NCBI GenBank assembly: GCA_019448385.1
Contig: JAGTXO010000005.1
Location: 992,001 to 1,056,000, forward strand
Source of the DNA: Diacronema lutheri
Lineage: Eukaryota; Haptophyta; Pavlovophyceae; Pavlovales; Pavlovaceae
Direction: 5' to 3'
DNA: 64,000 nucleotides
Below, piece by piece: positions 1 through 64,000 of the stretch. The position numbers were made by a program, and so were the translations under genes. The first letter of the stretch is position 1. The number at the start of each line of letters is the position of its first letter. A model generated the notes under the pieces. It saw only the letters and a list, made by a program, of their open reading frames with translations. It ran no database searches and was not told where the DNA came from.

Positions 1-1177
1 GCCCTTGCGCCGTACGCGCTACACGCTCGCTTCTCGCCCCGCACGCACGACACGGTGCCGACGGCGCAGCAGCGCGCCGCCGTCGCGTCCCAAACGAGCG
101 AGGGCTGCGCCGACAGCCGCGCGAACGAGTCGCACGAGCGGCGCGGCAGGTCGACGCACTGAGCGCCGATGGCCAAGCTCGCGGCGGGCGGCGGGCTTGG
201 CGCGGTCGCGTGCGCGTGCTGCGCGGCGACAGCCGCGGCGCGCGCGCGTAGAGCGTCGAGCTCGGTTGCCCTGGCGGCCTGCGTGGCGCGCCATGCGTCC
301 GCCGCTGAGCGGAGCGAGCTGAGCGCGGACGGAAGCAGCTGTGGGCTGGGCGACGGCGGCGGCGTGGCCGGGCTGGGCGGCTCGTGCGGCGGCGGCGGGC
401 GCGGCGGCGCGGACGGCGAGGGAGGCGGCGGCGACGGAGGCGGCGACGGGAGCCTCGGTGGGCCGCTCTGCGCGCCGTGGCCGGCGGCGGGCATACGCGC
501 GGCTGCGCGTGAACGCGACGACGCGCTGGCGGACCGCGCGACCGGCGAGCTGCGCGGCGCGGGCGTGAGCAGCGCGGCGCGCGCGCCGGCGAGCGGGACC
601 GTCGCGGGCGCGAGCGCCGCCGCGGTCGGGCCGCTTGTCCGCGCCGCGCCGAGCTGCGCGTGCGCCGGCTTGGCCGCAGCGCAGCACAAGGAGCCCGTCC
701 AGATGGCTGCCACGCCGCTTTGGCGCACGCACGCGCTGGCCGAGCTGACCTTTGCGCACTCGCTGCCAGTGGGAACGCAGCATGCATGGGGCCAGAGCGC
801 GGGCCCGGCGCGCGGCGGGCCGGCCCACACGGCGCGCGGGGCGCGCGCGCAGAGCGCTTGCGTGCCCGCGACACAGTGCACGCGCTCGCGCGTGCAGCAG
901 CGTCCGGCTGCCCAGTCGAGCTGACTGTCCGCAGTGCAAGTCGCCTGAGTCACGCGCAGCCCGCACACGTGAGCAGAGGAGTCGCCGCCCAGGTCGGAGA
1001 AGGGCGCGTGCGCGTGCGTCGGGAAGGGGAAGGGCGGGGCCGGCGACGGCGGCGGCGGTGCGCGGCAAGGCGGGGGCGACGGCGGCGGCAGCGGTGGCGG
1101 CGGCCGCCGTGGCGGTGGCGGAGGCGGAGGCGTCGGTGGAGGCGTCGGCGGAGGCCGCGGCGGCAAGCTCGTCGTCA

Positions 1178-1220
<43 letters not shown>

Positions 1221-2888
1221 TCTGCTCACCCGGCGCGCGCCGGCCTGCCGGCCGCCACCGCGGCTGCGTGGCGCGCGCGCCGCGCCTGTCCCACCGGGCT
1301 CGGCCGGGGGATTTGCGGCCGCGCCGGCAGCACCGCGGGCCGAAGCCGCTTGCTCGTCTGCCTCCAAGCCCGCTGGCGCTGCGGCCGACACGGCGGCTGC
1401 GGCGCGGGCCGCACCCGCGGGCGCCGCAGGCTGCGCGCGCTGGCCGGCGCGCCGGGAGCTGTGCGCGCTCGCGCGCGGCGCGCTCGGCGGCGACGCGGCG
1501 CTCGCGCGCAGCGCACCGTGCTGCGATGTGTCGGGCGATGTGTCGGGCGGCGTGTCGGGTATGCGGCAGCACGCGCCACCCGTCCAGTACGCGCCGCTTT
1601 GCGCGCATGAGTCCGGATCGACGGGCGGCGCGGGCGCGAGGCGCGCGGCCGGACGGCCGGCGCCGACGGCCGCCGCGCCGAGCTCCGCTTCAGCCAACTC
1701 TTCGGCGGAGAAGAAGGACCGCCAGTCGGCGGTCGCGCCGGCACTGTCCGCGCTGGTGATGGTTGTGCCGCCGCCCTCGCCGCCGCCCTCGCCGCCGCCG
1801 CCCCAGCCACCGCCGCCCTCGCCGCCACCGCCCCAGCCACCGCCGCCCCAGCCACCGCCGCCCTCGCCGCCGCCGCTCTCGCCGCCGCTGCCACCGCCGC
1901 CACTCGCGCGCGTGGCCGCGCCACCGCCCGCGCCCTCGCCGTCGGCGCGCGCTCCGTCGCCGCCCGCGCCGCTCTCGTCGCGGCCGATCGGCGCGGAGAC
2001 CGCTGACTGTGGCGAGCAGACACTGTGCGCGGGCAGGCAGCAGCCCGACCCGCCTGCCAGTGCCTCGCCCGTCCACCACGCGCCGCGCACGGTCAAGCAC
2101 TGGAGCAACGTGCCGTGCACGCACACGCGTGGCCAACCATCGTCGGCAGAGGCGGCGGGCTCGGCGCCGCGCGTCCGCAACCGGCAGCAGATGCCACCCG
2201 TCCATGCAAGCCCGTCGGACGCGCGACACTCCGTCCCTGGCGCCGCGCGCACGCACGACTCAACGCTCGCGCCGTGCACGCAGCAGCGCGCGGTCGGCTC
2301 GTCCCACCTGCCGACGCCACGCGCGGCGAGCTGCGCGCACGGCCCACGCTCGCCTGGCGCGCACAACTCACTGTCGGCTCTTGCGCTCTCACAGCACTGC
2401 AGCCCTGTCCACACACGCCCCGCGCCGTGGCACTCGTGGCCCGCGACGCCCGCCGCGCCCCGCGGCGGCGCGCAGTAGCCCGCGCGCGCGAAGCAGCAGT
2501 GCGCGCCCGTCCACTCGCCTCGCGAGGCGCGGCAGCCGTCCGCCGTGCCGGGCGCGCACAAGGCGTTGGCGCGCGCCTTCTTGGGCACACAGCATAGCTC
2601 GCCGGTCCACCAGCCCGCGCAGCCATCCGCCGTGCCCGCGACGCACGTGAGCTCCGCGCCTGTGCGCGCGCGCGTGCAGCAGTGGCTCGCCTGCGCGCCT
2701 TCCGACCAGCCCGTGAAGACCAGGCCTGCGCCCACGCACGCGGCGCGCGTGCCAACCGCGCACGCGAGCTCGCCTGCAATGCAGCACTGCGTGCCAGTGA
2801 ACCACGCGTCACCCTCAGACGAGGCCGAGCACTCGAATGAGCCGGGCGCGCACGTGAGCGTCGTCGTGAGGCCGTGCACGCAGCAGCT

Positions 2889-2933
<45 letters not shown>

Positions 2934-4070
2934 GCGCGCCGCCGATGCGGCCAACGGCTGCGCGCGTGCGACAGCGCTCCAACTCTTCGCGAGCGAGAGG
3001 AGGGAGGGCGCGCGGCTGGCCGGCGCGCGCGCGCCGCTGGGCACGCGCGTGCCCTGCAGCGCGTCCGTGCCGTGTGCGCGGCACTCGGAGACCGTGCCGT
3101 CGACGCACACGGGAGGCGGCGGCGGTGGAAGCGGCGGCGCTAGAGGCGGCGGCGCGAGCGGCGACGCGGCGGGCGGCGAGGGTGGCGGCGCGTGCAGCGG
3201 CGGCGGCGTCGCAGGGCAGCCGCTGCCCGTGCACCTGCAGCACTTTGAGCCCGTCCAAATCGACGCGAACTCCGCCGCGCACTCCAACTGGCGGGGGTTG
3301 AGGAGCTGCGCCGGGGCGGTGCACGAGTAGTCGGACGCTCCGCCGGGCAGGCAGCACATCCGGCCGCTCCACCACGGGTCGCGCAGCATGAACGGCGGGC
3401 GCATCTGGCACGCTGCTTCCTCGCCGGCCACGCACTGGTACCGGCTCGTCTCCGCGAACGGCAGGCAGCACGACGCGCCGCTCCAGAGCGCGTTGGCGCG
3501 CTTGCCGCACGCGTCGGCCGTGCCGCGCACGCACATGGCCGCGTCGACAGTGCAGCACACGGAGCCGGTCCACAGCGCCCGCGGCGGCACGCAGCTGCGT
3601 CGGTCGCCGTCGATGCACATCGTCACCCCGGAGACGCAGCAGCTGCTCTGCTCCACGCTCCAAACGCGGCCGTCGCCCACACACTCGCTCTGCCGGCCTG
3701 GCGCGCAGATCGTGCGCACGACCTCGCGCATGCAGCACTGCGAGCCAGTCCAAAGGCCGCGCTTGGAGGTGCACTCTTTTTGCGAGCGCTGCGTCTTGCA
3801 GGCGCTCATGCCGCGCACGCAGCACTTGCCCCGCGACCACGCCATGTACGCGCCCTGGCACGCCCACTCGTGCCCCGAGGTGCAGATCGTCGACGTGCTC
3901 GCGCCGAGCGCGACAAAGTCGGGGCCGAACGGGGGCGCAGGGCCCTGCGCAGGCAAAAGCGCCGGCGCTGGCGCCGGCGCTGGCGCCGGCGCCCGCGCCG
4001 TCGCGGGCGTGGGCGCCGACCGCTGCGCGAACAGCGCCAGCGCGGCGAGGGCGCAACGCCATTGGCGCAT
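1..4070 (-). CDS. Secreted cysteine-rich module protein (C-terminus beyond left edge)
   Basis: One uninterrupted frame of 1,356 visible codons from ATG 4070 to the window edge; the C-terminus is missing. The N-terminus MRQWRCALAALALFAQ looks like a signal peptide and is followed by an Ala-Pro linker. The rest is a chain of about 21 short modules, each centred on a Trp followed by a Cys pair (WTGSQCC, WTGSVCC, WWSGRMCC, WTGSKCC, WDATAARCC), with two further Cys between successive pairs in a loose C-x(2)-G-x(4-6)-C spacing. Pro-rich or Gly-rich spacers (near 1050-1170, 1760-1920 and 3110-3215) split the modules into blocks, and 13 CTG units at 1180-1218 encode a Ser run. The antisense frame is also long but lacks this pattern. 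I do not recognise the family. Disulfide-bonded extracellular modules, perhaps cell-surface or scale/matrix, is inference. Confidence 0.72.
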
Positions 4071-4464
4071 TCCCCAAAACGGTGCGAAACGCCCAAACGC
4101 GGTGAAGGTTGGGTGGGAGTGATGGGACCTTACTCGGGGCGGCGGACGGCCTGGTGGCCGAGCCGCTCGCAGCCCGGGGAGGGGTCTGCCCAGGGGGACG
4201 ACTCCCTCCCCGCGAGGTGCGCTCTGTACGCCCTCGCCGCCGTAGGCGTCTTTCCCCCTGTCGTCACTGTGCGGGCGGGTGGGTCGTCGCGGTGAAGTGG
4301 ACGAGCAAGGGGGGGGTCGCCGCGCCGCAAACGCAGCTCCACTCTGATCAGCCGGCGAAAAGAAGTCTGATTTCTGGGCGAGCAATTTAGCGCCAGGTCG
4401 GCACGCACTGCATCCTCTCATTTCGCCTCCGCTTGCCCCCGCCCCCGAGCCCCCAACTCCCGCC
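4071..4464. other. Intergenic stretch, no gene seen
   Basis: This is the gap between the start of the cysteine-rich protein gene and the stop of the CRAL-TRIO gene. It holds GC-rich sequence with no convincing coding frame. It should contain the promoter of the cysteine-rich gene and the 3' end of the CRAL-TRIO transcript. I see no clear TATA box or structured element. Confidence 0.5.
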
Positions 4465-5370
4465 TCACCCCGCGATCGAGATGGCCGCAATCCTGTCGGC
4501 GGGCGAGATCCCGAGCTCTCGCAGCTTCTTCGCGCTCGCCTTTTCGTCGCAAAGGAAGATCTTCTGCTTGGTCTCCTCAGTAATTAGCGGGCTGAGCAGC
4601 CGCCACATTTGCGCAAAAAGCCACGGCGTGTTGAGCACGACCATCACCGCCATCATGTTGTCGTACATGACCAAATCGATGTCCATGACCGCTCGAATCA
4701 GCCGGAAGAACTTGGGCGAGAGGTGCTGCACGCCAAAGCCGGTCAGATCGAGCACCTCGCATTGCCCGATAAACGCGTGTCCGTCGCGCTTGCACTTGGC
4801 CAGGCAGGCGTCGCGCGCGCGCTCGGTGCCCTGCACGTGGAGCGCAATGACCTCGTCGACCGTGAACTCGCGCATCATCGCCTCTGCGGGAATGCGCGCG
4901 ATAGCCTGCCAATGGACGGGCCTGCCGTACATGTCGACGCCGCTTACGCCCTCGGGCCACATCTCGTCGAAGCGCGCACGTCGCGCGAGCGTGCGGCTTC
5001 GCAGGCCGTCGACGTCGTGCTCCTTCCGCCAAGCGGCGATCCGCTCGATTAAGTCGCCCGCCTTCTGAGCCCACAGCGCGACGCGCGCCGGGTTGCCCAG
5101 CCCGTGTGGCTTCAGGTCGGACGATCGCATCAGCTGCACGCACATGTAGTCGGGGATTGCCAGCCGGTCGGTAAAGCGAGCGCGGAGGATGTCAAGAACC
5201 CGCCGCTCAGCGGGCGTGAGGCTCGCCTCGGGAGGTGCGGACGCGACGCTCGCCGGGGATGCGTGCGAGGTGGCCGATGCGGAGGTCTGCGTTGCGGAAA
5301 GGGTGCGCGTGGCGGGCACGGGGATGGTTTCGACCTCAAGCCTTCTCGCCCGGGACTGGAAGGCACCCAT
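4465..5370 (-). CDS. CRAL-TRIO (Sec14-like) lipid-binding protein
   Basis: A 301-residue protein from ATG 5370; an in-frame extension to 5424 would need a GTG start. Residues from about 60 give the CRAL-TRIO-N helix region (LTPAERRVLDILRARF), and the lipid-binding lobe follows with GVDMYGRPVHWQ, ALHVQGTERARD, VLDLTGFGVQHLSPKFFR, VMYDNMMAVMVVLNTPWLF and KIFLCDEKASAKKLRELG, in the order expected of Sec14-type proteins. Members bind phosphoinositides, retinoids or tocopherol and move or present them at membranes; the ligand cannot be told here. The N-terminus MGAFQS fits an N-myristoylation site, which would anchor it to membranes (inference). Single exon, read away from its neighbour PLPBP by a 215-bp gap. 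Confidence 0.88.
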   Translation of the reverse strand: MGAFQSRARRLEVETIPVPATRTLSATQTSASATSHASPASVASAPPEASLTPAERRVLDILRARFTDRLAIPDYMCVQLMRSSDLKPHGLGNPARVALWAQKAGDLIERIAAWRKEHDVDGLRSRTLARRARFDEMWPEGVSGVDMYGRPVHWQAIARIPAEAMMREFTVDEVIALHVQGTERARDACLAKCKRDGHAFIGQCEVLDLTGFGVQHLSPKFFRLIRAVMDIDLVMYDNMMAVMVVLNTPWLFAQMWRLLSPLITEETKQKIFLCDEKASAKKLRELGISPADRIAAISIAG

Positions 5371-5585
5371 CGCGGCTTGGCGATTTTCCCCTGTCGGTTT
5401 CCTCTCGCGTGCGTCAGTCGTCACATCCGCCGACCGTCTCGCTCACCCGCGATCGTCCGTCGGCCGTCGCCCAGCACGCGCCCCAAATCACGCGCACGAT
5501 GGTCGGCGCGGTGAACGGTGCGGCGCCAAAGTGACGCAGAGAGTCATTCACACAAGCATTCACATGATCCGCGGGCGCGCGTCTC

Positions 5586-6413
5586 TCATCGCTTCCCAAA
5601 GATGGTCGAGCCGACGCGCACGCTCGTTGAGCCCATCCGTATCGCCTGCTCAAAGTCTGCGCTCATGCCCATGCTCAGCCCGATCGTCGCCTCGGGCACG
5701 CCCAGCCCCTGCGCCACCTCCTTGCGGCAGCCGAGCATGCGCTCGAGGCACACGGGGTTGGGCGAGTAGTCAAGCGCGCCAATCGTCATGAGCCCCTCGC
5801 ACCGCAGCCGCTTGCACTTTGTACGCACGTGCTTGACGAGCTCGAGCGCGTCGGCCGGGTCGACGCCATGCTTGGACTCCTCGCCGCTAGAGTTGACCTG
5901 CACGTAGACGGCGAGGGGTTTCTTGCGACCGCAGGTCGCGCAGGCCTTGTCGAGCGCGTCAGCGATCTTGACCGAGTCGACCGATTCGACGCATGCCAGG
6001 TTTGGCAGCGTGACGATGTGCTTTGCCTTGTTGGACTGCAGGTGGCCAATGAAGTGCCACTGGCAGTCGGCCGGCAGGAGCGGCGCCTTGTCCATCATCT
6101 CCTGCACGTAATTCTCGCCGAAGATGCGTTGGCCCGCGTCGTACGCCTCGCGCACCGCCTCGGGCGGCTTCGTCTTGCTCACCGCGACCAGCCGCGCCGG
6201 CGCGGGCTGGCGCAGCTCCGCGGCGAGCGCGCGCAGGCGCGCGCGCACGGCGTCGAGCGCGGCGGCCACGCTGCTCGGCGGCGCGGCCGGGCGCGAGGGT
6301 TGCGGTGCACCCGCGCCGCCGCCACCCAGCCGCCGCCGCCGCGCCAGAGCGACAAGGGTGAGCGCCACGGCTGCGATCGTCACGGTCACAGTCGTCGCGC
6401 GCGCAGCCGCCAT
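5586..6413 (-). CDS. PLPBP: Pyridoxal phosphate homeostasis protein (PLPBP/YggS family)
   Basis: A 275-residue single-exon protein. The TIM-barrel family signature is clear: LVAVSKTKP with the PLP-binding Lys near residue 80, then IFGENYVQEMMDK, WHFIGHLQSNKAKHIV, VYVQVNSSGEESKHGV, LMTIGALDY and LSMGMSADFEQAIRMGST followed by VRVGSTIFGKR at the C-terminus. The family binds PLP without known catalysis and buffers vitamin B6 and amino-acid pools. The first 30 residues are hydrophobic and then Arg-rich (TIAAVALTLVALARRRR), unlike the bacterial protein. That suggests an organelle-targeting peptide or membrane anchor. Length without this leader matches the family's usual ~230-245 residues. It is divergent from the large membrane protein at 6535, 121 bp between starts. 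Confidence 0.95.
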   Translation of the reverse strand: MAAARATTVTVTIAAVALTLVALARRRRLGGGGAGAPQPSRPAAPPSSVAAALDAVRARLRALAAELRQPAPARLVAVSKTKPPEAVREAYDAGQRIFGENYVQEMMDKAPLLPADCQWHFIGHLQSNKAKHIVTLPNLACVESVDSVKIADALDKACATCGRKKPLAVYVQVNSSGEESKHGVDPADALELVKHVRTKCKRLRCEGLMTIGALDYSPNPVCLERMLGCRKEVAQGLGVPEATIGLSMGMSADFEQAIRMGSTSVRVGSTIFGKR

Positions 6414-6534
6414 GACGATCGCGAGAACCTCCTTTCACAGGCGGGGTCGCGTGACGCCCGTTACGGCAATCGGTGCGGTGAACTCGGTTGCATGGCTGAA
6501 CGTTGGGCTGCATTCCGATATTGTTAAACCCAGA

Positions 6535-9500
6535 ATGCCTTGGCCCTTCCACACGCCGGGCGCCAGCGGCACATTTGCCGCGGCGCTCGCCGTGCTCGCG
6601 CTGTGCGGTGCGTCGGCGGGTGGTTCGCCGTCGCCGCCGCCGTCGCCGCCGCCCCTCTCGTTCCCGCCGCCCCTCCCGCCGCCGCCGTGCGCCGACAACC
6701 GCGCATGGGTGAACGGCATCTGCGTCGAATGCGCCACCGGCCTGTATGCCGACCGCAGCGGCGGCGGGCTGGCCGAATGCTCGTCGTGCGCGGCGCTCAA
6801 CCCGAAGCTGACGACCGCCGGCCCCGGCGCGGCGGGCGTCGACGCGTGCATATGCAACAACCCCATCATGGTGCGCTCGGTCAACGGGAGCGGCCAGATC
6901 CTGTGCGAGTGCCCCGCCGGCACGTACTACTGCGCCGAGTGCGAGCACTGCATGCCGTGCCCGCGGGGTACGTTCCAGCCGACAGCGGGCGCACAGACCC
7001 GATGCCAGCCGTGCTCGAGCACCGACGCGCACCTCACCACCGCATCGACCGGCGCGACGAGCCTCGCGCAGTGCGCGTGCGAGCACTCGTCGTTTGCGCT
7101 CACGCGCGCGGCGCCCAGCGGCGCTCCGCGATGTGAGTGCCCGCCGGGCTCAGAGTACGACATTGCGCTCGGTTGGTGCGTTGCGTGCGCGCGGCGCACG
7201 TACAAGGCGACGACGAGCCTCACCGACACGTGCCGGCCGTGCTCGACCAGCCTGCTCGGTGCGATCGGAGAGGACGCCGTCGGCCTCTCGTCGCTCGGCG
7301 AGTGCGTGTGCGGCTCGGCGCTCTTCGAGGTGGGGCAGCGGAACAACGGGCAGGACGAGTGCCAGTGTCCGGCGGGGATGGAGCTCAACGCGTCCTCGCT
7401 CTGCGAGTCGTGCGCTGTTGGCCACTACAAGGAGCAGCGCGGCACGGGCAAGTGCAAGCCCTGCCCTGCCGGCACGTACCGCGAGGGTCCGCCTGCGACG
7501 TCGTGCGTGCCGTGCCCCGCGGGCTACTACAATGACGCGACGGGCCAGACGACATGCAAGCTGTGGTGCGCCCGCCACACGTTCAGCCTCGACGGCGCGC
7601 GCAGCTGCTCGCCGTGCGGCGACGTTGCCTTCTCGACAGGCGGCGACTGCACGGACGGCGTCTTCAACGGGCCGGCGGCCGGCTTCTGGTCGTGGCCTCT
7701 GGACGAAGAGTACGAAAGCGCGCGCGCGGCGCGCGACGCGACGCGCGTCTCGAGCAGCCGCTTCTACCCGTGCGCCGACGCGTGGGCATGCGCAGGCGGG
7801 CTGGGCTCGGCGTGCATGGGCAAGCGTGTCGGCCCTCTCTGCTCCCTCTGCCCGTCCGCGCACCGCACGCGCGTCGACGGCCGTTGCGAGCGGTGCGAGG
7901 CGGACGCGTGGTCCTTCTCGGTGGGCGTGCTCTGCGCGATCGTCTTTGCGCTCGTCATCGTCATCGGCTGCTTCCTCCGTTGTGCATGCTGGATCGTCGC
8001 GCAGGCCGCGGACGAGGACGAGGCAGACGTGGCCGCCGCACACGGCAAGGCGGGCCACGATGGCGCGGCGACGGCACGGTCGGCGGTGAGCGCAGGCGGC
8101 CCGGGCGTCGTGGCCGACACGGAGATGCCGCTGCCGCTCAAGTGGCGGCGCGCCGAGCGCGTCAAGATTCTGCTCACGTACCTGCAGGTGCTCGCAAGCC
8201 TCACCTTCTACTCCGTCAAGTGGCCGTGCGTGTTCGCCGCCTTCCTGAGGCCGCTGCGGCTGCTGCTCGGCGACCTGACGGTGCTGCCGCTCTCGTGCCT
8301 GCTGCGCGGCGACGACATGCTCCGCCGCTTCGCGATCAAGGAGGCGCTCGCCCTCTCCGCCCTCCTCATCTCCCTGCGCGGCGTCCGGGTGTGCGCCGGA
8401 CGGCTGCCGACGCCGTGGGACAGCCGTCAGAGTTACCGTTACGAGGCGGCGCTCACAACGGCGCGGCTCGCCGTGTGCTACGTCACGTTCCCGATGATGA
8501 GCCTCGCCGTGCTCCAGCTCTTCGAGTGCGTCGACCTTGGCCGCGCGAGCTACGTGGCCGCGGAGATGTCCATCGAGTGCGGCTCCGACCGATGGTGGCT
8601 CTTCGCGATGCTCGCCCTCGGCTTCGGCGCACTGCACATCGTCGGCGTGCCCGCCTACTTCTTGGGCGTCGTGCTCCACGTGCAGCGCTGGCCGGCGCTG
8701 CCGTGGGAGTCGCACAAGGACGCGCTGCGCTCGCTCGTCTCGGACGGGATGGCCAAGGGCGTGCGGCGGAAGCGCGACTCGGAGATCTTCCACAGCTTTG
8801 AGGAGCAGCAGGCGACGCAGAGGCCGCTGCTCGACCACCTCGGCGGCGCGGTGCTTGCGTCCGTCTACCGCCTCGACCGGCCCGCCGCCGCCGCGCGCAT
8901 CCAGGACGGCGGGCCGACGTCGCGCTCGGACCGCCTGCGTGACGCGCGGTGCGCCGAGCCGTTCGGCCTCGCCTACGCCGCGTACACCGCGCAGCTCTGG
9001 TGGTGGGAGAGCGTCGAGTGCGCGCGCAAGCTGCTCATGCTCGCGTTCATCAAGCTGTGCGCGCCCGGCTCGATGACGCAGATCGTCGTCGGCCTGTGCG
9101 TCGCAATTGTCTACGCGGTGCTCGTCGCCACCGCCCACCCGTACTCGCACGGCACCGAGCAGCGCCTCGCGCAGGCGTGCAACCTGTGCGTGTGCGCGCT
9201 GCTCGCGGCGGCGCTCGCGCTGCGCGCCGACGATGCGGGCGCGAGCAGCCTCGACTGCCGCGCGCTCTCTGCGCCGCTGCTGCTCGTCGCCGCGCTGCCG
9301 CTCGTCGTCGCGCTGCTGCCCCACCCGCTCGAGCGCCTCTTCGCACCGCCGCTCGCGCTGCTCGCGCGCTGCTGTGGCTTCCGCGCCGAGTACGACGACG
9401 ACGATGATGATGAGTACGGCGACGACGAAGACGACGACAACGACGGCAGCGCGGCGCGGCGCAGCGGCTCGAGCAGCGCGCGCAGCCGCTCCGCGCGCAA

Positions 9501-10410
9501 GGGCGCGAGCGAGCTGACCGCCGACGAGATTGCCGAGGCGCAGGACGCGCTCGACGATTTCTTGATGGACGATGCCGCCTTCATCTGGACGCAGTCGACG
9601 CTGCCGTCGCCGCGCGGCAGCGGCGCGCCCGTCTCGCAGAGCGCCGCCGCCGGCCTGCGCCCGGCGACGGCACATGCGCGCCGCGTGCCCTCCACCACCG
9701 ACGACGATGCCGAGCGCGACACGCTCGCATCCTCCTCGCAGCCCAGCACGGCGCGTGACATGGCGCGCCCGGCGCCGGACGCGCGCGCGGGCGCGGCCAA
9801 GTCGGACCGCTCGTGGGCCTTCTCCGGTGGCGGCTCTGACGATGGCGCGTCGCCCGGCGGGACACCGCGCGACGGCGCTACGCCGCCAGCAGCTGCACGC
9901 AGCGGCGGCGGCGACGACGGCGACGACGGCGCCGCGCCCGCCGTGTGCAAGGCGGCGGGCAAGGCGGACCGCGACTGGCGCTATTCCGAGGTGACGAGCG
10001 CTCCCTCCAACCGCACGTCTCCGCCCAAAGAGGACAGCGACTGGCGCTACTCCGAGGTGACGAGCGCGCGCACCGCGCGCACGTCCAAGCCGAAGAGCGA
10101 CCGCTCGTGGCGCTACTCGCAGGCGCAGACCGGCCGCACCCGGCGCACAACGGACGAGTCGGAACCGGGCGGCAGCGCGCTCGTGCGGCCGCAGCCGGGC
10201 GGAGCGCAGGCCGAGAAGGAGGACACCGAGTGGCAGTACTCGCAGCGCAGCGACGGCGGCTCGCAGCAGCTGCCGCCGCGCGTTCTGGGCGCACAGCGCG
10301 GGCGCGCGGGCGCGGCGCCGAGCGGTTGCAGCGCGGCCGGCGACGCGACTCACACAAGCGACGATGGCGACACCGCGGACGAGGCTGATGACGAGCGCCG
10401 CCGCGTGTGA
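6535..10410 (+). CDS. Large membrane protein with GCC2/GCC3 cysteine-rich repeats and multi-pass domain
   Basis: A 1,291-residue protein from ATG 6535. Upstream in-frame codons overlap the opposite gene and were not used. A signal peptide (FAAALAVLALCGASA) is followed by a Pro-rich stretch, then about 400 residues of ephrin-receptor-like GCC2/GCC3 repeats (CPAGTYYCAECEHCMPCPRG, CKPCPAGTYREG, CVPCPAGYYNDATGQTTC). The first membrane span is near residue 465 (VGVLCAIVFALVIVIGCFL). Several more follow, including the conserved-looking WWWESVECARKLLMLAF and MTQIVVGLCVAIVYAVLVA. The cytosolic tail has an Asp/Glu run near residue 950 and five repeats K-x-D-x-[SDE]-W-x-[YF]-S. Such extracellular Cys-rich plus multi-pass proteins are common in protists. 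Receptor or channel role is inference and I cannot assign a named family. Confidence 0.8.
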   Translation: MPWPFHTPGASGTFAAALAVLALCGASAGGSPSPPPSPPPLSFPPPLPPPPCADNRAWVNGICVECATGLYADRSGGGLAECSSCAALNPKLTTAGPGAAGVDACICNNPIMVRSVNGSGQILCECPAGTYYCAECEHCMPCPRGTFQPTAGAQTRCQPCSSTDAHLTTASTGATSLAQCACEHSSFALTRAAPSGAPRCECPPGSEYDIALGWCVACARRTYKATTSLTDTCRPCSTSLLGAIGEDAVGLSSLGECVCGSALFEVGQRNNGQDECQCPAGMELNASSLCESCAVGHYKEQRGTGKCKPCPAGTYREGPPATSCVPCPAGYYNDATGQTTCKLWCARHTFSLDGARSCSPCGDVAFSTGGDCTDGVFNGPAAGFWSWPLDEEYESARAARDATRVSSSRFYPCADAWACAGGLGSACMGKRVGPLCSLCPSAHRTRVDGRCERCEADAWSFSVGVLCAIVFALVIVIGCFLRCACWIVAQAADEDEADVAAAHGKAGHDGAATARSAVSAGGPGVVADTEMPLPLKWRRAERVKILLTYLQVLASLTFYSVKWPCVFAAFLRPLRLLLGDLTVLPLSCLLRGDDMLRRFAIKEALALSALLISLRGVRVCAGRLPTPWDSRQSYRYEAALTTARLAVCYVTFPMMSLAVLQLFECVDLGRASYVAAEMSIECGSDRWWLFAMLALGFGALHIVGVPAYFLGVVLHVQRWPALPWESHKDALRSLVSDGMAKGVRRKRDSEIFHSFEEQQATQRPLLDHLGGAVLASVYRLDRPAAAARIQDGGPTSRSDRLRDARCAEPFGLAYAAYTAQLWWWESVECARKLLMLAFIKLCAPGSMTQIVVGLCVAIVYAVLVATAHPYSHGTEQRLAQACNLCVCALLAAALALRADDAGASSLDCRALSAPLLLVAALPLVVALLPHPLERLFAPPLALLARCCGFRAEYDDDDDDEYGDDEDDDNDGSAARRSGSSSARSRSARKGASELTADEIAEAQDALDDFLMDDAAFIWTQSTLPSPRGSGAPVSQSAAAGLRPATAHARRVPSTTDDDAERDTLASSSQPSTARDMARPAPDARAGAAKSDRSWAFSGGGSDDGASPGGTPRDGATPPAAARSGGGDDGDDGAAPAVCKAAGKADRDWRYSEVTSAPSNRTSPPKEDSDWRYSEVTSARTARTSKPKSDRSWRYSQAQTGRTRRTTDESEPGGSALVRPQPGGAQAEKEDTEWQYSQRSDGGSQQLPPRVLGAQRGRAGAAPSGCSAAGDATHTSDDGDTADEADDERRRV

Positions 10411-10579
10411 ACGGACGAGCGCCGAGCGCGGCTAGTCTGCGAGGCGACGCCGAGTCATGCGACGATCGAGTTGACGCCGCCGGCCGCGCCGGCACGCCCT
10501 GCTTGGCCGAAAAAGTCCACAGCGCCTTTGACCTCTCGAATAGAACTCCTTGACCCGGCCATCGTGAGTGGCGGTCGCG

Positions 10580-13500
10580 ATGTGGGGCGTGGCGTCAGCC
10601 CTGGCGATCGGGGTGGAGCCGGCGCTGTATGGCGCGCTGCTCGCCGCGTGCGTCGCGTCAGGCCGCCCCTTCTTCTCCGCCGCGACGCCGTGGGTCGAGC
10701 ACGGTGGCGTGACGCGCAAGGCCTTCCATGTGCTGCTCGTCGCGTTTGGCGCCGCGCGCGTCGCGTGGGCGCTCACCGAGCTCGCGGGACTGGCATTCGC
10801 GGGCGATGACTCGGCGTGCCTGCACATCGTCGCGATTCCGGCCACCAGCCTCACGAGCGCGCGCGCTGCGCTCTGCGGCGGCATCGACGCGGTGGCTCTG
10901 TCGCTATTCACGAGCGCGTTCCTCCTCGTCTGCGCGCAGCTTGCCGACCTGATCGTGCGCGGCTGGCGCTCATCGGTGCGATTGTGGGCGGCGTTCCGCA
11001 TCGCAATTGCGCTCTTGTGGACGTACGTCCTCTCCACGCTCGCGCTCAGCGCGTTTGCGCACGCCGACGCGGCGCTGCAGCAGGCGGCGTCCCAGCGCGC
11101 GCGTGGCGCGGGCGCGGGGGCGCTGTCGGTCGAGGTGGGGTACCACGAGTGGTCGTTCTGCGTGTTCGGCGCGTATTCGCTCCTCGTCGCCGGTTGCGCG
11201 ACCGTCGCGGGCGCGCGCCTCGTCCGCGCGCAGCACGGGCACGGCGGAGGCTACCTGTCCGTTGTGCGGCTCGGCGGCGCGTCGTCGGCCGTCGGTTGGT
11301 TCAATGGCGGGGCGCTGGCGCGCGCGCGGGGGCGCAGCGGCGGCTGGCCGTACAGCCAGGCACTCGCGCTCGCCGGCGCGTGCGTGTGCTGCTTTGCGCT
11401 GCGCGCGTGCCTCTTCGCGTATGCGCTGAGCTTGGCGCTCAACGAACGAGCGCGCGCGCGCGCGCAGCCGGGCGCGGGCTCGGCCGCGGCCGCGGCAAGC
11501 GCGAGCGCGCTCGGCCCGGTGACGTGGCGCGTGCTCGCGTACTGGCTGGCCGAGCTGCTGCCGTGCGGCTGTCTCCTCTGCGCCGAGCGCATCCTCGTCT
11601 CGCTCAAGGTCGACTCCATCCGTGCGTGGTCGAACACGCAAATCCGCGTCGCAACCCACCTCTCCACACGCCGCGCGGCGCGCGCGCGCGAGCATGAGTC
11701 GGCAGCGCGTGCGGACGGCGTGTGGCTGCGCGGCGAGGCGGCAGGTGAGCGGCCAGTCGTCGCGCCGCGCTCGCTCTCCGGCAGCCTCGGCAGGGCGATC
11801 TGGGGCGCGGCCGCCGCGGCCGTCGCCGCGACGGTCTCGGCCGGCGAGCGGCGTGGCCGCGCCGAGCCGCGCAGCGCGCGCGCGATGCGATGCGCGTCCG
11901 TGGTCGACAGCGGCGGCTGTTGCGCGACAGCTGGCTCCAACGGCGCCTCGCAACTCGACGCGTGGCCGCGTCGCGCGCCCCACACCGGGCACGCCGGCGA
12001 GCGCGAACGTGGTTACTGCAGTGAGGGTGATACGCCGCGTGCGCTCAGTGGAAGGGTTGTTGGCCCGTGGACGTCGTTTTCGCGCGCGAGCGCGCAGGAG
12101 GACGCGGAGGACGACGGTGCGGCCGACACGCGCTGGCACGGCGCGCGCGCCGCGCTCGATGATCGCGAGCGGGACGGCGGCGAGGCCGCAGGCCCTTCCC
12201 GTTGGCGCGCGCGCGCGTCTGCGGACGGCGGCCTAAACGAACGGCTGCTCGGCGCGCGCGCGCCGCACGGCGCGGCGAGCGGCGGCTTGTCCACGGGCGC
12301 GTGCTTTGCCAGCCGGCCAGCACGCGCCGCGCCGGTGAGCGTGAGGGCGATTTGCAGCCCTCTCGCTGCGGCGGGCACGGTCGCTAGTTCTGCGGCGGCT
12401 GCTGCCGTCGCTGGCTTGCGCTGCGTCGTCGCGCACACGGCGGCGGCGGCCGAGGCGGCGGCGATTGCACCGCCGTCGGGCGCGGGCGATGCGCGCGCCT
12501 CCGCCGTGTACGTGCTCCGTCCGCCGCCGCCACAACCGCCGCGCCTGTCGCATGGGTCGCAGACGCAGAGCGCCGTGCGCACGTGGCCGCCGCCGCGCCA
12601 GCCGCCGCCCGTCCGACGGCGCGAGCTTGGCGGCGATGCTCACGTCGGCGGCGTGCCTGGCGCGAGCGTGGCCGCCGAGCCGGCGTCGCGTCCCACCGAG
12701 CAGCCGCCGCCGCCGCCGCCGCCGGCGTCGGCTCGGCTTCTCGTGCTGCGCGAGGTGCTCGTCGAGGGCCCGCTCTCGTTCGCGCTGCCGGCCGCGTGGC
12801 TCTTCCGGCTGCTGCAGCAGCGGCAGCAGCTCGTCCGCGCGCTCTCGGACGCGCTGCACGCGATGGAGAACGCCCCGCACCAGCCTTGCGCGGCGGCGGG
12901 CGCCGACGAGCCAGACGCGTCGCCGGCCACCACGCGCGGCGGCGCGCGCGCGCCGCGCCCGAGAGAGACGCAGGGCGCGAGCGTGCTGCGCGCACTCTCG
13001 CAGGAGCTACGCGGCGAGCGCCGCCAGTCGGGCCCGTCGTGGGTGCGTGCGCAGCTGATGAAGCATGGCGACCATTGTGATCAGCTGCTGCGTCTTCTTG
13101 ACCTCAGTGAGGACTACGGGGGGCAGGCGGGCGGCCTCTGGTTCAAACCGTCGACGCGCCGTGCGGACAAGGCGCTCAGCTGCATCCCGATCAACTTGCA
13201 CATCCACTATGTGCACGTGCTGCCCGTGCACCTGCCGCCCGCGCCTGCTCTGGCCGAAGGTACGCCCGCGTGCGCTGCCGCCGACGCCGATGCGCCGCTA
13301 CGAGCGCCGGCGGCCGACGCGGCGGCCGACGCGAGCTTGAGCTCGGACGAGGAACGCGCGCTCAGCGTAGCGGGCACCTTCCGCCCGGCCGGCGGCGGCT
13401 ACCCTGGCTCGCTCCACTTGACCGTTACGGCCGGCGCGCCCGCCGCGCATTCGCTCGGCTTTAAACGCGGCGGCGTGCATGACCTTGACCTGCGGCTGCA

Positions 13501-16168
13501 GCGCGTATTGCGCAAGCTCGAGATGTGCCAGCAGCAGCTGCAGCGCCACTGGGCGCGCGCCGCCGCCGCCGACGCGGCCGAGGCCGGCGGCGCACGCGAC
13601 AGCGCGCGCGCGCCCGCCTCCTCGGCGTGCGCGTGGCCTGACCGCATGGCCGACGCGCTCTCGCCCGCCGAGCAGAGCGCGCGCTTGGATCTCACGGCGG
13701 GCGCGGCGGCGGCGGCGGCGGCGATTGCGGCCGCGGTCGCCGTGCCCTTCCGCTGGCCGCTGAGCGCGGACGACGCGCTGCCAGACGCGGAACTTGCTTC
13801 GCCCTCGCTCTCGCCTTCGCGCCATCGCGCTGGGCCGCCGTCCGAGTGCACGGCGGAGAGTGACGGCGATGGAGGCACAGGCGAGGCGCGCGGCAGCGAC
13901 GACGAGGAGCTCGAGGCAACTGGCGGTAGCAGCCAGAACGGCGGCCGCGCCGTCGCCGGCCGCGCCGAGTGCGCGGCGCGCCGCCGCCACACTTTTGGCG
14001 CGACGTCGCCGTGTCTAGCGGCTGCGGTCTCAGCCGACGCGATGCGCACGCCGCCGCGGCGCGCGCGCGCGAGCATGGGCGCGTACGACGAGGGGCGACA
14101 TAGCAACAGCAGCGGCTGCCCGACGCCTGGCGGCAGCCACACGTATGCGCAGCTGCCGCCGCGCTCGCCGCGTTTTGCGGCCGCGACGACGGCGGCCGAG
14201 GCAGTCGCCGCTTTTCAATTGAGCGCCGCGGCTGGAAGCGAGCAGAGTGTGCCGGGCACACCTTCAGCCGACTCGCTCGCGCTGCTCCGGCGCGTGCCCT
14301 CCGCATGCACGCTCTCGTCCGCTGTTGACTGTGCATGCGCGGGCGGCGCGGGCGCAGACTGGAGCCGGGCGCGGCACGCGCGCACGAGCTTGCGCGCCGG
14401 CGACGGCGCAGGCGGCGTCGGCGGCGCAGGCAGCGTCGGCTCGGCGCTCTCTGCCCTGGACGACGATGCGCCGAGCACTTCGAGCAGCGCGCCTGATTTG
14501 CTTGGTGATCTTGGCCTTCGCGCCGCGCACGCCGCGCTGCCGAGCGCGCCCTCGCGCGGCGCGGCCGGCACGCCGCGCGTGTCGCCATGCCGCACGGTCG
14601 GCGCGATCAGCTCGAGCGCGCGCGGCCTGCCTTTGGCGCAGGAGCGCGAGAGCGCGCGCATCGCGGTCGGCCGCTGCGAGTACCTTTCCAAAAAGGCGCA
14701 GCAGCTGCGCTTCGAGCGGATGGAGCGCCTTGATGACTGTCTGGCGCAAGCGATCACGATTGTGGGCACGGCGATCACTGCGCAGCTGCACGCCCTCCTG
14801 CACGCCGCGCCGGACGAGCACGAGCCGAGCGCGCAGCCCGGCGCGGCGGCGGCTGATGCGCCTTCGTCCGAAGGGGCGCGCGCCGCGGGCGGAGGCGGTG
14901 CGCCCTACTCGCCACCGCGCGCCCTCTCCGCCGCGAGCGCGCGCACGCTCCGGCAATGGGCGCGCGTCGGCGCGTTGGTCGGCTGGGAGTCGGTGCTGTC
15001 CACGGCAGGCGCTGAGGCCGGGATGCTCTCCGACATGATTGGCTGCGTGCACGAGCTGCGCCGGCAGAGGCTCGGCTTCTGCTGCGCGCGTGCGGATGCG
15101 CGCTCGCCGCACGCGGTCTGGGCGGACGAGGCGCCGCACGCGGCCTGGGCGGACGAGGCGCCGCACGCGCGCGCGCCAACGGTGCCGCGCGGCTCGGCGG
15201 CGCCCGCCGCCGACTCGTCTGCCGCCGAGCACGATGCCAGCCGGTCGCAGCAGCGCTGGTGGGCGCGCGAGTCGGCGCGCGCGTCCGCCGCGCCGGCCGC
15301 AGCGAGCGGCACAAAGGGCGCGGCGCCGGGCGCGCCTGCGTGCGACGAAGTTGGCGCCCATGTCGGTTTTCGCGCGTGGCGGTGGGCGCGACAGGGCGCA
15401 TGGGGCGATGCGCTCGAGGGCACGCTCGCGCTGCCCGACGTGACCGTGAGCGCGCACGGCCCGCCCGACAGCCGTCTACTGCTCTGCGTGCAGCTGCCGA
15501 GTCACCTCTTCGAGCTGCTGCCCGCAGAGCTGCAGGGCGGCCGCCATATTGATTGCACCCTTGCGCTCTTCTCACAGGGTATCAACGTCGCGCAGAACTT
15601 TGTGAGCGCGGTGGGCTCGCCGCTCGTCAGGCTGCAGGAGCGCGTGAACGCCGAGTCGCTCGTGCTGCTCTCGGCGCACGTGCGCGCCGCGCTCGACGCG
15701 GAGGCGCACGACGTGCATGCCGCCGGCGCGGCGACGCTGAGCAGTGTGGGCATCTTCGAGGCGAGCCGGCACACGAGCAGCCGCGCGGGCCTCGTGCTTG
15801 CAAAGCTGCAGCGCCTCGCGCACCTCGTCGCGGCGTCGCGCAATGAGACACACGTCGACATCTTGCTGCTCGGCGAGGAGCTCGTCCGGCAGCTGCGTGG
15901 CGTGCGCATCACCTCGTGCAAGTCGGCCAAGGACCGGACCGCCATGTCCGTGACTGCCGAGCACGCGTCCATCCTCGCAAGCGCGCACGGCCTGTCGGCG
16001 GCGGACGCGGAGCGGCTCGCCGCGCGCATGCGGCGCGAGGGCGTGCGGCTGCACAACGCGCGCAAGAACACGGGCCGCTCGTTGTACGCCTTCTCGCGGC
16101 TGCAAAGGCAATGGCTGCCGGAGCGCTACGCCCCGCCCGAGGGGACGTACGCGCGCGGCAGGACCTGA
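10580..16168 (+). CDS. Multi-pass membrane protein fused to INPP4-type phosphoinositide 4-phosphatase
   Basis: A 1,862-residue single-exon protein from ATG 10580; the frame continues upstream to a GTG at 10568. The first ~360 residues have about seven hydrophobic spans (for example ALYGALLAACVASG, AFRIAIALLWTYVLSTLAL, WSFCVFGAYSLLVAGCATV, LALAGACVCCFALRACLFAYAL). The middle is long, Ala/Gly/Ser-rich and probably disordered. The C-terminus carries HIDCTLALFSQGINVAQNF and the CX5R signature CKSAKDRT (Cys about residue 1780), both diagnostic of type I/II inositol polyphosphate 4-phosphatases, which remove the 4-phosphate of PI(3,4)P2. The catalytic Cys, Arg and both Lys of the loop are present. 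The N-terminal part resembles a seven-helix receptor or TOM1/THH1-like domain; that identity is uncertain. The fusion suggests membrane-fixed lipid signalling. Confidence 0.85.
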   Translation: MWGVASALAIGVEPALYGALLAACVASGRPFFSAATPWVEHGGVTRKAFHVLLVAFGAARVAWALTELAGLAFAGDDSACLHIVAIPATSLTSARAALCGGIDAVALSLFTSAFLLVCAQLADLIVRGWRSSVRLWAAFRIAIALLWTYVLSTLALSAFAHADAALQQAASQRARGAGAGALSVEVGYHEWSFCVFGAYSLLVAGCATVAGARLVRAQHGHGGGYLSVVRLGGASSAVGWFNGGALARARGRSGGWPYSQALALAGACVCCFALRACLFAYALSLALNERARARAQPGAGSAAAAASASALGPVTWRVLAYWLAELLPCGCLLCAERILVSLKVDSIRAWSNTQIRVATHLSTRRAARAREHESAARADGVWLRGEAAGERPVVAPRSLSGSLGRAIWGAAAAAVAATVSAGERRGRAEPRSARAMRCASVVDSGGCCATAGSNGASQLDAWPRRAPHTGHAGERERGYCSEGDTPRALSGRVVGPWTSFSRASAQEDAEDDGAADTRWHGARAALDDRERDGGEAAGPSRWRARASADGGLNERLLGARAPHGAASGGLSTGACFASRPARAAPVSVRAICSPLAAAGTVASSAAAAAVAGLRCVVAHTAAAAEAAAIAPPSGAGDARASAVYVLRPPPPQPPRLSHGSQTQSAVRTWPPPRQPPPVRRRELGGDAHVGGVPGASVAAEPASRPTEQPPPPPPPASARLLVLREVLVEGPLSFALPAAWLFRLLQQRQQLVRALSDALHAMENAPHQPCAAAGADEPDASPATTRGGARAPRPRETQGASVLRALSQELRGERRQSGPSWVRAQLMKHGDHCDQLLRLLDLSEDYGGQAGGLWFKPSTRRADKALSCIPINLHIHYVHVLPVHLPPAPALAEGTPACAAADADAPLRAPAADAAADASLSSDEERALSVAGTFRPAGGGYPGSLHLTVTAGAPAAHSLGFKRGGVHDLDLRLQRVLRKLEMCQQQLQRHWARAAAADAAEAGGARDSARAPASSACAWPDRMADALSPAEQSARLDLTAGAAAAAAAIAAAVAVPFRWPLSADDALPDAELASPSLSPSRHRAGPPSECTAESDGDGGTGEARGSDDEELEATGGSSQNGGRAVAGRAECAARRRHTFGATSPCLAAAVSADAMRTPPRRARASMGAYDEGRHSNSSGCPTPGGSHTYAQLPPRSPRFAAATTAAEAVAAFQLSAAAGSEQSVPGTPSADSLALLRRVPSACTLSSAVDCACAGGAGADWSRARHARTSLRAGDGAGGVGGAGSVGSALSALDDDAPSTSSSAPDLLGDLGLRAAHAALPSAPSRGAAGTPRVSPCRTVGAISSSARGLPLAQERESARIAVGRCEYLSKKAQQLRFERMERLDDCLAQAITIVGTAITAQLHALLHAAPDEHEPSAQPGAAAADAPSSEGARAAGGGGAPYSPPRALSAASARTLRQWARVGALVGWESVLSTAGAEAGMLSDMIGCVHELRRQRLGFCCARADARSPHAVWADEAPHAAWADEAPHARAPTVPRGSAAPAADSSAAEHDASRSQQRWWARESARASAAPAAASGTKGAAPGAPACDEVGAHVGFRAWRWARQGAWGDALEGTLALPDVTVSAHGPPDSRLLLCVQLPSHLFELLPAELQGGRHIDCTLALFSQGINVAQNFVSAVGSPLVRLQERVNAESLVLLSAHVRAALDAEAHDVHAAGAATLSSVGIFEASRHTSSRAGLVLAKLQRLAHLVAASRNETHVDILLLGEELVRQLRGVRITSCKSAKDRTAMSVTAEHASILASAHGLSAADAERLAARMRREGVRLHNARKNTGRSLYAFSRLQRQWLPERYAPPEGTYARGRT
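15106..15174. repeat. Tandem duplication of a 24-bp coding unit
   Basis: Within the phosphatase-fusion gene, a 24-bp unit occurs twice in a row and encodes WADEAPHA twice. It keeps the frame and lies in the low-complexity linker ahead of the phosphatase domain. Confidence 0.7.
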
Positions 16169-16282
16169 GGCGCCCTTTAGCGTGTGCGTTTCACAGGCGA
16201 ACAGTTTCAGCGGCTGAACGCACCGAGCAGGGAGCGCCGCATGGGCCCTGCTCCCGCCCTCGGATGCCGCGCCGTTTGCGCC

Positions 16283-16739
16283 TCAGTTTGCCTGCAGCTC
16301 GAAGACGACGATGGCGGACTTGCGCAACAGGCCGAGGAGCGTGCGCAGCCTGTGCGGCGTGAAGTGCGCGTACAGACGGTAATGGTCGTCAGCAACGAGC
16401 TCAGCGATCCACTGCAGGGAGCGGCTCGCCGTGGCGCCGTCCGAGTCGAGCCGAGCGGTCTGCAGCAGCGCCGAGTGCGCGAGCTCGACCATCTGCGGCA
16501 CGCAGTGCGCCTTGAGCTGCGTGAGCTGCACACTGCGCTCGCGAGACGCCTGCTCATCGCACCCGCCCGCACCCGCCCGCGCACCGGTGGCAGCGACGCC
16601 GCCATCGTGGTGGTCCTCGAGCCAACCGTGCGGCGTGCGCAGTGCGCCATCGAGGGCACGGACGGCCGCATCGCACAGCTCGTGGAGGGACGCGCGCCAT
16701 TCCTCAGACTGCGCGATGCGTGCGTGGGTGGTTAAGGGG

Positions 16740-16773
<34 letters not shown>

Positions 16774-19766
16774 GTCAATAAGAGCAGCGCGGGGATGGGA
16801 TTGGGGGAAGGGGGGGGGGGGGGGGGGGGGGGGACATGGCAGGAATCGCACCTTGCCAGCGGAGGCCGCGCGCAGAGCCGGATCCTTGTGCGACGACGCA
16901 AAGACCCACCTGCCCAGCGGCGGGAGGCGCGCAGGCGGCGGCGGTGGCATGCACTGTCAGCAAGGTGGCGGGTGGCGCGACGACGGGCGCGGCGGGCGCC
17001 AAGGCGGCGTGCACAGCGTCGCAGGGGGGGGGGGGGGGGAGGCTGCGCCATGCGGACGCGCTGCCGCTGCAGTCGCGCAGTGCGCGGCGAAGGGAGCCGC
17101 CCCGCGCGACCTCTCGCGCACGTGCACGCACCACTCGTGGTACGCAGCGAGCGCATCAGAGTAAGCAGCCCATGAGTAAAACTCACTGACGCAGTTGTTG
17201 ACTCGGCGCTGCGCGTCAGTCGCGGGCGCGGCGCTCCACAGCTCGTTCACGCGCTCGGCGGCGAGGAAGTGGGAGGGCAGAGCGCGCGCGCCGGACAGCA
17301 GCGCGACGGTGCCATCCGCCGTGCCGAACGAGCCCTCATCCGCGCCGCCGTCCGGCTGCGCGCGTGTGAGGAGCTGCTGCAGTTGGCCAGTTGAGACCAA
17401 CTGGGCCGTGAGTGCGTTGCCGTGCACGAGCGCCTGACTCAGCCGCGTGCGCGCGCTCTGTGCGCTCTCACTTGGTAGCGGCAACGTGAGCCAACGCAGC
17501 GCGCGGAAGGCGGCGCGTGCCTCCGTTACGTCGCTCATCCCCGCCAGTGCCGCCTGCGCAGCCGCATGCGGCCACCAGGCGGGCAGCCCCGCGACGGCCG
17601 CGCAGCACGCGGCGCAGAGCGTGGCCTCGCCAAGGACGGGCGAGAGGGTGGCGAGCACGGCGAGTTGCTGCGCGCGCGGGCAGGCGGGGCGGGGCGGGGC
17701 ACAAGAGCAACCCGCGGCGGGTGGGCGGGTGGGCGCTGATTTTGAAATCGCGGGTCGCCGCCAAAGGGGGCAAGGAAACGCTCGCGTGAACGCGGCGGTG
17801 CGCGCGCGCCCACCTGCGCCTCCGACGCGATCGCAGCCCAGCGGCGCAGGAAGGAAGCGACGACGCGCAGCGCCGCGTCACCATCACCGTCACCGTCACC
17901 GTCACCGTCACCGCCCTCCTCCGCCTCGACCGCCGCGAGCTCTGCCGCGTGCTGCGCGACGGGCAGCGCGAGCAGCGGGCCCGTCGGATCGGCGGGCGGA
18001 TCGGACGCGCCGACGCGCAGCCGAGTAGCCGCCGCGCGACACGCCGCATCGGTGACGGGGCAGTCGGAGAGGATGAGCGCAAGTGTGTGTGCGTACGTGC
18101 GGTGGACGCTCACAGCGCTCGGTGGCGCGCGCGGTGGCGCCTCGCCGCTCGCCGCGGCGGCCGCGTCCTGCGCCGCCGCCCGGCGTAAAAAGAGGAGGAG
18201 GTGGCTGCCAAGGCGGCACACGTGCGCGAGCAGCGGCAGCTCGGCGGCGGCCACCTCTGACACGCCGTCACGCGCGCTGAGCGTCGAACCATCGCCAGCG
18301 ACGGCCGTCTCGTCCGCCGCGCCGCCATCGCTGCCGCCCGCGGCGCTGAGCGCCTCGACGCGCGTGCGCAGCGGCGCGAGCAGCGCGTGCAGCGCGTCGC
18401 TCACCTCCGCGCACAGTCCGGCCGCGCTCCCGGACGCGCGGCGCATCCGGTCGAGCACGAGAAGGCGTTGCAGAGCCTCAACAGCGGCGGCCGCGCTGGC
18501 GCCACCAGCGAACAGCGCGCCGCCGGCCACGCCCTCCTCCTCGCCCGCCCAACGTACCACGCGCCCGCCCGGCTCGCGCGCGCCGTCCGCGCGCCGCGGC
18601 CGCGAGGCGACGGCAGCGTCGCGCAGCTCGCCGTCGACGCCGTCGACCGAGCCGCCCAGCGCAGCCGCCACCTGCAGCGCGTCGATGGGCAAAGCGCCGG
18701 CGCCGGCGGCCCGCTCGCTGGTCTCGCCGCCGCGCGCCGCGCGCGCCGCCTCGAGCCGCTCCTCCACGCGCGCGTGCACGAGCGCGTGCAACCGCGCCCA
18801 TGCCACGTCTTGCCAGCAGGAGCCTACCGCCTCCATCGTGCGGCCGTCTCCGCAGAGGTACGCGTAAAGCGCGCGCTCGTGCGGGTCGGAAGCGCTCTCC
18901 GCGAGATGGCGGCACGACTCGAGCCACACACCGCGGTGCGGGTTGCCCGCCCATGCGTCGACCGTGCCCGCCGCGTCCGCGCCCGCGTCCGCGCCCGCGC
19001 CGAGCTGCGCGCACAACGCGCCGCCGATCCGCTCTGCGGGCACAGATCGGCGCTGCCAGAGCTGACCGCCGTCGAGGGTGGCCGCGCGCCACGGCTGGCC
19101 GCACTCGTCGCACAGCCGCTGCGCCTCGTCGAGCCGGCCCGCACGCACGAGCTGCCATGCTGCCGCGAGCAGCCCGGCCTCGTCAGTCGCATCCTCCGGG
19201 TCGAGCGGCAGCCGCTGCCGGTCGGGCGCGTCCGCGTCGACCTCGCTCACGATGCCGTCGGTTTCGATGCGCGCGGCGAGGCGGAAGAGGGTGTTGCGAT
19301 GGAACGCGTCCGTCCGCACGAACTCCACCCGCTCGTATGCCACCGACTCGAGCCACTGCACCGTCGCGCGCGCGATCGCGAGCGCAGAGTCTGCCTCGAA
19401 GAGTGCGTCGACGATCGACTGCTCGTCGGCGCAGCCCCACGAAAGGGAGGTCGCGTCGGTCGGGGCGGCGATGAGCGTGGGCGCGGGCATGCGCGGCCAG
19501 TCCCGGTACAGCCACTCGAGCAGGTACCACATGTTCCGCTCCGCGCGCAGCAGCGCGAGCTCGTCGAGCGCTGCGCGCCGCTCGGCGAGCGTCACGAGCT
19601 CGCCGCGCGGCGGCGCAAGCTCGGCCTCGAGGACCTCGACGGCGCGCTGGCAGAGCGACGTGTACTCGCGGAAGAGGATGATGTGCGTGGGTACATCGGC
19701 CGCGCCCGGCGGCGTCGCTTCGAATCGGCGGAGTGCCTCGGCGAACGGCGTATCGAGCTGCACCAT
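16283..19766 (-). CDS. NUP107: Nuclear pore complex protein Nup107
   Basis: Three exons inferred: 17814-19766, 17122-17667 and 16283-16708, giving 974 residues (human Nup107 is about 925). Exon 1 has the Nup84/Nup107 hallmarks NPHRGVWLESCRHLAE and ERALYAYLCGDGRTMEAVGS. The last exon ends with the typical DDHYRLYAHFT then LRTLLGLLRKSAIVVFEL. Nup107 is a helical scaffold subunit of the Y-complex of the nuclear pore. Intron 1 (17668-17813) has GTGGGC...GCGCAG, phase 0, and joins EAQ to QLAVLATLSP. Intron 2 (16709-17121) has GTGCGC...GCGCAG, phase 0, and holds three C-runs on the transcribed strand; its donor is less sure than its acceptor. Start ATG 19766; an upstream in-frame GTG would run into the opposite gene. 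GTCACC repeats near 17879-17910 encode a Gly-Asp run. Confidence 0.9.
16743..16833. repeat. Two long G homopolymers (C on the transcribed strand) in NUP107 intron 2
   Basis: Runs of 28 G (16743-16770) and 24 G (16810-16833) on the plus strand. They read as C in the NUP107 transcript and lie 34-125 nt upstream of the inferred 3' splice site. A third run of 16 G is at 17024-17039. They may serve as the polypyrimidine tract. Confidence 0.85.
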
Positions 19767-19808
19767 CGCCGCGCACGCAGCAAACTTTTCGCGGAGCGCG
19801 CACACGTG

Positions 19809-22453
19809 ATGCACGCCGTGCTCGATGCGGACGCGCTTTCAAAGGCGCTGCAGCACGTGCTGATCACGGTGGGCTCGGAGACGGCGGGCGTACCCGAGGT
19901 GCTCTTCACCGATACGGTCGCCAACGACGCCGCGCTCGACGGCGCGGAGCCGACGCCGCCCGGAGCCCTCGACGCGCGCGCGCTGTTCGTTGAGCGCGAC
20001 ACGTTCGGCGCGGCGCTGGAGCGGCTCAAGGAGCGCGCGCTGTGCACGCACCACGACGGCTCGATCCGCGCGCTCGACCCGGCGCAGTCCTTGCCCGCCG
20101 AACGCCTTGTCTCGCCCGACGACGAGCGCGCGATCCTCGCCGTGCTGCTGCGCGTGCTCGACGGTCGCTTCGTCTCCGAGGCGAGGTGGGGCGCGCCCGG
20201 CCTCAAGCGGCTCACGCCGCTCGCCGCGCCTGCCGAGGCGGTGCATAAGCTGCCCTCGCTCACCTGGATCGAGCGCGCGGGCCTCTGCGAGGCGCTCGGC
20301 ACGTACCTCTCGGAGGTTCGAGGCGACGATCGTGTCGCGGCCTTCTACTTGCGCGAGGCGCTTGAGCTCAAGGAGGCGCAGCTCGGCGCGGACCACGAGG
20401 AGACGGGGCACGCGCTCAACCAGCTTGGCGTGTGCTACAAGGCGATGGCCATGTACGACGAGGCCGAGCAGCTCCTCATCCGCGCCGCCGAGGTGCAGGC
20501 GCGGCACGGCTGCACCGAGGCACAGATAGGCGTCGACCACTCCATCGTTTGCCTTCTCCTGCAAAGGGGGCTGCACGCGGACGCGGCAAAGCGGATCGAC
20601 GGTGCGCTCGAGGCGGCGGGCAAGGGCCTACCCGCGGACCACCCACTTGTCGGCGCTCTGCTCCTCGCGCACGCCAACCTCCTCACCGCGCAGGTGTGGC
20701 TCGCCGCAGCGGCGAGCCCGTGGCCGCTCGCGCGCGCCGCGGTGGCGCGGCGTCGCGCGCGCGCGCGGCAGCGGCTGCGCCCTCAACCGCGCGCGCGCGC
20801 GTGCGCCATCCCCGTGTGCGTGCGCATCGTCCACCCGCGCACGCAGGGCCACCTTGAGCCCGTGCACGCGCTGCTGACCAGGGCGCTCGCCATCTTGAAC
20901 GGGAGCGCGGCGACCGCGGCCGTGCGGCGCGCGGCCGCGAGCTCGGGCCCGCAGCTCGCGCCCGCGCCAGCCGGCGCGGACGGCGTGGAGCGGAGTGCGC
21001 AGGTGGCGTGCGCGGTGCAGGCCAGCGGCGAGCTCGCGCTCGCGGAGGGCAGGCTTGTCGATGGCGAGAAAAGCCTCCTCTCGGTACGCGCGCGGCGTGC
21101 GCCGGCGCTGCTGTGCCCTGCCCCCCCCCCCCCCCCCCCCGCCCCCGCCCCCGCCCTCGCCCCCGCCCTCGCGACGGCGCGCGCGCGCGCGCGCTGCGGT
21201 ATTGGCCGCGCACTGCCCGCGCACGCGCTGATGCGCGCGTCCGCGCTCCCCTTGGCCCCGTCCGCGCTCCCCTTGGCCCCGTCCGCGCTCCCCTTGGCCC
21301 CGTCCGCGCTCCCCTTGGCCCCGTCCGCGCTCCCCTTGGCCCCGTCCGCGCTCCCCTTGGCCCCGTCCGCGCTCCCCTTGGCCCCGTCCGCGCTCCCCTT
21401 GGCCCCGTCCGCGCTCCCCTTGGCCCCGTCCGCGCTCCCCTTGGCCCCGTCCGCGCTCCCCTTGGCCCCGTCCGCGCTCCCCTTGGCCCCGTCCGCGCTC
21501 CCCTTGGCCCCGTCCGCGCTCCCCTTGGCCCCGTCCGCGCTCCCCTTGGCCCCGTCCGCGCTCCCCTTGGCCCCGCCTGCGCCCAGGCGCTCGCCATGTT
21601 CGCCGAGCAGTGCGAGCAGCGCCACCCGCGCGTGCTGACAGCAATAGTGGCGCTTGCAGGCGCGCTGCGTGCACAGGCGCGCACGCACGAGGCGGAGGAG
21701 CTGCTGCGCTCGGCGCTCAGCTCGGCGGAGGAGACGCGCGTGGGCACGCACCCGATCCTCGCTGCGATCCTCGCCGGCCTCGCTGCCGTCTGCCTCGACC
21801 TCGGCCGCACAGACGAGGCGGAGGCGCTCCTCAGACGCGCGGCCAACATTGCGACCGAGGTCCTCGGCGGCGCGCACCCGGCGACGGCCGCGGTGCTGCA
21901 CAACCTCGCGCGCGCGGTCGAAGTGGGCGGCAAGCTCGACGACGCCGAGTCACTCTACCGCCGCGCCCTCGAGGCCGACGTCGCGAGTTTGGGCGACGAG
22001 CACGCCGCGACCGCTCGAACCCTGAGCAACCTCGGCGGCGTGCTGCGGAGCAGGGGCCTCGCGAGTGAGGCGACGAGCACGTTCGCGCGCGCGCATGCCA
22101 TCTTCGCGCGGCGGCTCGGCGATGCGCACCCTGAGACTGCGCGCGCGCTCGCGAATGTGGGCTGCGCGCTCGTCGACAGTGGCGAGCTGAGCGACGCGGA
22201 GGGTGCCCTGCGACGCGCGCTGCTCGTCGAGGAGGAGGCGCTCGGGCCCGTCCACCTCGAGACGGCGACGACGCTTGTCAACTTGGGCGCGTGCCTTGCG
22301 CAGCAGGGGCAGGCCAAGTTGGACGACGCAATTCGCACCCTCCGCCGCGCGGCGCAGATTTACCGCGGCACGCTCGGCGCGAGCCACGCACAGACGCGGA
22401 TCGCGCTTGGATGGCTGAAGCACGCCGAGGCCAAGCGCTCGACGCACAGCTAG
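19809..22453 (+). CDS. Tetratricopeptide repeat protein, kinesin-light-chain/nephrocystin-3 type
   Basis: Three exons inferred: 19809-20693, 20847-21083 and 21587-22453, giving 662 residues. All junctions are phase 0: intron 1 GTGTGG...ACGCAG (153 bp) and intron 2 GTACGC...GCCCAG (503 bp). Repeated helix pairs of the TPR_10/TPR_12 type fill exon 1's second half and exon 3: EETGHALNQLGVCYKAMAMY, GAHPATAAVLHNLARAVEVG, DEHAATARTLSNLGGVLRSR, DAHPETARALANVGCALVDS and VHLETATTLVNLGACLAQQG. These units bind protein partners. The N-terminal 200 residues are not recognised. Only 42 bp separate its ATG from that of NUP107 on the other strand. Partner and process cannot be told from sequence. Confidence 0.82.
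21121..21140. repeat. 20-nt C homopolymer in intron of the TPR gene
   Basis: A C-run on the transcribed strand, 37 nt after the intron-2 donor of the TPR gene and followed by further C-rich sequence. Confidence 0.9.
21240..21575. repeat. 21-bp minisatellite, 16 uninterrupted copies
   Basis: Unit TCCGCGCTCCCCTTGGCCCCG is repeated head to tail 16 times with no mismatch that I can see, filling most of intron 2 of the TPR gene and ending 11 nt before its 3' splice site. The unit length is a multiple of three and has no stop in some frames, so the block looks coding (LPLAPSA or VRAPLGP runs). Joining the flanking TPR exons in phase, however, argues that it is intronic. Confidence 0.92.
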
Positions 22454-22568
22454 CCGCCAAGACGACGCGGACCGTGCGGACCGTGCCTCTCGTCGTGCAC
22501 GCTGGCAGCTTGACAATTCGTGTGCCGGAGTGGCGTACGAATGGGCCCATATCGCCACTGTCACCGCG

Positions 22569-25500
22569 TCAGGCCGGTCGCAGCCCGGCAGTGCGCGCAA
22601 CCGCCTCGGCTGCAGAGGCGGCGCTGCCCGGCGTCGGGCGCTCGTCACTGTCGTCATCGCTCGGCTCGGCGAGCGGCAGACGGGCTGGCCGTTGTGCGAA
22701 TCCCTGCTCGCCATGGTCATCATCATCATCGTCGTCGAGCATCGCAGGCTCGATGCGTCGCCACCCACCCGCGCGCGCGGGTGGCGTGGCGGGCGTCGGC
22801 GTGCGCGGCGACCGCGGCCGGCTCGGCGAGCGCGAGCGCGACGAGGGCCGGCCAAGCAGCAGCGCGCCCGACCCATCGAGCTCCGCACGTCCCATCCGCG
22901 CGGTGCGCGCGTACGCGCCATGGCCAACCGCCGACGGCTCGGCGCGCGCGTCGCCATGCTGCCGGGGCGCGCAGCCGGCCTCGTCAACTGCCGCCATCGC
23001 CTCGCGCTGCGCAGCTGTCGGCGGCGCGGCGATCGCGCGTACGAGCTGAGCACGCGGGCTGAGCGCGACCGCGCGCTCGCCGCGCTCGCCGCGCTCGCCG
23101 CGCTCGCCGCGCTCGCCGCGTTCGTCGCACGCGGCGTGCGCGGCGTGCGGCTGCGGCTGCGGCGGCAGATCGACGCGCGCGGTCGCGCGGGGCGGCGAAC
23201 GTGGCAGGTGCTCGGGCGCAAAGCGAGCGGGGCGCGTGCGCGCGCGTCCGAGCGAGAGAGCACCAAACGCGCGTGCGTGCCGCGTGAGCCCAAGGAAGCC
23301 ATCAGCACTCTCAGCCTCGTCAGCCTCATCCGCCCCGTCCCCGCCCAATGCGCCACCTCTCTCGGAGCCGTACGTGCTCGCGCGCTCGGCCGGCCAGCGC
23401 GTGAAAGCCTGCCGACGCCAACCGGCGGGCAACGAGGCGCTGCCCAGGCTTGGGCGGAGCGAGGCAGGGTCTGCTGCGTCCGAGTGCAGCGCGCCGTACC
23501 GCGCGTGCCCGAGCGTGCGCGCGGCCGCGGCGTCATACCGCCAGCGCGCGCTCGCCTGCTGCTGGTGCACCGGGGACATGAGCTCTGTCGCGGCGCCGAG
23601 CCGGCCGAGCTCGTCGGAGGTGCCCGCGCCCGCCGACGTGCCGTCGCCGAGCCTAAGCCGGTCGCACGAGTTGCGGAGCGGCGAGAGCCGGCGCGCCTGC
23701 GCGCGGCCCCACGCGCTGCCGTGCGCGAACGCGGCGCGTGCGCGACCGGCCGCCGTCGTTGCCTGCGGCGTGCCAGCAACGGACGAGCCCGCGACAAACT
23801 CGCCGTCCGCTGCACCGTCGTTGCGCCCGCACGGCACCCACGAGCCCGACGTCATGTCGAAGACGACCATCGGGACGCTCTCGGGCTGATCAGGCTCGCA
23901 CGGCGCGCAGCACGGCACGCCACGCGTGCAGAGCGCGCCGCGCTGCGCGCCCGCACGCGCGCACGCGCGCGCGACGGCCGCGCGGCCGCGGCGCGTGGCG
24001 GCCATCGTGGCGATGCAGCAGAGCGCGAGCGCTGCGATGGCCGCAAGGAGCGCGCGGCTGTGCGCGCGGCTTTCAAGCGCCTGCCACCACGGCGGCGCGC
24101 GCGCGTCGTGCGCGCCGCTCGGCACGCCCCGAGGCAGCGCGGGCGCCGCGCCCGGCGACGGCGGCGAGCGCGGCGCCGGCGCTGCCTCGGCTGCCAGCAC
24201 GGCGGGCGCGCACGCGTCGTGCGACGTGCCGACCGCGTCCGCGCCGCGCGCCGCGCACGCGCGCACGAGCAACGCGCCGCGGCGAAGCAGCGCCCACTGC
24301 GCGGCGGTCGGCTCGCACGCGAGCTCGGCGTCCGACTCCCACGCGAGCGCGACGCACGGCTGCGCGCGCGCGCTCGGCGCGGCACCGTCGAGCAGCTCGA
24401 TGGTCGGCGGTGCGGCCGCGGGCGCTTGCGGCCAGCTCGGCGCGTGCGCGCGCAGCTCCGCGTCCGAAAGCGGCGCGTTCCATAGACGCAGCGCGTGCAC
24501 GCGCACGAGCCGCGCGTCTGAGCCGAGCGCCGCGCCGCCCGCGCGCGGCGGCAACGCACCGGCGCGCGCGGAGCAGTCCGGCGCGGGTCCGGCGTCCGCA
24601 AGCGCGAGCTGCGCGAAGGGCGACGACCATGGCGACGGAGCCGCAGCGCCGCGCTCCGTCGGCCACGGCGCCGCACCGCAGCCGCCGAGGACGACGGCGA
24701 TGTCGCCGGCGCCGCGCGGCGGCCGCGCGGCGCCGTCACGGTCGCCAGGCGGCGTCGCGCCGGCGTCGGCGCCCATTGGCGCGCGCGCGAGCGTGCCGAT
24801 GAGCCTCGCACGCAGCCAATGGACAGTGTCGTCTGACAAGCGGTGCGAGAGCGTGCCGAGCAGCCGCCCGTCGAGGAGCAACTGCAAGGCGCCGTCGCCA
24901 AACCCCCAGGCGATCGCAAGGTCGTGCGGAGCCCCGTCTGCGAGCGCGCCGGCGCGCGCGCTCAGCCGCGCGACGCGACGCTCCGCCGACGGGGCCACGC
25001 CGGCGCGCCACGCGGACGGCGCGCCACCATTGCCGTCGTCGGGTAGCACGAGGAGCAGCTCGACGCAGCCGCACGCGGGCAGATAGGCGAGCTGCAGCCA
25101 CGATGGCGCCCACCCTGCCGGCGCCGCCGGACCAAGCATGGCTGGCGTGGCTCCGTCCGCGGCTCCATCCGCGGCGGCGGCGCGCGCAGACGCGCGCGCC
25201 GCCGTCGCGGACTGCGCGGCCGCGCCGGCCGCGTGCGGCGGCATCGCTTCTCTCAGCTCGAGCAGAACGAGCGGCGCACCGCGCTGCGCCTCGTGTGCGC
25301 GCGCTGCTTTTTGATCAACCGCAACGCGCAGGAGCAAAGTCAAACCCGATGCCTCTGAGCACGCGCCCGCACGCGCGCACGGCGGCGCGACGGCCGCGTG
25401 CGGCGCGGGCGCACGCCAGCCAGCGACCGCCACTCCGCGTCCGGCGCTCGTCGCGCCGCCGACCGGCTGCGCGCGCTCCTCCCATTGCGCCGCGCCGTCG

Positions 25501-26918
25501 AGTGCCGCCTCGCGCGGGTCGACGCACTCGTTCGCGCGTAGCCAGAGCGCCCCGTCTGCACCGCGCGGCTCTCGCGCGGCCTCGGAGCCGCCTGCGTCCC
25601 ACCGCCACGCGCGCAGCAGCCGCACGACGCCGAAGCGCGAGCCGCGCACGACGAGGCGCGCGTGGCCCGTGCCGCCACACGGGGCGCCGGTCGCCGTCGC
25701 GTGCTCAGGCCAAAGGTGCGCGCGCGGCTGCGCGGACGGCTCGCAGCGCGCGGACGAAACGAAGGGCGCGAGCTGTCCGCTCGACGCCGCGCCGCTCACG
25801 CCCTCGCCGTCGCCGCCGCTCGCAGCCGGCACGCACGCGCCCCAGCAGACCGCGCCTGAGCCGCACGCTCGCGCCGCGGCCGCGCACAAGGCGGCGCACG
25901 CGCGCGCGCGATCAGCCGCGCCAGGCTGTTCGGCGCGCTGCTCTCGGCTGGGGTCGAAGCGACTTGTGCTGAGCGCGCGCAGCGGCGCGGGCTGCAGAGA
26001 GGCGCCGAGCCGCGACAGCGCGTCGACGGCTGCAAGGCACGCGCCGCTCAGCGCGCCGCTCTCGCCGGATTGCGGCGCGCGCCAGGTCCCGCCGTCGCCG
26101 TCGCCAACATCGCCATCACCGCCATCGCCGCCGTCGGCGTCAGCGGCGGCCGCAGCGACCGGCGGCGAAAGGGCGACGCCCACCAGCGCGCCCGCGTCTC
26201 CGCCCGCGCCTGCACGCGACGGCGGCGCGTGCGCGGCCAAAGGTGCGCCACCCTCCGACGCAGCCGGCGCCGCAACGTGCGCCCAGCGCAGGCGCACGCT
26301 CACGCGCGCGCACTCGCCACCGCCCGCACCCGCGCGCGCGAGGAGCAGCAGTCGATGCGGCCGCGCTCCTGTCTCGGCGCCGCCCGCAGCCATCCCCCAG
26401 TCAAAGTGCGCCGGGTGCACGCGCGACACGTTGAGCGAGCCACCGCCCTCCCCAAGCGCCGCGACGAACGCGGGCGCGCGCGCGCGCGACGACGCTCGCT
26501 CGGCTGCGCCGTGCATCGGCCGCGCCGCGCGCGCCGCGCGCTCGGCGCACGAGCGGTCGCGCAGCGCGCCATCAAGCCACGCCGACTCAGCGAGCGGCGC
26601 TGTGAGCGAGCGCGGCGACGCGCTCGACGCGGCCGGGCCGGGCGCGCCGGGCTGCGCGCCCGCGCCGCTGCGCTCGAGCGCGAGCAGCGCGGCGCGTGCG
26701 GCGTCGGCGTCGGCCTCGCGCGCGGCGCGCTCGGCCGCGTCGCCAAGCACGCTGGTCGGCACGAGCTGCACGCCAAGCAGCATGGCGTCCGTCGACTCAA
26801 TACACAGCGACGGCGTGTAGAGCGGCGAAGTGAGCAGCACGCTCGAGAGCGCGAGGGCGGGCGCGCCGACGCACGCGGTCACCTCGAGCCGTTCCGTGCG
26901 CCCCTCCTCCCAGACGTC

Positions 26919-26950
<32 letters not shown>

Positions 26951-28235
26951 TGCCGTGGCCACCGTCACTCAGCCGCACGCGCGACGATCCAAGCCGAATC
27001 GACTCAACGTGCGCGAGGCGCGCGACGCGCGCGCTCTGCGCGACCGGCGCGCGGTTGACGCGCGCTTCGCGCCGTTGCTGCTGCGTCGCGCACAGGGCCG
27101 AGAGGGCGCGCGATGAATGGCCGCGCCAGCTGCGCGGCGGCGCGAGCGTGAGCGCGGCGGCGGCGGCGGCGGTCAGGTCGGAGAGAAGCAGCGGGCCGTC
27201 GTCGTCAGGAGCGCTGGCGAGGCCGTCCGACGCAGCGCCCAGCGCCGTGCCGTTGGGTGCTGCAGCGGCGGCCACCTCGGCCGCCGCGACGCGCGCGCCG
27301 CCCCCGGCGCGCGCGCCATTCGCTGAGCGCAGCGCTGCGCACACGCCGCCCTGCCTGAAGCGCTCGCTCGACAGAAGCAGCCACGGGAGCAGCGTCGCGT
27401 CGCACGCCCGCTCCGACGGAAGCGGCGGCAGCGAGAGCGCGCCGAGCCCGCCCGCCCAGCCGCCGCCCGCGCCGCCATCCGCGCCAATGGCTGTCGCATC
27501 CTGCGGCGGCGCGGTGCTGCCCACCAATGCCGCCACCTGCGCGCCCGCGCGAGCCGAGCTGTGCAGCGCCTCGACGAGCGAGCGGATGAGCTCGTCGAGC
27601 GTCTGCAGCGCGCTCGCGTATGCGGCCGAGCCGCCGCCGTGCTGCGCCGCCGCGAGCGCGAGCGCGCCGAGCTCGACGACCGTCGCCGAGCTGCCGCTTG
27701 CGCCGAGCGAGCGCAGGTGCGCGCCCGCCGCCGCCGCCACGCGGCTATCGGCATCGAGCGCGGCCTGCACGCCGCAACGGCGCGCGACCATGCGAGCAGG
27801 TGCATCGGGCGCAAGCCCCACGTCCGCCGCGTCCCACAGGCACGCCTCCTTCGCACGTGCCGTGAACGCGGCGCCGCGCGCGCCGCCGGCGAGCGCCGGC
27901 GCCTGCGCGCGCAGCACGTCGAAGAGCGAGGGCGGGAGCGCGTCGCGGCTCGGCGCGCTCCCGCCCGCAAGGCACGCGTCGAGCTCGGCGCCGACCGCAC
28001 CCGCGCTCGTCCCGCGCACGAGCGCCGCGAGGCCGTGCAGCGCGGCGTTCGCACCGGAGACGCGCGGCGCGGGCGCAAAGAGCACGTCGGCGACGCCGCC
28101 GTCGAGGCTCGCAAGGAAAGGCGCGATCGAAGAGTTGGGCGCAGGGAGAAGCAACCCCGGGATCGCGAGGATCAGCACGGCGCTTGCCCCGCTGCCGCCA
28201 CCCCCGCCGCCGCCGCCGCTGCTCAGCGCCGGCAT
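22569..28235 (-). CDS. Giant type I membrane protein with laminin-G-like domain
   Basis: A 1,888-residue single-exon protein from ATG 28235; the frame extends to a TTG at 28256. After a Gly run, the hydrophobic AVLILAIPGLLLPAP is the likely signal peptide. Most of the protein is an Ala/Gly-rich ectodomain of unknown fold. Around residues 1050-1280 a concanavalin/LamG-like jelly roll is suggested by WLQLAYLPACGCVELLLVLP, APHDLAIAWGFGDGALQLLL, LDGRLLGTLS and LRLWNAPLSDAELRAHA. One membrane span follows (LLAAIAALALCCIATMAAT), then a tail of about 420 residues with PMVVFDMTSGSWVPCG and a GER repeat coded by 9-bp units near 23080-23130. LamG domains bind glycans or proteins, so adhesion or surface recognition is a reasonable inference. 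Internal introns cannot be excluded. Confidence 0.72.
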
Positions 28236-28316
28236 CCCCGGCCGCTCCAACGCCAATACTTATTTCCGTGCCGCCCAATTCTGAAAATCTGGAGGAAGTC
28301 GGAGTCTGGACCCAAT

Positions 28317-29090
28317 ATGCCAAGCCACCAAGACAACCGCGTCGGACGGCCGCGCGACCAGGCGGAGGCGAACGGCTCGTGGGGCCCGGCGAACCCAATG
28401 GACCCATACTCGCTGAGCCCGTTCGGTGGCCAGGCCCCGCTCGGTGGCCAGGGCGGCCATGGCATGTTTGGCGCCCACGGCCCATTCCCCTCGCTCATGG
28501 CGCCCGGCTTCATGCAGCACGGCATGGGCGGCTCGCTCGGCGGCGACTTCATGCAGCAGATGCAGTGCGGCTCGGGCGGCGCGGGCGGCGGCAGCTATTG
28601 CTTCTCCTCATGCTCGTACTACTCCTCGTCTGGCGGCCCCAATGGCCAGTCCGTCAACTACTCGTCCACCACCACCGGCGCGCGCGAGGGGAACGCGCCG
28701 ATGGTTTCCGAGACGCAGCAGGAGTACCGCGACTCATCCGGCCTCGAAAAGCTCGGCGTCGCACGGCGCGTGGGCGAGCGTGGGCGTGCGATCGTCGCCG
28801 AGCGTCAGCCGGGTGGCGAGGAGCGCAAGGTCCAGACGTTGATGCACGTCGAGGACGCGTCGGCGTTTGACCGCGAGTGGCAGGAGCGTGCGACGGTCGC
28901 AAAGCTGCCGCGTGCGGCGGACGTGGCGGCCAACATTCGGCCAGCGCTCTCGCACGCGGGCTCGCGCGGGGCGCCATCCTCGACGCGCCCTGCGCTCACG
29001 TCAAGCCAGCGCCGCGCCTCGAACCAAGACCGGGCCGCGCAGCAGCAGCAGCAGCTGCCAGGCCTCCGCCTTGCGCCGGGCCACCGCTGA
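28317..29090 (+). CDS. Myeloid leukemia factor (MLF) family protein
   Basis: A 257-residue single-exon protein from ATG 28317. After a Gly/Met/Pro-rich N-terminus comes the MLF core: GGGSYCFSSCSYYSSSGG, SVNYSSTTTGAREG, VSETQQEYRDSSGLEKLGVA and RRVGERGRAIVAERQPGGEE, closing with DASAFDREWQERA. MLF proteins shuttle between nucleus and cytoplasm, bind 14-3-3 and COP9-linked partners in animals, and associate with protein aggregates; the role in algae is not known. The C-terminal tail is basic and ends with a Gln run. It is divergent from the giant LamG-like gene, 81 bp between ATGs. Confidence 0.93.
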   Translation: MPSHQDNRVGRPRDQAEANGSWGPANPMDPYSLSPFGGQAPLGGQGGHGMFGAHGPFPSLMAPGFMQHGMGGSLGGDFMQQMQCGSGGAGGGSYCFSSCSYYSSSGGPNGQSVNYSSTTTGAREGNAPMVSETQQEYRDSSGLEKLGVARRVGERGRAIVAERQPGGEERKVQTLMHVEDASAFDREWQERATVAKLPRAADVAANIRPALSHAGSRGAPSSTRPALTSSQRRASNQDRAAQQQQQLPGLRLAPGHR

Positions 29091-29248
29091 GGCAGCGCGG
29101 CGCGCCCACAACCTGCACAGCGTCCAAGCAAGATTCCGAGCCAAGTGCTGGCTCGGGCGCCCGTGGACGGCACGGCTTCCCGGTGTGGCCGTGGCCGCAC
29201 GCAACAAGACGTGGCATTTCTTTCTCAATCTGTGACGTCAGTTCAGCA

Positions 29249-30109
29249 TCACAGGCGCGTCGCGAGCTGCTCCATCTGAAGGTAGCGCTGCACGCCCTCA
29301 ACGCTCTCGTCCTCCAAACCGGCGACGATCGCCTTGCCGAGCGTCTCGACGCGAACCGTCTTGTCGACGAATGGAACGCCGAGCGCACACGCCACATTGA
29401 AGATGGGGATTGCCGGCAGCACGTCGAATTTTTGCCAATTCCAGATGAGGCTCGGGCGATAAACGACAGGCCGGATCGAACCGGACGCAGAGCGCAGCTC
29501 CGCCTCGACGCTTCGCTTGGCGGCGAGGTAGGCCTTGAGCCACGCGGGCGCAAAGCCCTCGACGCGCTCGCCGTAGGCGACCTCAGGCCAGCCGGCCTCG
29601 GCGGCCGAGACGAAGCAAACGGGTGTCCTGGCCGAGCCGGGAAGCCGCATCTTTGACTTGAGCGCGCCGATCAGGTTGAACGAGGTCTGCCGCGTGATGC
29701 GGTCGTACGTCGATGTCGACGTCGGAACGCTGCGGCTGCCGCTCACAATCACGTTCAGGTTGGCCAGGCCGCTCTCTGCGTCGAAGAGCAGGCCGATCGC
29801 GTGGACGGCGGCGTCGGCCGAGGAGGCGAGCTTCTTCACCGTCGCCGCGTCGGTCGCATCGCCCGCGAGCCACTGCACCTGCGCCAGCAGCGCCGAGGCG
29901 GGCTCGGGGTTGACGCCGCGCCGCGACAGCGACGTCACCCTGTAGCCGCGCTCGACGGCGTTGCGGCAGACCTCGCGGCCAACGAAGCCCGAGCCACCGA
30001 GCACGAGCAGCGACCGCCCGCCGCGCGTGGCCGCCAGCGCTGCCGCTCCGCGGCTCGCGCCGACGAAGAGGCACGCCTCGAGCAACCTTCGAGAAGGCGA
30101 TAGCGACAT
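29249..30109 (-). CDS. COQ11-like atypical short-chain dehydrogenase (NAD(P)-binding)
   Basis: A 286-residue single-exon protein from ATG 30109. The Rossmann dinucleotide motif LLVLGGSGFVGREVCRNAVE is near residue 35, after an N-terminus rich in Arg/Ala that fits organelle import. Then come YRVTSLSRRG, VQWLAGDATD, AAVHAIGLLF, VCFVSAAEAGWP, AYLAAKRSVEAEL (the YxxxK-like position) and VVYRPSLIW. This is the NDUFA9/COQ11/At1g32220 branch of extended SDRs, linked in fungi and plants to coenzyme Q or prenylquinone metabolism in mitochondria or plastids. Substrate is not known. It is divergent from the helicase-nuclease gene, 52 bp between ATGs, and convergent with the MLF gene. Confidence 0.82.
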   Translation of the reverse strand: MSLSPSRRLLEACLFVGASRGAAALAATRGGRSLLVLGGSGFVGREVCRNAVERGYRVTSLSRRGVNPEPASALLAQVQWLAGDATDAATVKKLASSADAAVHAIGLLFDAESGLANLNVIVSGSRSVPTSTSTYDRITRQTSFNLIGALKSKMRLPGSARTPVCFVSAAEAGWPEVAYGERVEGFAPAWLKAYLAAKRSVEAELRSASGSIRPVVYRPSLIWNWQKFDVLPAIPIFNVACALGVPFVDKTVRVETLGKAIVAGLEDESVEGVQRYLQMEQLATRL

Positions 30110-30161
30110 CGCGCCAACGCTGCTGCTTGCGCCTTTGGACGGGGCCAGGAGAAAATCAAAA

Positions 30162-33100
30162 ATGCCGGGCGGGGAAGCGGGGGAGCGGCTCGTCGCGTTG
30201 CTCTCGTACTGCAAGGAGATCGCCAAACTGCACGGCAAGCCCGAGGCGGAGCAGCTGCGCATCGTAGCGAGCAAGGAGGAGGGTTCATTCGTGCTGCACG
30301 AGGACGCTCTCCGCCGGCTGCAGCAGCTGCGCGACACGCATGACCAGCCGTTCGTCGAGCTCGTCGAGCCGGCCGAGCGGAGCGACGACGCGGTGTGGTT
30401 GCGCGTGCGCCGACCGGAGGGGGAGGATCGGAAGAGCGCGCTCGGCCAGCAAGTATGCGCCGTGTACGCCGCGCTCTTTACCGCCCACCAGGAGGCGCTG
30501 CGCGAGGGCCGGGGTGCGCAGATGACGGCGGGCGTCGGCATCGTCCGCTGGCAGCTCGACGCCGCGACCGCGATCGAGCACCCGCTCGTGCTCATCCCCG
30601 CCGAGTTGGTGCTGGACGAGTCTGGCGACTTTGTCGTTCGGCTCGCCGACGCGGCGCAGGCCTCGATCTGGACCTTCCCAGGCGTCGTGAAGGTCGTGCC
30701 CGCGCGTCTGCAGATCCAGGCGTGTGCGAGAGATTACCGGCTGCTCGGCGGCGCGCCGCACGCGCCAACGGACAAGCCGAGCTGGGAGCCGCTGCTCCGG
30801 CGCGCGGCGCACTGCCTCTCCGCGGACGGTGTGTACGTCGACGCGCCGCCGCCCGTCAGCGCCAAGGGCGGCGGCCTCGCAGGCAGCCTCGACAAGGCGC
30901 CGCGCGTGCACAATGCCTTTGCGCTCTGGACGCGCGACGAGGCGGGCGAGCGCGGCCTCACCGCAGACTGCGACGCGCTCGCCGAGGAGCTGTCGCACTT
31001 GCACGCGAGCAAGCTGCCCGCCGCGCTCGGCCGGCTCGCCGGCATCTTTGACATTCCCGTGCGGCCGCAGCGAACGCTCCTCACCGAGACGCAGCGTGCG
31101 GCCGGCGCAGCCCGTGTGGCCGCTCGCGGCGGCGGCGGGCTCTTCCGCGGCCTGCTCTCGTCGCTCGTCGGCGGCGGCGGCGGTGGTGGCGCGACGAGTG
31201 CCACGTCCGCAGACTCCGCGCCCGCCGCATCCGCCGCGCGCGCCGACGGCGACCCATTCGACGACGTGAGGGGCGTGGCGGACGGCGCGCCGCCCGCTCT
31301 CGCGCCATTCCTCTTCTTCGGGCTGCCGGCCAACGCGGCGCAGGAGGAGGTGATCGCGACTTTGTCGAGGCATGGCTGCGCCGTACTCGTCGGCCCGCCG
31401 GGCACGGGCAAGTCACAGACGATCGCCAACGTGATCTGTCACTACCTCGCCACGGGCAAGCGCGTTCTCGTCACCTCAAAGGGCGAGCCCGCGACCGACG
31501 TGCTGCGCGACAAGCTGCCGGCGGGCGTGCGCGAGCTGTGCGTCTCGCTCGGCTCGGGCGATGCGAGCTCGTTCCGCAGACTCGAGGCGAGCGTCGAGTA
31601 CCTCGCCGACCGCATTGCCGCGACGCCGCTCAGCACGCTGCAAGCCGAGACTGCGCGGCTGCGTGGGCACGTGCTCGCAATCTCCGCAGAGCTGCGCGAG
31701 ATGGAGGCGGCGGAGGAGCGCTGGGCGGCGCCGCACTTCCCGCAGCACGGTCGCGCGGCGCACGGCGGCGCGGACGGCGCGGGCGGCGCGTTCGCGCTGC
31801 CGCTTCACGCCGAGCACCTGTCGTGCCTTGGCCTCGCACCGCCCGCAGCCGTTACGCTCACGCAGCTCGCAGACACGGTCACGGCCGTGCTCGCGGGCGC
31901 GGAAGGCTCGTCTGCGCCCGCGCAGCTCGCCGCGTGTGCCTGGCGCGAGGCCGCTTCCGCCAGCGCGACGCACCTGCTGCCCGCGGCCGCTGCCGAACGG
32001 CTGGGCTCGAGCCGTGCATTCTTTCTCGAGGGGGTCGACATTGACCCGCTCAAGCCGCCGCCCGTCGAGGCGCTGCTCGAGGAGATCCGCTTCGAGCGCG
32101 CGCGCGCGGCGGACGGCCTTGCGTGGGGCGACGCGCTGCGCGCGACGGCGCCCGCCGCCGAGGCCATCAGCGCCGCCGAGCTCCGCGCGCTCGGCGCGCT
32201 CCTCCACGAGGCGGCCGAGCTCGAGGCAGCAACCGCTCGCGCCGAGCTGCCGCGCGTCGGCTCGCTCGTCGATGGCGCGCTGCTGCTCGACCGGCTTGAG
32301 GCGCTGTGCGCCGCGCTGCGCAACCTCGAGGCCGCGTGCGCGCGCGCGCCCGCGGCGGCCGCCGGCGCGCTCGACGGCGGCATGGGCGTGGGCGTGGGCG
32401 CGGGTGCGGGCGGCAACCGGCGCGCGCGCGGCGGCGGCGGCAGCAGCGGCGGCGTCGGCGCGAACAAGGCGGCGGCGGCAGCTCGCGCGCAGCACGACGA
32501 TGGCAGCTGGCTCTTCGCGCTGCTGCGCCACGCGGACTCGGAGGCGGCACGCCGCGCCTTTGACGGCGCCGCCAAGTTGAGCGCTCGCTTGTCCGAGCTG
32601 AGCGCCTCGGTCGACGCGAGCGAGACCGTCACGCTCCCGCCCGTGCTCCTCAGGCTCGCCGACGGCGCCAAGGCCAGCGTCGTAGGCGCGCTCGCGAGCG
32701 GCGCGTCGGACGGCGCGCTGCCGGACTTGCTCGGCGAGAGCGAGCTCGCCTACGAGGTGCGCTGGCTCGCCTTCCCCGAGCAGCGCACCATCTTCGCGCG
32801 CATCCGGCGCTCGACCACCGGCGGGCCTTCTGAGACGCTCGCCGCCGCGCTGATTGAGGTTAAGGTCGCAGGCCGCCAGCCGGCGACCGCGCGCGAGTGG
32901 GAGATGGTGCTCACGCGCCTCGAGCTCGCGGCATGTGAGGCGGCGCTTTACGCGCAGTGGAATGCGCTCATTGCTTTTGTGAGCGCGCCCCGATTGCCCA
33001 CAGCCCTCGACCCGCCGCACAGACACGGCCATGCGGCCGCGCTTGGCGCATGGGCGCGCGCCCACCTCGCGCACCGCCTCGGCGCGACGCGTGACTGTCT

Positions 33101-35990
33101 CTCCTGCGCGACGCGCCTCGCCGAGGCGGCCACGCGCGCCCTCGCCGCCTCGGACGAGGCGACGGCAGCCGGCGGCGGCGGCGGAGGCGGAGGCGGAGGC
33201 GGAGGAGGAGGGGCGGCGGCGACCGACTGCGCCGGTGGCGGCGCGAGCGCCGCGTGGGCTGCGGCGCGCGGCGCGTGCGACTGGGTGCAGCTGCTGGCCG
33301 TCGCACCTGTCGCGTCGTCCGCCGAATGCGCGACCGCGCTCGGCAAGCTGCGCTCGGCGTTGCGAATGCGCGGGCCCGAGCTCGCCGCCGCGCGCGCACA
33401 GCACGGTGCGATTGTGCGCGCGCTCGCGAGCATCGAGCCGCGCGCGCGCGCCGACGGCGTCAGCGGCGTCTCGCCGATTGGCGGGCTGCGCGCGGCGATC
33501 TGCGCGCTCGCCGACGCCGCGTTGCCGCTCGACAACTCCGTGTCGCTCGTGCTGGGCGCGCAGGCGCGGCTGCGCGAGGCGCGCGGCTCGCTCGCGCATT
33601 TGCAAGGCCTCGCGGCGACGGCGAAGGCGTTGCGCGCGCCTGGCTGGGCCGCGCATCTGATGCGCCCGGACCCGCCGCCGAGCGCCGCGCGCGGCTCAGG
33701 CGGCGCGTGCCCGCCTGACGCGCGCCGGCTGTACGCAGCAGCCGCGGCGATGGCGGCGTTGCGAGCGGCCGACCGACGCGACCCAGCTGCCAAGCGCGGC
33801 GTGCTCGTTGCACAGCGCCTCGCCGGCGAGCTCGAGGCGGCGGTGTGCGCGCTCGTCGCCGCCGCGGCCAAGGAGGCGCTCCGCGCCGCCATGTCTGCCG
33901 AGACATGCGCAGGTTTGATGAGGCTTGTCTCGGCTGTTGGGCAGGCGGGCGTGACGCAAGGCGATTCGGCGCGCTCGGCGCGATACCGGGGGGGTGACAC
34001 GCCGCCGCCGCTGCGCGCGCGTCCTCGCGCCGCGCGCACCCGCCGCCGTGCGCGCGCCGCCGTGCGCGCGCTGTCCAAGCGCCGCTCACGCGTTGCGCCC
34101 GCCCACCCGCCCGCCCGCCCACCCGCCCGCCCGCCCGCCCGCCCGCCCGCCCGCCCGCCCGCCCGCCCGCCCGCCATGTCGCTGCACACACCGCGGCTGC
34201 GTGCGCTCGTCGCTCGCTGCTTGACAGACCTGGCGTCCGCCCTCGCGGACTGCGCGCTCTCCATCCCGTGCTGGATCATGCCCACCTGGCGCATCTCCCA
34301 ATGCCTGCCACCAACGGTCGCCGGTTTCGACCTCGTCGTGCTCGACGAGGCATCGCAGTCGGACATCACCGCACTCCCCTCGCTGCTCCGCGGCGCGCAG
34401 GTCCTCGTCGTCGGCGACGGCAAGCAGGTGTCGCCGTCGGCGGCGTTCGTCTCCGAGGCGCGCATTGGCGAGCTCAAGGCGGGGCTGCTCACATCGCGCC
34501 ACCCGTACGTCGAGCAGCTGCTCCCCGGCCGCTCCATCTTTGACCTCGCGCAGACGTGCTACGCGGACGCGCGCGTCGCGCTGCGCCAGCACTTTCGGTG
34601 CGTGCCTGCGTGCATCTCATTCTGCAACACGCGCTTCTACCACGGCAAGCTGCAGCCGTGCAGGCTGCCGCCGCGCTCGCAGCGGCTCGACCCGCCGCTC
34701 GTCGACGTGCTCGTCGCCGGCGGCGTGCGCTCGTCAAAGGGCAAGACCAACGACGCCGAGGCGCGCGCCCTCGTCGCCTACCTCAAGGAGCGGCTCGCCG
34801 AGCCGGACGGCGAGCTCGTCGGCGCGACCGTCGGCATCATCTCGCTCGCTGGGCTCGAGCAGGCGCGGCTGCTGCGCGCTCTGCTGCTCGACGTGCTCAC
34901 CGACGCGCAGCTCGCGCGCCACCGCATCGTCGTGGGCGACGCGTCCTCCTTCCAGGGCGACGAGCGCGACGTGATCCTCCTCTCTATGGTCGCCTCGCCG
35001 GCCAACGCGCCGCCGCAGATCGGCCGAGCGTACGAGCAGAAGTACAACGTCGCGCTCTCGCGCGCGCGCGACCGGCTCGTGCTCTTCCGCTCGCTCTGCG
35101 CCAAGGACGTGCCCAACGGCGACGACCTCAAGCGCTGGACGATCAACTTCTTCGAGCAGGGCGGCCCGCCGCCCACGCCCGTCGCGCCCGCGCGCGGTGC
35201 CGGCGGTGGCGGCTTGGCGCCGCTCACGCCCGAGGCGCAGCTCCACCGCTGGCTGCGCGAGCAGGACTACCGCTTTGACGCCGAATGTTCCGTCGCGGGC
35301 TCCGCTGCCGTTGCGGAGGACGCGCACGACGACCGGCGGTTGTGTATCTGCCTCGACGGCGGCGCCGGTTCGACGCTCGGCGAGTGGCGCGCGGCCATGC
35401 GCGAGCAGCGCTCGCTCGAGAGAGCGGGCTGGCGCTTTTGTCGGATCTGGCGCGCATCGTGGCTTGTTGACCTGCCGCGCGCGCTCAAGGAGCTTGGCCG
35501 CGCGCTCGACGAAGCGGGCGTCCGGCCGCTGCCGCCCGGTGGCGGCGCGGCGGCGGCGGGAGGCGAAGCCGCAGCGCACGAGCCGCGCGCGCCCGTCGCT
35601 CAGCCGCTCGCATCGCAGCCGCGCGTGGCGGGCAGCAAGAAGCGAAAGGCGACGCCTGCCGCCGCGGCCGTCGCCGCCACGCCGACGGCAGAAGCGCCCG
35701 CCGCGCCCGGCGCCTCGCGCGATGGCTCCGCGCCCGCCGCCCAGCCCGCCGTCGCGACGCCGCCGACCGCGCAGCCCGCCAGCGCGCGCAAGGCCGCGCG
35801 CACGGTGAGCGGCCTGCCCCAGCAGGCGCCGTCGCCGCAGCTGGCGGGCGCAGCCACCGCGTCGGCGGCGGCGATCAGCAACACGGCGGTTGCCAAGAAG
35901 CAGGTGGCGCCTGCCGCGCCCAAGCCCAAGGCAGGAGGCAGGAAGGCCGCCAAGCGCGTTGCCGATTCGGACTCGGATTGGGAGCCGTGA
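30162..35990 (+). CDS. Superfamily 1 helicase with C-terminal Vsr-like (MTES_1575-type) nuclease domain
   Basis: Two exons inferred, 30162-33912 and 34228-35990, giving 1,837 residues. Walker A GPPGTGKSQT lies near residue 411, followed by GKRVLVTSKGEPATDVLRDK (motif Ia). Walker B VVLDEASQSD is near residue 1290, then VLVVGDGKQVSPS, SSFQGDERDVILLSMV and KYNVALSRARDRLVLFRS (motifs III, V, VI): an AAA_11/AAA_12, Upf1/Dna2-like helicase with about 870 residues inserted between motifs I and II. Next comes LHRWLREQDYRFDAECSV...LCICLDGG...RSLERAGWRFCRIW, matching the Vsr-fold REase_MTES_1575 domain of bacterial helicases, though the usual acidic residue before the Asp-Gly appears to be Cys. The tail is Ala/Pro-rich and basic. 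The intron is 315 bp and has no stop in frame, so a read-through form is possible. Confidence 0.85.
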   Translation: MPGGEAGERLVALLSYCKEIAKLHGKPEAEQLRIVASKEEGSFVLHEDALRRLQQLRDTHDQPFVELVEPAERSDDAVWLRVRRPEGEDRKSALGQQVCAVYAALFTAHQEALREGRGAQMTAGVGIVRWQLDAATAIEHPLVLIPAELVLDESGDFVVRLADAAQASIWTFPGVVKVVPARLQIQACARDYRLLGGAPHAPTDKPSWEPLLRRAAHCLSADGVYVDAPPPVSAKGGGLAGSLDKAPRVHNAFALWTRDEAGERGLTADCDALAEELSHLHASKLPAALGRLAGIFDIPVRPQRTLLTETQRAAGAARVAARGGGGLFRGLLSSLVGGGGGGGATSATSADSAPAASAARADGDPFDDVRGVADGAPPALAPFLFFGLPANAAQEEVIATLSRHGCAVLVGPPGTGKSQTIANVICHYLATGKRVLVTSKGEPATDVLRDKLPAGVRELCVSLGSGDASSFRRLEASVEYLADRIAATPLSTLQAETARLRGHVLAISAELREMEAAEERWAAPHFPQHGRAAHGGADGAGGAFALPLHAEHLSCLGLAPPAAVTLTQLADTVTAVLAGAEGSSAPAQLAACAWREAASASATHLLPAAAAERLGSSRAFFLEGVDIDPLKPPPVEALLEEIRFERARAADGLAWGDALRATAPAAEAISAAELRALGALLHEAAELEAATARAELPRVGSLVDGALLLDRLEALCAALRNLEAACARAPAAAAGALDGGMGVGVGAGAGGNRRARGGGGSSGGVGANKAAAAARAQHDDGSWLFALLRHADSEAARRAFDGAAKLSARLSELSASVDASETVTLPPVLLRLADGAKASVVGALASGASDGALPDLLGESELAYEVRWLAFPEQRTIFARIRRSTTGGPSETLAAALIEVKVAGRQPATAREWEMVLTRLELAACEAALYAQWNALIAFVSAPRLPTALDPPHRHGHAAALGAWARAHLAHRLGATRDCLSCATRLAEAATRALAASDEATAAGGGGGGGGGGGGGGAAATDCAGGGASAAWAAARGACDWVQLLAVAPVASSAECATALGKLRSALRMRGPELAAARAQHGAIVRALASIEPRARADGVSGVSPIGGLRAAICALADAALPLDNSVSLVLGAQARLREARGSLAHLQGLAATAKALRAPGWAAHLMRPDPPPSAARGSGGACPPDARRLYAAAAAMAALRAADRRDPAAKRGVLVAQRLAGELEAAVCALVAAAAKEALRAAMSAETCAGLMRLVSAVGQAGVTQGDSARSARYRGGDTPPPLRARPRAARTRRRARAAVRALSKRRSRVAPAHPPARPPARPPARPPARPPARPPAMSLHTPRLRALVARCLTDLASALADCALSIPCWIMPTWRISQCLPPTVAGFDLVVLDEASQSDITALPSLLRGAQVLVVGDGKQVSPSAAFVSEARIGELKAGLLTSRHPYVEQLLPGRSIFDLAQTCYADARVALRQHFRCVPACISFCNTRFYHGKLQPCRLPPRSQRLDPPLVDVLVAGGVRSSKGKTNDAEARALVAYLKERLAEPDGELVGATVGIISLAGLEQARLLRALLLDVLTDAQLARHRIVVGDASSFQGDERDVILLSMVASPANAPPQIGRAYEQKYNVALSRARDRLVLFRSLCAKDVPNGDDLKRWTINFFEQGGPPPTPVAPARGAGGGGLAPLTPEAQLHRWLREQDYRFDAECSVAGSAAVAEDAHDDRRLCICLDGGAGSTLGEWRAAMREQRSLERAGWRFCRIWRASWLVDLPRALKELGRALDEAGVRPLPPGGGAAAAGGEAAAHEPRAPVAQPLASQPRVAGSKKRKATPAAAAVAATPTAEAPAAPGASRDGSAPAAQPAVATPPTAQPASARKAARTVSGLPQQAPSPQLAGAATASAAAISNTAVAKKQVAPAAPKPKAGGRKAAKRVADSDSDWEP
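33913..34227 (+). other. Intron with period-4 CCCG repeat in the helicase gene
   Basis: Inferred intron GTTTGA...TTGACAG, phase 1. It holds a CCCG/CCCA tetranucleotide block at about 34096-34177. Removing it joins ETCA to DLASALADC and leads into the conserved PCWIMPTW segment. The length is a multiple of three and the frame stays open, so its splicing is inferred from composition (Arg/Pro-only translation) and continuity. Confidence 0.6.
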
Positions 35991-36090
35991 CAGCAGAAGA
36001 ATGGCTTGAGCGCAGCGTGCCGGGCGCCTCTTTTTCCTCTTCTCGCGCGTGCTGCAGTGTACCGGTGTGCGGCGCAACGTGCCGGGCCCG

Positions 36091-36115
36091 CCCCCCCCCC
36101 CCCCCCCCCCCCCCC
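36091..36115. repeat. 25-nt homopolymer, 8 nt past the FAIM1-PDZ stop
   Basis: C-run on the plus strand (G on the strand of the FAIM1-PDZ gene) between two convergent genes. It is 8 nt beyond the stop codon of the minus-strand gene and 100 nt beyond that of the helicase gene. Confidence 0.9.
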
Positions 36116-36123
36116 GCGACCTA

Positions 36124-36912
36124 TCACGTAGAGAGGTCGTCGCCGACGGCGTTGTCGTCCGTTTCCCGCGCGCCGCGAGCGCCGTGCAGCGCGCTCTCGA
36201 AAGCGACGGCGAGGAGGAAAGCCTCCCCCTCCTTGACCAGGTCAATCTTATGCACCGCGACCTCGTGCGTGTTGGTCGGCTCGCCGTTGACGGAGAGCAG
36301 GATATCGCCGATCGCCACACCGGCGTCTCGCGCAGCGGATTCCGGCTGGAAGTGCACGACGACGACGCCGGGCCCATTCGCGTTGTTCTGCAGCGTCATG
36401 CCGATTCGCCGGTCCTTCACGACGCGCACAATTTTGGACTTGATCTCGGTTGCTGCGGGTGGCGCCGACTCGACGATTCGGCCGTCGATGAACAGCTGGT
36501 AGCTGTACGCACCGCTGGCCGGCTCCACCACAATCCGGGCCCTCTTGGGCCCAACGTCAAAGTCGTGCATCGACGCGCGCGCTGAGAGCGCGTAGACGAT
36601 CCTCTTGTCGCGCAGTATGAGCTCTTTGTTGACGTAGATCTTGCGGATGCCGGAGAGGCGGCCGTGGCGCAGCTCGATGGTGTACGTCTTGTCTTCCAAG
36701 ATGTAGAACCACGAGATTTTGATCATGTTGACCCCCTCGGGCTCCTCCTTTTGGACGACGCGCACGGAGCGCGGCGTCCCCATCGAGTCGCGCACCGTCA
36801 CGATCCCGGCCGTGTTGGAGCCCTCCAAGTCATTCGACGTGGCAACGAGCGGCTTGCGCGTCGGTGCGAGGTTGAGCGCCAGTTGCTGTGGCGGCGGCGT
36901 GGCTGCGCTCAT
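36124..36912 (-). CDS. FAIM1 domain fused to a PDZ domain
   Basis: A 262-residue single-exon protein from ATG 36912 (an in-frame ATG at 36990 would add 26 residues). Residues ~20-160 are a Fas apoptotic inhibitory molecule 1 domain: VNMIKISWFYILEDKTYTIE, LRHGRLSGIRKIYVNKELIL, DKRIVYALSARASMHDFDVG and YSYQLFIDGRIVES. Residues ~175-250 form a PDZ-like fold: IGMTLQNNANGPGVVVVHF, SAARDAGVAIGDILLSVNGE and LVKEGEAFLLAVAF. FAIM1 in animals is a soluble protein that protects against stress-induced protein aggregation and cell death; PDZ domains bind C-terminal peptides. I do not know this pairing from animals. The tail after the PDZ is acidic. Confidence 0.9.
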   Translation of the reverse strand: MSAATPPPQQLALNLAPTRKPLVATSNDLEGSNTAGIVTVRDSMGTPRSVRVVQKEEPEGVNMIKISWFYILEDKTYTIELRHGRLSGIRKIYVNKELILRDKRIVYALSARASMHDFDVGPKRARIVVEPASGAYSYQLFIDGRIVESAPPAATEIKSKIVRVVKDRRIGMTLQNNANGPGVVVVHFQPESAARDAGVAIGDILLSVNGEPTNTHEVAVHKIDLVKEGEAFLLAVAFESALHGARGARETDDNAVGDDLST

Positions 36913-37080
36913 TCCGGCCCCTCGATCCTCTCCCCCTTCCCCCCTCTCCTCCCCTGGATGCTGCGCCGCCTCCGAGCCTGGAGCCGACACCCGTTTTCAC
37001 TTTTTTCTGGCCCCAAAACTTCCGCGCAAAACTTCCGGCAACGTCCTATGCATGCGCTACGAGCGAAACGGCGGGGCATA

Positions 37081-37596
37081 ATGGAGCTGTCGCCGAGGGG
37101 CGCAGGGCCGGTGATGGCGCGCGTCGACACACTGGACTCGGCCAGCGCTAGGCCGGCGGCGGGGCGGCGTTCTGGAACGCCGAGCAAGCGGCTGGGGCGG
37201 AGGACCGGCTCCGCGGCGCGGCAAAAGGCCGCGTCTGGCGACAGGCAGAGCACGCCGACGCGCGTGCGGCGCATGTCGGCTGGTGGCGAGCTCCCGCCGG
37301 CCGGCCACAATCGAGCGGGGGCGTGCCGATCTCCGCTCGGCACGGATGCCTCTGATGAGCTTGCCGCACGCTGCGCTCAGCTACGCACCTCGCCCGCCGC
37401 CGCTGCCAGCTCGTCAAGCGCTGCGCGCGGGCGCAAGGCGCAGCCAAGGCTCGCGGGGCCGATGTCTGACGCGCTCGCCGCGACGGCGCCGGCGGCGCCG
37501 GCGGCGCCGGCGGCGCGGGCACAATGTCGACGAGCTGCAACGCCGACCAAGCGGCGCGCTGGCACGCCCGAAAAGCAAGCTCGCGAGTGCGCCTGA
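37081..37596 (+). CDS. Small basic protein with repeated S/T-P-x-K/R motifs (hypothetical)
   Basis: A 171-residue frame from ATG 37081 with no known domain. It is rich in Ala, Arg and Ser. It carries repeated proline-directed basic motifs (GTPSKRLGRR, STPTRVRR, ATPTKRRAGTPEK), the type phosphorylated by CDKs and found in DNA- or microtubule-binding tails. It fits neatly between the divergent FAIM1-PDZ gene (168 bp between ATGs) and the convergent phytochelatin synthase (stops 11 bp apart). The motif repetition argues for a real gene, but GC-rich DNA gives many open frames, so confidence is modest. Confidence 0.42.
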   Translation: MELSPRGAGPVMARVDTLDSASARPAAGRRSGTPSKRLGRRTGSAARQKAASGDRQSTPTRVRRMSAGGELPPAGHNRAGACRSPLGTDASDELAARCAQLRTSPAAAASSSSAARGRKAQPRLAGPMSDALAATAPAAPAAPAARAQCRRAATPTKRRAGTPEKQARECA

Positions 37597-37607
37597 GCGT
37601 CTGTCAG

Positions 37608-39017
37608 TTACAGTTGTGGCCTGGCTTGCTTCACCGGCTCGGCGCAGCACGCGCTGCCATTCGCATGCGCGTCCGCGCATTTGACGACGGACGCGATTTC
37701 CACGCAGCTCGCTTCAAGCTCGCGCTCGAGTGCGAGCAAGCCCGAGTCAAGGCCATCGTCGGCCGCACGTGTGCTCGCCCGGTGGCTCGGCGGCACGCGC
37801 AGTGCGAGGGGCGAGCTCCAGAGCGCCTCCGCTTCCGCCGGCAGCAGCGACGCGAGCGCGCCCGTCCTGCCGAGGATGAGCGCGAGCACCGTCGCGCACT
37901 CGGCGATGCACGAAGGGCCGGCGCACGCGCCGCTCTCATCCACGCCGCGCTCGCCGTGCTCGTCGCGCAGCGCCATCGAAATTGCCTCAAACGCGCGCGT
38001 CTGCCGCAGCGCGCGCATCAGCGCGTCGCAACCATCTACGCGCTCAGCGCCGCCGGCCAGCGCGCGCACGTCGGCGCAGCCGCCACCGACGCACGCGGGT
38101 GGGCCGACGGCGACCATGAAGCACATGCCGGCGGGGAGTGCGCGCGCGAACGCCGCGAGCTGCGCGTCGGGCGCGCCCGGCGGCGGCGGATGCGCGCTCA
38201 GCCCGCTCGCGAGCGCGTCGCGGAGCGTCTCGAGCCGCTTGCTCGTGAGACCGACGCGAAAGCACGCGCCCGGCTCGCCCGCCGAGCAGATGCTGCTGGA
38301 CGGGCGCGAGATCTCCACGTAGCCGCGCGGGCGCTGCGTGCTCTCGTCGATCAGCGACATGGCGCGCCACAGGCTCTGCACAGGCACCCAGTGCGGCGGG
38401 TACTTGAACCTCGCGGTGTCGAGGATCAGGCACAGGTCGCGCGCGCGGTGGTATCCGCCAATCGGCGAAAAGTGGCCATCGCCCGTCTGGCCGAGGCCCT
38501 TGCGCGTGTATGCAACGACCAGCGCGCGCGAGACGCCCGTCGAGCGCGCGTGCGTATCGATGGCCGCGCGGAAGTTGTCGAGCGCGGCGCCCTCATGCCC
38601 GTCGGCGCGTGTGAGCGACGCACCTACGCCTTGGCACCTCGCGAGGCACACAAACTCGTCGAGGTCGATTCCGTCCTGCTTGATCAGCTCGACCGGCTTG
38701 CAGCAGTCGAGCGCGCCCTCGTGATACCAGCGCCACGGCCCCTTCCAGACAATCCCGGGGTCAACGGCGAGCGCGTTGAGCACGACGACAAGCGTCGCCA
38801 GGCCGCAGAAGCTCGGCTCGGCCTGCGTGTGCAGCTGCTCGGCGAGCGGGAAGAAGCTTTCCATCGTGCCATCGGCAAGCGCCTCCCGGAAGAGCGCGCG
38901 CCCCTCAACGGACGAGAAGGCGATGGCTGGCGCGGGCAGCTCCCGGCGAAAGACGGACTGGACCATCTCGGCGGCTCGTCGGGGGAGCACCTTCGTGGTT
39001 GGGGGTGCCAGTGGCAT
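37608..39017 (-). CDS. PCS: Phytochelatin synthase
   Basis: A 469-residue single-exon protein. The papain-like transpeptidase domain is complete: catalytic Cys71 in AEPSFCGLATL, His182 in GDGHFSPIGGY and Asp200 in LILDTARFKYP. The His-Asp spacing of 18 is the same as in Arabidopsis PCS1, and WKGPWRWYHEGALDCC and IKQDGIDLDEFVCLARCQG are also typical. The enzyme joins gamma-Glu-Cys units from glutathione to make phytochelatins, which bind Cd, Cu, As and other metals. The C-terminal half is Cys-rich (AGACAGPSCIAEC-like) with LWSSPLALRVPPS, as in the variable regulatory half of eukaryotic enzymes rather than the short bacterial form. Its ATG is 7 bp from that of the next gene on the other strand. 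Confidence 0.96.
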   Translation of the reverse strand: MPLAPPTTKVLPRRAAEMVQSVFRRELPAPAIAFSSVEGRALFREALADGTMESFFPLAEQLHTQAEPSFCGLATLVVVLNALAVDPGIVWKGPWRWYHEGALDCCKPVELIKQDGIDLDEFVCLARCQGVGASLTRADGHEGAALDNFRAAIDTHARSTGVSRALVVAYTRKGLGQTGDGHFSPIGGYHRARDLCLILDTARFKYPPHWVPVQSLWRAMSLIDESTQRPRGYVEISRPSSSICSAGEPGACFRVGLTSKRLETLRDALASGLSAHPPPPGAPDAQLAAFARALPAGMCFMVAVGPPACVGGGCADVRALAGGAERVDGCDALMRALRQTRAFEAISMALRDEHGERGVDESGACAGPSCIAECATVLALILGRTGALASLLPAEAEALWSSPLALRVPPSHRASTRAADDGLDSGLLALERELEASCVEIASVVKCADAHANGSACCAEPVKQARPQL

Positions 39018-39024
39018 TCAGAGA

Positions 39025-39714
39025 ATGGCGGCTCTGCGCGTGATCTCCACGAACCGACGCCTTTCCCTCGCGGCGGTCGGGCGGTGGATGGCGTCAACCG
39101 CGCCGCCGTCAAACTTGGCGCACAGCGTCATCTTGGCCTGCCAAACGGGCGGTATCTGCTTCGCGGTCGCGCACTACACGCTCGAGCTGCGCGCGCAGGG
39201 GGAGCGGCGCGAGGATCGCGAGACGCTCGCCGCGCTCGACCGGTGCGCGGCGTTTGCGCTACACGCCGAGCGCGCCGTGCTCGAGCTGGAGTACTACCGC
39301 CGGAGCATCGAGCAGCGCGAGCAAAGGCGCGCGCGCTGGGCGTGGTTCTTCGGCGGCTGCTCCGAGCCCAGGCCATGGGCTGAGGTGTGGCTCGACGCGC
39401 GCAACGCCTTCGAGCCGCGCGCGCGAGAGGGTGAGGCGAATCGCGTGGCACTCAAGAACCTTTGGTTCATTGCAAAGCAGGCGTGGGAGCGTCACCCCAC
39501 GAGGCGCGACGCGCGCATCATGCGTGACTTCTTCTTCGACGCGCCATTGAACGCGGCGCTGGCGCAGCGCTGCCTTCGGCTGTGCGAGGAGATGGACGAG
39601 GCGAGGCTCAAGCGGCGCGGACGGCCGTTCGGCGGCGCTGACCGGCCAAGCATTTATCCGTTCATGGAGGAGGCGTACGCCATTGCTGACCGGCACCACG
39701 TTCGGCGGCGCTGA
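39025..39714 (+). CDS. Unknown protein, probably organelle-targeted
   Basis: A 229-residue frame from ATG 39025; an internal ATG at 39088 is an alternative. The first 40 residues are basic and hydroxylated without acids (RVISTNRRLSLAAVGRWMAS), like a mitochondrial presequence. The body is helical and charged: DRCAAFALHAERAVLELEYY, RRSIEQREQRRARWAWFFGG, ALKNLWFIAKQAWERH and RDARIMRDFFFDAPLNAALA. I do not recognise the family. The strong amphipathic pattern and low Arg/Pro bias support a true gene. The 3' part of the gene (from 39551) is duplicated just downstream. Confidence 0.65.
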   Translation: MAALRVISTNRRLSLAAVGRWMASTAPPSNLAHSVILACQTGGICFAVAHYTLELRAQGERREDRETLAALDRCAAFALHAERAVLELEYYRRSIEQREQRRARWAWFFGGCSEPRPWAEVWLDARNAFEPRAREGEANRVALKNLWFIAKQAWERHPTRRDARIMRDFFFDAPLNAALAQRCLRLCEEMDEARLKRRGRPFGGADRPSIYPFMEEAYAIADRHHVRRR

Positions 39715-39833
39715 CTGGCACACTGAAAATACGCGGCGGCGCTGGCGCAGCGCTGCCTTTGGCTGTGCGAGGAGATGGACGAGGCGAGGCTCAAGCGGCG
39801 CGGACGGCCGTTCGGCGGCGCTGACTGGCCAAG
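39551..39833. repeat. About 95-bp direct duplication straddling the stop of the preceding gene
   Basis: Positions 39551-39648 and 39736-39833 are nearly identical (about two differences seen), both encoding LAQRCL-x-LCEEMDEARLKRR and GRPFGGAD. The second copy lies after the stop codon and has no gene of its own. Confidence 0.88.
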
Positions 39834-40090
39834 AGGAAGAAGGGTGGCAAGCGTGCCGGTAGAACAGAAAGGAGCGGGTGGGGATCGCGCTCAAACCCAA
39901 ACTCGTCATTCACATATTAAGAAACGCGGCAGCGACGAGGCCGCGCCTGTGTCGAGCGCGCTCGGCGGCGCAGCGAGAGCGCGGCAGGCGCAGAGGTGCT
40001 GTGCGGCAGGGCAGCTGCCGATGCCGTACGTCCCCGTGCGGCGCCGTCGTGCGCGGCGTACTCGACCCGCTCGTGTGCACGCCGCCGGCG
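39715..40090. other. Intergenic stretch between convergent genes
   Basis: This gap holds the second copy of the ~95-bp duplication and otherwise no convincing coding frame. It lies between the stop of the unknown gene and the inferred stop of the La-motif gene. Confidence 0.6.
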
Positions 40091-42706
40091 TCAGCACGCG
40101 GCGCTGGCGGCGCCGACGTTGTCATCCGGCGAAAGCGCGCGTGCGCAGCCGAGCGCGTGCTCCGCCGTCGCCGAGGCAAGCGCGCGTGAGAGCGCGGATG
40201 GCCCCATCTCGATGCCGAGCGCGAGCAGCACAGAGATCGTGCTCACGGCCACGGCCCTGGATGCGAGCTGGCGGAGCCTCGCCTGCGCGGCGGCGAGATG
40301 GATCGGGCGAGTGGGCGGGCAGCGGGCGGGGCGGGGTGAGGACCGCACCACTGCTGGTCAAGCGTCGTCGCAACGTGCACGCGCGTGGCGCGACGCTGGC
40401 GCGCACCGTCGCGTCGTTGGATGCTCGCGCGGCGTGCTCATCGCGCATCGCGCACGGCAGCGGGTGCCTCTCGAGCCATTTTGCGCTTGGCGTGCTGCTG
40501 GGCGCGTCCGGGCATTCCGAGCGGCGAGCCGCCTCGTCCAGCGTAGGGGGCGCGCTCGTGCGCGGCGCGCGCGCGCCGTGGCGCGCGGCGGGCTTGGCGG
40601 CGCGCGGTGCTGCGCGGTGCTGCACGCCGTTCGTATTCGCCCCTGGGGCCTTGCTGGCTGCCGCCGCCTCGAGTTGGCACGCGGCCGGCACGCGGTGCGC
40701 GCCGTTGGACGGCGGGTTCGTTAGCTCGTGCGCCGCGCACAGTGGCGGGATGGACGGGATCGGCGCGCGCGTGGTCGAGACGCTGTGCACGGGCGCGGCC
40801 GCGCGCCGCGCTTTGCCGCTCGCCCTCGCCGCGCCACGCCGGCCCGGCACCATCGCCCAGTCTGCGTGCGACATCGACGCGCCGTCGTCGTCGGCGAGCG
40901 ACGCGCGCGCACTGCGCTCGTCGAGTGCCGCGGTGCTGTCGCGCGACGAGCGGCTGCCGCGCGACGAGCTGCTGCTGCCGGCGGTGCACGCAGCGCATGT
41001 ATCGCCGACGCTGCTCTGCCTGCTGTAGGGCAGATCGGCCGACGCCGCGCGGCCAAGCGCAGCGTTCACTGCGTCGGCCGCCGCGAGGCTGACGGCGGCT
41101 CGACTGAGCAGCGCGCGCGCCGCGCTCGTCGACGCGTCGGAGAGGAAGCTGCGCGTCGAATTGCACTCGGACGAGGGCGGCGAGCGTGGCGCGTCGTCCG
41201 CGCTGCTCGCTGAGCGTGGGCGCAGGCGGTCGCTCGCGCTGCTCGCGCGTGAGAGAATGCGCGCGCTGTCCGCGTCGGCGTCCGCGTCGGCGTCCAGGTC
41301 GCCAGCATCGGAGCGCGCGTCGCTGCGCAGGTCGAGCGGCGGAAGCGCGAGGCGAGGCACGTCAAGCGCGGCGGGCGAGCTTGTCTGCGTCTGCGCCGTC
41401 GCGTGCGACGCCGTCTGCGTGCTCGCCGAGACGAGCGCGTGCGCCGAGCACTGCGGCGCGAGCTGCGCGCGCGTCGGCGAAGCGCCCAGCTGCGTGGGCG
41501 TGCGCAGCTGGCCGTCGTCGTGCAGCACCGTCGAGCTCGCCGACCAGATTGACGAAGTGCCGTTCGAGCCAAACTCGTCGTCGTCGGCGCAGGAGCAGTC
41601 GAGGTCGCTCGCCACGGAGCTCGAGTTCATCGAGCGCGCTGCGAGCGTCGGCGCGCGAGAGGCCGGCCGCGTCGGTGCCGCCTCGTCGGCGCCCAGCCAG
41701 CGCTCGGGCTCGTCAGCGCAGCGCACCCAGTGGAGGCCGTCGTCCGTGTGAACGACACGCACGTGCTCCGAACGCTCGAGCGCGAGCGCGATTGACGCCA
41801 CGTCATCGCAGATTGCGGCGACGCGCGGGAAGCGCGCGACCACGTCCAGGCGGACCCAGCCGTCAGCGCCCATCTGCTTGCGCAAGAATGCGTCGTGCTC
41901 GAGGTTGCTCGCGGAAAAGTAGTATTCGCTGCGCAGCGGCGAATGTGAAGGGGGAGGGTGCAGGTGGGTGCACGGCCGAGCATGCGGCACAAGGCGCAAG
42001 GCGCGCCGACGCACGCCGAGTGTGTGCGGGCATGGGCGTCGCACGAGGCACGAGGCAAGAAGCATGCTGCGCACGCGCAGCGCGGCGCGGGGCATCGCGC
42101 GCACATTTGGCCGCGCACGAGCGCCATCGTAGTCTCGCCGCCGTAGCACGCGGCCCGCGCGGTGGGCAAGCTCGCCGACCGCCGTAGAGCGCAGGGAATC
42201 GGCGTGGGTGGTGGCGGCGGCGGAGGTCTTGGTGGCGGCGGCGGCGGAGCGGCCATGTAGGGCGCGCCGAGCGGGAGAAGCACGGGGCCAAACACGTGCT
42301 CGCGCACCACGGGCGGTGGACCCGGTGGTGGCGGCGGCGCCGGGCGCGGTGCCGGCGGCGGCGGCATTGGCGCGAAGGCCATGGGCGCCGTCAGCAGCGC
42401 GCGCGTCGAGAACTTCGTGCGCTCCGCGAGCGCGCGAATGGATTCAGGTGGGAGCGGGAGGCTGGCAGATCGGGTGGGGAGCAACGGGCGCCGACAGCCG
42501 TGCGGCGAATCGCTCGCGACGCTCGCCGTAGGCGACGCGTACGCTGACGGCAGTGCGATGGTCAATGCTGCCGCCACGGTCGCAAAGTCCTCCGCGGGCG
42601 ACGGAGACCCCTCGGCGGTGCTCGCGAGCGTGACGCGGTGGCGCTTGGGCAGGCGAACCCGCGAGCTGCGCCTCGCCCCGGCGTCCAGGCGCGGCGGCGC
42701 CTCCAT
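40091..42706 (-). CDS. La-related protein (LARP) with La-type RNA-binding motif
   Basis: Three exons inferred: 42105-42706, 40407-41928 and 40091-40282, giving 771 residues. The exon 1-2 junction rebuilds the La motif start: VRGQI joins EYYFSASNLEHDAFLRKQM, then GWVRLDVVARFPRVAAI and IALALERSEHVRV. This is the winged-helix fold that binds RNA 3' ends or poly(A)/TOP mRNAs in LARPs. Exon 1 encodes a Pro-rich N-terminus. Exon 2 after the La motif is Ser/Ala-rich and probably disordered, with Asp-Ala repeats. Introns start GTGCGC (42104 and 40406) and end GCGCAG. The last exon (RLRQLASRAVAVSTISVLLA onward) is less sure; without that splice the frame runs on to 40122. Resembles LARP1/4/6 only through the La motif. 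Confidence 0.82.
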
Positions 42707-43076
42707 TGACGCCGTGTGCGAGGTCGTGCGGTGCCCTCCCAGACCCCCTGCACGCAGCACACGGCAAAATCGGTCCCGGTAGGGGAAGCCGGGGGAGGTT
42801 TCCCGGTGAGTATTGACGGCGCCGACGGCCTTCTTTTTTCTCGGGGCTCATAATTTATTACATAATGAGGCCGCGATGGAGGGTAACCGCCGCGGCGCCG
42901 GTGCCGCGGCAAGCGTTCTGCTCGACGGCGCGACCGCGGCATGATGCGCACGGCGGCTCTTTCGCGCGCATGGCGGCACGACCGAATGAAGGCGTGCGAT
43001 TGCGCTCGCCCATGGCAACATTCACGTAGGCGCGCGCATGGCTCGCCGGGAGCGGCGCCTACGGCCCATCGCCTTC

Positions 43077-43171
43077 AGCGGCGCCCGTCACCTGGAGCGG
43101 CGCCCGTCACCTGGAGCGGCGCCTGTCGCCTGGAGCGGCGCCTGTCGCTTCGAGCGGTGCCTGCTAACCCA
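43077..43171. repeat. 19-bp tandem repeat, about four to five copies
   Basis: Unit AGCGGCGCCCGTCACCTGG, with later copies drifting to AGCGGCGCCTGTCGCCTGG and AGCGGCGCCTGTCGCTTCG. The last copy is degenerate. A related stretch lies just upstream near 43051. Confidence 0.85.
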
Positions 43172-43515
43172 CTTCGCGCCGCGACATTTCTTGCCGCGAA
43201 AGAAGACGGGGCAAGCAGGCCTCCGCCTGCCCCCCCCCCACCCCCCCGGGCGCACCGCGCGGCCGTAAAAAAGCTCTGCGCTCATGGCGATACTTGCCCA
43301 TTGCGCTCGAGCGTTATTGCTGGCTTGGGCCTTCACGCCGTGCTTGGCCCGGTCGTGCCAAGAGCATGCGCGCTGACGAGCAAGCGGCAAGTGACGGTGT
43401 ACATGCCGCGGCCAAAAAGTCAAGTGGCATAATTCCTGCCTCTTGACTTTCAGGCTTGCTTTGACACCGCGATAATACCGCCAGATTTGAAAAGAAGATT
43501 CCCCGGTTTTGAAAA

Positions 43516-43552
43516 GGAGTCATGCGAGAATGGTCGCGTCGTTGATGACTCC
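43516..43552. other. Inverted repeat (8-bp arms, 21-nt loop)
   Basis: GGAGTCAT (43516-43523) and ATGACTCC (43545-43552) are perfect inverted arms about 120 bp beyond the stop of the IF-1-like gene. It could be a transcript-end hairpin or chance. Confidence 0.4.
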
Positions 43553-43673
43553 TCCCCACCCCTCCCAAACTGACCTTTGGCGGGGCCCCACGCGTGCGAA
43601 CAACGCAAAAGAGCCACCGGATTTCAACGCAGCAACGGCACAGGCAGCGGACGACTGGCGCGCACAGGCCGCC

Positions 43674-44048
43674 TCAGCTGTCCTTGCCCTCTGCGGCGTC
43701 GGGCTCAGCACGGCCTTCGGCCCCGACCAGCCCGACGATCTTTGGCGTTTGCTCGTCAAACTCCGCCTCCAGGTCGAATAGCACCTGTACGCGCTGCCCG
43801 GGAAGCAGCTTGCGTCCCTCCGACCGCATGCGCCCGGCGCGCGTCGCGGTGACCTCGTGGCCGCTGTCGAGCGTCACGATGAATTTGCCGGCACTGCGGT
43901 GGCGGATCTTGCCGATGACGACGCCTTCGTCGTCTTCTGCGAGCTTGGATGCCTTGCGGTACGATCTCGTCGCGCCGATGCTCGGCGAGAGCTGCTGCCG
44001 CACCCGTCGCGAAGCCGCGTCGCGAAGGAGGGCGACGCTGCGCTGCAT
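43674..44048 (-). CDS. IF-1/S1-like translation initiation factor, probably mitochondrial
   Basis: A 124-residue protein from ATG 44048. Residues 1-38 are rich in Arg, Ser and Ala with one acidic residue (MQRSVALLRDAASRRVRQQL), as in mitochondrial import signals. Then comes an OB-fold of the IF-1 type: GVVIGKIRHRSAGKFIVTLD, SGHEVTATRAGRMR and GRKLLPGQRVQVLFDLEAEF, ending KIVGLVGAEG. The GHEV...GRMR...LLPGQRV spacing is the IF-1 pattern. IF-1 helps place initiator tRNA on the small ribosomal subunit in bacteria and organelles. A plastid or an eIF1A-like role is less likely because the characteristic eIF1A tails are absent. Confidence 0.75.
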   Translation of the reverse strand: MQRSVALLRDAASRRVRQQLSPSIGATRSYRKASKLAEDDEGVVIGKIRHRSAGKFIVTLDSGHEVTATRAGRMRSEGRKLLPGQRVQVLFDLEAEFDEQTPKIVGLVGAEGRAEPDAAEGKDS

Positions 44049-44199
44049 CCGGCCACTCAACGATGCCTGCCGCCCCCTTTAAATTCTCATCCGATGAGTG
44101 AGATGGATTGAGGCAACGACTCAGTGTATTTTCAGCGTCGCGTCTCAGGTGCATTGCGATTCCACCGGCGACGCATGGCAGCGTTCGCGCCCCTTGGAC

Positions 44200-45903
44200 T
44201 CAGAGCTTGGCCCCCGACAGGCATGAGTCGAACGAACTTAGCGCGACGCCGAGCGCCTGCACGCAAGAGAGCGGCGCGCACCAGTCGAGCGAGTAGACGT
44301 CGCGCCGCTTCTTGCCAAAGATCATCACGATCACGTCGGGCCGGCGCCGGTCGATCAGCTGGAAGTTCTTCTTGGACGCGAGGTGCACGCGCCCGTAGAA
44401 CGGGAGCGTGAACGCGCGCAGCTCCGAGTTCCATGCGGGCACCGCGTTGTGCAGCATGCTGATCGAGCTGTCCGCGCCCAGGCGCCACTGCTGCCGGCGC
44501 ATGCGGCTCGCGAGCGTCCGCCGGTGCGCGCGCGGCGCGGCCATGGCGACGGCGGCGTGCGCCGGCGCACCGCATGGGCGGCGCTCGTCGGACGACGAGC
44601 GCAGCGCGCGCTCGCCCGCTGACGGCAGTGGCCACGGCTCGCCCGCTGGCGGCAGTGGCCATGGCTCGCCCGACGGCGCAACGGCGGATGCAGCCGCGTG
44701 CTCCTCGCGCACGACGCGCACCTCACCGTCCGCGCCCGCCGCGCCGGCCGCGGGCTGCGCGGGCAGCGCGACCGCGATGCAGCGCGCCGCCCACATGGAC
44801 GAGCGGAGCGTCACGTGCGCGAGCTCGGCGCGCTCGAGCTCGCGTGCGCTCGCGTGCGCGCCCGCCGCGCCGCCCACGCTGGCGTCTCCCGCGGCCGCGC
44901 CGCCTCGCGCGTACTCCGCTGCGTGCGCGAGTGGCTGCGGCTGCGCCGCCGCGCGCGCGAGCCGCGGGCACGGCGGCGGCAGCCCATGATCGTAGAGCAC
45001 GAAGGCAGTGAGGGCGCTGTTCCCCACCAGGTGCGCGACGTATTGCATCGGCGCGTCGACGGCGGCGGCGTGCGCTTTCGCGCGCACGGCGCCGGCGCCC
45101 ACCGGCCCGCCCGCCGGCGCGCTGATGACAAAGCCGCGCCCGTGCCGATCGCGGTCGGCGCGCAAGAGTAGCTCGTCGTCATGCTCGGCGTGCAGCGTGA
45201 AGAAAGGGAACGCGCGCTCGAGCGGCCGATGGCGGCGGAGCGTTGCGAGGTGATAGACGGCGTCCGTCGACCAGAGATGCTCGATCCGCGCCGTCGCCTG
45301 CCCGTGCTGCCGTCCGAGCAGCTCCATCCGCACGTCTCGCCACTGCACGCGGCGCGCGGCGCGGCGTGCGGCGCGGCGTGCGGCGCGGCGCGCGGCGCGG
45401 CGCGCGAACGGCGCGTCACGCGGTGGGGCCGCTCACGCGGTGGGCATCGCGTCCGGCCGCCCGCGCGCCGCGCGCCGCACCTGCCGGCACGTCGTGCTGA
45501 TCGCTTGGATGGCGGAGGTGGGCAGCTCCTCAAAGATGCGCGCCAGCACGTCCTCGGGCAGACGCGAGATAAGCGACGACTCGACGCCCAAGCTCGAGCG
45601 CAGAGCCTGAATCTGGCGGTACCACTCAAGCAGGCCCGGCGCGCCGTGCTCGGCGTCCGCTGGCGCGCGGAAGACAAACGCGCGCCGCGCCGTGCTGAGC
45701 GTGAGCGCGTTTGCGTCGAGCGTCGCCCCCGTCACATGCAGCAGCTCGATCGTCTCGGTTGGCTGGAGATAACACCGCTCGTCGCGAAAGGCGATCACGC
45801 GCGAGCGCGACAGCACAATCCACCGGTCGCGGTACACGCCCCGGTGGCGTGACCGTTTCGACAACCACCCCTCGACCGCCGGCTCCTCCTCCGGCTCCTC
45901 CAT
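44200..45903 (-). CDS. PH - F-box - Tubby domain protein
   Basis: Two exons inferred, 45481-45903 and 44200-45342, giving 521 residues; the intron 45343-45480 is GTGCGG...GTGCAG, phase 0, and joins TTCRQ to WRDVRMELLG. Residues 10-105 are a PH domain (EGWLSKRSRHRGVYRDRWIV, GLLEWYRQIQALRS), residues 113-141 an F-box (ISRLPEDVLARIFEELPTSA), and the remainder a Tubby C-terminal domain. Its end is diagnostic: LHNAVPAWNSELRAFTLPFY, GRVHLASKKNFQLIDRRRPD, VIVMIFGKKRRDVYSLDW and FDSCL. Plant Tubby-like proteins combine F-box and Tubby, bind PI(4,5)P2 at membranes and act in SCF ubiquitin ligases. The extra PH domain at the front is unusual. The Tubby barrel is interrupted by an Ala/Pro-rich insert (about residues 280-390). 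Confidence 0.9.
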
Positions 45904-46073
45904 AGGGTGGTATTTTGTAAGTTTTTAACCTTTTTGAAAAGTGCGCCTGCTCATCATACGCGCCGAGCCCCGCGTGGCGGACATGGCGCGCGCGCCGGAG
46001 GCGGCGCGTGGCCGACGCCGGCCCTTCCCGCGGTGCCCTAGTTCCTGTCAGGTCCGACCGGCACTGCGAAAAA

Positions 46074-48940
46074 TCACATGGGCAGCAGATCGTCGCCAGT
46101 CTCGTCCCACTCGTCGCCATTGGGCTTTCCTTTCATTTCGGCCGCAACTTTTTTGCCCTGCGGACCGTTGGCACCCTGCACACGTGCAGGGTGGAGCGCG
46201 CGCGAGGGGAGGCGCGCGGTGCGAGTGAAGGGGCTGGCAAGCGGCCGAACGTCGCTGTAGCCGGCGGTTGCACGCGCGCGGCGCAGCGCTCGTTGCCGAT
46301 CGCGAGCGGCCGTGCGCGCACCGCTGAGGCCGCCTGGATCTGCGCGAGGTGGTAGTCAGACTCGACGTAGCCCTCCTCGCCTGGCCCGGGGTGCATCCGT
46401 GGCTGCGCGACCGGCTCAGCGGGCGGCTGGTATTGCGGGTAGCCGACCGCGCCGTTGCGCTGCGCGTTCTCGTTGTGCCCGCTCATGCCCTGTTGTTGCG
46501 TTGCACGGGCGTGCCGCAGCCGACGACGGCGGGCGTGTTGGCCGGGGCACGGGCATGCGGCAACGCGACATGGCGCGCTCCAGGACCCCGCCTCCCCGCA
46601 CCCTGTGCAGCGGCAGCTGCTCGCGGCGCAGCGCACCCCGCACCACCCGGCGCACACCTGTGCAGCGGTGGCCGCGCTCGCGCCGAGCGCCGCCTGCTCG
46701 TGCGCCTTCTCTGCCTTGCGCAGCTTGATGACATACTCGGCGACCTGGTCCTTCTTGCCGAGGTCTTCGCTGATGTGCACGAGGTAGCGCAGGCCTGCAC
46801 GCGCACGCGGGCGGGCAGCGGGCGGCGCGTCAGGTGGACCGGCGGACGCGTGGAGGTCGGCGCGGCGCGGTGGCGCACATTCGACGTTGTCCGGGTAGTC
46901 CTTGTGTATCTGCGCGTAGGCATCAAACGCCAGCTGGTACTCGCCCGACCTCCGGTGGCACGATGCGACCATCAGCTTCCACTTGACCTCGCGCGGCTCT
47001 ATTTGCGCCGCGCGCTCAAAGTAGTGCGTCGCCTTTTCGTACATCTCGTTCTGGACCGAGTGCTTGCCAAGCCACGCGATGACGTCCATGTTGACCGGGT
47101 AGAAGCGGTACGCCTCGAGGTGGTAGTGCAACGCCTGCGCCTCGTCCTCCTCGCGCAAGAAGATGTTGCCCAGGCGCGAGAGCACGCCCGGGTCGTTCGG
47201 CACGTGCGTCGTCAGGATGTTGTACCACTTGATGGCGTCGCGCGGAGAAGAGTTCTGCTCGTGCACACTCGCAATCTGCCAAACGACCTCGATTGACTTT
47301 GGCAGGATGCCATGAAGCTTCTCGAAGAGCGCCAGCGCCTCACCGTGCAGGCCGAGCCGCCTGCTCGCGAGGCCGAGGTTGTAGATGGCCTCGATGCAGT
47401 CGGCGTCGGCGCCCATCGATTCCTGGTACATGTTGCGCGCGCTCTCGTACTCTTCGCGCATGAAGAGCACGTTGCCCTTGTTGACGAGCGCCTTTGCGTT
47501 GTACCGGTTGTGCCGCATCGCCATGTCCGCGTACTTGGTCGCCGCGTTGTAGTCGGCCTCGTGGAAGTAGATGAAGGAGAGGTTGGTCGCCGCGCGCGCG
47601 ACGAGCTGCGGGTCCTTGTTCTCGTACGACTTGAGCGTCGAGACCGCGCGCTCAAACTGGCGCGTGCGCATGAAGTGGAGTGACTTTGCGATCTCGAGCT
47701 CATTGGCGAGGCTCGCGTAGTTGGCGGAGCGGAGCTGCGTGATCGCCCAATCGTAGCCGGCGGAGACGTCCTGCTCGATGGCGGGCGCGAGCAGCTTAGC
47801 CGCGACGGCGAGGTGCTTTGTGATCTGCCGGTGCTTGCGCCGCAGCGCCTCCTTGAGGCCGTCGTCGCGCAGCACGTCGTCGACGCCGACGGCGAGCTCG
47901 TCTTCGTCGTCCACGTCGAGGCCGTGCGCGCGTATCGCGAGGAGCTTGTTGAAGATCTTGCGCATCTTCTCCGCCTCGCCGAGCGCGTAGTAGCAGAGGA
48001 GCAGGTTGAAGCCGGTCTGCACGTCTGCGCTCGCGTCCATGATCTGCTCAAACGACGCGATGGCGTCCTGGAACTGGCCGAGGCGGACAAAGGCGACGCC
48101 AATGTTGCGGATGATCTTGGCGCGGATATCCTTGCCCGTGTTCGGGATCTGGTCGAGCGCCATCCGGTACAGCTTGATCGCGTTCGGGAACTTCTTCTGC
48201 TCAAAGTAAATGTTGCCCATGTTGACGCGCAGCCGGCCCGACTGGTGGTACTGCTTGTTCTTGACGATCTCCGAGTACGTCTTGAGCGCCTCGACGTACA
48301 GCCCGTTCGCGTGGTACTGGTTCGCCAGGTTGAAGAAGACCGAGTAGGTCAGGTCGATGTTGATCTGGTCGGCGAGGCCGGTCTCCTCGCGCTTGGCGCA
48401 CAGCTTGCGCTCGCGCTTCCCCGCCTCCTTCGCCTTCTCGAGCGACTCGCCGAAGCGGCGCTCGAGGTTGAGCTGCGCGGACTCTTCGATCAGCACGTTC
48501 ACCTCTTTCTCCATCTCGCGGCACATGTCCTCGGGCGAGTTGTCTGCGCGCTTCTGCAGCGACGGCGCCGGCCCGCGCGCTGCGCCGGCGAGGCCGGCGG
48601 GGTCAAACACGGCCGCCGAGCCGGGACGCTTGCCCGCCGCGGTGTAGCCGGCCGCGCGCACGGCCGTCATAGGCCTCGCATCCTCCCCGCCGCCGCCGCC
48701 GGCCGCCGTGCCCAGCGGCCCGCCCAGCCGCGACGTGCCGGGCGGCGGGCCGCCGCGGCTCTGCGGCACGCGCAGCGGGCCCATCGGCTGCCCGGCCATC
48801 GGCGCCATCGAGGGCATCGGGAGCGGCATGCCGCCGCCGCCGCCGAGCTCGCCGCCGCGGAATGGCTCGGACGAGCCGAACCCTTCGTAGATGTCGTCCT
48901 CGCTTTGCGCGTACCCGCCGAACGGCGCACTGTACGCCAT
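46074..48940 (-). CDS. IFT88: Intraflagellar transport protein 88
   Basis: Four exons inferred: 46879-48940, 46658-46794, 46322-46489 and 46074-46175, giving 822 residues (human IFT88 is about 824). The TPR array is well conserved: NLANQYHANGLYVEALKTYS, GNIYFEQKKFPNAIKLYRMA, AFVRLGQFQDAIASFEQIMD, NKGNVLFMREEYESARNMYQ and VNMDVIAWLGKHSVQNEMYE. The exon 1-2 junction rebuilds NVECLRYLVHISEDLGKKDQ. The short last exon ends DEWDETGDDLLPM, the family's acidic tail. All donors are GTGCGC or GTGTGC, all acceptors CAG. IFT88 is a core IFT-B subunit needed to build flagella, so the organism is flagellated at some stage. The N-terminus is Gly/Pro-rich. Confidence 0.96.
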
Positions 48941-49170
48941 CGCGTGTCGCGCGCGCTACTCGGCGCGAGCACCTCGAGCGCGGCCGGCGCGCCTGCGCGC
49001 GGCGCGCGGCGCGGCGAGCGCGTGTGGCAAGCGCGGCGCGAATGGGCGCGCGTGAGCCGCGCCGCAGCGTCGCGTGTCGCGCCGACCGGCGCGGCCGTCG
49101 CACCTCGCCCCTGCTGGCTGGCAACGGCCCACCCTTAGACGCGCCTTTTCAAAAGCGTTGCCGACTGAAG

Positions 49171-49224
<54 letters not shown>

Positions 49225-49450
49225 ACCTTCGGCGCCGATCGGAGCCTCGGAGGGAGAAGAAGGGTGCGTGTGGGGCGTCGGTGGCGGCGCGCGCGCGTGA
49301 GCCGGCACGCGTGATCGGCGCGGCGTCGGTTGCGGCGCGCGTGGTGTGGTGCTGAGGCACGCCGCTCGCGCGCTGCGCGCCTTGCTCTGTCCCTCGCCCG
49401 CGCTCGCGCAGCCGTCCCGCCGCCGAGCGCACGCACACGCCGTTGCCGAT
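48941..49450. promoter_or_regulatory. 510-bp divergent promoter region with a 54-nt C homopolymer
   Basis: The region lies between the ATGs of IFT88 and the succinyl-CoA ligase gene. It contains the longest homopolymer in the window (C, 49171-49224). No coding frame is convincing. Both promoters must lie here, but no specific box is identifiable. Confidence 0.5.
49171..49224. repeat. 54-nt C homopolymer
   Basis: Uninterrupted C on the plus strand between two divergent genes. The exact length may be limited by sequencing accuracy. Confidence 0.9.
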
Positions 49451-50431
49451 ATGCAGCGCGCGCGCCTCGGCCAGCAGCTCGGCAGGCGGCTGCTGAGCGG
49501 CTCGGCCTGGCCGGGCTACTCGGCGAAGCCGCCGTTCCCCGCCGTGAGCAAGGCGACCAAGGTCATCTGCCAGGGCTTCACGGGCCGGCAGGGCACCTTC
49601 CACAGCGAGCAGGCCATCGCGTACGGCACGCAGATGGTGGGCGGCGTCTCGCCCAAGAAGGCCGGCTCGCAGCACCTCGGCCTGCCCGTCTTCGCCAACG
49701 TGTCGGACGCGATGCGGCAGACGGGCGCAACGGCGTCCGTCATCTACGTCCCGCCGCCCGGCGCCGCCGCCGCCTGCCTTGAGGCGATCGAGGCCGAGAT
49801 CCCCCTCGTCGTGTGCATCACCGAGGGCATCCCACAGCACGACATGGTCAAGGTGAAGTCGGCGCTGCTCTCGCAGAACAAGACGCGGCTTATCGGGCCC
49901 AACTGCCCGGGCATCATCAAGCCGGGCGAATGCAAGATTGGCATCATGCCCGGCTACATCCACACGCCGGGCAAGATCGGGATCGTTTCGCGCTCGGGCA
50001 CGCTCACGTACGAGGCAGTCGGCCAGACGACCGCGCAGGGCCTCGGGCAGACCATGTGCATCGGCATCGGCGGCGACCCGTTCAACGGGACCAACTTTAT
50101 CGACTGCCTCGACTATTTTTTGCAAGACCCCGAGACCAAGGGGATTGTCATGATCGGCGAGATCGGCGGCACGGCCGAGGAGGAGGCGTGCGACTTCATT
50201 GCCGCGCACGCCAACAAGAAGCCGATTGTCGGCTTTATCGCCGGCCTCACCGCGCCGCCAGGCAGGCGCATGGGTCACGCGGGGGCGATCGTCTCGGGTG
50301 GCTCGGGCGGGGCCGGCGACAAGATCAAGAAGATGGAGTCCGTCGGGATCAGCGTGACGCCGTCCCCTGCCAAGATTGGCGTGACGATGGTGTCCGCCTA
50401 CAAGGAATTCTACGGCTCGCTCGACAAGTAG
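49451..50431 (+). CDS. SUCLG1: Succinyl-CoA ligase subunit alpha, mitochondrial
   Basis: A 326-residue single-exon protein from ATG 49451, whose first ~28 residues ([20 protein letters not shown]) are a typical mitochondrial presequence; earlier in-frame codons were not needed. CoA-binding domain: [35 protein letters not shown] and [20 protein letters not shown]. Ligase domain: [34 protein letters not shown] and [17 protein letters not shown]. The phosphorylated active-site His lies in [14 protein letters not shown]. It makes ATP or GTP from succinyl-CoA in the TCA cycle with a beta subunit not in this window. A 14-G run starts 3 nt after the stop codon. Confidence 0.97.
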
Positions 50432-50434
50432 AGC

Positions 50435-50448
50435 GGGGGGGGGGGGGG
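50435..50448. repeat. 14-nt G homopolymer 3 nt after the SUCLG1 stop
   Basis: G-run on the transcribed strand at the very start of the 3' untranslated region. Confidence 0.9.
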
Positions 50449-50678
50449 AACACAGCTTGGATCACCCCGCGGGTGATCATTCGGATCGTTCGGCAGACGC
50501 CAGCGCCCGCGCACATCCTTTGTGAGGCCACATCCTCGTCGTCCGAGCGCGTCTGGCCGCCTGCTCTGGCCGCCTGCTCCGGCCATGCTTCCCTCCCTCG
50601 AGTCATGATCCCAAGGTGATCGGAAAACCCCTCGCCGCGAACAAAAATGGCGACACGGCGATTCAGCGGACAACGAGG

Positions 50679-52453
50679 ATGAGTCGTGGCCGCGGGCGTG
50701 GCTTGCCGCCCAGGTTGTGCCTCGTGCTGGCCGCGCTCGTAGTGGTCGTGGTCGCCACTTCGCTAGCCGCCATGTTCCACGCGCGCGTTGGCGATGGTAC
50801 GGTCGGCCACGCTCGCCCGCACGCTAGCGCACCAGCGTCAACGCCCGGCGAGCGATTGCCGGTGGTGGCGCCCAACGCCGGATCAAGGTCGATTACCGAC
50901 GCGGAGCGCGTGCGCAATTTGATCGTCAAGCGTATCGATAGCGCCGCCCACGCGCGCTACGCGCAGCCCGAGCTCAAGCCGGCACGGTACACGCACGTCG
51001 TGGGCGAGATTGCGCGCGGCTACGACCTGCTCGTGCTGCACGAGGCGACGCTCGACGCGGCGACCGAGCGCTGCACCGAGGACCCGCGCTGCCAGGGCCT
51101 CAGCTTCGCCGCCGCCGTGCCGGACACGAAGCGCGCGCTCGAGATCGTGCTCAAGACGTCGCGGATCGCGTCGCCGCGCGGGGGGTATTGGTCGTGGATC
51201 AAGCCAATCGCGGCGGCGCCGGCCGGTGCGCGGCGCGCGGTGGGCCGCATTACGGTGGCGCCCGGCGGCAGCAATGCGCACGCTTCGATCACCGGGGCGC
51301 TGCAGCCGCGCGAGGTGGCGCTCGACGTGACGCTCGTGACGCAGACGAGTGTCGAGCGCCTGTGGATGCTCAAGAAGCTGTGCGATGTGTGGGATGGGCC
51401 GGTTTCCGCCGCAGTCTTCGTGGTGGGCAACCAGCTGGCGGACGCGACGGCCGAGATGGAGCGCAGTATGTGCGCGCGCAAGGGGCACGTCGCCTACCTG
51501 CACGGCCGGCACGCGGACAACTACCCGGTGAACGCGCTACGCAACAAGGCGCGCCAGTGGGTGACGACGTCGCACTGGATGCTCACCGACGTCGACCTGT
51601 GGCCCAGTATGGGCGCGCACGCCACGCTCCTCCGCCTACTGCGCGAGCCATGGGCGGCCCACCGAAAGGTAGCCATCGTGCTGCCCGCGTTTGCGACGCG
51701 ACACCACGATGTGAACAGGATGCCCGCCAACCTCGAGTCGCTCGCGCGCTGCATCGGCCGGCGCGAGTGCTACTGCTTCAAGGGCTACCCCGGCGCGATC
51801 CCCGCGCACCACCTGACGACCAACTACCCTTACTGGTGGCACCAGACCACGCGTCCGGCCGGCGAGTCGAGCGTGTACAAGGTGCCATGCTTTGACACGA
51901 TCGTGTGGGAGCCCTACACGCTTCTGCCAAACGCGCGCACCACGCCCCTCTTTGACGAGCGCTTCAACGGCGCGCGCACGCGCGCGCATCACCGCCGTGC
52001 TCGCTGCGTCGTGCGCGGTCGCCGTTGCGCGCCGCGCGCCGCGCGCCGCGCGCCGAGCTGAGCACCGTGCGCGTGCTGCCGTGCGCGCCGTTCCGCCATA
52101 CTGATCTTCCGGCTGCAGGGTATGGCAAGAACAAAATCCAGTTCATCCAGCACCTGCGGATGGCTGGATTCCAGTTCTACGTCGCGCCGCGCGTCTTCCT
52201 CATGCACGCGCACCACGCAAAGTCGCACGCGCGCAACGCGTGGCGGCACCACAAGGTGGCGATGGACCGGCTGTTTGGCGAATTTGTCAACGAGATGAGC
52301 CGGATACGCGACCCAAACGCGCTGCCGCTGTGCTCCGAGCGGCTGCCGCAGTTCACCAACATCCTGCGCTACTCGGGCGACCAGCGCGAGCGCACGAGCA
52401 GCACCTCAAGTGGGGCGGACGAGGAAGAGGAGCTCATAGAGCCGGGGCGCTAA
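50679..52453 (+). CDS. GT49-type (LARGE/B4GAT1-like) Golgi glycosyltransferase
   Basis: Two exons inferred, 50679-51969 and 52119-52453, giving 541 residues. It has type II topology: a short basic N-terminus and a membrane anchor LCLVLAALVVVVVATSLAAM, then a lumenal region with a PAN-like Cys pair segment (ATERCTEDPRCQGLSF). The catalytic domain has VALDVTLVTQTSVERLWMLK, NYPVNALRNKARQW, the DxD-type MLTDVDLWPS near residue 305, and FDERFNGYGKNKIQF across the junction. It ends with FYVAPRVFLMHAHHA, matching the LARGE C-terminal GT49 domain that adds glucuronic acid or related sugars. The intron 51970-52118 would begin GC rather than GT and end GCAG, phase 1. Acceptor sugar unknown. Confidence 0.84.
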
Positions 52454-52569
52454 GCTGTATATACGTAGACAGCCGGCCTTTGTGCTCGCCTGCGTGGCGT
52501 CGCGCGGGCGGCCAACTCGGGTTGGGTGGCGCGAAAGCGCCCGCAACGTCAGGGGGGAGGGGGGAGGAT

Positions 52570-52602
<33 letters not shown>

Positions 52603-52930
52603 CGAGCTCAACCAGCGCCGCCACTGAGCGATCGCGGCACGCGGATCGCGCCGCACTGCGCGCGACGCGCGACGCGCGCGGCGCGGCACGGCGCTCGTAG
52701 GCGGTGTGCAACATATCATTTGCTTGACAGCTAGGGGCGAGGCGGAGCTCGCCGTCCGTCTGCCCAAGCGTCAACGCGTCGCACTCGCGAGCACCGGCCG
52801 AGGAGAGACAGATGAAGCTTCGGCGGCCGGTGGCGCGGGAATGTCGCGCTGTTTTTCATTTCGTTTGAACGGGGCTCGTGCCCCCCCCGTTGTGAGTCCG
52901 TGCGCAGCAGGACGCAGGACCGGGCCCCGC
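52454..52930. other. 477-bp gap with 31-G run and a LARP-like 5' fragment
   Basis: The gap contains an AT-rich spot (TGTATATACGTAGACAG near 52457), a G homopolymer (52570-52600) and a stretch at 52750-52806 similar to exon 1 of the La-motif gene. The frame of the next gene is open across the last ~225 bp, so part may be 5' coding or leader. Nothing else is recognised. Confidence 0.5.
52570..52600. repeat. 31-nt G homopolymer
   Basis: G-run on the plus strand, 117 nt after the stop of the GT49-like gene and well ahead of the next plus-strand gene. Confidence 0.9.
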
Positions 52931-54697
52931 ATGTCCGGCAGCAGCTTGGCGGCGATAGTCGCCAAGCGGGCCCGTCACATCGCTCCGGGCGCAGAGCTGC
53001 CGCATGGCGACCCAACCAACGAGCGGCGCGCCGAGCTGTCCAAGCACCGCACCAGGCTGACGCGTGCGATCGACGACCTCTCCTTTGAGCAGGCCGCGGT
53101 GAACTACGACGCGTGCCTCGACGCGATCAGCGAGGGAGTCGGCAAGTCGCACAACATCTCACAGGAGGAGTGCGAAGTCGAGTCTCTGTGGCTGTGCGAG
53201 ATACTCGAATCGCGAGGGAAGGGCCTGATGCCCATCTCCGCCCCGCCCGCCGATCCGCTCAGCCCGCAGCTCGTGTCGTACATCCCGCCGCCGCCGAAGA
53301 AGAAGGCGCGCACGACGCCCCCTGCGGGCGCGTCGTCCACGCCCGTGGACCACAAGCGGGAGATCGTATCGTGGACCAAGTTCCACCAGATCAACGTGGG
53401 CGACATGAAGATTGCGCAGGAGCTCGCCCTCTCCACCGAGAAGGAGGCGCTCAAGCAGTGCGCCAAGCTCGCCAAGGCGTATGTGACCAACGTCGACAAC
53501 GCGCGCGAGATCGTCCGCGTGCTCATCAAGGAGCAGCCGCAGTTCAACATCGACCCGGAGAAGATTACGTCAGAGCTCGTTACGACGCGCACGGTCAAGT
53601 CCGACCACCTCAAGTTCTGGTACCTCAAGCCCAACTTCAAGGACAAGGACGTTGACCTGCTGCTTCGCGTCGCGCGGCACAAGTCGGGCCTGCTCTGGGA
53701 GATCTCGCAGGGCGTGCACCAGCCGGCGCACTCGTCCGTCAAGGACCTGTCGGCCATCACCGGCATCGCTGGCATCGGCACGCTCACCAGCGCCGCAGCC
53801 ATGTCTGTCGCGGCCAACGCCGCCGCCGCTGCCGAGGCGGCTGCGAATCGGCAGCGTGAGCTCCATCTGAGCTCCGTCGACGAGAACAACGCGCTCGCGC
53901 TCCTCGCCGGCCCGTCGGGCGCGCAGCAGCACCTGTACGCGGCGCAGCATGACGGACAGATCGTCAAGGCCGTCGTCGTGGGCGACACGGGGCTCGAGCT
54001 GAGCTCGATCGGCGCGGGCATGGGCGGCGACGTCGAAGGCGACGGCTCGGTCGGAATGCACGAGCTCAGCTCGATGGGCGGAGCCGACGTGCACGACGGG
54101 CCCGCGTCTATCGCGGGGCTGGGCGTCTCGACGCATGCCGACGCATCCGTCGACACGATGATGCACGCGCACATGTCGGCACACGCCGACGCGCCTATCG
54201 ACGCGCACGCGCACGCCGACTTGATGGCGCAGGGCGGCACGCACGACGTGCAGCCGGGCGAGCACGAGGGTATGGCGCAGGTGCACGTCGCGGGGCCGGA
54301 GCACATGGGCCAGGAGCACATGTCCATCTCGTATCACGAGCAGCACCACCTGCAGCCGCACGAGCAGCACCTCGCCGCGCGCGAGCCACACTTGCACGCG
54401 CACGAGCAGCACCACCTCAGCCAGCTGCAGATTGGCCACCTGCACGCGCACGAGCAGCACCACCTGCAGTCCACCGAGCAGCATATGCACCAGCTGCACG
54501 CGTACGAGCAGCAGATGCACCAGCTGCACGCGCACGAGCAGCACCTGAGCGCGCATGACGAGCAGCACGACCACGTGCAGATCGGCCACCACGACCTGAC
54601 GGCCGAGCCGCACGACGGCGCGCACGACATGACCGCAGACGTTGCGCATATGGTCCACACGGGCGATGTGGGCATGGTGGACATGCAAGGCATGTGA
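52931..54697 (+). CDS. Unknown protein with His-rich repeat tail
   Basis: A 588-residue single-exon frame from ATG 52931 (an ATG at about 52841 would extend it). The N-terminal half looks globular and constrained: VSWTKFHQINVGDMKIAQEL, KQCAKLAKAYVTNVDNAREI, VRVLIKEQPQFNIDPEKITS and HLKFWYLKPNFKDKDVDLLL, following a basic patch PPPPKKKARTTPP that could be a nuclear signal. The C-terminal third is low complexity, with repeated HAHEQHHL/HEQHLxA units and many Met, His and Asp (about residues 440-588). Such His-rich tails can bind Zn, Ni or Cu. I do not recognise the family. The tail could be structural only. Confidence 0.72.
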   Translation: MSGSSLAAIVAKRARHIAPGAELPHGDPTNERRAELSKHRTRLTRAIDDLSFEQAAVNYDACLDAISEGVGKSHNISQEECEVESLWLCEILESRGKGLMPISAPPADPLSPQLVSYIPPPPKKKARTTPPAGASSTPVDHKREIVSWTKFHQINVGDMKIAQELALSTEKEALKQCAKLAKAYVTNVDNAREIVRVLIKEQPQFNIDPEKITSELVTTRTVKSDHLKFWYLKPNFKDKDVDLLLRVARHKSGLLWEISQGVHQPAHSSVKDLSAITGIAGIGTLTSAAAMSVAANAAAAAEAAANRQRELHLSSVDENNALALLAGPSGAQQHLYAAQHDGQIVKAVVVGDTGLELSSIGAGMGGDVEGDGSVGMHELSSMGGADVHDGPASIAGLGVSTHADASVDTMMHAHMSAHADAPIDAHAHADLMAQGGTHDVQPGEHEGMAQVHVAGPEHMGQEHMSISYHEQHHLQPHEQHLAAREPHLHAHEQHHLSQLQIGHLHAHEQHHLQSTEQHMHQLHAYEQQMHQLHAHEQHLSAHDEQHDHVQIGHHDLTAEPHDGAHDMTADVAHMVHTGDVGMVDMQGM

Positions 54698-54841
54698 GCG
54701 CTCCAACACAGCGCGTCCGGCGCTCTGCGGGCCGAGGCGCGCTTCCTCTCGGACGTGCGGGAGCGGACAGGGCAGGCGCAGACTGCCCTGCATTGCACAG
54801 GACGCATTGATTGACCAAAGCGTCGTGGGAAACGGTGACTG

Positions 54842-55208
54842 CTAGGGCACAGGCCTGCCCGCCTGCTCCCTGAGCGTGGCGAGCCTCGCCTTGATGTGCC
54901 GCACCTCCGACTCGAGAATGCTCCCTGCGAGCGCCTTGTCGTACAGCACGATCGCGTCCGCTGTCTGGCCGCGCTCTGCCAGTGTGTCTGCGAGCAGTCG
55001 CTCGGACTTTGTGCCCCCACCCGCGCCCACCGAGCGGCGGAGCACGTCCTCGGCGGACTCCCAATCGCCAAGCTGCAGCAGGGCGGCGCCCACGCGCTGC
55101 AGCAGCGCGCCGTCTGACAGCCCAAGGCGGAGCGCCTGCTTGAGCGACTGCGGCCGAGGGCGCGCCGCAGAGCACAGGCCGCCCGGGGATGGGGAGTGGG
55201 GCCCCGGT

Positions 55209-55240
<32 letters not shown>

Positions 55241-58200
55241 ATGCGACGCCTGAGCGAGCTCATAGGCGCACGAACGCACACGGGAGGGGCGAGCGCACGC
55301 CGCACAGCCTCGCGCGATCCCGCGCGTGTGCGTACGTGCGCAGCCTCATCCTTGCGCCCGAGCCGCAGCATGAGGAGGCAGAGGTGCGCCCAGACAGCCT
55401 CGTTGCGGTGATTGAGCACGCACGCCTCGGAGAGCGCCTCCTCCGCCTCGCCGGTTGACGCGAGGGCGGCGCACGCGATGCCGACTGTGAGCCACGACGT
55501 TGCCGACGGCGCAAACTTGCACGCGCGCAGCGCCGTGTCGCGCGCGCGCGCCCAGAGCGCGTGTTGCGCGGGACCGGTGGGTGACGCGTCTGCGGCCGCG
55601 AGCGTGAGCTGCGCCGCGCGCAGCAGCAGCGTTGCGTCGCGCGTGTCAGGCGCGGCCGCGAGCGCGGCCGTGTACGCATCCAGCGCCTGCGTGCGCTTGC
55701 CGAGCGCAAGCAGCGCGTGCCCGAGCTCAGCGTGCAGCTCTGCGCGCGGCGGTGCCTTACGCAGCAGGCTCGAGTAGAGCTCGCACGACCTCTCGTACTC
55801 GCGCGCGCCGGCGAGCGCGCGCGCGCGGCAGATGAGCTCACGATCGGTGCCGGCGTGCGGCGGCCCGCCGCTCGCCTCCACGCGCGCGCCAATGCCCTGC
55901 GCGTGCAGCGCGAGCGCGAATTCGACCATCTGCGTGGCGCACAGCGGGACGAGTGCCTCGGCGAGCTGCAGCAGCAGGTCGCTCGCACCCGCGCTGAGCA
56001 CGGCGGCGTGCTTGAAGGCGACCTTTGCGTCGCGCTCGCGCCCCTGCGCGGCGTAGAGCGTTGCGAGCGCGGCCGCGGCGATCGCCGACGTGGGCTCCGC
56101 GTCGGCCGCTGCCTTCAAGTAGGGCTGCGAAAAGGAGGAGGGGTGGCAAAGGCGGCGGAGGGGATGGGAGGCGAGAGATTGGGCGCGGGATGCAATTGGC
56201 AGTGAGCGGAAGATGCGATGGGACAGTGGGCGGGGGCAGACGGCGACGGGCCGTGTTGCGCGCGAGATGGTCAGCCTCGGGGGGGAGAGGGGAGAGGGGT
56301 GGCGGCGTGGCGCACGGACGGCACGCGGCGCATGGCGTGCGCGGCGTGCGCAGCGCGCGGTCTATGCGGTGCCGCACCTCCGCCTCGTCGAGCTTGGCGG
56401 CGCAGAAGAGCGTCGCACCGTACGCGCGGAGCGCGACCGGCTCGTCGGGTGCGATGGCGAGCGCCTCGCGCAGCGCAGCCTCGGCCTTGGCGGGCTCGGC
56501 CGCGCGCAGCAGCAACAGCGCATAATCGAGCCACAGGCCGCCATCGTTGCTCGAGAGGCAGATGCGTTCCTCGTGCAGCGCGCAGCACTTTGCCCAGAGG
56601 CGCTCGCCCTCGCTCTCGGCGGCGAGTCGGAGAAGCTGGTCGAGGCGCGGCTCGAGCGTCGGCACGACGGGCGCGCGCAGCTTGCCGCCGCCCGCCATGC
56701 CGCCCATCGCCGCCGCGACCGCCGCGCGCCCCTCGGCGCTCGCGGCGTGCGCTCCATGCGCGGCGCTCGCGTGCGGCGGCTGGGCGGGGTAGAAATGCGC
56801 GTGCAGCGCGGCGTGCGCGTGCTTGACGAGGTGTACGTAGAGTTCCGAGTAGAAACGGTCGGTCTCAGCGGAGGGCGGCAGCTGGGACTCGTCTGTCCGG
56901 TGGTACGCCTCGCGCACGATCCGGACGACCGCCTTCTTGAGCCGCTCCTTGATGGCGAAGTAGGCGCCGCTGTTGTTGAGCTCGTACAGCAGAGCGCGCC
57001 GCCTCGCCTCGCGCGCGCCGGCCGACTCATCGTCGAGCGGCGCGCGGCCAAACATGCGCGAGAACTCGTCGAGCAGCGCCGCGACCGCCGCCTTCACCTG
57101 CGCCTCGAACTCGGCGCCCGCCGTCTTTGGCTGCAGGGACGGGAGCACGCGCTTGGGAACGAGCTGCGAGATGGTAGGCACGGGAGGCGGCGGAGGGTGC
57201 GGCCGCGGGAAGAGCGGGCGGTCTGTGGTTGCGCTCACGCGCAGCGTCGTGCCGCACGCCGTGTACGGGTGCGGGTACTCGACGGGCTCGGTGGGCAGCT
57301 CGGTTGTGACGGGCGCCTTGCCGCCCTTGGCCTTCGTGTCTTTTTCCTTCGCCTTGCCGTCCTTGGCCTTCGCATCCTTGCCCTTGACGTTCTTGTCCTC
57401 CTTGCCCTCCTTGCCAGGGACAGCGGCCGCAGCGGCGGCGGCGGCGGCGGCTGCCGCCGCTGCAGCCGCCTCCTCGTCCGGCGGGAACTCTGGCGCGAGC
57501 GCGCACTCGGCGGTCGCGCTGAGCGCGTCGAGCGCGACGAGCGGCCCGAGCTGCGCATGAGCGATGGCCGCCCATTTGTTCCTGTTCGCCTCGGGCTCGA
57601 TCAGGTCAGCACGGTGCGGCGCGCGCGAAAGGTGCAGCCTAAGCGGCACGCCCGAGTCGAGCGCGTTTCTCACGTGCTGCGCGCTCGCCGCGGGCAGGAT
57701 GCAGCGTGCCGGCGCCGATGGCGCGTCGGGCCAGGCGATCTGTTGCTCGGAGGCAGTGAACGCGTCGGCCTCTGCGGGTGCGGCCGCTCCGCCGACCGGT
57801 AGCACAGCTGTCAGCGTGTCGGCGGCGGGCGCGCCGTCGGCGGCGGGCGCGCCGTCCCCCGGCTTGAGCAGCGCGCCATCGTAAAAGGTGAGGAGGTACT
57901 CGGCGCCATCGCCGAGCGGGATCGCGGCCGTCACCTTGTAAGCGAACGGATGTGCAGACGCGGGCTGGTCGGCGGGCATCCGCCAAGACGGCGGCAGCGA
58001 GCGGAGGCCGTCGAGCTTGAGCTCGAGAATGCGCAGGCCGCCGTCGTCCGGGTCGAGCTCCTCTGGGTCGACGAGCGGCTGCGAGGCCACAATCGCGACG
58101 AGGAGCACCGGTTTCGGGCGTGCCCCGTCTGCGCCGTCGGGTGCGCCGGCAGACTTTGGCGCGAGCACATGCGTGAGGGGCACGAGCGCCTCAATGCGCT

Positions 58201-58672
58201 TCTCGGAAAGGAGTTTGTCGAGGAACAGCTCGCCCGTGGCGAGCAGCGTCTTGTCGTTCGTCTTGGCCTCTGTTTGGCTCACGCGAAACGTGAGCGGCTG
58301 CGCGATCAGCTCGTTGATCAGCAACTGCGCGGCGGAGCGCGGCGCGCGCGAGTGTGCGGCCTCAGCATCTGCACGCTGCGCGAACATGGAGTGCGCGTTG
58401 CCCGTGCGCATGCTGGGCACACGCGCGCCATACGCGAACGCGCCGGCGCGCACCGCGTCCAGATCGAGCACGAGCTCGTGCGAGTGGTCAAACTTGTGCA
58501 CGCCGGGCTCGATCGACGGCGGTACGGCCGTCGTCTCGATTGCGTCGCCGCGCACAAAAGTGGACGCAACGGCGTTAAACGAGGCGCCGGGGCCGGCGAG
58601 CCCCACCACGTTGCGCGCCTCAAGGATCGAGAGCCTGAACGTCAGCTGCGGCCGGGCCGCCCCCACCTCCAT
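54842..58672 (-). CDS. CFAP70: Cilia- and flagella-associated protein 70
   Basis: Three exons inferred: 56378-58672, 55336-56124 and 54842-55147, giving 1,129 residues (human CFAP70 about 1,121). All junctions are phase 0: introns GTGCGG...CGCAG (253 bp) and GTACGC...CGCAG (188 bp, with a 31-nt C-run on the transcribed strand). The N-terminus has C2-like beta regions (LTFRLSILEARNVVGLAGPG, LRILELKLDGLRSLPPSW). A long Ala/Lys-rich linker follows, then ETDRFYSELYVHLVKHAHAA and a C-terminal TPR array (GGLWLDYALLLLRAAEPAKA, AEPYLKAAADAEPTSAIAAA across a junction, LHAELGHALLALGKRTQALD, GDWESAEDVLRRS). CFAP70 is an outer-dynein-linked axonemal protein that modulates beating. Its ATG is 43 bp from that of mL59. 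Confidence 0.9.
55209..55239. repeat. 31-nt G run (C on the transcribed strand) in CFAP70 intron 2
   Basis: It lies about 60 nt upstream of the intron's 3' splice site on the minus strand, so it reads as a C tract in the transcript. Confidence 0.9.
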
Positions 58673-58715
58673 CGCGAAATAACGGCGAAGCTCCTCTGTG
58701 GCGCGCGGAGGAAAG

Positions 58716-59084
58716 ATGGCGGGCGCACGTCTGGTGATGGGCACGCGAGAATGGCTCGCAAAAGTGGCGCCGCAGACGCAACCGCGGCTCGTCGATGGCA
58801 AGTGGCAGAGGCCGCTGTTGGGCGCTATAGCCCGCTCGCAGATCATCAAGAAAGCGCTCGCGGCGGGCGTCGTCGAGCTCGAGCCCACACGCCCGTATAT
58901 CCCCGTGTTCAAAGGCCACAAGCACGAGCGGCTCGCTCCCATCCGTGAGGCAACGATTGCGGAGAAGATGAAGGCCATGCCCGAGCGAATGCGGGAGCAC
59001 CGCGAAGCACGGCGCAACGCACGGCGCAACCTCAAGCAGCAGGAGCGCGAGAAGAAGGGCCTTCCTCCGTACATTTATGACTGA
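58716..59084 (+). CDS. Mitochondrial large-subunit ribosomal protein mL59-like
   Basis: A 122-residue protein from ATG 58716 (the frame extends to a GTG at 58698). It contains TQPRLVDGKWQRPLLGAIAR, then IIKKALAAGVVELEPTRPY and the hallmark FKGHKHERLAPIREATIAEK followed by MKAMPERMREHREARRNARR, with a short Lys/Arg-rich end. The GHK-x-ER-x(4)-R motif and helix composition match the mL59/MRPL25 family of mitoribosome proteins. Small size, high pI and the lack of low complexity support a real gene. Divergent with CFAP70 and convergent with the decarboxylase gene (16 bp between stops). Confidence 0.72.
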   Translation: MAGARLVMGTREWLAKVAPQTQPRLVDGKWQRPLLGAIARSQIIKKALAAGVVELEPTRPYIPVFKGHKHERLAPIREATIAEKMKAMPERMREHREARRNARRNLKQQEREKKGLPPYIYD

Positions 59085-59100
59085 GCCCCGCCGAGGCGGC

Positions 59101-60696
59101 CTAGGGGGCTCCTTCCGCCAAGCAAAGTAAGGTGTGCAGCTCGCCGTCGGCGGCGACGATAGTTCCGCCTAGTTCGCGCACCTCGCGCAGCAGTGCGACC
59201 GCCTCTGCGCGCACGCACTCGCCTGGACAGAGGATCGGGACGCCCGGCGGGTACGAGTAGACCAGCTCTGCGCTCGCGCGGCCGATCGCGTCCTCGATCG
59301 GGACGGCTTCGCTCTGCGCGTAAAACGCGTCGCGCGGCGTGCTGAGCTGCGTGCTGCCGGCGAGCACGGCGCCAAGCCTGGTGCGATCGAGCCGGCTGCG
59401 TGCAGCCTCGCGCGCACGCGCCGGCTCGCACGCCTGCGCGCCGCGCAGCGCGGCAAGCAGGAGCCGAACGTGCGCGCCGCGCGTGCCTGGGCCGAGCACA
59501 AAGGTGAGGTGGTCGACGCTCGCGAGCTCGGCATAGACGCCCCAGTTCTCGATAAGCCATGCCTCGAGCGCGTACCCGCCGCCAAGGCTGGCGGCATCCA
59601 CCGTGAGCCGCAGCGGGTCGGTCGCAGCGACACCCCGCGCGGGCGCGGGCAGCGCGACGAGCCTCGGGCGCGCGAGCGGCTCTCGCGCAAAGGCGCGCCG
59701 GGCAGCGGCGGCAAGCCTGACGGCGCGACGAAGCTCACGCGGCCCCCGCGCGCCCGCGCCCGCGATCTGGTGGCGTGCGGCGTCGAGCGACGCGAGCAAG
59801 AGCGATGAAGGCGACGACGAGCACACGCTCTCGAGAGCGCCGCTGACCGCAGCGTCGAGCGCGAGCGCGCGCGCGGCGGCAGCGTACACTGCGCCGATGG
59901 CGCCGGCTGGGCGTGGCGTGTGCGCGGCGTGCAGCATCGCCGCCTGTGAGAGCGCGCCGAGGGTCTTGTGCGTCGAGTGCACGACGAGCGTAGCGCCGCA
60001 TGCGAGCGCGCCCTCTGGCAGGCCAGGCGCGAGGCTGAGGTGCGCGCCGTGCGCCTCGTCGACGACGAGCGGCACGCCCGCCTCGGCGCAGAGCGCAGCC
60101 GCCGCTCGCACATCCGAGACGGCGCCCTCGTACGACGGCGAGACGAGGAGCACGCACGCCGCGCCGGCGCCGTGCTCGGCGAGCGCGGCGTGCAGCGTCG
60201 TGTGCACGTCGACGCCGAGCGCAATGCCGGTGCGCTCGTCGATCTCGGGGACAAGCCAGACGGGCTGCGCGCCCGAATGTACGAGCGCATGCACGGCGGA
60301 GCGGTGCGCGTTGCGCGGCAGCAGCACCGCGCGCGCGCCAGGCGGCGCGAGCCGGACGCAGCCGACGATTGCCGCAATCACGCCGGCCGACGAGCCGTTC
60401 GCGAGGAACCAGGTGCGCCTTGCGCCAAACGCCTCGGCGGCGAGCCGCTGCGCCTCGTCCAACGGCCCGACCGGCGCGAAAAGGTTGTCGAGCTCGCCCA
60501 GCTCGGGCAGGTCATACGGCGCTGCGCATGACAGGATCGGTGCGGCCGCATCCGGCAGTCCCTCGCCGAGCTTATGCCCTGGAAGAAAAAATGGAGCGGC
60601 CACGTGGGCGCGCGCACTGCGCAGCGCATCCACGTACGGCGTGCGCCCCTGGTCGAGCGCACTCGGAGCGCTGGACCAGAGGAGGTGGGACAGCAT
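59101..60696 (-). CDS. Orn/Lys/Arg decarboxylase family enzyme (fold type I, PLP-dependent)
   Basis: A 531-residue single-exon protein from ATG 60696. N-terminal motif TPYVDALRSARAHVAAPFFL then PGHKLGEG. Core: GELDNLFAPVGPLDEAQRLA, WFLANGSSAGVIAAIVGCV, VLLPRNAHRSAVHALVHSGA, PLVVDEAHGAHL (PLP-binding Asp213) and VVHSTHKTLGALSQ with the Schiff-base Lys244. The C-terminal domain has IGRASAELVYSYPPGVPILC then PGECV. This is the bacterial/plastid-type enzyme (SpeA/CadA/SpeF relatives), not the eukaryotic barrel-fold ornithine decarboxylase. It would make a polyamine precursor (agmatine, cadaverine or putrescine); the substrate cannot be assigned. No obvious targeting peptide from this start. Its ATG is 24 bp from that of the carrier gene. 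Confidence 0.88.
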   Translation of the reverse strand: MLSHLLWSSAPSALDQGRTPYVDALRSARAHVAAPFFLPGHKLGEGLPDAAAPILSCAAPYDLPELGELDNLFAPVGPLDEAQRLAAEAFGARRTWFLANGSSAGVIAAIVGCVRLAPPGARAVLLPRNAHRSAVHALVHSGAQPVWLVPEIDERTGIALGVDVHTTLHAALAEHGAGAACVLLVSPSYEGAVSDVRAAAALCAEAGVPLVVDEAHGAHLSLAPGLPEGALACGATLVVHSTHKTLGALSQAAMLHAAHTPRPAGAIGAVYAAAARALALDAAVSGALESVCSSSPSSLLLASLDAARHQIAGAGARGPRELRRAVRLAAAARRAFAREPLARPRLVALPAPARGVAATDPLRLTVDAASLGGGYALEAWLIENWGVYAELASVDHLTFVLGPGTRGAHVRLLLAALRGAQACEPARAREAARSRLDRTRLGAVLAGSTQLSTPRDAFYAQSEAVPIEDAIGRASAELVYSYPPGVPILCPGECVRAEAVALLREVRELGGTIVAADGELHTLLCLAEGAP

Positions 60697-60720
60697 CCCC
60701 CTGCTCACCGTCTCTGCCCC

Positions 60721-61848
60721 ATGCTGTTCGGTGCCGAACTTCAAAAACAAGCTCTGGCAAACTCTGGCGAGTTCGGCGGCAAAGGGAAAGTTGTGGTGGA
60801 TGCCCGCCCAATGCGTTGGTGCGATGTGGTCTCGAAGCCGCACGTCGCGCTGATGCCCGTGGTCGTGAGCGCGCCGCACGTGTCGGGTGGATGGCGGGAG
60901 GAGGCACTCCTGGGAGGCGTTGCCGCCGGCTGCGCTGCCATGCTGACCAACCCGCTCGACGTCGCGCGCGTCCGGCTGCAGCTGCGGCGGGACGCGACAT
61001 GCCACAGCGGCCCGCTGCGCGTGATGGCGCGGGTGGCGCGCGACGAGGGCCCAGCAGCGCTCACAAAGGGGCTCGGCTTCTCGCTTGCTTACAATGCCGT
61101 GCTCAACTCGACGCGCTTTGCCGCGTTCCACGCTCTGAGCGACGCGCACGAGCTTGGCCTTCCCGCGCCCGTCGCGGGCGTGCTCGCGGGCTCCGTCGCG
61201 GGCGCGCTGTCAAGCCCGCTGGCGAAGGCGCGTACGCTGCAGCAGCGCGCGGCAGATACCAACGTGTCTCCGCTTCGCGCTTTGATCACCGCGCCCTTTC
61301 ACGGCAGCTTGTCGTGGGCAGTTCGCAACGGTGGGCACACGGGGATCATCTTCTCGGCATACGCCGTGTGCAAGCGAGCCGCGACGGACGCCTTCCCGTC
61401 GATGCCCGCGCCGGCGATCCACGTGGCGGCCTCGCTACAGGCCGCTGTGCTCTCGTGCATCATCATGAACCCCGTCGACACGGTCGCCACGCGCATGTAC
61501 AACGCGACGGTTGGCGTGCACTCGTCGGTCGGCGTGCCAGCGCGTTACGCCTCGGCGCTCGACTGTTTTGCGATCACGGTCGCCGAGGAGGGCTACCGCG
61601 CGCTGTACCGCGGGCTGTTGGCCAACATCATGAGGGTGGTTCCGCACACCGTCCTCACCTTCACGCTCATGGAGCTGCTGCGATCGCAGCTGCGGCGCTC
61701 AGAGCACGGCCGTGACGGCGGTGGTACGCTGCCGCGCGCGGTCACGCTCGCGTGCGGCCAGCACGGGCTTGCGTTTGCCGAGCAGCGAGTGGCGCTGCCA
61801 TCGATTGCCGTCTGCGCGGACCCCTTCGACTTCCAGCCAGTGGAGTGA
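60721..61848 (+). CDS. Mitochondrial carrier (SLC25 family, SLC25A34/35/OAC1-like)
   Basis: A 375-residue frame from ATG 60721; an ATG at 60853 just before SAPHVSGGWREEALLGGVAA is a good alternative and would give 331 residues. There are three carrier repeats with their signatures: TNPLDVARVRLQLR, SSPLAKARTLQQRA and MNPVDTVATRMYN. The last lacks the usual sixth-position Lys/Arg and has the -TRMYN ending seen in the oxaloacetate-carrier branch, with GYRALYRGLLANIMRVVPHT closing the last repeat. Members swap dicarboxylates or oxaloacetate/sulfate across the inner mitochondrial membrane. The tail after residue ~320 is extra and of unknown use. Confidence 0.88.
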   Translation: MLFGAELQKQALANSGEFGGKGKVVVDARPMRWCDVVSKPHVALMPVVVSAPHVSGGWREEALLGGVAAGCAAMLTNPLDVARVRLQLRRDATCHSGPLRVMARVARDEGPAALTKGLGFSLAYNAVLNSTRFAAFHALSDAHELGLPAPVAGVLAGSVAGALSSPLAKARTLQQRAADTNVSPLRALITAPFHGSLSWAVRNGGHTGIIFSAYAVCKRAATDAFPSMPAPAIHVAASLQAAVLSCIIMNPVDTVATRMYNATVGVHSSVGVPARYASALDCFAITVAEEGYRALYRGLLANIMRVVPHTVLTFTLMELLRSQLRRSEHGRDGGGTLPRAVTLACGQHGLAFAEQRVALPSIAVCADPFDFQPVE

Positions 61849-61937
61849 CGGTCGGGGTGAGGTTGTGAATGCATGAGATTTTGCGTGGAGAGTGAAGCCA
61901 GAGGGGGGAGGGCGAGACCTCCTGCCACCCGAGGTGT

Positions 61938-61964
61938 CCCCCCCCCCCCCCCCCCCCCCCCCCC
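61938..61964. repeat. 27-nt homopolymer 13 nt past the RanBP2-finger gene stop
   Basis: C on the plus strand, G on the strand of the zinc-finger gene, between two convergent genes. It is 89 nt beyond the carrier stop. Confidence 0.9.
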
Positions 61965-61977
61965 TCACCTTCTTTTT

Positions 61978-63327
61978 TCACTGCTTGTCAGCCTTCTTTG
62001 CCCGTCGCTTCTCGTTCTTCGCAGAGGCGCGCGACTTGAGTGGGCCCTGCTGCTCAGGCGCGCCCGAGCCGGAGCCCCTCGGAGCAGTCGACTTCCAGCC
62101 GTCGTCGTGCCCGTGCTCCGCGTCGCCTCCGACGTGGTCGTAGTTGCAGATCTCGCAGAAGCGCGCGCGCCCATCGTTAATGAGCGAACAGCGCTTGCAG
62201 GCCCACTCCTTGGGGCCACTCGCCTTGGGCTGCTGGCCCGCCGCAGGCGCCGCCTTGCTCATGGTTGGCGAGACGAGCACGGTCGATGGCTTTGGCGGCT
62301 TCCACGCCTTGGCCGCCGCGGCGTAGTCCTCCTGCGTGAGCGGCTTCTTGAGCTCGGCGAGCGGCGGCTGGGCTGCGACATAGCTCGCGCCGAGAGCCGC
62401 CTTTGCAGCCTGCTCACCGAGCAATGCCCGCGGCGCCTGCGCACCCGCAGTCACCGATGCAGCGCCACCATAGGCGGCCGGTCGCCTCGCGTCCGCAGGC
62501 ATCGGCGTCCGCTGCGACGCCGCGACGCTCGACGCCATCGCACCGAGACCGTTCGCCGCCATCGCGGGCGCGTACGGCGGGAGGCTGTACGGGTCGGCCG
62601 CCATCGCTGCGTCCGCCGCAGACAAATGCGCAGACGCGCCGCAGCTCGCGCCACACTGGCCCGCGCTCAGGAAGCCGCCCAGCGCACCAAGCGGCACGGC
62701 CGGAGAGGCACCCAAGTAGCACGCACCCACCGCCGACGGCGGCATTGATTGCGGCAGCACGGTGAGCGCGGACGGGAAGGCAGAGCTGACGATCGGCATC
62801 GCAGACGCGAGCGGCGGTGCGCCGAGCGACAGGCCGTGCATGTGCGTGCTGAGGGGCGCCGTGTGGCTGACGGGTTGGTTGAGGTCGATGCCCATGGAGC
62901 CCGCAGTGCTGAGCAGCCCAGGCGCGCCGAACGCCTGTTCGTGGCCCGAGACTGGCGGCGCGAAGGCGTCCAGCGAGGGCGCTCCGTGCTCGTTGCCAAA
63001 TGCGCGCCCGCGGTCGCGCCAGTTGCTTGAGCGGTCGGCGGCGGACGGAGGGGCAGGCGCGGCGCGCGGAACCGTCGGTGCCGCCCATTCTGCGCCCGCC
63101 GACACGAGTGGCAAGCCGAACGCACCCGCACCCGCGAGCGGCACCTGCGGCTCGTCCGCAGCGCCCGCCGCAAATTGCCAGTTGCTCGCGAGCGCCTCGC
63201 TCGCGGGCAGCCGCTCCATCGCGCCAAAGTTGATGTAGCCCGAGCCGACGACGTTTGGATTGTCGACGCGCGTAGTTTGCGCGTCAACCTGCTCTTGGCG
63301 CATGTAGTACCCCGGATTGAAGGCCAT
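61978..63327 (-). CDS. RanBP2-type zinc-finger protein
   Basis: A 449-residue single-exon protein from ATG 63327 (MAFNPGYYMRQEQ...). Most is Ala/Pro/Gly/Met-rich and probably disordered. Near residue 385 a single RanBP2-type finger is complete: EWACKRCSLINDGRARFCEI then CNYDHVGG, with W-x-C-x(2)-C-x(3)-N-x(6)-C-x(2)-C. Such fingers bind single-stranded RNA with GGU or ubiquitin. The tail is basic (KSRASAKNEKRRAKKADKQ), supporting RNA binding. The N-terminal segment VDNPNVVGSGYINFGAMERL looks conserved but is not a domain I know. Divergent with RPF1, 304 bp between ATGs. Confidence 0.8.
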   Translation of the reverse strand: MAFNPGYYMRQEQVDAQTTRVDNPNVVGSGYINFGAMERLPASEALASNWQFAAGAADEPQVPLAGAGAFGLPLVSAGAEWAAPTVPRAAPAPPSAADRSSNWRDRGRAFGNEHGAPSLDAFAPPVSGHEQAFGAPGLLSTAGSMGIDLNQPVSHTAPLSTHMHGLSLGAPPLASAMPIVSSAFPSALTVLPQSMPPSAVGACYLGASPAVPLGALGGFLSAGQCGASCGASAHLSAADAAMAADPYSLPPYAPAMAANGLGAMASSVAASQRTPMPADARRPAAYGGAASVTAGAQAPRALLGEQAAKAALGASYVAAQPPLAELKKPLTQEDYAAAAKAWKPPKPSTVLVSPTMSKAAPAAGQQPKASGPKEWACKRCSLINDGRARFCEICNYDHVGGDAEHGHDDGWKSTAPRGSGSGAPEQQGPLKSRASAKNEKRRAKKADKQ

Positions 63328-63631
63328 CGCAAGAGGCGCACGGCGGCGGACAGCAAACCCACTGCGCGTGCGGCGCCTGGTCGCGTGCACGCGCGCAGCG
63401 CGCGCGGCACGACGCGCCGCGAGAGGGTGGCTCAGATTCGACGTCACCGCGGGGGCGGCGTCGTGCGAGCGCCCGCCCCGAGCCGCTCGGCCTGCCGCGC
63501 TGTCACGCGCCCGATGCGCGAGCTCGTGCACCTAGGAGGGCTCCGCTATTGGATGTGCACGTCGACAGCAAAATACGAATTACTAGAAAAAGTTGCCGGC
63601 CGCGCGGCCGTCGCTGGGCTCGTCGGCGCCG
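63328..63631. promoter_or_regulatory. Divergent promoter region, zinc-finger gene / RPF1
   Basis: A 304-bp gap between two opposite ATGs. An AT-richer patch (AAATACGAATTACTAGAAAA, about 63570-63590) sits about 45 bp upstream of the RPF1 start. A 14-bp GC palindrome lies at 63597-63610. No specific promoter element is identified. Confidence 0.4.
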
Positions 63632-64000
63632 ATGGGGCGGCTCAAGCCGGATGTCGGCAACAAGCTGAAGCGCGCGGAGCTGGCGTTCAAGGACAAGGCG
63701 AACAAGAAGAAGGAGAAGAAACAGCGCCAGATCGAGCGGCGCAAGGAAGCCGAGGCGCTCGGCAGCGAGGCGCCGCCAAAGCAGGTGCCCAAGTCGCTCG
63801 ACACGATGCGCGAGTACGATGAGACGGTCGTGCAGCCCGACGATGAGGAGGTGATGGGCGAGGACGCCATCGACGAGTTCGCCGAGCATTTCACCGGGGC
63901 GGAGAGCAAGACGCTCATTACCACCGGTCACTACACCTCGCCCGAGATCATGCAGCTCGTCGACGAGCTCGTCGACTTGATGCCCAACGCCGAGTACCGC
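63632..64000 (+). CDS. RPF1: Ribosome production factor 1, Brix family (N-terminal part)
   Basis: The first 123 codons of a gene that runs off the right edge. A Lys/Arg-rich coiled start (ELAFKDKANKKKEKKQRQIE) leads to VPKSLDTMREYDETVVQPDD then EEVMGEDAIDEFAEHF and SKTLITTGHYTSPEIMQLVD. The VPK(S/T)...R-x-YDET-V-x-P(N/D)D and DEFA-x-(H/Y)F signatures are those of Rpf1, and the Brix domain begins at TLITT. Rpf1 acts in the nucleolus in maturation of the large ribosomal subunit (27S pre-rRNA). The remaining ~200 residues lie outside the window. Confidence 0.93.
   Translation, partial: MGRLKPDVGNKLKRAELAFKDKANKKKEKKQRQIERRKEAEALGSEAPPKQVPKSLDTMREYDETVVQPDDEEVMGEDAIDEFAEHFTGAESKTLITTGHYTSPEIMQLVDELVDLMPNAEYR

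Follow-up and report, generated by a model that had tools for sequence, protein, structure and literature searches.

The described systems closest to the protein studied here are the GPCR-INPP bigrams, in which roughly seven membrane spans at the N-terminus and an inositol polyphosphate phosphatase at the C-terminus share one protein. In the 2018 survey of van den Hoogen et al., seven such genes were counted in P. infestans and one to nine in other oomycetes, and their occurrence beyond oomycetes was limited to the seven genes of Nannochloropsis gaditana (PMC5784254). In two haptophytes, E. huxleyi and C. tobin, the survey counts three and four GPCR-PIPKs, respectively (PMC5784254). A review discusses how the GPCR-bigrams might act, and the experiments cited there concern GPCR-PIPKs (PMC6033456). 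According to a 2022 survey, oomycetes possess INPP4 homologues and no robust INPP5 homologues, and therefore the oomycete GPCR-INPPs are probably of the INPP4 type as well. The main text of a 2025 survey of GPCRs in animal relatives does not contain the term 'INPP'; the one link to THH1/TOM1/TOM3 described there is structural, weak and confined to a single family. Among the literature matches listed, which covered few subscription papers and preprints, the fusion of seven spans with an INPP is reported from oomycetes and Nannochloropsis only.

Two further groups of proteins are relevant for the comparison. Animal INPP4B is described as a combination of C2, NHR2 and phosphatase domains, a description in which membrane spans are not mentioned, and it acts on PI(3,4)P2 (PMC3248162), which it converts to PI(3)P (PMC8149851). 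Its active-site motif is CKSAKDRT at residues 842-849 (PMC3248162), and the same motif is given for the mammalian 4-phosphatases (PMC3091653). The second group comprises the plant protein TOM1, which is tied to ARL8 and sits at vacuolar and other organellar membranes, and its kin GPR137, a seven-span protein of lysosomes that acts on mTORC1. Other facts used in these comparisons come from PMC9694693, PMC12716839, PMC3234234, PMC12223298 and PMC8379373.

Results

A long open reading frame with a membrane part and a phosphatase part

The window, that is the whole stretch of 64,000 nucleotides analysed, contains the following features of interest.

10580..16168, + strand: single open reading frame of 1,862 residues, ATG to TGA, comprising a seven-span domain, a low-complexity linker and an INPP4-type phosphatase
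10580..11614, + strand: seven-span membrane domain, residues 1-345, predicted by hydropathy
10715..11566, + strand: TOM1-like motif stretch with RKAFH (residues 46-50), CFALRAC (271-277) and YWLAELLPC (321-329), at spans 2, 6 and 7
11630..12859, + strand: linker, residues 351-760, rich in Ala, Arg, Gly, Pro and Ser, with the weakest coding signal at 561-720
13040..15082, + strand: INPP4-middle-like stretches, residues 821-1501, interrupted by low-complexity inserts
15443..16078, + strand: INPP4-type phosphatase core, residues 1622-1833, matched by phmmer to P-Rex2 and P-Rex1
15917..15940, + strand: active-site loop CKSAKDRT (C-X5-R), residues 1780-1787, identical to INPP4B 842-849

The frame holds no stop codon, against a mean of 19.05 in dinucleotide shuffles, and none of 300 shuffles was free of stops. 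Openness alone is weak evidence, because DNA of 75% GC readily gives long open frames on both strands: 61 stop-to-stop frames of at least 100 residues, this one included, overlap positions 9000-18000 on the two strands. The window has 72.7% GC, which is compatible with a haptophyte source: for the pavlovophyte Diacronema lutheri, 73.25% GC and 45% single-exon genes are reported. We also scored the codon usage, with a model trained on seven other reading frames of the window (4,194 codons) and not on the frame itself, in 23 windows of 80 codons covering residues 1-1840. The frame scores best of the three plus-strand frames in all 23 windows and best of all six frames in 19. A minus-strand frame outscores it in the remaining four, of which two lie in the linker (561-640 and 641-720) and two in an insert (1121-1200 and 1281-1360). 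The insert (residues 1060-1360) is stop-free in 3.5% of shuffles. The 410 codons of the linker stay open in 2.9% of 2000 shuffles, so that their openness gives mild support only. Judging from these sequence statistics, the whole frame likely lies on one transcript, with a weak coding signal in the linker at 561-720.

The membrane part

Hydropathy analysis gave 17 peak rows above threshold, 13 of them within residues 7-344. Merging of overlapping peaks resulted in seven spans with hydrophobic cores at 7-25, 48-66, 104-122, 141-159, 193-211, 261-279 and 318-336. A marginal peak at 68-86 (1.43, with two Asp inside) was left out, and the four rows at 595-623 and 1038-1056 are alanine-rich and were excluded from the span count. 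The GPCR-INPPs are defined by five to nine N-terminal spans, typically seven, and the seven merged spans fall within this range. Few residues precede span 1. Nine Lys and Arg residues lie in the loops that follow spans 1, 3 and 5, and another 11 in the 60 residues behind span 7, compared with six on the opposite side of the spans (hand-set span borders); this mild bias suggests that the C-terminus is cytosolic.

Searches with the membrane part gave little. Pfam recognised no family in it, even at E-values up to 10, and the single phmmer match in the PDB, a histidine kinase at E 0.097, was judged to be chance. An AlphaFold2 model of residues 1-365, made with no alignment, reached a pLDDT of 47 and a pTM of 0.35 and was rejected as evidence; a Foldseek search of the PDB with it returned five meaningless matches, all with E >7.

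These results agree with the earlier note on this DNA, which had placed a protein of 1,862 residues at 10580-16168 and described its first part as multi-pass membrane, with the phosphatase at its end. It had also proposed a check of topology and structure: the topology came out as seven hydropathy spans, while the structure model is too poor to lend support.

Resemblance to THH1/TOM1/TOM3

Proteins of the THH1/TOM1/TOM3 family (PF06454) have the motifs RKxFH before span 2, CFxLRxC in span 6 and YxLxExLPC in span 7, and look-alikes of all three occur here in the same order. For the comparison we used a provisional Arabidopsis TOM1 sequence, checked solely by its family membership: Pfam assigns it to PF06454 at 3e-140. 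The PF06454 model itself finds no match in our protein at E-values up to 10, a search in which the HMMER filters can lose weak matches. A plain local alignment to this provisional TOM1 is not significant: it scores 39, which 247 of 1000 shuffles equal or exceed, and both the reversed query and another membrane reading frame of the window reach scores of up to 44.

Span-by-span comparisons gave a different picture, although they were performed after the plain alignment had failed and their weight has to be judged with this order in mind. With hand-set borders the summed score is 176, which none of 300 within-segment shuffles reached (maximum 167). When the spans were permuted, 50 of 5040 orders reached 176, the true order among them, and the best order scored 195. 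Placing the spans at the hydropathy peaks gave a sum of 181, a value that none of 330 ordered control sets reached (highest 151); these sets were drawn from the other multi-pass reading frame of the window and their positions were picked automatically, whereas those of the query are hydropathy peaks. The signal comes from spans 2, 6 and 7, whose order matches that of TOM1, and the span-wise test shows no specific TOM1 signal for spans 1, 3, 4 and 5. The protein further differs from the family in its fusion to an enzyme. There is moderate evidence, based on a provisional TOM1 sequence and opposed by the plain alignment and by Pfam, that the membrane part may be akin to THH1/TOM1/TOM3; we regard this as a serious though unproven lead and do not assign the protein to the family.

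The phosphatase part

A phmmer search of the full protein against all PDB chains matched P-Rex2 (E 1.5e-7, residues 1622-1833) and P-Rex1 (E 2.9e-7, residues 1633-1830), and with residues 1603-1857 as query the E-values were 7.9e-9 and 1.6e-8; three non-P-Rex matches followed at E 0.07 to 0.55. The matched C-terminal region of P-Rex1 and P-Rex2, about 210 residues, is one we take to be their INPP4-like domain. The INPP4 homology is drawn from these two proteins, and the comparison with animal INPP4A and INPP4B consists of the active-site motif, which is the same CKSAKDRT. In P-Rex2 the corresponding loop reads CSSGVHRC; the two P-Rex alignments retain the Cys and the Arg but differ at most of the other positions. 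Since the whole INPP4B motif is kept, unlike in P-Rex2, the phosphatase part looks catalytically intact as far as the motif can tell. The intact loop and the INPP4-type phosphatase that had been read from the DNA beforehand therefore both stand, the latter through the P-Rex match and the exact active-site motif. The segment SQGINV, which the earlier note had taken as a further mark of INPP4, is present at residues 1665-1670 (15572-15589), in a stretch that is not conserved in P-Rex2.

Upstream of the core, FKPS (855-858), AAHSLGFK (955-962) and IGCVHELRR (1487-1495) are presumably look-alikes of the INPP4 middle region. No PDB chain was found by phmmer with residues 821-913. The matches of residues 1355-1500 and 741-1590, to an alphaRep protein (E 0.001), a splicing factor (E 0.028) and weaker ones, were judged to be compositional or chance. 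No family was recognised by Pfam or NCBIfam in the complete protein, nor by Pfam in four pieces of it. Pfam thus detects no C2 domain; a divergent one could escape it, because the Pfam scans recognised nothing at all in this protein. An AlphaFold2 model of residues 1420-1862, again with no alignment, had a pLDDT of 40 and a pTM of 0.27 and was rejected as evidence.

Search for relatives and neighbouring frames

The linker motif of GPCR-PIPKs, LR-x9-GI, does not occur in the protein. Pattern matches in viral contigs (0 of 4 and 0 of 16, in two of eight scans) and in prokaryote genomes (0 of 59, in one of two scans) yielded no confirmed relatives, in scans with a single protein that reach close relatives only.

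The window contains several other long frames. Directly upstream, 6112-10410 (+) encodes a large multi-pass protein with Ephrin_rec_like cysteine-rich repeats (five stretches, PF07699) followed by a TRP-like membrane region (PF06011). The 2,014-residue frame at 29946-35990 (+) has helicase-type AAA_11/AAA_12 domains, and its C-terminal stretch matches MTES_1575, an REase family, with an E-value of 1.7e-8, under the curated cut-off of that family. On the minus strand we find a frame in which a PDZ domain comes after a FAIM1-like domain (36127-36996), a Phytochelatin synthase domain in a 469-residue frame (37611-39017, E 1.4e-82) and an Orn/Lys/Arg decarboxylase of the OKR_DC_1 type (59104-61209). 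A 1,896-residue frame at 22569-28259 (-) has a coding-like codon score, with a model trained on parts of the frame at 10580-16168, and no Pfam match at E up to 0.01. Nup84/107 and Tub domains are also found among the neighbours and point to a eukaryote.

Discussion

We conclude that the locus probably encodes one protein, a GPCR-INPP bigram composed of an N-terminal seven-helix domain, a low-complexity linker and an INPP4-type 4-phosphatase with an intact loop. The C-terminal inositol polyphosphate phosphatase that characterises this class is given here by the continuous open frame and the likeness to P-Rex and INPP4B; the known members have oomycete or N. gaditana hosts, and we liken the protein to them by their described architecture. 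A real fusion of known kind is thus the most likely reading, with a TOM1-like membrane part and a non-stramenopile host as possible new points. The earlier note had called the arrangement comparable in idea to the receptor-enzyme fusions of oomycetes. This understates the case, as oomycetes and Nannochloropsis own the same combination.

The main concern with a single protein is that two genes, one for a seven-span protein and one for a soluble phosphatase of the INPP4 type whose start lies at an internal methionine, might appear joined by chance in DNA of 75% GC. In-frame methionines are indeed available at residues 436, 762 and 827, the linker is of a length that shuffles sometimes leave open, and a minus-strand frame has the better codon score at 561-720. 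However, the frame has no stop that would end the first gene, so this reading needs a spliced last exon, and the frame is the best of the three plus-strand frames throughout. Oomycetes and Nannochloropsis are moreover reported to carry this domain order within single genes (PMC5784254). We therefore consider two separate genes quite improbable. A fused but catalytically dead phosphatase part is more improbable still. The INPP4-like domain of P-Rex is a non-catalytic scaffold, and P-Rex1 and P-Rex2 are the best matches among solved structures, but their loops are mostly changed beyond the Cys and Arg, whereas our protein keeps the entire INPP4B motif.

A different question is what the fusion does. 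It could be a classical plasma-membrane receptor in which an external ligand starts or stops the removal of PI(3,4)P2, the scheme that van den Hoogen and Govers propose as Model A for GPCR-bigrams (PMC6033456), and the mild charge bias that would place the C-terminus inside the cell fits this proposal. The few residues before span 1, however, leave no room for a ligand-binding ectodomain, and the TOM1-like motifs suggest vacuolar or other organellar membranes. We can offer a surface receptor only tentatively, as somewhat unlikely. The claim of a receptor-like module wired to an INPP4 enzyme accordingly finds support for the enzyme and for the membrane part, while the receptor-like character is conjecture.

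For the GPCR-INPP bigram that we favour, the simplest reading is a membrane-fixed conversion of PI(3,4)P2 to PI(3)P, because Pfam recognises no C2 domain and the N-terminus carries a seven-span anchor. The phosphatase would face the cytosol and be held by the membrane domain, so that the anchor would substitute for the C2 domain that targets animal INPP4 and the product would arise at the anchoring membrane. The seven-span part might also gate the enzyme in response to a ligand or small GTPase. Should the resemblance to TOM1 be genuine, the protein would most likely sit at the vacuole; a membrane domain behaving like TOM1 would put the enzyme at a vacuolar or endolysosomal membrane, and the likeness would favour a phosphatase anchored in an endomembrane over a receptor at the cell surface. 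The most far-reaching version, in which a nutrient- or small-GTPase-sensing endolysosomal seven-span module of the TOM1/GPR137 type covalently sets vacuolar phosphoinositide identity, in a fusion that extends beyond stramenopiles, appears unlikely to us as a whole.

The significance of the protein depends on these two new points. If neither holds, the protein simply adds to a class already described. A TOM1-like identity of the seven-span part, if true, would provide a concrete hypothesis for the location and the regulators of such a fusion, a point that the bigram review leaves open (PMC6033456). And if the host is a haptophyte, GPCR-INPP fusions also occur outside stramenopiles, contrary to the 2018 survey, and the fusion would therefore be older or have been exchanged between lineages.
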